This document shows positions 1 to 28,524 of a DNA stretch of 28,524 bases, one piece after another; position 1 is the stretch's first letter, and each line of letters begins with the position of its first letter. A model generated the notes under the pieces. It was not told where the DNA came from. It saw only the letters and a program-made list of their open reading frames with translations, and did no database searches. The stretch lies in IMG/VR virus record IMGVR_UViG_3300013004_000147, positions 1 through 28,524 of that record, one strand, 5' to 3'. The position numbers and the translations under genes were made by a program. The stretch comes from a virus.

Positions 1-278
1 AAGTTTGTTGATTTCCTACCTAATTCCGCCCATTCTTCCATTAATCTTTCGGCTTCATCAGGATCACCACCAGCTTTACTATAGGCCGCTTGTTCGGTTG
101 GGAAATCCTCGTAGAAAATCTTCATTACTTTAGAAACCGATGGAAAGTCGGATCGTAGATTACCTCCCTTATCCAACATAGTATATTTATGACTCTCTTC
201 TTCAAAGGTGAGTTGGAACTCTTTTTGTTTCTCAGAAATAATATCTCTTATTTCTTGCGCTATTTTTTTTAAATCCAT
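1..278 (-). CDS. PD-(D/E)XK-like nuclease, N-terminal part (partial)
   Basis: The frame starts at an ATG at 278 and stays open to the left edge, giving about 92 residues of a longer protein. The start overlaps the primase stop in a TAATG junction, so the two genes are probably translationally coupled. The N-terminus has an acidic/basic helix and then an 'F-x(4)-HKY' stretch followed by 'FPSVSKVMK'. That layout, with His-x-Tyr and then a Ser-Val-(Thr/Ser) helix, is typical of the N-terminal part of phage PD-(D/E)XK exonuclease-like proteins. The catalytic D/E-x-K residues would lie beyond the window, so the assignment rests on the N-terminal pattern and on the primase neighbour. Role inferred: DNA processing, replication or recombination. 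No Shine-Dalgarno site is visible. Confidence 0.55.
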   Translation of the reverse strand, partial: MDLKKIAQEIRDIISEKQKEFQLTFEEESHKYTMLDKGGNLRSDFPSVSKVMKIFYEDFPTEQAAYSKAGGDPDEAERLMEEWAELGRKSTN

Positions 279-1177
279 TATTTTATTATATGATAATATT
301 CATCTTTTATTTCGCCTCGTAGGTCAGCAATATCCTTTTCATCAGGTAATTTAATTAACTTTATTCTATCCCATAGATCACCACCATGCAATTCGTGGTA
401 TAACTTAACCGAATTACTCCACGCATCGGCGTCAAGGCAAATAATAATATCACCTTTAGCCTTTTGATAAATGGTTTCAAATAATAGTTCGGACATATGT
501 TTACCCAACATTGGTATTGCATTGTCTAAAAATAAACCATCAAATGCACCCTCAACTAAATAAACATCTTTATTCCAATCAATTAAACTTTCCCAAAATA
601 TAATTTTGTCTTTTTCCGCAATTGGGTTCTTGTATTTTGCTCGGGACATAGGGTTCCAACTTCTTGCAATATAATAGTTTAATTCACCTTTTTTATTATA
701 AGATGGAATGACGATACGACCGGCGTGGTCTCCTTTATCGCAAAATCCAATTCCAAATTTTTCAATCATATCATCGGTAATTCCACGACTTTTAAGATAA
801 TTCATCGCTTGTCTTCTAACGGGGTATACCGTACTTGACTCTTTGAATAGGGTAAATCCTTCAGGTAATTTGAGTGCTTTTTTACTTTTCTCTCGTTTTA
901 CGACAGTTTCGGGTTTAAGGACATTATATAGTTTTTTATGTTTCTTGTTTCCGTACTTATCAAACAACTTACCTAAAGACCCGTGAGTTCCCTCTGAATC
1001 ACCGCAGTTCCAACATTTGTATACGTTGCTAACATAATTCACTTCCAAATTGTGCTTATTCCTACCATCATCGCAAATTGGGCAATTGAATGAAATTTGT
1101 GCGCGATTGGGGTAGTGAAGTCCGTGATCACCAAGAACATCTTCCAATAACTCAACTAAAGCTTCATTTTCATCCAT
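278..1177 (-). CDS. DNA primase with zinc finger and Toprim domain
   Basis: A 299-residue protein that would make RNA primers at the replication fork. Residues 32-58 carry a zinc ribbon of the form C-P-x-C ... C-W-x-C (Cys32, 35, 55, 58), as in CHC2-type primases. The middle holds a 'GRIVIPSYNKKGELNYY' stretch, typical of the DnaG-like core. The Toprim domain follows, with Glu209 in 'VEGAFDG' and the acidic pair in 'LDADAW' (Asp249, Asp251) that should bind metal. The length fits compact phage primases without a fused helicase. It is transcribed away from the plus-strand structural genes and is followed by a nuclease-like gene, so it belongs to a replication block. An AAGGG lies directly against the ATG, too close to act as a normal ribosome site. 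The TATTTAT box found before virion genes is absent. Confidence 0.85.
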   Translation of the reverse strand: MDENEALVELLEDVLGDHGLHYPNRAQISFNCPICDDGRNKHNLEVNYVSNVYKCWNCGDSEGTHGSLGKLFDKYGNKKHKKLYNVLKPETVVKREKSKKALKLPEGFTLFKESSTVYPVRRQAMNYLKSRGITDDMIEKFGIGFCDKGDHAGRIVIPSYNKKGELNYYIARSWNPMSRAKYKNPIAEKDKIIFWESLIDWNKDVYLVEGAFDGLFLDNAIPMLGKHMSELLFETIYQKAKGDIIICLDADAWSNSVKLYHELHGGDLWDRIKLIKLPDEKDIADLRGEIKDEYYHIIK

Positions 1178-1252
1178 CCCTTATAATATAAACATAAACT
1201 TTCAATACATCAACTACACAAACTTTTGAGTTCTTTTATATTTATTGTTGAT
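1178..1252. promoter_or_regulatory. Divergent intergenic region
   Basis: This 75-base AT-rich gap separates the leftward primase from the rightward virion genes, so promoters for both directions should lie in or near it. The rightward side has a TATTTAT box at 1239-1245. The leftward side shows an AT-rich TATATTATAA-like stretch just before the primase start, but no recognised consensus. Confidence 0.45.
1239..1245 (+). promoter_or_regulatory. TATTTAT box before the plus-strand virion genes
   Basis: TATTTAT lies 7 bases before the ATG at 1253. It is the only plus-strand member of the family of boxes before virion-type transcription units, so the motif follows gene class rather than strand. 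It supports 1253 over an in-frame ATG at 1226, because with the earlier start the box would fall inside the coding region. Candidate late promoter; a translation-initiation element is the alternative. Confidence 0.5.
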
Positions 1253-1474
1253 ATGCCAACACAAATCACCATTTCTACACTTTCGGGTTCTACACCTTTT
1301 GACGTTTATACTTGTGACACAGGTTATACAACCTGTATTTATATATCCACAATAACGTCAGGACAAGTACCGTATAGTTTTGATTTACCTTTCATTCAAG
1401 AAGGTATGGCATCTGTGGGAATTAAGGTCGTTGATAATAACAGTTGTATAATTGAATCTAATATCATAATATAA
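1253..1474 (+). CDS. Small Cys-containing protein, paralogue of the gene at 10360-10659
   Basis: A 73-residue protein, starting MPTQIT, of no named family. An upstream ATG at 1226 would add nine residues, but the box position and a better match to the paralogue favour 1253. It aligns along most of its length with the 99-residue protein at 10360-10659. Shared features are the 'M-x-TQ-x-x-IS' start, a Pro-Phe before a 'C-D-x-x-G-x-x-C' motif, a central 'F-x-LP', and a closing 'V-D-x-x-x-C' segment. This looks like a small beta-rich domain, perhaps disulphide-stabilised. The downstream gene starts one base after its stop, so they form an operon. Role inferred only: a small virion or fibre-associated component. 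It has no signal peptide or membrane segment. Confidence 0.65.
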   Translation: MPTQITISTLSGSTPFDVYTCDTGYTTCIYISTITSGQVPYSFDLPFIQEGMASVGIKVVDNNSCIIESNIII

Positions 1475-1475
1475 A

Positions 1476-2744
1476 ATGGCTTGCACAAATTTAGGTCAAT
1501 TCTCATTTAACGCATTAACAGATGCTAATATATGCTATTCAGCATTAACAACAACATTATATGGCGATTCTCTACTGACCGGTGTTACAGTTTATTCAGA
1601 TTACGAATGTAAGATACTCGCTACTCCAGGTTACTATTGTAACGGTATTAACATTTATGCACTAAACGGATTAAGTGAAATTAGGTCAATAACCGCTTGT
1701 CCTTGTACTTTATTTTATTGTGTCCATAATGATATAACTTATAATGATAATTACCAATGGAAGGGAACTTATAATGGATATAGTTATTATTCTGGTTTAA
1801 CCACCGGTAAGTTTATATTTTATTCCACATCAGAAACAAGATGGTGTTTAGCATCAAATCTTGGTGATCCTTGTGTTCAATTTGGCCCTTACGGTAGTAC
1901 ATCAAATTGTCCCGATCTTGACGATACGGTTATGTATGATGGTGCTTGCGTAACCACAACAACAACAACAAATCCTTGTACGACATTTGATTTTGATGCT
2001 GTTTTTGATTGTTTGGTACCGGAATCTCCAACTCCAACACCAAGTAATACTCCAACACCCACACCAACTCCAAGTCCGTCACCATCAAACCCTTGTGGTG
2101 GTAGAAGTATGACGGTTACATCAAGTGGATACACTCCTACTCCAACACCAACAATGACTCCAACACCTACACCATCACCACAAGTGACTCGTCCTTGTAA
2201 TTTTTCAGGTGAGGTGATCTTTAACGCATTCTCCGAATACATGCAGTGTGCCAATAGTAAGAAGTTTAAAGATTGTTTTACGGGTATTGATTATTACACT
2301 TCTGAAGTTGTTTTAGTTTCAGGAACTACATCACCAAAAGAAAATTATATTTATAATGCTGTAATCAACGGTCAAGGATATTGTGTGATATATGAAGGTT
2401 TATATGAAAACATAAGTGGTGTTGATAATATCTCATTAACAAGTGAGGTTGGTTCATCATTAGATGGTGCTTGTTTGGATTGTTTACCTAATTTAACTCA
2501 AACCCCAACACCAACACCTACATCAACCCCTACACCAACACCAAGTCCTTCACCTTGTGTTAGTTATGAGTATAGAATAACCAATCAGAGTCCAGTACCC
2601 GTTAAATTTGATTATATTGGTTGTGGTGGATCTGAATCTCAAAATGTTCCATCATATTCCGCATCTATTATCTGTGCATCGGTGACTCCAACAACCACAT
2701 CACCTAATATACAAATAGAATCTTTAGGTTCAATTTGTATATAA
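1476..2744 (+). CDS. Modular Cys-rich virion surface protein with Thr-Pro linkers
   Basis: A 422-residue protein built of short Cys-containing modules joined by low-complexity linkers. Residues 4-78 and 241-336 look like two copies of one module: each opens with 'G-x(3)-FNA' and a Cys exactly 13 residues after the Gly, has a 'TG(V/I)-x-x-Y' segment, and ends in a close Cys pair. Residues 81-158 form a Tyr/Trp-rich module resembling one in the gene at 5956-7605. Linkers are a Thr run at 160-165 and Thr/Ser-Pro tracts at about 185-204, 220-235 and 343-360. The C-terminal module (361-422) has four Cys, with 'IICA' and a final 'G-S-I-C'. No catalytic motif is visible. It starts one base after the preceding stop. 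Probably a tail fibre or virion decoration protein (inference). Confidence 0.65.
   Translation: MACTNLGQFSFNALTDANICYSALTTTLYGDSLLTGVTVYSDYECKILATPGYYCNGINIYALNGLSEIRSITACPCTLFYCVHNDITYNDNYQWKGTYNGYSYYSGLTTGKFIFYSTSETRWCLASNLGDPCVQFGPYGSTSNCPDLDDTVMYDGACVTTTTTTNPCTTFDFDAVFDCLVPESPTPTPSNTPTPTPTPSPSPSNPCGGRSMTVTSSGYTPTPTPTMTPTPTPSPQVTRPCNFSGEVIFNAFSEYMQCANSKKFKDCFTGIDYYTSEVVLVSGTTSPKENYIYNAVINGQGYCVIYEGLYENISGVDNISLTSEVGSSLDGACLDCLPNLTQTPTPTPTSTPTPTPSPSPCVSYEYRITNQSPVPVKFDYIGCGGSESQNVPSYSASIICASVTPTTTSPNIQIESLGSICI
2028..2180 (+). repeat. Thr-Pro linker tracts (first and second)
   Basis: Hexamer-like ACACCA/CCAACA runs at about 2028-2087 and 2133-2180 encode alternating Thr/Ser-Pro stretches of 16-20 residues. 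They join folded Cys modules and should form stiff extended spacers. A third tract is at 2502-2555, and similar tracts in the opposite orientation lie in the gene at 3462-5939. Confidence 0.8.
2502..2555 (+). repeat. Thr-Pro linker tract (third)
   Basis: CCAACA-type repeats encode residues about 343-360 of the modular protein, joining the second FNA module to the C-terminal Cys module. Confidence 0.75.
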
Positions 2745-2748
2745 AAAA

Positions 2749-2774
2749 AAATATCGTCTAAAAAGACGATATTT
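2749..2774. terminator. Rho-independent terminator between convergent genes
   Basis: A perfect 11-base inverted repeat (AAATATCGTCT / AGACGATATTT) encloses a 4-base loop. Read on the minus strand, the stem runs straight into an uninterrupted T run, which is the classic terminator form for the leftward transcript ending with the RuvC-like gene. Read on the plus strand it follows the stop at 2744 by a few bases, with a short T tail, so it may also stop the rightward transcript. It separates two converging transcription units. Confidence 0.85.
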
Positions 2775-2779
2775 ACGAT

Positions 2780-2799
2780 TATCGGTATTTTAACCGATA
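2780..2799. other. Second hairpin just after the RuvC-like stop codon
   Basis: A 7-base inverted repeat (TATCGGT / ACCGATA) with a 6-base loop abuts the leftward stop codon at 2800 and lies five bases from the stronger hairpin. It has no T tail of its own. It may help termination or protect the 3' end of the leftward message. Confidence 0.5.
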
Positions 2800-3408
2800 T
2801 TAAGCCCAAATTTCTTTTAACCTCATAAACCCTAATACACAGGTATAGGCATCTGTTTGGTCAAAGTTTTCTTTCTTAAGTGTGTTGTTTTTGGTATATA
2901 ACCACTTGATTTGAGGTTCTCTTTTAGCGACTTTATCCCAAATAATCATTTTTTTATCAGCATCTTTTGGGAATCCACCAAATAAAACAAATTTCTTCTT
3001 ATCATTCTCTCTAACCAAGTCGGGGAACGCAAACTTCCTTGAGTTATATGTTGATATAAACTCAGGTACAATACCTAATATATTATATATCTCTTTAAAG
3101 ATAAAACTATTAAACCTTAATAATGTTTGTATGGTGTATACGTTATTAGAATTAAGTAATGGCTCTTCAATAACTACTCTTACGATTCCAAGATCCTTAT
3201 ATTGTTTTAATTTCTCGGCAAAAATTTCTGATTTCAATAACAACTCCTTAAGTTTATCATCTTCGTTTTTATCCATCTTTGGTCTTGGTGAGACGTGGGT
3301 TAGTTCCATTAATTCTTGAGTTTTGATATCAAATAACGCCCACCCTATGGTTCTTGTTGAAACGTCTAAACCTAAAACTTTAGGTGAGTTTTTTAAATTT
3401 TTTGCCAT
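2800..3408 (-). CDS. RuvC-like Holliday junction resolvase
   Basis: A 202-residue RNase H-fold nuclease that would cut branched DNA during phage recombination and before packaging. The first acidic residue is Asp15 in 'GLDVSTRTIGWA'. The second is Glu81 or Glu82 in 'RVVIEEP' at the end of a beta strand. The C-terminal pair is Asp183 and Asp186 in 'DQTDA'. This D-E-DxxD set is the RuvC family signature. The ATG at 3408 is chosen (start MAKN); a TTG two codons upstream is less likely. There is no Shine-Dalgarno site and no TATTTAT box, in keeping with a non-structural gene, although it lies next to virion genes. It is the last leftward gene before the terminator. T4 itself uses an unrelated resolvase, endonuclease VII. 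Confidence 0.8.
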   Translation of the reverse strand: MAKNLKNSPKVLGLDVSTRTIGWALFDIKTQELMELTHVSPRPKMDKNEDDKLKELLLKSEIFAEKLKQYKDLGIVRVVIEEPLLNSNNVYTIQTLLRFNSFIFKEIYNILGIVPEFISTYNSRKFAFPDLVRENDKKKFVLFGGFPKDADKKMIIWDKVAKREPQIKWLYTKNNTLKKENFDQTDAYTCVLGFMRLKEIWA

Positions 3409-3441
3409 AAACAATAATGTTTTTTAATATAATAATGTAAA

Positions 3442-3455
3442 ACAATAAAAATTGT
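3442..3455. terminator. Weak hairpin after the 825-residue gene
   Basis: ACAAT and ATTGT form a 5-base stem with a 4-base loop, seven bases past the leftward stop at 3462, and are followed on the minus strand by TTTT. The stem is short and AT-only, so any termination would be partial, giving some read-through into the RuvC-like gene. Confidence 0.3.
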
Positions 3456-3461
3456 AGTTTT

Positions 3462-5939
3462 TTAGAAATCTAACTTAACGACGTACTGTTGAATGCCTTG
3501 TCTTAATACCGGTGATTGTAGTTTAGACATAACCAATATGTCTTGATTCTCATCCAATAAAGCGATTTCGGTAACATATGACTGTGTTCCAGGTGTCCAA
3601 GTTGGGTTCTGTGAAACCAAGAACTCGTTGAAACTTAAGTTGATTTTATATTTCATCTCATATATTGTTGCTTGAATATCTGTCTCTAAACTACCGTAAA
3701 AGTAATACTCGTCACCAAAGTTAAGTTGTTGTCCTGTTGCGCCGTTTTGAACCAATTCAACGTAATTATTCAAATTGTAGTAAGGCGCTGAACTGTAATT
3801 TTCTGCAGTAACGATAAACGTAGTTGCCGTTAAGGATTGTTGCGTTACATACCCATTTAAAAACAAATCACTTATCTGAGAGGTAAAATCAATCAATCTC
3901 CATTGTGTTGGGTCAGGTCTTTGACCTACTTCCGTTTTTTGAGCCAACACTTGGAACTCGGTTGCGTAGAATCCTGCTGGAACAGTACAAGTAGGACAAG
4001 ATGTTGTTGTTGTCGTAACATAAGGTTCTTGAGATGTTGTAGTTGTCGTTGTTGTTGGGGTAAACCCAGGTTGTACAAGACAATTAAACTCACCACCAAA
4101 TCTAACAGCCACATTCTGTGGTGTGTCAGGTGTACAAACATTTGCGGTTCCTACAACACTTGTATAGTAATTACTGTGTAGTGAGTTTGTAAATGTATTG
4201 GTGTTTGATAATCTATAAGTAACCCAAAGAGTTTCGTTACCACCAGTTAATACCCCTGTAGAGTTAGAAACTCCACCTGTATTTGGTGTAATTAATGAAA
4301 CTTGTGGTGCCGGTAAAGTCCAGTTTCTATTTGATTTATATGATAATGCCGCAACAATTTCTTCGTCATCAATAATAATCAATTTAGAATCAGGGAATAC
4401 TTTACCAATTCTACTTGGTAATCCATTTGGTTGAGCAAATGTGTCCCAAAGGTTATAGTATCTTAAACCAGGTTGGTTCATATTGTCAGATACACTTGAT
4501 TTAATATATTGTACTTGGAATAAGTTTTTACCATCAAACCCCGGAGGATCAACCCAAAAAGTTTGACCGTAACAACATTCAGGGTTTTTGTGCCACATCA
4601 AAGTTGGTATATGTAATTTAAAGTTCCTTGCCTGTCCTTGAGTGTTATCAGGATTTTGAGTATCGTAAGGTTCTAAAGCAAATTTTTCTCCATAGAAAAA
4701 ATCTATTGTTTGATTCGTATAGTGAATGATCGCAATTGCTTTTTGTTCTTCAGGTGTTACAACTTTCTTTTCACCAAAAGAGTTATAATAGTAAACAGAA
4801 TCTGTTGATGTCTGAGCACTTGATGTGGTATAACCAAAATATTCTTTTTGACCAATATAATTAATTGATCCGAATTTAGTATAATCTTGATATGTACTTG
4901 AGTTTAGTCCGGCAGGACTTTCTGTCCACGGAATGTTCATATTCCAAATTTTAACATCAAATTGATCGGTATCACAAACCGATTCAAAATCAATAACACT
5001 TTGACTCCAATGTGGTTCAGGTGTAAAACTATCGTACAATGGAACCATTTGTGGTGGGTAGATTAAAGTTCTTGCCCAACAATCAATAGAAAGATCTGTA
5101 AAATCAGGTGTTGATCTATCTAAAGTTAAAACATTGCCACAAACCGCAACAATTCTATATGTAAGGATTGAAAAGCAACTAATTACATCTTTATTACAAT
5201 CAGGTACCGGTGGTAACGGACACTGTGGTGTATTTGAAGGTGTTAAGCACGGTGTATGTGTTGGGGTTGGTGTTGGTGTTGCCGAAGCGCAAGGTATTGA
5301 CGCAGTTGTTGACGGTGTTGGTGTTGGTGTAGGCGTTTGACCCACAGATGCGGTTGGTGTTGGTGTTGGTAAATTACTACAAGAACAATCAGTTTCTGCT
5401 CTACCATCATAATAAATGGTGATGAAGTCTCCAACGCTAGGAGTGTTATCATTTTGAGTATTACAATCCATTCTCTGAACCGTAATTTCATTTGTGCCGT
5501 TCAATGAAGACATATTAACCACATAGTTAGGTGTAATAACATAACTATTGTTTACAAGTGCTTTCCAATTTACGGTTGATGCGGTTGTATTTCCTGTGAA
5601 GAAACCTCTCATAGCAGCTCTGTTATAAACAGATTCAATACCAGAATCCATAAATGGAATTCCATATATATTTGTCTGACCTTCGTCAACTAAATAAGGG
5701 TATTTAATGTATTGTCTATTTGATTCTGGAACACCAGAACTATTTTGTGAATTAAACTCCGGTTCTAAAACAACCGTGTTAGTTTGATTATAAGTATCGG
5801 GAAGTTTGTTGTATGAAACTTCACTATCACCCAAAGCAAAATATGTTATTCTGAAGTTACCCTCAGATAACCTTTGTCTACCTGTGTCCGTAACACGAGT
5901 ATTGACTAAACCTGATGTATTTTTTATGATGTATGCCAT
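3462..5939 (-). CDS. Large virion protein with Thr-Pro and Thr-run inserts, probable tail fibre/adhesin
   Basis: An 825-residue protein. Residues 1-45 contain 'T-x-x-GR-x-x-L-x-x-GNF ... GDSEV', resembling N-terminal attachment domains of phage tail-fibre-like proteins. A beta-rich region follows. A Thr-Pro tract at about 191-240, flanked by Cys-x-Cys on the left and several Cys on the right, seems inserted between 'DFITIYYDG' and 'LTYRIVAVCGN'. A second insert near residues 630-652 has two Thr runs and a Cys pair. The last 170 residues look like a separate beta domain ending in 'QQYVVKLDF'. No enzyme motif is visible. It has its own TATTTAT box, so it is probably a single-gene late unit. Function as a fibre or surface protein is inferred from composition and neighbours. 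Confidence 0.65.
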   Translation of the reverse strand: MAYIIKNTSGLVNTRVTDTGRQRLSEGNFRITYFALGDSEVSYNKLPDTYNQTNTVVLEPEFNSQNSSGVPESNRQYIKYPYLVDEGQTNIYGIPFMDSGIESVYNRAAMRGFFTGNTTASTVNWKALVNNSYVITPNYVVNMSSLNGTNEITVQRMDCNTQNDNTPSVGDFITIYYDGRAETDCSCSNLPTPTPTASVGQTPTPTPTPSTTASIPCASATPTPTPTHTPCLTPSNTPQCPLPPVPDCNKDVISCFSILTYRIVAVCGNVLTLDRSTPDFTDLSIDCWARTLIYPPQMVPLYDSFTPEPHWSQSVIDFESVCDTDQFDVKIWNMNIPWTESPAGLNSSTYQDYTKFGSINYIGQKEYFGYTTSSAQTSTDSVYYYNSFGEKKVVTPEEQKAIAIIHYTNQTIDFFYGEKFALEPYDTQNPDNTQGQARNFKLHIPTLMWHKNPECCYGQTFWVDPPGFDGKNLFQVQYIKSSVSDNMNQPGLRYYNLWDTFAQPNGLPSRIGKVFPDSKLIIIDDEEIVAALSYKSNRNWTLPAPQVSLITPNTGGVSNSTGVLTGGNETLWVTYRLSNTNTFTNSLHSNYYTSVVGTANVCTPDTPQNVAVRFGGEFNCLVQPGFTPTTTTTTTSQEPYVTTTTTSCPTCTVPAGFYATEFQVLAQKTEVGQRPDPTQWRLIDFTSQISDLFLNGYVTQQSLTATTFIVTAENYSSAPYYNLNNYVELVQNGATGQQLNFGDEYYFYGSLETDIQATIYEMKYKINLSFNEFLVSQNPTWTPGTQSYVTEIALLDENQDILVMSKLQSPVLRQGIQQYVVKLDF
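3985..4062 (-). repeat. Thr-run insert (ACA repeats)
   Basis: Two ACA-type microsatellite runs encode Thr stretches around 'SQEPYV' in the 825-residue protein. Similar residues, 'CLVQPGF' and 'CTVPAGF', stand on the two sides, as if the boundary had been duplicated when the insert arose. Confidence 0.5.
5220..5369 (-). repeat. Thr-Pro linker in the 825-residue protein
   Basis: Alternating Thr-Pro codons, seen on the plus strand as GGTGTT/GTTGGT runs, cover about 50 residues with interspersed Cys. The tract is opposite in orientation to those at 2028-2180 and 2502-2555, so the window carries imperfect inverted copies of this low-complexity DNA. Confidence 0.75.
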
Positions 5940-5945
5940 TATCTG

Positions 5946-5952
5946 ATAAATA
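5946..5952 (-). promoter_or_regulatory. TATTTAT box before the 825-residue gene
   Basis: On the coding strand the box stands 6 bases before the ATG, with the spacer CAGATA. It sits in the 16-base gap after the stop of the upstream 549-residue gene, so the box takes up nearly half of the gap. Confidence 0.5.
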
Positions 5953-5955
5953 TTC

Positions 5956-7605
5956 TTATATTAAGAAAGGTGGTCTTGGGTTTATTACGTTTATATCACA
6001 ACAACTACAGTTGTTCATTAAAACATTGGTAATGTTTATTTGATAATTACCCGCAGCCTCAACACAGTCACCAACAGGGCTATTTACAATACTACTTGTT
6101 GTTGATCCATTTATTGTTTGATTACTACCCATTGTAATTGTATTCATATAAGTTACATTCTCATAAAGTATCGTAATTGGTGAATCCGCAGTACACGGCC
6201 CACCCAAAGGAACTGTTGTGTTTTGTACATTATCCAATGTCATATTTCCGATTCCAGTTATCGTTGTTGTATTATTATATGTTGGTGTAGGTGATAACGT
6301 ATCGGGGTAATAATAGAACGTTGATTGATGAACCAAATCAAAAGTTATGGTTACCCCATTAGGTAATGTTGGTGTAGTAATACTGAATAATCCAGTACTA
6401 TAATTGATATCTAATTCTAAAACATAACTAGATATTTGGTTTGTGGTATTAACTGTTACAGACGTAGATCCTATAGTTGTATTTGAATCTTGAACAAACA
6501 CAGAATAGCTTCCTGGTGTTAATCCATTAAATATTGGTGACGGTTGGTATGACAATCCTCCATTAATTGAATATTGATATGGTGATTGTCCTCCTGATGC
6601 GGTTACAATCAAACTACCATTTTCACCACACAATGCGTCGTTTACAACCACAGACACCGACACGGTATATGCAGAAGAACATAGTCCCTCAATAATATCC
6701 AAACTTAATACTTCAGGTGAACCCAAAACTTGCCAATTACTAATTGGTGGATCTGAAGGATCATTATTAATTAATAAAACAGATGGATTTGAGTACCCTG
6801 TCATTGTCCATTGTGATGGTGTTGACCCTGTATTCCAATATATAACATATTGGTTTGTTACTGAAGACCAACTTGGTTGTCCGTTAATATCTAAACCAGG
6901 TGTTAAATCAATTTGTATTGTATCAGTTAACACACCCGGTGTATTACTTCTAACCACCAATGTTGCACACAAAGGGTTAGTTATTTTAGGGATTACAGGT
7001 AAAGTACAATTACCTGGATAAGATTCTTCAATAAAATATGTTGAACTACCGCTTATTGTCCAAGTGTCTCCTGATGGGTATAAATAACCACCATTATTTA
7101 ATGACTCATAAAACGATCCCTGACAATCTAAACTCTCACAGAAAATCCAAACATTTTGAGATTGACTCCAAAACACATAACCTAATACAGTTGTCCCATA
7201 TTGTAATTTATAATACGGTTTACCATTTTTCAACCCTAAACTGTCTGTTGATATGTACACTAAACTATCTTCAACAATACCTGAAACAACAAAACACATA
7301 CCCGAAAAAGTGGTAGTTTCTGCAGTTAAAACACATTTTGTAAATGCGGTAAAATCATTATAATAATCTGTAACGGTCGCTTTGTATTCACCAATACCTA
7401 AATTCATTAATGCCGGTGCGTAACTTCCTGAGTCCCAAGCAACTGTATAAGGTGGCGTTCCTCCCGTTATAATTAAAGCAGTTGCCCCATCAAAAGACGT
7501 ATCGCTTGATGGTTGTAAAACCGAACAAGTTACCCCCATTGGGAATATCGTTATGACATCACATTCGTTTGATCGTTTAATACTTGGTGTTGTTGAATTT
7601 CCCAT
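5956..7605 (-). CDS. SprB-like modular virion protein
   Basis: A 549-residue protein with no named full-length family. Residues 38-95 ('GGTPPYTVAWDSG ... GEYKATVTD') and 318-386 ('GENGSLIVTASGG ... GLTPGSYSVFVQD') match the SprB-type repeat: a Gly-Gly-x-x-P-Y turn, then 'L-x-x-G-x-Y-x-x-x-V-x-D'. Between them, residues 101-200 form a Tyr/Trp-rich module ('NGKPYY', then 'W-S-x-S-x-x-x-W') resembling residues 81-158 of the plus-strand modular protein. The C-terminus is Cys-rich ('NCSCCDI'). SprB repeats occur in Bacteroidota gliding adhesins; here they probably form part of a fibre or adhesin. It has its own TATTTAT box. Confidence 0.6.
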   Translation of the reverse strand: MGNSTTPSIKRSNECDVITIFPMGVTCSVLQPSSDTSFDGATALIITGGTPPYTVAWDSGSYAPALMNLGIGEYKATVTDYYNDFTAFTKCVLTAETTTFSGMCFVVSGIVEDSLVYISTDSLGLKNGKPYYKLQYGTTVLGYVFWSQSQNVWIFCESLDCQGSFYESLNNGGYLYPSGDTWTISGSSTYFIEESYPGNCTLPVIPKITNPLCATLVVRSNTPGVLTDTIQIDLTPGLDINGQPSWSSVTNQYVIYWNTGSTPSQWTMTGYSNPSVLLINNDPSDPPISNWQVLGSPEVLSLDIIEGLCSSAYTVSVSVVVNDALCGENGSLIVTASGGQSPYQYSINGGLSYQPSPIFNGLTPGSYSVFVQDSNTTIGSTSVTVNTTNQISSYVLELDINYSTGLFSITTPTLPNGVTITFDLVHQSTFYYYPDTLSPTPTYNNTTTITGIGNMTLDNVQNTTVPLGGPCTADSPITILYENVTYMNTITMGSNQTINGSTTSSIVNSPVGDCVEAAGNYQINITNVLMNNCSCCDINVINPRPPFLI

Positions 7606-7612
7606 TATCTAT

Positions 7613-7619
7613 ATAAATA
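7613..7619 (-). promoter_or_regulatory. TATTTAT box before the 549-residue SprB-like gene
   Basis: The box lies 7 bases before the ATG at 7605, spacer ATAGATA. It fills almost the entire 15-base gap after the glycosyltransferase-like gene, so this unit seems to start just where the previous gene ends. Confidence 0.5.
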
Positions 7620-7620
7620 A

Positions 7621-8601
7621 TCATATATTGTATTTTTGAATATAAGTTTTCATATTCTCAATATATTTTATTGTGGAACTATCCTTGTCTATGTAGTCAA
7701 AGTGGTTAGGGTTCTCTCTCATTTTTAATATAGGATCAGTATTAATATAATCACCTTTGTAGAATTTTGTAGTTTTTAGGTTATCTGTGACACCAGCCAT
7801 ATGTAGTATTGGGTGTTGCTCGTATTTTTTAATATTATCAGTAGCCCAAGAAAAACCCATTTCATCTGATATCTTTGTTTCAAAACCATACATCCATAAG
7901 TTCCAAAGTAATGCCCACATTTCTGCCGTCCAAAACTGAATTTGACCCGGATTAATCGGAAATCTTTTTTGGTAATTTAACATTTGATCGTACAACTTAA
8001 TTGAATCTTTATAGATCTTATCCCATAATTCACAGTTTGAGTTCTTAATAAGGTATTGTCCTCCACCTGAATTTTTTTGATTGGTTTTAATTGTATCAAC
8101 GTCAATTCCAATAACTTCAGACATTTCACTTATAAGTTGTCCCTTTTCGGTGTTTGGGTGTTTTTGTTCATATCTCCCACAACAATCCATAATGTAACCA
8201 TATCCAATATAAGCTATGGTATCAGACAAATAACAAACCTCATCCTGTAATAACTCATCAAAACTCGGTAGTTGGTTGAGGATTATATCTGCATCGTGTA
8301 GAAAGAATAATTTACCGTGATCAGGATTTGACTGAATCCATTTTGATATGAGATACGGTTTTATACTTGGTATGTAATGTTTCCTTGCCCTTTCATCCAC
8401 AAAGTAATGTATGTTAATACCTAACTCTTTTAATTGTTCTGATTGGGGGGATGGTTTTGTTTTACCTTGGACTAACCCTAAAACTACGTGTATTTGATCC
8501 GGTTTAATTCCTTTTTCTATAAAATTATGGACATATAACTTTATTTGCCAAATAAAATAGGGGACATCTGGTTGTGCCGAAACAAATAGTATGTTTTCCA
8601 T
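7621..8601 (-). CDS. Glycosyltransferase-like protein
   Basis: A 326-residue protein, probably cytoplasmic. The N-terminus ('ILFVSAQPDVPYFIWQ') resembles the first strand of a nucleotide-sugar-binding fold. 'LFFLHDADIIL' holds an Asp-x-Asp at residues 103 and 105 at the end of a hydrophobic strand, where GT-A glycosyltransferases bind the metal and sugar nucleotide. Later 'W-T-A-E-M-W-A-L-L-W' could line the acceptor side. The donor and acceptor cannot be read from sequence. It lacks the TATTTAT box and has no clear ribosome site, unlike the virion genes around it. Modification of fibre or Thr-rich linker residues is a possible role (inference). A host-surface or DNA-base glycosyltransferase is the alternative. 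Confidence 0.6.
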   Translation of the reverse strand: MENILFVSAQPDVPYFIWQIKLYVHNFIEKGIKPDQIHVVLGLVQGKTKPSPQSEQLKELGINIHYFVDERARKHYIPSIKPYLISKWIQSNPDHGKLFFLHDADIILNQLPSFDELLQDEVCYLSDTIAYIGYGYIMDCCGRYEQKHPNTEKGQLISEMSEVIGIDVDTIKTNQKNSGGGQYLIKNSNCELWDKIYKDSIKLYDQMLNYQKRFPINPGQIQFWTAEMWALLWNLWMYGFETKISDEMGFSWATDNIKKYEQHPILHMAGVTDNLKTTKFYKGDYINTDPILKMRENPNHFDYIDKDSSTIKYIENMKTYIQKYNI

Positions 8602-8648
8602 AAAGGAAAATTAGATTAAAATACAATAAAGTGAATTAATTTTTTTGT

Positions 8649-10340
8649 TTAGAAAATTTTGTTCAATACGAAAATATCACTGTAAATTGAGTTACCCGTA
8701 TCGGTACTACCCCAACTTATTAATATATCCAAAGTATTGGGGATTGTTGTATCAAATGTGGTATTATTGACCGTATTAAAAGAAAACCCTTCAACATTAC
8801 CGTTACTTGTTTTAGTGTAATGAAATGTACCTAAGGAAACTATTGACGCAACTCCAGCGGATCCAATTTGTCTTATAGTAAAATTAATTGACATATCCCA
8901 AATATCATTGGTGGTCACTGGTAGTGTTTGTGTCCCACTATCAAGTAAGACCACAGAATTTGCCTTTACTCTAATGTTTATTGTCTCATTATTTTTTGAG
9001 TTCATAACACCAGCAATATCCGCTCTAAAACTATCACCAACACTAAAACCATTTGCTGGAACACTCAAAGTTCCTAAACCTCCGTTAATAAGACTTGTCT
9101 CAACTGTCGTTGCACTTATTACTGTACTATTACCTGTTTGAGCAAATAACCCATATGCTGTTGGTCCCGGAATTTGTTTAACTTTTATATTACCTGTTGA
9201 TGAATCTCTTGTTAAATAATTCGCACTCAAACTAGTGTCAGTAGTTGGTGTTGATGAAATATTAAGTGTGGATGCCGTTAAACCCCCGTTAATTCTTGTA
9301 TTTCCACTAACATCAAGTCTTAATCCGGCATTTGTTGTTGTTCCAATTCCAACAGAACTACCAGACATCTTAACTAGATCCGCATTGTTTACTCTAAAGT
9401 TTATGTAGCTTGATGAAAATGAATTGTTAGTCGCAAACATATCAATACCGACAGGTACACTTGAATTATCTGAAATTCCTAATTGGGTGATTCTGTTAGA
9501 GTTCAAATCGTCTCCACCACTTGATGCTATAAATGGCCCTTCTTTGTTAACACCACCTGTGGATGTAATTAATAATTCTCCAGTTCTTTGATAAATAGAT
9601 CCATTAACATCTAAGTCATAGAGAGGGGAGTTAATACCAATTCCCAATCTTTTATTTGTATTATCCCAAGTAAAGCCAGTAGTTTGAGTTACCGTACTTG
9701 CCGAACTTTGGAATAGGACACCTCCCGTAAAACCAGATTGAATCTGTGTGGAGTTAACAACTATAATGCCGCTTGGTAAATTAAGATATGTTGTTGCAGA
9801 AAAAGTATTTGCACTTAATCCACCCGTAAAAATAGTACCCCCAGTCACAGTTCCTCCTGATAATGGCAAATAAGCTAATCTTGGTAAATTGAAATATGTT
9901 GTTGCCGAAAAAGTATTTGCGGTTAATCCGCTCGTAAAAATAGTGCCTCCAGTCACAGTTCCACCAGATAATGGTAAATAAGGTAATCTTGGTAAATTAA
10001 GATATGTTGTCGCAGAAAAAGTATTTGCACTTAATCCACCCGTAAAATTAGTACTACCCGATACGGTTCCACCTGATAAAGGTAGATAAGGTAATATTGG
10101 TAAATTAAGATATGTTGTCGCAAAAAAAGTATTTGCGCTTAAACCATTCGTAAAATAAGTGGGATAAATCACAGTTCCACCGCTAAACCCAATAGATCCA
10201 ATTGCTTGTGCGAATTGTTGGACGGTCGCTTTATATGAAGATCCTGCCGGATTTTGGGAAGTGTCTCCGGTAATAACAATATGAAATAAATCATTTAATG
10301 TTACACCAGAAGCTAGTATTTGATCAGTTAATAATGCCAT
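8649..10340 (-). CDS. Tail fibre with 36-residue repeats and jelly-roll-like tip
   Basis: A 563-residue protein from the ATG at 10340 (MALLTDQ). An in-frame ATG at 10385 would add 15 residues but overlaps the upstream gene and swallows the TATTTAT box, so it is rejected. Residues 53-191 hold four units of 36 residues with 'SGGTV ... GLSANTFSATTYLNLP ... YLPL'. Two 'GIG' segments near 233 and 331, each followed by 'LDV-x-G', are typical of fibre shaft repeats. Residues 400-563 ('GLGTLSVPANGFSVGDSF ... LDILISWGS') form a beta-rich C-terminal head like those on other viral fibres. The upstream gene ends just before its box. Role: host recognition, likely as a trimer; receptor unknown. Confidence 0.75.
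   Translation of the reverse strand: MALLTDQILASGVTLNDLFHIVITGDTSQNPAGSSYKATVQQFAQAIGSIGFSGGTVIYPTYFTNGLSANTFFATTYLNLPILPYLPLSGGTVSGSTNFTGGLSANTFSATTYLNLPRLPYLPLSGGTVTGGTIFTSGLTANTFSATTYFNLPRLAYLPLSGGTVTGGTIFTGGLSANTFSATTYLNLPSGIIVVNSTQIQSGFTGGVLFQSSASTVTQTTGFTWDNTNKRLGIGINSPLYDLDVNGSIYQRTGELLITSTGGVNKEGPFIASSGGDDLNSNRITQLGISDNSSVPVGIDMFATNNSFSSSYINFRVNNADLVKMSGSSVGIGTTTNAGLRLDVSGNTRINGGLTASTLNISSTPTTDTSLSANYLTRDSSTGNIKVKQIPGPTAYGLFAQTGNSTVISATTVETSLINGGLGTLSVPANGFSVGDSFRADIAGVMNSKNNETINIRVKANSVVLLDSGTQTLPVTTNDIWDMSINFTIRQIGSAGVASIVSLGTFHYTKTSNGNVEGFSFNTVNNTTFDTTIPNTLDILISWGSTDTGNSIYSDIFVLNKIF
9768..10184 (-). repeat. Four tandem 36-residue tail-fibre repeats
   Basis: The period is 108 bases, with units beginning at residues 53, 89, 125 and 161 of the fibre. 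The last three are closest; the first is more diverged at its start ('SGGTVIYPTYF'). High similarity at DNA level suggests recent expansion or exchange between units. Confidence 0.85.
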
Positions 10341-10347
10341 CTTACTA

Positions 10348-10354
10348 ATAAATA
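10348..10354 (-). promoter_or_regulatory. TATTTAT box before the tail fibre
   Basis: The box stands 7 bases before the ATG at 10340 (spacer TAGTAAG) and begins a few bases after the upstream stop at 10360. It decides the start codon of the fibre gene. The TATTTATTAG form is shared with the box before gp25. Confidence 0.55.
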
Positions 10355-10359
10355 CTTGA

Positions 10360-10659
10360 TTATTGGAATTGGTATATATCTCCATCCATAAAAAAGAAAT
10401 ATTCTAAGTCTTGGAATTGTTTTGGTAATGATGGGTCAATACTACAATTTAATATTTCAGTTAGACTACACCCAACAGAATCAACTAATGTTAGTTGTAA
10501 GGCAGGTGCGGTATTAAATTGAGCCGGTAGAGTAAATACGATTGGAAACGAATATCCGACACCTAAATAGGAACAATTATTACCATAAACATCACACGCT
10601 ATACCACTAAATGGTGGTGTTACGTTAGTTGCTGATGATATAATAACCTGTGTTGCCAT
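10360..10659 (-). CDS. Small Cys-containing protein, paralogue of the gene at 1253-1474
   Basis: A 99-residue protein of no named family. It starts one base after the stop of the 730-residue gene (TAA-T-ATG), so it is coupled to it. The first 70 residues align with the 73-residue plus-strand protein ('M-x-TQ-x-x-IS', 'C-D-x-x-G-x-x-C', 'F-x-LP', 'V-D-S-V-G-C'). It adds a C-terminal extension ending 'FFFMDGDIYQFQ'. Position between a SprB-like adhesin and the tail fibre suggests a small fibre-associated or connector protein (inference). Confidence 0.65.
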   Translation of the reverse strand: MATQVIISSATNVTPPFSGIACDVYGNNCSYLGVGYSFPIVFTLPAQFNTAPALQLTLVDSVGCSLTEILNCSIDPSLPKQFQDLEYFFFMDGDIYQFQ

Positions 10660-10660
10660 A

Positions 10661-12853
10661 TTATGAACAACTTACACAAGATATATTGTAGTCAATCATT
10701 AGATTAACTTTTATCTCCGTATCTTGTAATGGATTTATTTGTTGGGTAACACAGTTTTTAGTAATATCATCACAAGATGTTGTTATTGTTATTCTATTTG
10801 AGGTTATGTCAACTGTAACACTTGATATCCCTGAAAAACTTTCTAAAATGTCTGTAATTGCATTTGCCCAAACTAAGTCACTTGGATAATCTGTCGCTCC
10901 TGTTGAAGTATAGAACTGTGTTTGAGCTGATTGTCCGCTAACCTCAGCATATACAGTAAATTCAGCAGAATTAATTACACAATTTGTATCACCACTAGTT
11001 AGATCATTAAATCCTTCCAAATACATTGATCTCATAGTTTTTCTCTGTACAAGACCACTATCAAAAAACTGTTCCTCACAAACTGTGTAATATCGGTAAT
11101 CAACATATTTTTTAGTTCCAGTAAGTGTTACGGATTTCGTAAATGAACAACCACTAACATCGGTACAAGTCAAACTGTATGTACCTGCCGTTAATCCTGT
11201 GACTGTATCTCCAGTGAAACCATTAATACTACCACCACTCCATATTAAATTAAATGGGGGTTCTCCTGAATATATAAATGTTGTGATTGAACCGTCATTT
11301 CCATTTAATGGTTGCGTTGGGAACAAATCAAAATATACAGACTGACTGTAATCAACATATACCTCAAAACTTTGTATACAAGTTGGTGATCCTGAATCTT
11401 GGACTGTAAGGGTATAATTACCCCACTTTAAGTTATTAAATATTCCAACAGGACTTGTAGTTGTTGTTGGATCATATATTGGGCCGGTTAATGTGAAAAG
11501 GTACGGGAATGTTCCGCCTGTAGATACAGTAACTTCAACTCTACCATTACTACTACCACAAGTTGTCCCCGTAACCAAAGTTGTTGCACTATATAAGTTA
11601 ACCGAACTTATCGTTGTTGTTGCACTATAAGTACACCCCGCAGACGTTACAGTAACTAAATAATTACCATTTGGTAATCCGTTAAATGTTTGATTTGGGT
11701 TCCCTAATGTTCCTATTTCTTGTATTCCTGTTGATCCTGATACCGAAATCAATAAATTGGCAACGCTACTTATTCCATTATCAACCAATACTTGTATTGA
11801 TCCGTCATTTGTTGAGCAGAATGAGTTTGTTGTATTAACCGCAACAGTACTGAATGAATTAGGTGTTTGTAATGAAACCGTATCATATATCGTACAAAGT
11901 CCCGCATCAGTCACTAAAAATGAATAACCACCTGACGATAATCCCGTGAAAGTTACTGACGTATCAAAAGTTATCTCAACTTGACCTGAAGATCCGCTGA
12001 AGAAATATGGTGCTGTTCCACCCACAACAATAAACTCAACCTCACCGTCATTAGCAAAACAACTTGGTTGTTGTAATACCATAAACCCACCAGATGCCAA
12101 TGGAGGAACTTCACCAACAACGAATGATTTTGTTGTTGTACAATTCTCCGTATTAGTTATTGTCGCCAAATATGTTCCCGCAGTTAATCCTGTGATTGTT
12201 GTTCCTGTCTGACCGTTGGCGTTTGGACTCCAACTTACCGTATAAGCACTTAATGGTGGTGTTAAACCTGTGATGAATATTTTACCACTACCTCCTTCAA
12301 CACAACTCGCGTTATTTACAACATAACCACTAAAGTTAAGTTCGGTTGATGGTGTTACAATAACAGACGCTGTTATACCTGTACAACCACCCCCATCATT
12401 TGCAACAATATAATAAGTACCCGCGGATAAACTAGTGAATGCGTAATAAGGTGTTGGTGTTGTTGCCGAAGTAATATAATTATCAGATCCATCATATAAA
12501 ACGAATGATGCGTTTCCATAAAGACCTGATGTAAATCCTGTGACAACCCCATTGTTTAATCCACAAGTGGTTGGTGTTGAATCTATACTTGTTGTTGTCC
12601 CTGTGGAGATGTATATTGGTTGTAATACTTTTGTTGATGACGCATCATAAATTTCAGCCCAATAAGTTCCGCCCGTTAAATTTTTAACATAATAAGTTGT
12701 TGTATTTGCCGATACCGGTAGTAACCCTAATCCGGTACCATCTACAACCCCAAAGTTAGGAGTATCTCCGGTTATTCTAAAATAAACCGCCCCTGATCCT
12801 GTATTACTACAATCACCAGTGACACTATAATTATATATCTGAATGTATCCCAT
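10661..12853 (-). CDS. SprB-repeat adhesin-like virion protein
   Basis: A 730-residue protein made mainly of seven SprB-like units (about residues 12-85, 94-168, 177-248, 257-330, 338-415, 425-500, 508-578). Each tends to show 'C-x(3-5)-(N/D)G', then 'G-L-x-x-G-x-Y-x-x-x-x-x-(D/N)' and a late Cys. The unit length is about 75-80 residues. SprB is known as a gliding and surface adhesin of flavobacteria; in a phage it suggests a fibre or a mimic of host surface proteins. Residues 632-730 form a separate domain homologous to the C-terminus of the 995-residue protein encoded just upstream, including 'YPSDLVWANAITD'. Its start overlaps the upstream stop (TAATG). No signal peptide is seen, as expected for a virion part. 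Confidence 0.7.
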   Translation of the reverse strand: MGYIQIYNYSVTGDCSNTGSGAVYFRITGDTPNFGVVDGTGLGLLPVSANTTTYYVKNLTGGTYWAEIYDASSTKVLQPIYISTGTTTSIDSTPTTCGLNNGVVTGFTSGLYGNASFVLYDGSDNYITSATTPTPYYAFTSLSAGTYYIVANDGGGCTGITASVIVTPSTELNFSGYVVNNASCVEGGSGKIFITGLTPPLSAYTVSWSPNANGQTGTTITGLTAGTYLATITNTENCTTTKSFVVGEVPPLASGGFMVLQQPSCFANDGEVEFIVVGGTAPYFFSGSSGQVEITFDTSVTFTGLSSGGYSFLVTDAGLCTIYDTVSLQTPNSFSTVAVNTTNSFCSTNDGSIQVLVDNGISSVANLLISVSGSTGIQEIGTLGNPNQTFNGLPNGNYLVTVTSAGCTYSATTTISSVNLYSATTLVTGTTCGSSNGRVEVTVSTGGTFPYLFTLTGPIYDPTTTTSPVGIFNNLKWGNYTLTVQDSGSPTCIQSFEVYVDYSQSVYFDLFPTQPLNGNDGSITTFIYSGEPPFNLIWSGGSINGFTGDTVTGLTAGTYSLTCTDVSGCSFTKSVTLTGTKKYVDYRYYTVCEEQFFDSGLVQRKTMRSMYLEGFNDLTSGDTNCVINSAEFTVYAEVSGQSAQTQFYTSTGATDYPSDLVWANAITDILESFSGISSVTVDITSNRITITTSCDDITKNCVTQQINPLQDTEIKVNLMIDYNISCVSCS
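11120..12820 (-). repeat. Seven-unit SprB-like repeat array
   Basis: Protein-level tandem repeats of about 75-80 residues with strongly diverged DNA. They are recognised by the recurring 'G-L-(T/S)-x-G-x-Y' turn and paired Cys. The first unit lacks the Cys pair and is the most diverged. Confidence 0.7.
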
Positions 12854-15840
12854 TATTCGTTACAAAATATTTCAAATTCAATTCCTACGTTTATTTGGAA
12901 ATCGTCAAAATTAGGAACACAGTTATTATTAAACACGACCACATTTTCATTATCCACATCAATATTATAACTATATCCTGATGTTAGTAAATTATCCAAC
13001 GCATCACCCAAAGCATTAGTCCATTGAGTATCGGTTGGGTATTGACTTGGCCCAATTCCGTTGAAGAACTCATATTGTTGTATTAAAACCCCATTTTGTC
13101 GTATATCAACATACCAACTTGATGAAACAGTATTTAATGAACATACTGTTGAATTTAACCCATTTGATGTGAAAAAGGCTTGTAATGTTTGAGTTAACAC
13201 AATACCAAAAGAAGTCACCAATGGGTCGTTATTCCAAGGATATAAACCACAAATAACCTCTTGAACCGGACAATCCAACACATAAAGTTGTGTTGATAAA
13301 GTACAAGGTTTACAAGGTACCGGAACAAACTTACAACCTTCTTGTCTTCTCCATACATATTTTTGTCGGTGAAAAATAGAGTTTTCCAATCTCACACCTG
13401 TATTCCAAATCGTTGTTGCTGGAACCATTTGTTCCACCATTCTGATCCAATAATTACCCATTCCATTCACATAATCAATCATCGTTTGATATGTGAAGTT
13501 ATCATTTTCAATACCCGCTAATTTTTGTGATTCCAAGTATCTCCAATAAATTGATTGTAACGTAGGGTAACCACCTGTTTTACCATCAGTAATTGTTTGT
13601 CTGTTTCTGGTGTTAACCATATTTCTCCAAAACGTTTGAGCAAACTCAAAGAATGTTTTTTGTTTTGGTTTAGGTACAATTGTTGTCCAATCAATACCAC
13701 CTAATTTAGGATATGGGTTTGGTATGTCACAAGGTGTTGGTGGTGTGTAAAATAACCCTTGTTCTGGAATTGGGAAGTTGTATTGACGAGACATTGTCCA
13801 TACATCATAAACCAAACCTTGAGCCGGGTTCATCATAATGTCAACATTCTTTACATTCAATGTTAGACATTCTTCTCCCACCTCATAGTAAGAATTAAAT
13901 CCTCCCTCAAAACTTGTTCTTAAAGTTGGGTCTGAATCAGTCCAACTCTTTTTATTATCCGCAACTCTTCTTAACTTAAACCCTAAGTTCAAATAAGGGA
14001 ATTGTCTATATCGTTGTAAATATTCTTCACCGTAATTAAATGGTAATAATTGAGTTTGATAATTTGGGTTATTACCTGTAAATAATAAATTTGTTGGTAC
14101 CGCAAACTCAGGCATTCTGTGTTGTGGTGTGGACTCAAACCATCCCCCACCAATTTGGAAGTAATATGTTTCAGATGCGGTTGGCATTTGAGGACAACCG
14201 AACGCGTCAACAGGATAATCACCTCTATCCGTTAAAACATTAGAATTAACCGAAAATGTTGTGAATCCCGTATATTGAACCCCTTGAATGTAGAATATAT
14301 TATCACCTTGTAATACCGGTAATTGTAAACTTATCGTACCACCTGTAATTTGGAAGTATTGTTTATTAAACTCACTCATATTAATACGTTGGTCGGCAAC
14401 ATAAATATATTCATTAAAGTCAATTAGAGCTTCAGGTGCTCCAACCATTCTTAATAAACACTCTATTGACTTTCTTGTTCCTTTTGATTTAAATAGGTAT
14501 GCTGAATTTAATATTAAGTTTCTATAGAACTGATAATTAATTTCTTCTGGTGTCGGCCCAATTTGTAATCCAGGAAAAGTGTTTGGTTGTGTTGAAAATA
14601 CCGACTGTAACAACTCCTCGTTTGATATTGGTGAGAAGTTTGTTGCCCAACCCAAAGTTTGAGCCAAGTTCTTCAATAATTGTGAAGGTATATCATTTTG
14701 TACAGTATAATGAACACTGTTGATATTACCTAATGCGGATATGAAAGATTTTGTTTCATCAAAACTTCTTCCGTAAATCTGTAATAACTTTTCAAATTTT
14801 TGATCGGGTGTGTCAAATTCTTTTAACGCCCCTGTGGTAAAGAATCTTGAAATTAAGTTAGTATTGTATTGGTCTAAATTAATTGCAAAATCATTAATTT
14901 GTGTTAGGTAATTATCAAAACTTGATGTAACAATATCCAAGTTCCAAATACCGGCTTTAGGGAATGTTGCATACTCATTTGATATAGCAAATGAACCATC
15001 TTCTAATTCTCTTGGAACAACGAACTTTGCGGTATATGCCGGTGTTATTTGTCTATTGAGTAAGAAGTTCTCAACCGCATCAAAATTTAAATTAAATACT
15101 TTATTAACCTCAAAATCATTTGGTCTGACCACCAAGTAGTCATAAGATATTTGATTACCACTAAATGGATTTCCATCAACAATAATCTTTAAACTAGTTG
15201 AGTTACTGTCTGTAGGATATAAGTAGTTCAGAGGATATTGTTGACCATTAACAAATAGAATATATTTCTTATACTCTAATTTCATATTTCTCAATGGTGA
15301 AACTTTGTTTTCATTAAACATCATATTTGTTTCGGCATTTTGCGAAAAATCAATGTCAAATGGGTTTCTTATTGAGGATAATAGTATCTCTAATGTTGTA
15401 TCGTTTTCAATGGAATCGTAACTTATATTAAATGCCGTTTCTTGATTTAAGAAAGTTTCCGTTTGTGGAGCTACCTCTAAACCAGCGGGAAAGTAGTTAA
15501 TTATCTTAGTAATTGAAACTGAAAATCTTTTAACTAATGAACCATATTGGGTAAAGTTTGTAACCTGACTTAAATCATAGTTAGGGTAAACTCGGTAGTT
15601 TGCCGCTAATATTTCAGCCGATTCTACATTATTATCAATGTTGATAGATTCTAAATTGATAGGGTCAGAAAATGTTCCTATCGTAAAAGTTCTATTCTGT
15701 TTTTCAGTAATGTTTGTTGTGAAATTAAAATTCGCCTGTGTTAAACCACCACCCGCAACAAGCTGAACCCCAACTAAATTGTTAGAGAATTGGTTTGCTG
15801 CACTACTTTGAGGTGGACAAGTAAATTTCTGTGTTGCCAT
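12853..15840 (-). CDS. Large baseplate/tail protein (tail protein I-like segment)
   Basis: A 995-residue virion protein. The middle, around residues 340-465, contains 'LLQIYGRSFDE' followed by 'YLFKSKGTRKSIECLLRMVGAP'-type sequence, a pattern seen in phage tail protein I-like and related baseplate-periphery proteins. The N-terminal third is beta-rich. The C-terminus changes character: a Cys-rich linker near 850-875 leads into a domain at about 909-995 ('QYPTDTQWTNALGDALDNL') that also ends the adjacent 730-residue protein. Start and stop both sit in TAATG overlaps, so it is tightly coupled to the 301- and 730-residue genes. Probable role: connects the baseplate to fibres (inference). Confidence 0.6.
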   Translation of the reverse strand: MATQKFTCPPQSSAANQFSNNLVGVQLVAGGGLTQANFNFTTNITEKQNRTFTIGTFSDPINLESINIDNNVESAEILAANYRVYPNYDLSQVTNFTQYGSLVKRFSVSITKIINYFPAGLEVAPQTETFLNQETAFNISYDSIENDTTLEILLSSIRNPFDIDFSQNAETNMMFNENKVSPLRNMKLEYKKYILFVNGQQYPLNYLYPTDSNSTSLKIIVDGNPFSGNQISYDYLVVRPNDFEVNKVFNLNFDAVENFLLNRQITPAYTAKFVVPRELEDGSFAISNEYATFPKAGIWNLDIVTSSFDNYLTQINDFAINLDQYNTNLISRFFTTGALKEFDTPDQKFEKLLQIYGRSFDETKSFISALGNINSVHYTVQNDIPSQLLKNLAQTLGWATNFSPISNEELLQSVFSTQPNTFPGLQIGPTPEEINYQFYRNLILNSAYLFKSKGTRKSIECLLRMVGAPEALIDFNEYIYVADQRINMSEFNKQYFQITGGTISLQLPVLQGDNIFYIQGVQYTGFTTFSVNSNVLTDRGDYPVDAFGCPQMPTASETYYFQIGGGWFESTPQHRMPEFAVPTNLLFTGNNPNYQTQLLPFNYGEEYLQRYRQFPYLNLGFKLRRVADNKKSWTDSDPTLRTSFEGGFNSYYEVGEECLTLNVKNVDIMMNPAQGLVYDVWTMSRQYNFPIPEQGLFYTPPTPCDIPNPYPKLGGIDWTTIVPKPKQKTFFEFAQTFWRNMVNTRNRQTITDGKTGGYPTLQSIYWRYLESQKLAGIENDNFTYQTMIDYVNGMGNYWIRMVEQMVPATTIWNTGVRLENSIFHRQKYVWRRQEGCKFVPVPCKPCTLSTQLYVLDCPVQEVICGLYPWNNDPLVTSFGIVLTQTLQAFFTSNGLNSTVCSLNTVSSSWYVDIRQNGVLIQQYEFFNGIGPSQYPTDTQWTNALGDALDNLLTSGYSYNIDVDNENVVVFNNNCVPNFDDFQINVGIEFEIFCNE

Positions 15841-16745
15841 TAAACTGTTATGTTGTTAAATGCTTTAGAGAAGTCAATATTATCACCACGATCTTGTCTA
15901 ACCTCATAAAGAAGTGTATTGAACTGATCTTTAATTTCGTACAAGTTGTATTGTTTGTAGATATTATTATCAGAGTCGTAAATAGTGTAAATACCGTCCT
16001 CAATAGATTTAGTTTGGTTACCGTAAAGTGCAATCGCAAGAGTTGAGATGTCTTGATCAACAATTTCAATTTCCGTACTTATAGGGTTAAAGTATGTGTT
16101 TGAAATAATAATACTTTGATTTGGTTGACCTATAAATGGTGTTGCGCTTGGTTTGTTAGTTGGTGATGATGAAGGTGATAACGTACAGAATAGTAAGTTT
16201 GTTGATCCCTCAACATAAGCATATCTAATAGATTTTTGGATCGTGTTAGTGAGGTTCTGAACTACAGGTTCACAGTAGAACGACGATGTTATAATTCTAA
16301 AAAAGTTAGGTATTTTAGTTCCGTCAGGGTTTAAATACTCAACTCTAAAACCAACTAACCCTTGATTAACGAATTTGTTTCTATATTCAACAGGAACATT
16401 GTTAAGGTCAATCACTATACCTTTTACATTTGGTAATGCCGACAACACACCACAATCAGTAATAGTTGTTCTGATTTGTGCCGGTCTAATCATCAAAGTG
16501 TAGATACCTAATCTGTTGAATTGGTCTGCAGGTAGTTTAAGGTTATATAAACCACCTAATATCTCAACACTACTTCCACCTGTTTCGGCGTTGTTGAAGT
16601 AGGGTCTCAATACGTCTTGAGCATTCAAAGTTGTTAATGTGAAGTTCTGAGTGTCGTCTCTTGATTCTGTATAAACCATTACGATCTCAACGTCTTCAGG
16701 ACTAACATCTGATGGTCTTATAGTTCCATAATTACCTGTTGCCAT
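15840..16745 (-). CDS. Virion structural protein, unknown family
   Basis: A 301-residue protein starting 'MATGNYGTIRPSDVSP', heading a four-gene unit (301, 995, 730 and 99 residues). The composition is beta-rich with no catalytic or membrane features. A Ser/Pro/Thr stretch near residues 192-205 ('SPSSSPTNKPSATP') may be a linker between an N-terminal domain and a 90-residue C-terminal domain. A TATTTAT box lies 22 bases upstream, and AAGGAAAAAAG follows it, the only purine-rich leader here that might mimic a ribosome site. It is joined to the next gene by TAATG. Baseplate or fibre-connector role inferred from position. Confidence 0.55.
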   Translation of the reverse strand: MATGNYGTIRPSDVSPEDVEIVMVYTESRDDTQNFTLTTLNAQDVLRPYFNNAETGGSSVEILGGLYNLKLPADQFNRLGIYTLMIRPAQIRTTITDCGVLSALPNVKGIVIDLNNVPVEYRNKFVNQGLVGFRVEYLNPDGTKIPNFFRIITSSFYCEPVVQNLTNTIQKSIRYAYVEGSTNLLFCTLSPSSSPTNKPSATPFIGQPNQSIIISNTYFNPISTEIEIVDQDISTLAIALYGNQTKSIEDGIYTIYDSDNNIYKQYNLYEIKDQFNTLLYEVRQDRGDNIDFSKAFNNITV

Positions 16746-16767
16746 TTTTAATCTTTTTTCCTTTTTT

Positions 16768-16774
16768 ATAAATA
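16768..16774 (-). promoter_or_regulatory. TATTTAT box before the 301-residue gene
   Basis: The box is 22 bases before the ATG. Its context AACTATTTAT(A/G)AAAAA is nearly the same as that before the 1862-residue gene, so these two form a long-leader subclass, unlike the five boxes at 5-7 bases. Confidence 0.55.
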
Positions 16775-16775
16775 G

Positions 16776-17951
16776 TTATGTTGATACTTTTTCAACATTA
16801 AAATATTTGTATCCGTATTTTTCTAAATCACCAACATTATCAACTTCACCCAATCTCATTATGTTCTCCAATGCAGTATACTTACCTCTTTCAATAAACA
16901 CATTCGTTATGATTTCAGGTTCGTCAATAACATTTAATAATGCTTCATTCTTTGTTAAAGCACTTAAAACTAAATCACCCTGTTCTAAACCATACGAATC
17001 AACTACATAAATTGTATAGTCCTCGTAATCAAAGTAGTTTATACCGTTAATAGTGTATGCCGAATATGTTCCTGTGGGGTCAATCCCCCAATATGTTCCA
17101 ATCGCACCTGTTGTTCCCGTTACTTGTATACCCAACTTATATTTTCCGCCGGCCAAGTTTATTTTTGGCCCGTATTGTGACAGATCATTAAGAGTTGATT
17201 CAGTATAACCTGTTATTATAAATGGAACGGAAGTGTAATTGTAAGAGTAGTAATCATTTATATCGGTATTTGAATCTCCAGTGAATATGTAATCATAACT
17301 TATTGGTGTTGCAGACCAATTACCACCCGCGGGATAAAATGTTATATTACCTTGTGGGTTCGTTACTGTGACGTTTGAGTATGGTGTTGTTACGGGTTTC
17401 TCAACTTTAGATATACCCCAAGGCGAATTAGCGGTTAGAGTAATCGTATAGTTATTTGATGATGTCGGATAAATATGAGTTAAAGGTGTGATACCAACAA
17501 CTAATTGTTGTGGGGATCCGTCACCCCAATCCAAACTGTAAGTACATAATTGTAGGAACTTAATTAACTCTAAATCGGATGTATTGTAAAATGTGAAGGT
17601 GTACGGATTGAGAGTGTTTGCAGTAACAATAAAATTGTTTAACACATCCGCCTGAATAATTAAACCGTCAGTCGGAGTGTAATAACCTAAATCAACCGCA
17701 GACTCGGTCAACATTATATTAACTGTTAGACCAGTTAAAAATGATGTCCCACCCGTATTACCCGATAAAAGAAAATCCATCGGTAGATAAACACCTGTTG
17801 TTCCTGTTGTGGTTGCACTTATTGTTGTTGCCGTCAAACAGCAAGGATCAATAATTGTAGTGATGTCTGTTTCACCTGTGTATGGAACAAACACAAGATC
17901 ACTTTTGATATTCTCAGGTGAGATAATAAACTTATATTCCTGTAATTCCAT
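16776..17951 (-). CDS. Virion protein with PKD domain
   Basis: A 391-residue protein, last in the unit that starts with the 1862-residue gene. Residues 105-190 look like a PKD (Ig-like) domain, with the typical 'Y-S-L-D-WGDGSP' turn at 138-147, then 'HIYPTSSNNYTITLTA'. PKD domains occur in surface adhesins and virion proteins and mediate binding. A Thr-rich stretch at 38-53 may be a linker. The C-terminus ends in a charged segment ('LEKYGYKYFNVEKVST'). The start overlaps the upstream stop (TAATG). No enzyme motif is seen. Fibre or baseplate-associated role inferred. Confidence 0.6.
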   Translation of the reverse strand: MELQEYKFIISPENIKSDLVFVPYTGETDITTIIDPCCLTATTISATTTGTTGVYLPMDFLLSGNTGGTSFLTGLTVNIMLTESAVDLGYYTPTDGLIIQADVLNNFIVTANTLNPYTFTFYNTSDLELIKFLQLCTYSLDWGDGSPQQLVVGITPLTHIYPTSSNNYTITLTANSPWGISKVEKPVTTPYSNVTVTNPQGNITFYPAGGNWSATPISYDYIFTGDSNTDINDYYSYNYTSVPFIITGYTESTLNDLSQYGPKINLAGGKYKLGIQVTGTTGAIGTYWGIDPTGTYSAYTINGINYFDYEDYTIYVVDSYGLEQGDLVLSALTKNEALLNVIDEPEIITNVFIERGKYTALENIMRLGEVDNVGDLEKYGYKYFNVEKVST

Positions 17952-18754
17952 TATGGGTTAACATATTCATACCATTTTATCGGTGTTACGGAATCACCAA
18001 CTCGTAAATTGGTTGATGTTGAGAACACTTCGTAAGTTTTGTTGTTATAATTCAAATCCACTCTATAATAGAAATATGTTGAGTTATCAAAAGTAAATTT
18101 GTTTGGGATGATTAAATTTTGTCGGGTATTAGTCATTCTCTTGAATACCCCAGTTCTAGCATCAAAGAAACTTGCGGTCATAAAAAATGTATCAATATTA
18201 ATTACATCACGACTTCTTAACCAATAAATAAAGAATCCTTCCTTGTCACCAATATAATCTAAAACCATTTTTGGTTTTTTAATTTCCACTGAAGGGACTA
18301 ATGGTGACAGAACAACTGTATCAGTTCTACCTTGTTGTACCGGTAAAATAATTGATAAATAAAGTTGTTGGGTCTTTTCATTATCACTATCAAAAAGGTC
18401 TAATTTGAAGAATGACTTTGTGAATGGTTTACTGTAATAATAAATTTGTTCTGTAGTAAACCCAAGATTTAAATATGATAAATTCCAAGACCCTACTGTT
18501 GTTGCGGTTATCGGTTGTGAGTTATCATAAAAATAAAACTCATAATCAATTGAGGTATCAAAATTAGAAAATACATTGTGACTAAATCTTGAAATCTCAA
18601 AATCGGTCGCAGTCCCAATTACTTGTTTTAATATGGATGTTTCGTATTCACTGATTGCTTCGTCCCTTCCAGTGAAATCCCATTGCATATTAATTGGAAT
18701 ATTAATAGATTGGTCTAAATCTGTTTTTAGTATTTTTACTTTATTCGCATTCAT
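17951..18754 (-). CDS. Virion structural protein, unknown family
   Basis: A 267-residue protein of mixed composition with many aromatic residues and no Cys-rich or linker features. The start lies inside the end of the upstream 597-residue gene with a 14-base overlap, and the stop overlaps the next start as TAATG, so its expression is coupled on both sides. The segment 'GRDEAISEYETSILKQVIG' looks helical; the rest appears beta-rich. No recognised domain. Baseplate role inferred from the gene block. Confidence 0.5.
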   Translation of the reverse strand: MNANKVKILKTDLDQSINIPINMQWDFTGRDEAISEYETSILKQVIGTATDFEISRFSHNVFSNFDTSIDYEFYFYDNSQPITATTVGSWNLSYLNLGFTTEQIYYYSKPFTKSFFKLDLFDSDNEKTQQLYLSIILPVQQGRTDTVVLSPLVPSVEIKKPKMVLDYIGDKEGFFIYWLRSRDVINIDTFFMTASFFDARTGVFKRMTNTRQNLIIPNKFTFDNSTYFYYRVDLNYNNKTYEVFSTSTNLRVGDSVTPIKWYEYVNP

Positions 18755-20534
18755 CTACTAATGGGTCTTCAATTGTGATTATGTTCTGAGGAACTTTACC
18801 TATTTGTGCGTAATCACTTGGTATGTTATAATTTTCAGGTGTAATTCTAAATATGGTGTTCACATATGGGTAGTGAGCCCCATTCATAAATGGGAAATCA
18901 ACACCAACACCTTCGTTGTCTATAAAACCATATGGATATAAATCTCTCCATCTAAACAAAGCATTGGTTGTGGAATAATACGCATAAGGTGGTATTCCCA
19001 CAACTTTACTTGAACTGCCTTCTTCAATATAATCAGAGAACGCACCTATCTGTATTGCGTTATGTGGTTGATAAAAATACCCAACCTGATTTGTACTATT
19101 CAACCCGTTATCAACGATGGTAAACCAATTTTGATTAAACTTTATTTTATGTTGATAGGTAGAAATTACTCTCTCTAATTGTTCAAAGTTATTCCATTCA
19201 CAAAAATCCCCATCAATAGTATCTCCCGATTGTAATAATTTATTAAAGAAGAATGGACCAGATCCAACTAAAGATGTGTATTGTGTTTGGGGTATATTTG
19301 TATTTGAATTGGGGTTACTTTGATCCCACCAAGTTTGTGGTTTTTTGTTTTGTAAAAATGTGTTGAACTCCCAACCTTGTTTCATATTTCTTGTCCAACC
19401 AAAATACCCTCTCCAAATTGTGGTAAAAAATAATTCAGTTAGTGGTCTATTTTGATTATCAATCAAACCGTTGATGTTTATATCACAATTAAACGATAAA
19501 TTATAAGATCTACTACCTTCTTTAATTGAAGTTCTCTGTTTTTCATTTGGTGTTAGAACTTTAATCTCACATTTCTTTTTATCACCATATATGTTTCTCT
19601 CAAAACCAGCGTTAACTAAAACCGCACAATCAGGGTTAGTAATGATTTTGTGTTTACGAATATAATATTGACTAATAGTGTCCGCAGAATTAGCGGCATT
19701 AATGACTCTTCTAAAAGTTCCTTGAGTGTTCGTTTGGAATGTGGTACCAGTATATCCAACGTTTCTAATATTAAAAATATATTCATTTGATCCTGATGCT
19801 CCATCACCCAAACTAGTTACTTGGAACATATTATTTCCATTATAATTAATAGACAAATAAACATACTCACCAACAGACAGTCCGTGTTTCATTGGTGATT
19901 TGAATACTATGTTATTACCCAATAAATTAGATCCTACAACAACATAAAATGGTATTCCGTTTGATGCGACCCAAGACCAATTTAGATTAGTATCTGGTTC
20001 AACCGTAAATAAAGTTTTAGTAAAGTCATTGGCGAAGGCATAACTCATATAATGAGACCAATTATAAGTTGTTGCACTTACACTTTTAAAGTCAATGTGG
20101 TTATTTGGTGGTTGAGTGTAACCCACAACACCGTTATCCGTTCTGATAAAATCAAATTCAGGATATTGTGGTAAACCTTCCCACGGCACGCTTTGGTCTG
20201 TTGCAAATGGGGGTTGGTTACCTTGATAGTAATAGTTTTGAGCATTACCCACCGCATTGGTATAATATAAATTATCTCTAAATGGAACGTAAGTGGTTTC
20301 ACCCGAAATAGCATTTTCAAATAATATTGTGAATTTTGTTACGGGTCTAAAAATAGTTGATGTTTGTCTTTCTTCTTCAAACACATTTACCAAATTTAAA
20401 TCAACACTTCTGTCGTATTCAACTAAATCTTTACTTGTTTGACTGAACGGTATGTTAATAAACTGATCTGTTCTTGGTGCGGATTTATACCTCTGCGTTG
20501 ATAATATTATTCTTTCTGTTGGATCTACGGTCAT
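18741..20534 (-). CDS. Baseplate structural protein, in the gp8 position
   Basis: A 597-residue protein coupled to the 1862-residue gene by TAATG. It is rich in Asn, Tyr and Phe with no catalytic motif. In T4-like phages gp8 follows gp7 in the wedge cluster, and this gene holds the matching place, but it is much longer than T4 gp8 and I see no diagnostic residues. Homology is therefore not claimed. Structural role is inferred from the operon. Confidence 0.5.
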   Translation of the reverse strand: MTVDPTERIILSTQRYKSAPRTDQFINIPFSQTSKDLVEYDRSVDLNLVNVFEEERQTSTIFRPVTKFTILFENAISGETTYVPFRDNLYYTNAVGNAQNYYYQGNQPPFATDQSVPWEGLPQYPEFDFIRTDNGVVGYTQPPNNHIDFKSVSATTYNWSHYMSYAFANDFTKTLFTVEPDTNLNWSWVASNGIPFYVVVGSNLLGNNIVFKSPMKHGLSVGEYVYLSINYNGNNMFQVTSLGDGASGSNEYIFNIRNVGYTGTTFQTNTQGTFRRVINAANSADTISQYYIRKHKIITNPDCAVLVNAGFERNIYGDKKKCEIKVLTPNEKQRTSIKEGSRSYNLSFNCDININGLIDNQNRPLTELFFTTIWRGYFGWTRNMKQGWEFNTFLQNKKPQTWWDQSNPNSNTNIPQTQYTSLVGSGPFFFNKLLQSGDTIDGDFCEWNNFEQLERVISTYQHKIKFNQNWFTIVDNGLNSTNQVGYFYQPHNAIQIGAFSDYIEEGSSSKVVGIPPYAYYSTTNALFRWRDLYPYGFIDNEGVGVDFPFMNGAHYPYVNTIFRITPENYNIPSDYAQIGKVPQNIITIEDPLVDECE

Positions 20535-23500
20535 TATTCTTCAGTTGTTGCTACGTAAAGTTTATAGAACCTGTCTACCGCTGTTTTACCATTATTCAAA
20601 CCAAAATAGAAGTGGTAAGGTGCTCCAACCACAACCGCTTGTGAATTAGATCCGGTAGGTTGTCCTTGTATAATGGTACTAATTGGTGGTTGTGGTGCCG
20701 GACCATTTGTTGATCCTGTGTAATTAGCAATGTAACCTAATTTAGTTGTTTGAGTTATGTATTTTTCCTGAAGAGTATCAAAGTCAAGATCTTGGTATTT
20801 TTTACTAAAGAATCCACCACCATAAACTGTATCAGTAACCCAGTTGTTATCTTCAGTTCCAAAGATATTCATAGTAGGGTCACTTTTCTTTAAAGACCAT
20901 TTGTAATGTGGAACAACTTGTGATTTAGAATAACCGAATTTTTGTTGAATTAGTGGTGAAGTACTATAGGTTTCAATTCCCGGTGATTCTATTTTTCTAT
21001 AGTTTAAGTTTTGTTCTGGTGTTTGGAAAAACACACCAAACACAGGTTTAATGTCCGCACCTGATGGGTAAGAAGCGGGATAATAGTTATCACCAAAGAA
21101 AATATAATCATTACTTGGTACGTTCTCAGTAATGAAAGGTAATACTTTCCACTCTGAATTAATTGATAACATTTGAGCCCAATCACCATCAATTCTATAA
21201 CCACCTCTTGTACTGTTAAAGAACTGAATAATACCTTTACCCTCACTTGAGTCCCCACCAGTACTAACAGGTATCATTCTTTGTCTAACACCCTCATTTA
21301 ATACTCTTGATAAGAACCCTAATTGGATGAGGTCAGAATTATCTTGGTATGATGTCGCTTTTAATTGGTCAGCATAATAAGATCCGAACCCATCAATACC
21401 ATTACAACAAATCTCATTAATGAAACTGTCTCTTGGGCCTAAATCAACAACCGTTATTGGGAATTGGATTTGTTTTTTATTATATCCAAAACCAGGGAAT
21501 GATGATAATGATCCGATTGCGTTTTCCGTTGGTGAATTTTTACCAATAAAATCCGAACCATTCCACGGCGAAGATCTATAATAGAAACTATTTGATAGGT
21601 CGTTGAATACAATAACGTTATCACAATAAGTGTAGTTAGGTTCAAGGTTCGCACCAAATGTGGTTCTCTTGTTAAAGGAGAACATATATAATGAACCGTT
21701 TAACCAATTGTTTTGGAACACTTGAGAGAATATTCCTCTACAAGCAGCAAAGTTCATAGTAAATCTAACTTTCCACTCCAAGAATAATCTTGCATCATCG
21801 GGGTATTGTACTAAATATGTTTTATTCAACAAACAATAACAACCATTAACCATTCTGTTTGCCGGTATAGAACATTGATCAGGTGGGATAACCCCAACAT
21901 TACTTCCTGAACCACTGTAACACTCTAAAGGTACCATACCTTCACAACTCAATGTACTGGTTAGTCCTGAAATAAATGGATCTTCATCTTGTTGGTCTCC
22001 TGTTGGTAAATCTAAACCAGCACTTATTGTTGGTTCAGTGGCAACACCAGTTGCATTATAAGCGGTAAAATTATTATTTTGGTGTAACGCATAACCCGTA
22101 TTATTCTGAACTCCGTTCTCAACTTTGGTTGATGTTGGTAGTCTATCACTCCTCATAACAATGTTTGTACTTTGGAATGTGACGGGGGTAAGTCCGAATC
22201 GGTAATAAGCCGGTGAATATAATACTGAAATATTACCGCCAACATTAGTGTTGTTAAACCAACCATCTTGGGTGTTATAATATTGTTTCTTCTGACAATC
22301 TTGATCACATCCTTGTGTTGAAGAATTAGTATCTATTGTTTTTGTGAAATTTATATTGGAGTTCCAAGCCAAGAATGATCCACCACCAACGTATTGTGTA
22401 GGTGCAGTTTGGGCTCTTGGTATTGTATAGTTAGAGTTTGATAAAACTTCATATAAATTACTACCTACGGTTAATTGTGATGTGTTTTGCCAAGTAGGGA
22501 AAACAGGTGTGTAAGAACCGATACCAGCAACATTAGTATCATCAGTACATAAATAAAAATATGGTAAGTTAGACGTAAATGCTGTGAATTTTGTTGTGTC
22601 GGGCGTAAACGCAAATGAGGGGAAATACAAATTAGATACGTTATTAGTTGTACTGACGTGACTAACCGGTTTATTACCTGAGGTAAATGAGTTATAACCT
22701 TGTATTGGTATGTTCAAGTAATATGAACCTTCAACCTCAACAGATCCAAAAGATGTAAAACCAAATATTTTAGATAAATCATATTTAATCGTCTGTTTTG
22801 GTGTAAATGGATCAACACCTCTAACAAAGATACAAACCTCATATCCTTGCCATCCTTCCATTAATGTTACAACATTATTAATTGTCCAAGAACTAAATGT
22901 AGGTTGAGGCGGAAGATATACCGGACAATCTGGTGTTTGGATTTCTATATCGTGTCTCAAATAATTGTTAGGATAATAACCGGTAGTTAACTGATCAATA
23001 TCAATAAATTGATTAATGGTAAGCCCTGTAACTAATTGAAAATACTCAATATCAGTTGCAAACTGTAAGTAAGATGCTTCAACATTTGTATTACCAACAA
23101 CTGGTTGTTGACTAACTTGTGGTAAATTAAGAACTATGTTTGCCGGTAAATTAACTTGTTGGTTAGTAGGGTCAGCGTACTGTATTAAAGTAGGTATTGA
23201 GTTACCTGTTAATGTTGTACCTGTAATTGAATTAGTTCCAAATTGGTTAAGTGTTGCCCCCGTTAAGTTAACTAATCTGTTTGATGATTGGGTATCCGTA
23301 AAATTAGGGTCTTGGAATGAACAAACATTACCAATACCGATTTGGTCTATTGCTCCAGGACTCATTAATACAACAACAACTTGGTCTGTAAATGATTGTG
23401 ACCCCAAACTTGGGTTAACTGTTGTTTTTACTTGATTGACACCACTAAAGTACTTGTCTCTTGTGTTGAAGTCATTTAATTGTTGTGGGAATGTTTTTGA

Positions 23501-26122
23501 TTTGGGATAAGCGAAGAATCGTCTGTCAGGTGGCCCTAACGGTTGTTTATCTGTTGCCCATAAAAATGGTTGTGGTGCGTGTAACAAATATTTTTCATTA
23601 TCATATAATCTATTTGGGTTATTTGAGGATTCAACATCATATCCTGAAATTACTCTCGCTAAATCTAAAGAAGCCTGAACAGCCAAATCTTGATTAATAT
23701 CATCATCACCAATATTAGCGGCTAATGTTTTAAATGGCCCAGTATTACCACATTGATATGGATAGAAATTAGGATCATCAGCCGGACCCGATAAATTTGG
23801 GTGATCTATTACATAAGACCCCGCAGAGTTAACAGGTGCAATTATACTTAACGATGGTATTAGAGTATAATCATAAAAACTACTTGACCCCCCTTGAGCA
23901 GCGGCATCTATCTGATCATTAACACTATTAATGTCAAAATTATCGTCTTGTTCCGCATTTCCACAATCACAATCACAACTTGTACAATCAGGGTACGCAA
24001 TCATAGGTAATGAAATTCTTGGGAAACCTTTCACCTTTATCGCCGCGGCAACGGCAAATACACCAAACGCAATTGCCAAAGCCAATTTAAATGCTGCGGC
24101 CGCAATTAAGAAAATTCCCGCAAAAATTAATCGTATACCCTCAAGTATAAATCCAACATTCACAGTTACCCCAACACCTAATTGAATAACTCCAGCTGCG
24201 GAATTAAATAATTGTATACCATTTTGTATCGTATTAAACAACGCAACTGCTGCATCGTAAGTTAGGTAAATACTCAAGGCTATTAACACATATTTGAGTA
24301 CTGGCCATATGAATGAGATGAAGTGAGCAACAAATAATAAAACTAAAATTGGGAATGTTAGTATATTAATTAGTATGTTGAATACAAAAAATATTGGATC
24401 AAAGTTTCTAATTATATCATTTACCGGAAAAGTATTAACTGTTGATTTACAAGATCTATTATCAATCTCTTTAATACCTAAATGCCTTGCTCTACCGATC
24501 CCATTCTTATATCTATCCAAGAACATTGCTGTGGTATATACCTTGTTGTAGTTAAACTCATAGAATGTGTCCTCACAATCAATTGCCTCTTGTGGGTTAA
24601 CGTAGTCGTCCCAATCTAAACTAAAAGCATATGATTTCAATAGTTCAAATAATGTTTCAGGATATACCGTAAATGAAAAATCCTGACTTACGTTAGGGTT
24701 GATTGGTGTTCCTATTATTTGAATTGTATCACCAAGATTAAACGGTATTGAATTTTGTGATCCAATATATAAAACTCCGTTTATGTATATGTTATATGAT
24801 GAACTGTTAGGTGCATCATCAAATGAAATACCGGCATCAAATCCAAATGATTGTATTTCCGTCACTCCCGATGTGGAACCTGCTTGGATTTGATATGTGT
24901 ATGATTGTGTTGACTGATCAAATGGGTCATTAGCGGAATTAGACCACCCGTACTCTTTAACGTTTGGAACTAAAAAGTTTGCTCTTTGGAAACTGTTCTG
25001 TAACCCTTCTTGGTTTTGCCATTTTATTTTGAATCGGTATTTACCTTTTGTTGGTATTCCTTTACTTGGGTCGTCAGATAATACTTGTTCCCCAAATTCG
25101 TTAGTATAAACATAATCCAAGTTCATTGGTACATTAAGAACATATGCTCCGTCAGGATCAATCACTTTACCTTCTTGTTCAACTTGATAGACCTCTAAAA
25201 TTGGTAATCCTTGATCGTCAGAATTAATTGTTTGTCTTATTGCTTGTATCTCACCAGGGCCAGCAACTAATTCACATAAATTACCCGTATTGTTTTTTGG
25301 TTTACAATTGGTTTTTAATGCGTCATCATCAGTTGTCGATATAATTGACCCCATAAAGATGGAGGTTGGTTGGATGTTAATATTCGCTTGTTTGGTTAAA
25401 TCAAAATCTACTCGTGTAATACCAACTTGACATAAGTCTTGGTCACCCCAAAATGGTGCAACATCCACGTCAAATACCAAATTTTTAATCTGTGGTAGTT
25501 CTCTTAAGTTTGTTGAGGTTCTAAATGTTGATCCATTAACTTGTGTTTCCGTTGCCAACCCTTGTTGTATCAAATCTTGTGGTGATAAAGAGAAACAACC
25601 AATGTCAGATAAATCAACGTCCATTACAATTGTTTGAGTTCCAGTGGGAACACCGAATATCATAAAGTCACCACTATCATTAGTTGTTACGGTGAATCTG
25701 TAATACTTGTCGTAAACCTCAATATATGATTCGTCCATCAAAACATCACCAACATTTGGGAATGTCCCTGTTGATTTATGCCCTTTATAAGATGGTAATT
25801 TTGGTAATAAATTATATCTATAACCTTCCTCATTGGTATCAGTTATGGTTTTGAAGGGGTATAGCTCAGAGATCACTGGGTCAAACTCATCCGCATCATC
25901 CAATGGGATAAAAACGGAAACCTTTGCGTTTGGCAAACCAAACCCATTATTAACAAAAACACGACCAACTACAACACCGTAATCGGCACACATTCTTGTA
26001 TATAAATCGTTTGCGAGAATCTTTAAAGATAGTACTTCCAAAGATTCCCAATCTTGTTCTAAATTGACGTTAATATATTTGTCAACACCGACTTCGGTTC
26101 TTATTCTATATGATTTGGGCAT
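20534..26122 (-). CDS. Giant baseplate/tail protein with hydrophobic core segment
   Basis: An 1862-residue protein, the largest here, following gp25 and gp6 where T4-like phages encode the wedge protein gp7. Residues about 50-175 look like a beta-sandwich of the carboxypeptidase-regulatory type ('GRVFVNNGFGLPNAKVSVFIPL', then 'TNDSGDFMIFGVPTG'). A long beta-rich region follows. Residues about 577-695 are strongly hydrophobic, with four or five segments that could span a membrane. Directly after them is a Cys cluster (Cys713, 716, 718, 720). The C-terminal 1100 residues are Asn/Tyr/Gln-rich and beta-like. The hydrophobic block is unusual for a baseplate protein and may be buried or act in membrane contact. 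It has its own TATTTAT box and starts a four-gene coupled unit. Confidence 0.65.
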   Translation of the reverse strand: MPKSYRIRTEVGVDKYINVNLEQDWESLEVLSLKILANDLYTRMCADYGVVVGRVFVNNGFGLPNAKVSVFIPLDDADEFDPVISELYPFKTITDTNEEGYRYNLLPKLPSYKGHKSTGTFPNVGDVLMDESYIEVYDKYYRFTVTTNDSGDFMIFGVPTGTQTIVMDVDLSDIGCFSLSPQDLIQQGLATETQVNGSTFRTSTNLRELPQIKNLVFDVDVAPFWGDQDLCQVGITRVDFDLTKQANINIQPTSIFMGSIISTTDDDALKTNCKPKNNTGNLCELVAGPGEIQAIRQTINSDDQGLPILEVYQVEQEGKVIDPDGAYVLNVPMNLDYVYTNEFGEQVLSDDPSKGIPTKGKYRFKIKWQNQEGLQNSFQRANFLVPNVKEYGWSNSANDPFDQSTQSYTYQIQAGSTSGVTEIQSFGFDAGISFDDAPNSSSYNIYINGVLYIGSQNSIPFNLGDTIQIIGTPINPNVSQDFSFTVYPETLFELLKSYAFSLDWDDYVNPQEAIDCEDTFYEFNYNKVYTTAMFLDRYKNGIGRARHLGIKEIDNRSCKSTVNTFPVNDIIRNFDPIFFVFNILINILTFPILVLLFVAHFISFIWPVLKYVLIALSIYLTYDAAVALFNTIQNGIQLFNSAAGVIQLGVGVTVNVGFILEGIRLIFAGIFLIAAAAFKLALAIAFGVFAVAAAIKVKGFPRISLPMIAYPDCTSCDCDCGNAEQDDNFDINSVNDQIDAAAQGGSSSFYDYTLIPSLSIIAPVNSAGSYVIDHPNLSGPADDPNFYPYQCGNTGPFKTLAANIGDDDINQDLAVQASLDLARVISGYDVESSNNPNRLYDNEKYLLHAPQPFLWATDKQPLGPPDRRFFAYPKSKTFPQQLNDFNTRDKYFSGVNQVKTTVNPSLGSQSFTDQVVVVLMSPGAIDQIGIGNVCSFQDPNFTDTQSSNRLVNLTGATLNQFGTNSITGTTLTGNSIPTLIQYADPTNQQVNLPANIVLNLPQVSQQPVVGNTNVEASYLQFATDIEYFQLVTGLTINQFIDIDQLTTGYYPNNYLRHDIEIQTPDCPVYLPPQPTFSSWTINNVVTLMEGWQGYEVCIFVRGVDPFTPKQTIKYDLSKIFGFTSFGSVEVEGSYYLNIPIQGYNSFTSGNKPVSHVSTTNNVSNLYFPSFAFTPDTTKFTAFTSNLPYFYLCTDDTNVAGIGSYTPVFPTWQNTSQLTVGSNLYEVLSNSNYTIPRAQTAPTQYVGGGSFLAWNSNINFTKTIDTNSSTQGCDQDCQKKQYYNTQDGWFNNTNVGGNISVLYSPAYYRFGLTPVTFQSTNIVMRSDRLPTSTKVENGVQNNTGYALHQNNNFTAYNATGVATEPTISAGLDLPTGDQQDEDPFISGLTSTLSCEGMVPLECYSGSGSNVGVIPPDQCSIPANRMVNGCYCLLNKTYLVQYPDDARLFLEWKVRFTMNFAACRGIFSQVFQNNWLNGSLYMFSFNKRTTFGANLEPNYTYCDNVIVFNDLSNSFYYRSSPWNGSDFIGKNSPTENAIGSLSSFPGFGYNKKQIQFPITVVDLGPRDSFINEICCNGIDGFGSYYADQLKATSYQDNSDLIQLGFLSRVLNEGVRQRMIPVSTGGDSSEGKGIIQFFNSTRGGYRIDGDWAQMLSINSEWKVLPFITENVPSNDYIFFGDNYYPASYPSGADIKPVFGVFFQTPEQNLNYRKIESPGIETYSTSPLIQQKFGYSKSQVVPHYKWSLKKSDPTMNIFGTEDNNWVTDTVYGGGFFSKKYQDLDFDTLQEKYITQTTKLGYIANYTGSTNGPAPQPPISTIIQGQPTGSNSQAVVVGAPYHFYFGLNNGKTAVDRFYKLYVATTEE
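24038..24394 (-). other. Hydrophobic multi-segment region inside the 1862-residue protein
   Basis: About 119 residues (577-695) with very few charges: 'FFVFNILINILTFPILVLLF', 'PVLKYVLIALSIYL', then a glycine/valine stretch and two Ala/Ile/Leu/Phe helices. Several stretches of 18-20 residues are long enough to span a bilayer. The flanking parts are polar and soluble-looking. Confidence 0.75.
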
Positions 26123-26140
26123 TAAAGATTTCGTTTTTTC

Positions 26141-26147
26141 ATAAATA
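26141..26147 (-). promoter_or_regulatory. TATTTAT box before the 1862-residue gene
   Basis: The box is 18 bases before the ATG at 26122, in the context AACTATTTATGAAAAA shared with the 301-residue gene. It sits in the larger 76-base gap after gp6, downstream of a tandem AT-rich repeat. Confidence 0.55.
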
Positions 26148-26157
26148 GTTTATTTCC

Positions 26158-26198
26158 TATTTTAGAAAAAATAATCTTATTTTGAGAAAAATAAATCT
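26158..26198 (-). repeat. Imperfect tandem repeat between gp6 and the giant gene
   Basis: Two adjoining copies of 20 and 21 bases (plus strand TATTTTAGAAAAAATAATCT and TATTTTGAGAAAAATAAATC plus T) fill most of the gap right after the gp6 stop. They lie just upstream of the TATTTAT box at 26141 and could be a binding site or an upstream AT-rich promoter element. Confidence 0.5.
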
Positions 26199-28040
26199 CT
26201 ATGAGAAGTTTACTGATTTTAAGTTCAATACCCTCACATTAATGTCCTTATTTGGGTATCTAATTTGGTAAGTTTGTGTTGGTGTTGCGAAGATTGTATC
26301 TGCTGTTGGTTGTATTCGTCTTGTCAATGGATCCGAATATGGCATTGATGTTTGAGCTGAAGAATATTGTCCTCCAACTTGGTTGAAGAATGCGATGTCA
26401 GAGACACTTACAATACCGTTTTTAGACTGAATTATTCGTCTTAATTCAGAGATATTAACATTTTGACCTAACTCCCTAACTAAAGGGTTAAAGAACTCTG
26501 TAACCAACTGAATTACTTTAGCGATAACCGCACCTTGGTTTTGACTATTATCTAAAACAACATCAACAGTAACTGATAGATCAATTGTTTCCGCCGCTTC
26601 TATTGAGATGTAGTCATTTATCATACGATAATTTGATAGGTAATTAGCTACGTTTTGTTTCAAGGTATTTGAAACGACATTAGTTAAACTACCACTCGTG
26701 TCATAAGACAACATTTTAATTTTGATCTTATTATTCTCTTCGGTAATCGCGACTTTAGCAGGTGCGCCAAATTGAGACGGCATTGTTCGTATGATTGAAT
26801 TGTAGTCATTAACTGTAACCGCTCTATTTTGAGCCGCAAAGTTAAATGCAACCATATTTCTAACATCTTCAGTTGTTGGTAAGTTAGCCCCACCAATAGC
26901 TGCAGTTACGTTGTTACACTGTAAACTGTTAATCACACTTCGGTTAACGGAATCTGACGGCCCATTAACGGCAAATGAGACGGTACCAATTTGATTAATT
27001 GTGTTAATACCTAAATTACTCGCTAATCCACCACCAATCCTATATTGAACGAATAATGTTGTGTTTGGTGTTAAAGCAGCCCCCATAGCAAAGTTATTAG
27101 TATATCTACTTAAATCAAAACCTTTACCATCACGAGCAAATTCTCTTAATTGTTGTTCCGCAGAGATATTACCACCACCAAAAGTCATTTTACAGAAACC
27201 TTCAGGGGTATATTCACTAATGAATTTGTTTGATGTTGTTATATATCTACCTACTTTAATTCCGGGTTGATCCGACACTTTAGTTGGGTCTTCAATGAAA
27301 ACTCTATCTTGTACCAAAGCATCAACTTCAAACCATCTCTCAGGCCCTACCGTGATAAAATCTTGTGGTTGTGGTATTGTTGAGTACTGTGTCCCTGATT
27401 TAAGAAGAACACTTGTAATACCCAAAACATTTTTTTCGGGTAAGAATAATTCTAAATAAGGTCTAGCGTCGTTAGCTGTGATCACTCTCTTATAAACTTT
27501 TGTAATACCATTAACAACAACTTCTCGTTTAACAATCGTATAATTAATAAGTTTACCACTTGAATCAAAGTTTGGTATTTTTACTCTATTTGGTGATCCT
27601 TCAGCATTTATTGGTGAAGCAAAATCAATATCATAAACCGTTTCAAAAGGTTGTCCCGCACCATTAACTTGGGAACCTCTTCTTAAGACACCACAATATC
27701 TTAAATCTTCTCTATCACCAAAAGCAGGAACTGTAATTGAGAAATCAACCAAAGCAACTGATGGTCTTTGACCTGGTACTTTTAAACCATAAGTTCTTGC
27801 GATATTATAAACGGAGTTCTTCTGTTGAGCAAACTGCAATACAGTTTCTTGAATACTTCTATCAATTTGAAAGTTGAGGTTATCTGTTACCGCAGCGTTC
27901 ATATCTAACATAACAGAAAAAATACCCGCATCATTAAAGTTTTGTACTAGTTCAGGATAATATGTTCTAGTGAAGTTAATTAATTCCGTTCTTACTCCTT
28001 GAAAATCTCGGACTGTATAAGATATATTCTTTTCTGCCAT
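26199..28040 (-). CDS. 6: Baseplate wedge protein, gp6/baseplate J-like
   Basis: A 613-residue protein, close to the length of T4 gp6 (660). It begins 'MAEKNISYTVRDFQGVRTEL', typical of gp6-like wedge proteins, and has a central beta-rich region. The 'TTEDVRNMVAFNFAAQNRAVTVNDYNSIIRTMP' region near residue 390-420 is characteristic of baseplate J-like proteins, in which a loop leads into a helix with 'R-A-V-T-x-x-D-Y'. The C-terminal part has the repeating alpha/beta layout ('VTEFFNPLVRELGQNVNISELRRIIQ') expected for the domain that dimerises around the hub. It starts six bases after the gp25 stop. In the virion it would form the iris ring of the baseplate that transmits the contraction signal. 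Confidence 0.85.
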   Translation of the reverse strand: MAEKNISYTVRDFQGVRTELINFTRTYYPELVQNFNDAGIFSVMLDMNAAVTDNLNFQIDRSIQETVLQFAQQKNSVYNIARTYGLKVPGQRPSVALVDFSITVPAFGDREDLRYCGVLRRGSQVNGAGQPFETVYDIDFASPINAEGSPNRVKIPNFDSSGKLINYTIVKREVVVNGITKVYKRVITANDARPYLELFLPEKNVLGITSVLLKSGTQYSTIPQPQDFITVGPERWFEVDALVQDRVFIEDPTKVSDQPGIKVGRYITTSNKFISEYTPEGFCKMTFGGGNISAEQQLREFARDGKGFDLSRYTNNFAMGAALTPNTTLFVQYRIGGGLASNLGINTINQIGTVSFAVNGPSDSVNRSVINSLQCNNVTAAIGGANLPTTEDVRNMVAFNFAAQNRAVTVNDYNSIIRTMPSQFGAPAKVAITEENNKIKIKMLSYDTSGSLTNVVSNTLKQNVANYLSNYRMINDYISIEAAETIDLSVTVDVVLDNSQNQGAVIAKVIQLVTEFFNPLVRELGQNVNISELRRIIQSKNGIVSVSDIAFFNQVGGQYSSAQTSMPYSDPLTRRIQPTADTIFATPTQTYQIRYPNKDINVRVLNLKSVNFS

Positions 28041-28046
28041 ATACTA

Positions 28047-28505
28047 TTAAATATTAATAATGATAAAATCACTAGATTCAAAAGCGGAATCCGTTATTCT
28101 ATAATCTATTTTAATTCTTGCGGTGTGTTCTAATTGAGCAATATTGGTAACCCTAAATTCTCGTTCACCATCTTTATTTACCGTATAACCTTTATCCTCC
28201 AATCCCGCAGACGCAGGTTCAACAGTTATATTAGTCACTTGTAGGTTTGGCATGTAATTACCGATTGTGTCTCTAATTTCTGATTCAATATCTGAGAATG
28301 TTGGCCCATCAAGTGGTTCAAATATATACTCATAAAGACGAGTTCCAAAATCAGGTAAGAAATACCTTGATCCTTTTCTTGTCAATAATAAGTGAACTAA
28401 GTCAGATCTAATCTCACCTTCAGTAGAATTTGTTACATCCAAATATCTACCTGTGAAGGAATCCACAAAAGGAAAAGAAATACCATATGTAATACCATTT
28501 GCCAT
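28047..28505 (-). CDS. 25: Baseplate wedge protein gp25-like (GPW/gp25 family)
   Basis: A 152-residue protein, slightly longer than T4 gp25 (132). Residues 34-64 contain 'RSDLVHLLLTRKGSRYFLPDFGTRL', broken here by position, followed by 'YEYIFEP'. This is the GPW/gp25 signature: an Arg-Lys-Gly-x-R turn, then P-D-F-G-x-x-L and a conserved F-E. The family resembles a lysozyme-like fold and sits at the sheath-baseplate interface, where it starts sheath assembly. It is directly followed by gp6, as in many T4-like phages. The start MANG is set by the TATTTAT box 5 bases upstream. Confidence 0.88.
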   Translation of the reverse strand: MANGITYGISFPFVDSFTGRYLDVTNSTEGEIRSDLVHLLLTRKGSRYFLPDFGTRLYEYIFEPLDGPTFSDIESEIRDTIGNYMPNLQVTNITVEPASAGLEDKGYTVNKDGEREFRVTNIAQLEHTARIKIDYRITDSAFESSDFIIINI

Positions 28506-28510
28506 ATCTA

Positions 28511-28517
28511 ATAAATA
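28511..28517 (-). promoter_or_regulatory. TATTTAT box before gp25
   Basis: The box is followed by TAGAT and then the ATG at 28505, the shortest spacing (5 bases) of the set. If it works as a -10-like promoter element, the message would have almost no leader. Confidence 0.5.
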
Positions 28518-28524
28518 TATGTCG

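Follow-up and report, generated by a model that had tools for sequence, protein, structure and literature searches.

The window analysed here, the whole 28,524-nucleotide stretch of the IMG/VR virus record IMGVR_UViG_3300013004_000147, encodes a giant protein of 1862 amino acids with a strongly hydrophobic block in its interior. The features of this protein and its nearest neighbours are, with the basis of the assignment where one applies:

20534-26122, minus strand: ORF of the 1862-aa protein (P0001), which bears the block; ORF translation
25373-25990, minus strand: predicted N-terminal Ig/transthyretin-like beta domain, residues about 45-250; VIA-align
24398-24490, minus strand: conserved N-side flank, residues 545-575 (ARHLGIKEIDNRSCKSTVNTFPVNDIIRNFD), including C558
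24038-24394, minus strand: hydrophobic block, residues 577-695; Kyte-Doolittle, GES and AlphaFold
24293-24397, minus strand: constant core segment, residues 576-610, with N582, N586, H600, W606 and K610
24032-24292, minus strand: variable extension, residues 611-697
23960-24028, minus strand: conserved C-side flank, residues 699-721 (GFPRISLPMIAYPDCTSCDCDCG), including C713, C716 and C718
22043-23875, minus strand: confidently predicted domain, residues about 750-1360; AlphaFold
20537-21775, minus strand: C-terminal part, residues about 1450-1862
26199-28040, minus strand: gp6-like baseplate wedge protein (Baseplate_J), the conserved upstream neighbour
28047-28505, minus strand: gp25-like baseplate wedge protein
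18741-20534, minus strand: 597-aa protein, the conserved downstream neighbour

The order gp25, gp6, giant gene and 597-aa gene is near-invariant among the relatives. The gp6 gene lies upstream of the giant gene in all 111 loci with enough flanking sequence, and the 597-aa gene downstream in 91 of 92 loci. This synteny supports the baseplate association implied by the initial annotation, which had described a giant protein in a baseplate position; its gp7 label was left without support, since comparison with T4 gp7 detected no similarity. A gap of about 75-87 bp (26123-26198) that separates the giant gene from gp6 is kept in nearly all relatives and may hold a promoter or other signal, whereas several neighbouring genes of the window touch or overlap. 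Elsewhere in the window, a 299-aa ORF (278-1177) matches the N-terminal domain of DnaG-type primases (E 3.8e-7), and 2800-3414 appears RuvC-like by eye (GLDVSTRTIGWALFD), with no Pfam match at E 0.01. The ORFs at 1476-2744 (plus strand) and 3462-5939 (minus strand) contain long Thr-Pro repeat linkers (TPTPTP...), and these repeats also generate antisense ORFs, for example at 1889-2254.

Relatives on contigs of 272 and 290 kb retain most of the window genes in the same order. The 272 kb contig proved to encode a tail sheath, which shows that phages of this lineage are contractile-tailed. They probably infect Bacteroidota, as judged from gp6 relatives in Flavobacterium phage immuto, from relatives of the N-terminal part of the giant protein in Bacteroidota, Cytophagales and other MAG contigs, and from SprB-repeat matches (E 1.1e-6) in a 730-aa ORF (10661-12853). 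The SprB repeat is known from Flavobacterium gliding adhesins.

Translation of 24038-24394 on the minus strand gives exactly residues 577-695, and the strong hydrophobicity first noticed there was confirmed. Among all 119-residue windows of the protein, precisely this one ranks first, with a mean Kyte-Doolittle (KD) value of 1.77 against 0.10 for the second-best window elsewhere. The number of 19-residue windows above 1.6 was 65, while 300 composition shuffles gave a maximum of 36 and a mean of 7. The 19-residue peaks fall at residues 580-598 (2.56), 602-620 (1.87), 642-660 (1.83) and 666-684 (2.43), and the GES scale also places four segments in the block (587-606, 613-632, 641-660 and 670-689). 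The four hydrophobic segments of transmembrane (TM) length in the window protein would suffice for a multi-pass membrane protein, for which two or more are expected. The 60-residue KD maximum, 1.85, exceeds those of the phi29 holin (1.42), T4 gp11 (0.66), phi29 gp9 (0.64) and T4 gp7 (0.32).

Structure prediction with AlphaFold was run on residues 1-1000 with 64 relatives (mean pLDDT 64.6). The block was predicted as two long helices, residues 576-645 and 656-696, with pLDDT about 71-78 that falls to 53-58 at the turn between them. The conserved linkers bounding the block were modelled with low confidence, pLDDT being 26-47 in the N-side flank, while residues about 750-1360 reached mostly 80-98. 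The predicted model of residues about 45-250 resembles Ig/transthyretin-like domains (VIA-align Z 8-9.6), the better matches having an rmsd of about 3 A over about 90 residues; VIP3 matches in the same search were weak and helical, and were set aside. Fold searches matched the model of residues about 750-1360 to no known fold and gave no significant match for the C-terminal model. The predicted models back the original description of the flanks as soluble and beta-rich.

Relatives of the 1862-aa protein are encoded by more than 560 IMG/VR stretches, and reference collections yielded very little. No match was obtained by tblastn of the protein and six relatives against 50,697 phage records (for three of them also at E 10), nor by Pfam and PDB sequence searches. 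PHROGs gave one weak match to residues 601-642 (E 0.059) and none with eight relatives. In BFVD, a structure match from Myoviridae sp. ctPuP5 (34% identity over 483 columns, E 3e-28) is likely a homologue. The protein thus belongs to a large family new to the reference libraries searched here, and its hydrophobic feature is unusual, not unprecedented.

When long-form relatives were retrieved by sequence patterns lying outside the block, all 130 of those examined, with identity down to about 33%, were found to carry a hydrophobic element at the same place, next to gp6. Three layers can be distinguished in it. The flanks are near-invariant, reading HLGIKEI..R.C....N.FPVNDIIRNFD on the N-side and FPRIGLPMISYPDCxxCxC on the C-side. 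The core segment of about 35 residues is constant, with H600 at 98% and W606 at 92% (weighted column frequencies, 127 relatives), and carries a small/polar stripe at positions 582, 586, 589, 600 and 603 (hydrophobic-moment p 0.008); its conservation moment is not significant, so that lipid-facing and buried faces are not separated. The extension evolves fast and spans 0-90 residues across relatives, about 85 in the window protein. Residues 613-697 show 10-38% identity to distant relatives, compared with 74-91% for residues 500-575, but length and hydrophobicity are kept there. Within the block, 112 relatives had three to four TM-like segments in 93 cases, two in 12 and one in 7, and 105 of the 112 had no such segment outside it. 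The four or five potential membrane-spanning helices initially proposed are thus not a constant of the family, in which the single segment of about 35 residues is what stays the same.

Short forms have lost the extension or carry a substitute for it, often a strongly amphipathic helix that is in most cases cationic. In one short-form clade (L054-L069 and L281) the replacement 18-mers have hydrophobic moments of 0.70-0.82 and net charges from -1 to +4, the 99th percentile of 18-mers in the window protein being 0.43. The extension is almost absent from two minimal forms (L288 and L291), which have no strongly amphipathic replacement (moment 0.35-0.40). Ten pairs of close relatives were compared within the block, nine of which had a dN/dS ratio of 0.02-0.18 and one a ratio of 0.40, which indicates a translated region under purifying selection and not an assembly artefact. 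Also the invariant Cys before the block (24449-24451) and the CxxCxC after it (23963-23986) are kept in relatives at about 33-37% identity; these sites may bind metal or form disulfides.

Two MAG contigs encode compact orthologues without the block (747 aa in L353 and 728 aa in L355), with 35-41% identity to the 1862-aa protein over the N-terminal 400 residues. L353 runs from the pre-block region straight to the NNWxNG motif (window residues 1469-1492), and so lacks both the block and the roughly 900 residues that follow. Downstream, both contigs have relatives of the 597-aa gene and L355 also one of a 267-aa gene; a gp6 relative was not found among their compared ORFs. A third protein (L354, 2220 aa) keeps the hydrophobic segment with little between it and the NNWxNG motif, so that the block and the large insertion are separable. 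From the C-terminal part of the 1862-aa protein, the FQNNWxNG motif is common to L353 and L354, and the FYFGL motif region to L354.

The giant gene sits directly after gp6 in the baseplate cluster, as does the gene of T4 gp7, a wedge protein that is likewise very large and has a TM-like segment. In T4 gp7 there is one such segment (residues 886-904, KD 2.07) near the C-terminus, as against up to four internal ones in the 1862-aa protein, and the T4 record annotates gp7 with a 'predicted integral membrane domain'. The initial statement that baseplate proteins such as gp7 are not known for such features was accordingly too strong, given also the membrane-active loop of phi29 gp9 (PMC6542822). 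Profile similarity was not detected: hhalign of the shallow profiles A1 and A3 against five gp7 sequences gave probabilities of about 0.1%. It is instead a 995-aa ORF (12853-15840) that matched, by BLAST, proteins of 1265-1400 aa whose genes lie a short way downstream of gp6, within a few genes, in Flavobacterium phage immuto, Microcystis phage Mel-JY01 and an uncultured phage of 484 kb. Hhalign of this ORF against T4 gp7 found nothing; with the similarly placed BLAST matches and a KGxxxS motif seen by eye, the true gp7-like wedge protein may be this one.

At some stage of the viral life cycle the block probably contacts a cell membrane or goes into it, as suggested by a membrane-anchor-like stretch being kept at the same place in every long-form relative. 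The reading that we prefer, tentatively and at somewhat less than an even chance, is a membrane-interacting hydrophobic prong or hairpin in a baseplate-associated protein of phages with contractile tails, which form a large and widespread uncultured lineage and probably infect Bacteroidota. In it, the Cys sites (C558 and CxxCxC) would tie the two ends of the block to each other and let it protrude as a helical hairpin, which would stay shielded before the baseplate fires. Rearrangement of the baseplate would expose the hairpin, which could then insert into or anchor to a host membrane; the timing of the exposure and the membrane concerned are what we infer. In the membrane, it might assist docking of the tail tube or passage of the DNA. 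Membrane insertion or anchoring is thus the best explanation, yet unproven.

Membrane contact is favoured by a hydrophobicity above that of a bona fide holin and far above those of T4 baseplate proteins, by the retention of the block in long-form relatives fetched with patterns outside it, and by the amphipathic helices that replace lost segments in several short forms. An extension that diverges in sequence but persists in length and hydrophobicity suggests lipid-facing or self-packing helices rather than a specific interface. The constantly adjoining gp6 and the two long helices predicted by AlphaFold point the same way, as does the tail region of two 270-290 kb relatives, in which no other coding-strand ORF of the baseplate and tail cluster has a TM-like stretch. 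Against a membrane hairpin speak the minimal forms without a strongly amphipathic replacement, the compact orthologues that manage without the block, and the single-segment form, in which the two flanks would end up across the bilayer from each other unless the segment is re-entrant. Also the first predicted helix, 70 residues long and of moderate confidence, differs from several helices of membrane length.

The TM-like segment of T4 gp7 weighs further against the membrane hairpin, as it shows that wedge proteins of a baseplate can contain one; together with the membrane-domain annotation it favours a buried structural core, in which helices of several copies would pack on each other or on helices of the gp6-like wedge and never meet lipid. 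This serious candidate is possible, though we consider it clearly on the less probable side. It is consistent with the long continuous helices of the predicted model, with the helical core bundles that hold XM1 baseplates together (PMC10457771), and with the small/polar stripe and nearly invariant His, which might serve for packing or bind a metal. A specific interface would not be expected to let its distal 85 residues diverge almost freely and shrink to almost nothing, and the 60-residue hydrophobicity is far beyond that of T4 baseplate proteins.

Basic residues on both flanks (K559 and R572; K696, K698 and R702) would fit an even number of passes with both ends inside, as expected of an assembly anchor, by which the protein would sit in the host inner membrane during infection and tether or nucleate baseplate assembly with both soluble parts in the cytoplasm. 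Membrane-anchored contractile systems do exist, such as that with Anabaena Cis13 (PMC8894136). The flank charge is, however, weak or absent in several relatives, the single-segment forms L288 and L291 would alter the topology, and particles released from the cell would need to detach from the membrane or shed the protein; we consider this explanation unlikely. A frameshift or chimeric assembly bringing a membrane-protein fragment into the ORF is practically out of the question, as the same block recurs in 130 relatives from many independent assemblies, is under purifying selection, and no stop codons interrupt the window ORF or those of its six relatives on large contigs; the initial annotation had named absence from homologues together with assembly error as one case against the block, and the relatives refute it.

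For a hydrophobic hairpin that meets the membrane, phi29 gp9 is by analogy the known protein that would work most alike, with no sign of kinship. It too is a tail protein with a long hydrophobic or helical insert, and its hydrophobic loops come out of the tail tube and assemble into a barrel of helices that is hydrophobic on the outside (PMC6542822). It differs in belonging to a short non-contractile tail and in its Gly/Ala-rich L loop, which has a mean KD of 0.16 against 1.77 for the block; no sequence relation to the 1862-aa protein was detected, and gp9 was absent from the PDB sequence-search results and from the fold-search matches listed. A second likeness, by described features alone, is to Cis13 and Cis12 of thylakoid-anchored contractile injection systems, tail-fibre or baseplate components in which a TM or putative amphipathic helix anchors a contractile machine to a membrane; in Anabaena, correct attachment to the thylakoid requires the TM helix of Cis13 (PMC8894136). 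In Cis13 the putative TM helix is C-terminal, in a tail-fibre-like trimer with a role in cellular anchoring, while the block is internal to a giant phage protein.

The way in which contractile phages move their DNA through the inner membrane is still not well understood. A giant baseplate subunit that hides membrane-inserting hairpins and deploys them on contraction, in an abundant uncultured lineage, would be an envelope-crossing device located in the baseplate and not at the tube tip, an idea that we regard as rather doubtful at present. The block would offer a defined segment for testing membrane action: it has a nearly invariant His and Cys sites in its flanks, and long and short versions exist in nature beside orthologues that lack it. 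In this family, a baseplate-linked protein bears a hydrophobic element that is conserved and often has several segments, and the lineage counts hundreds of metagenomic members.
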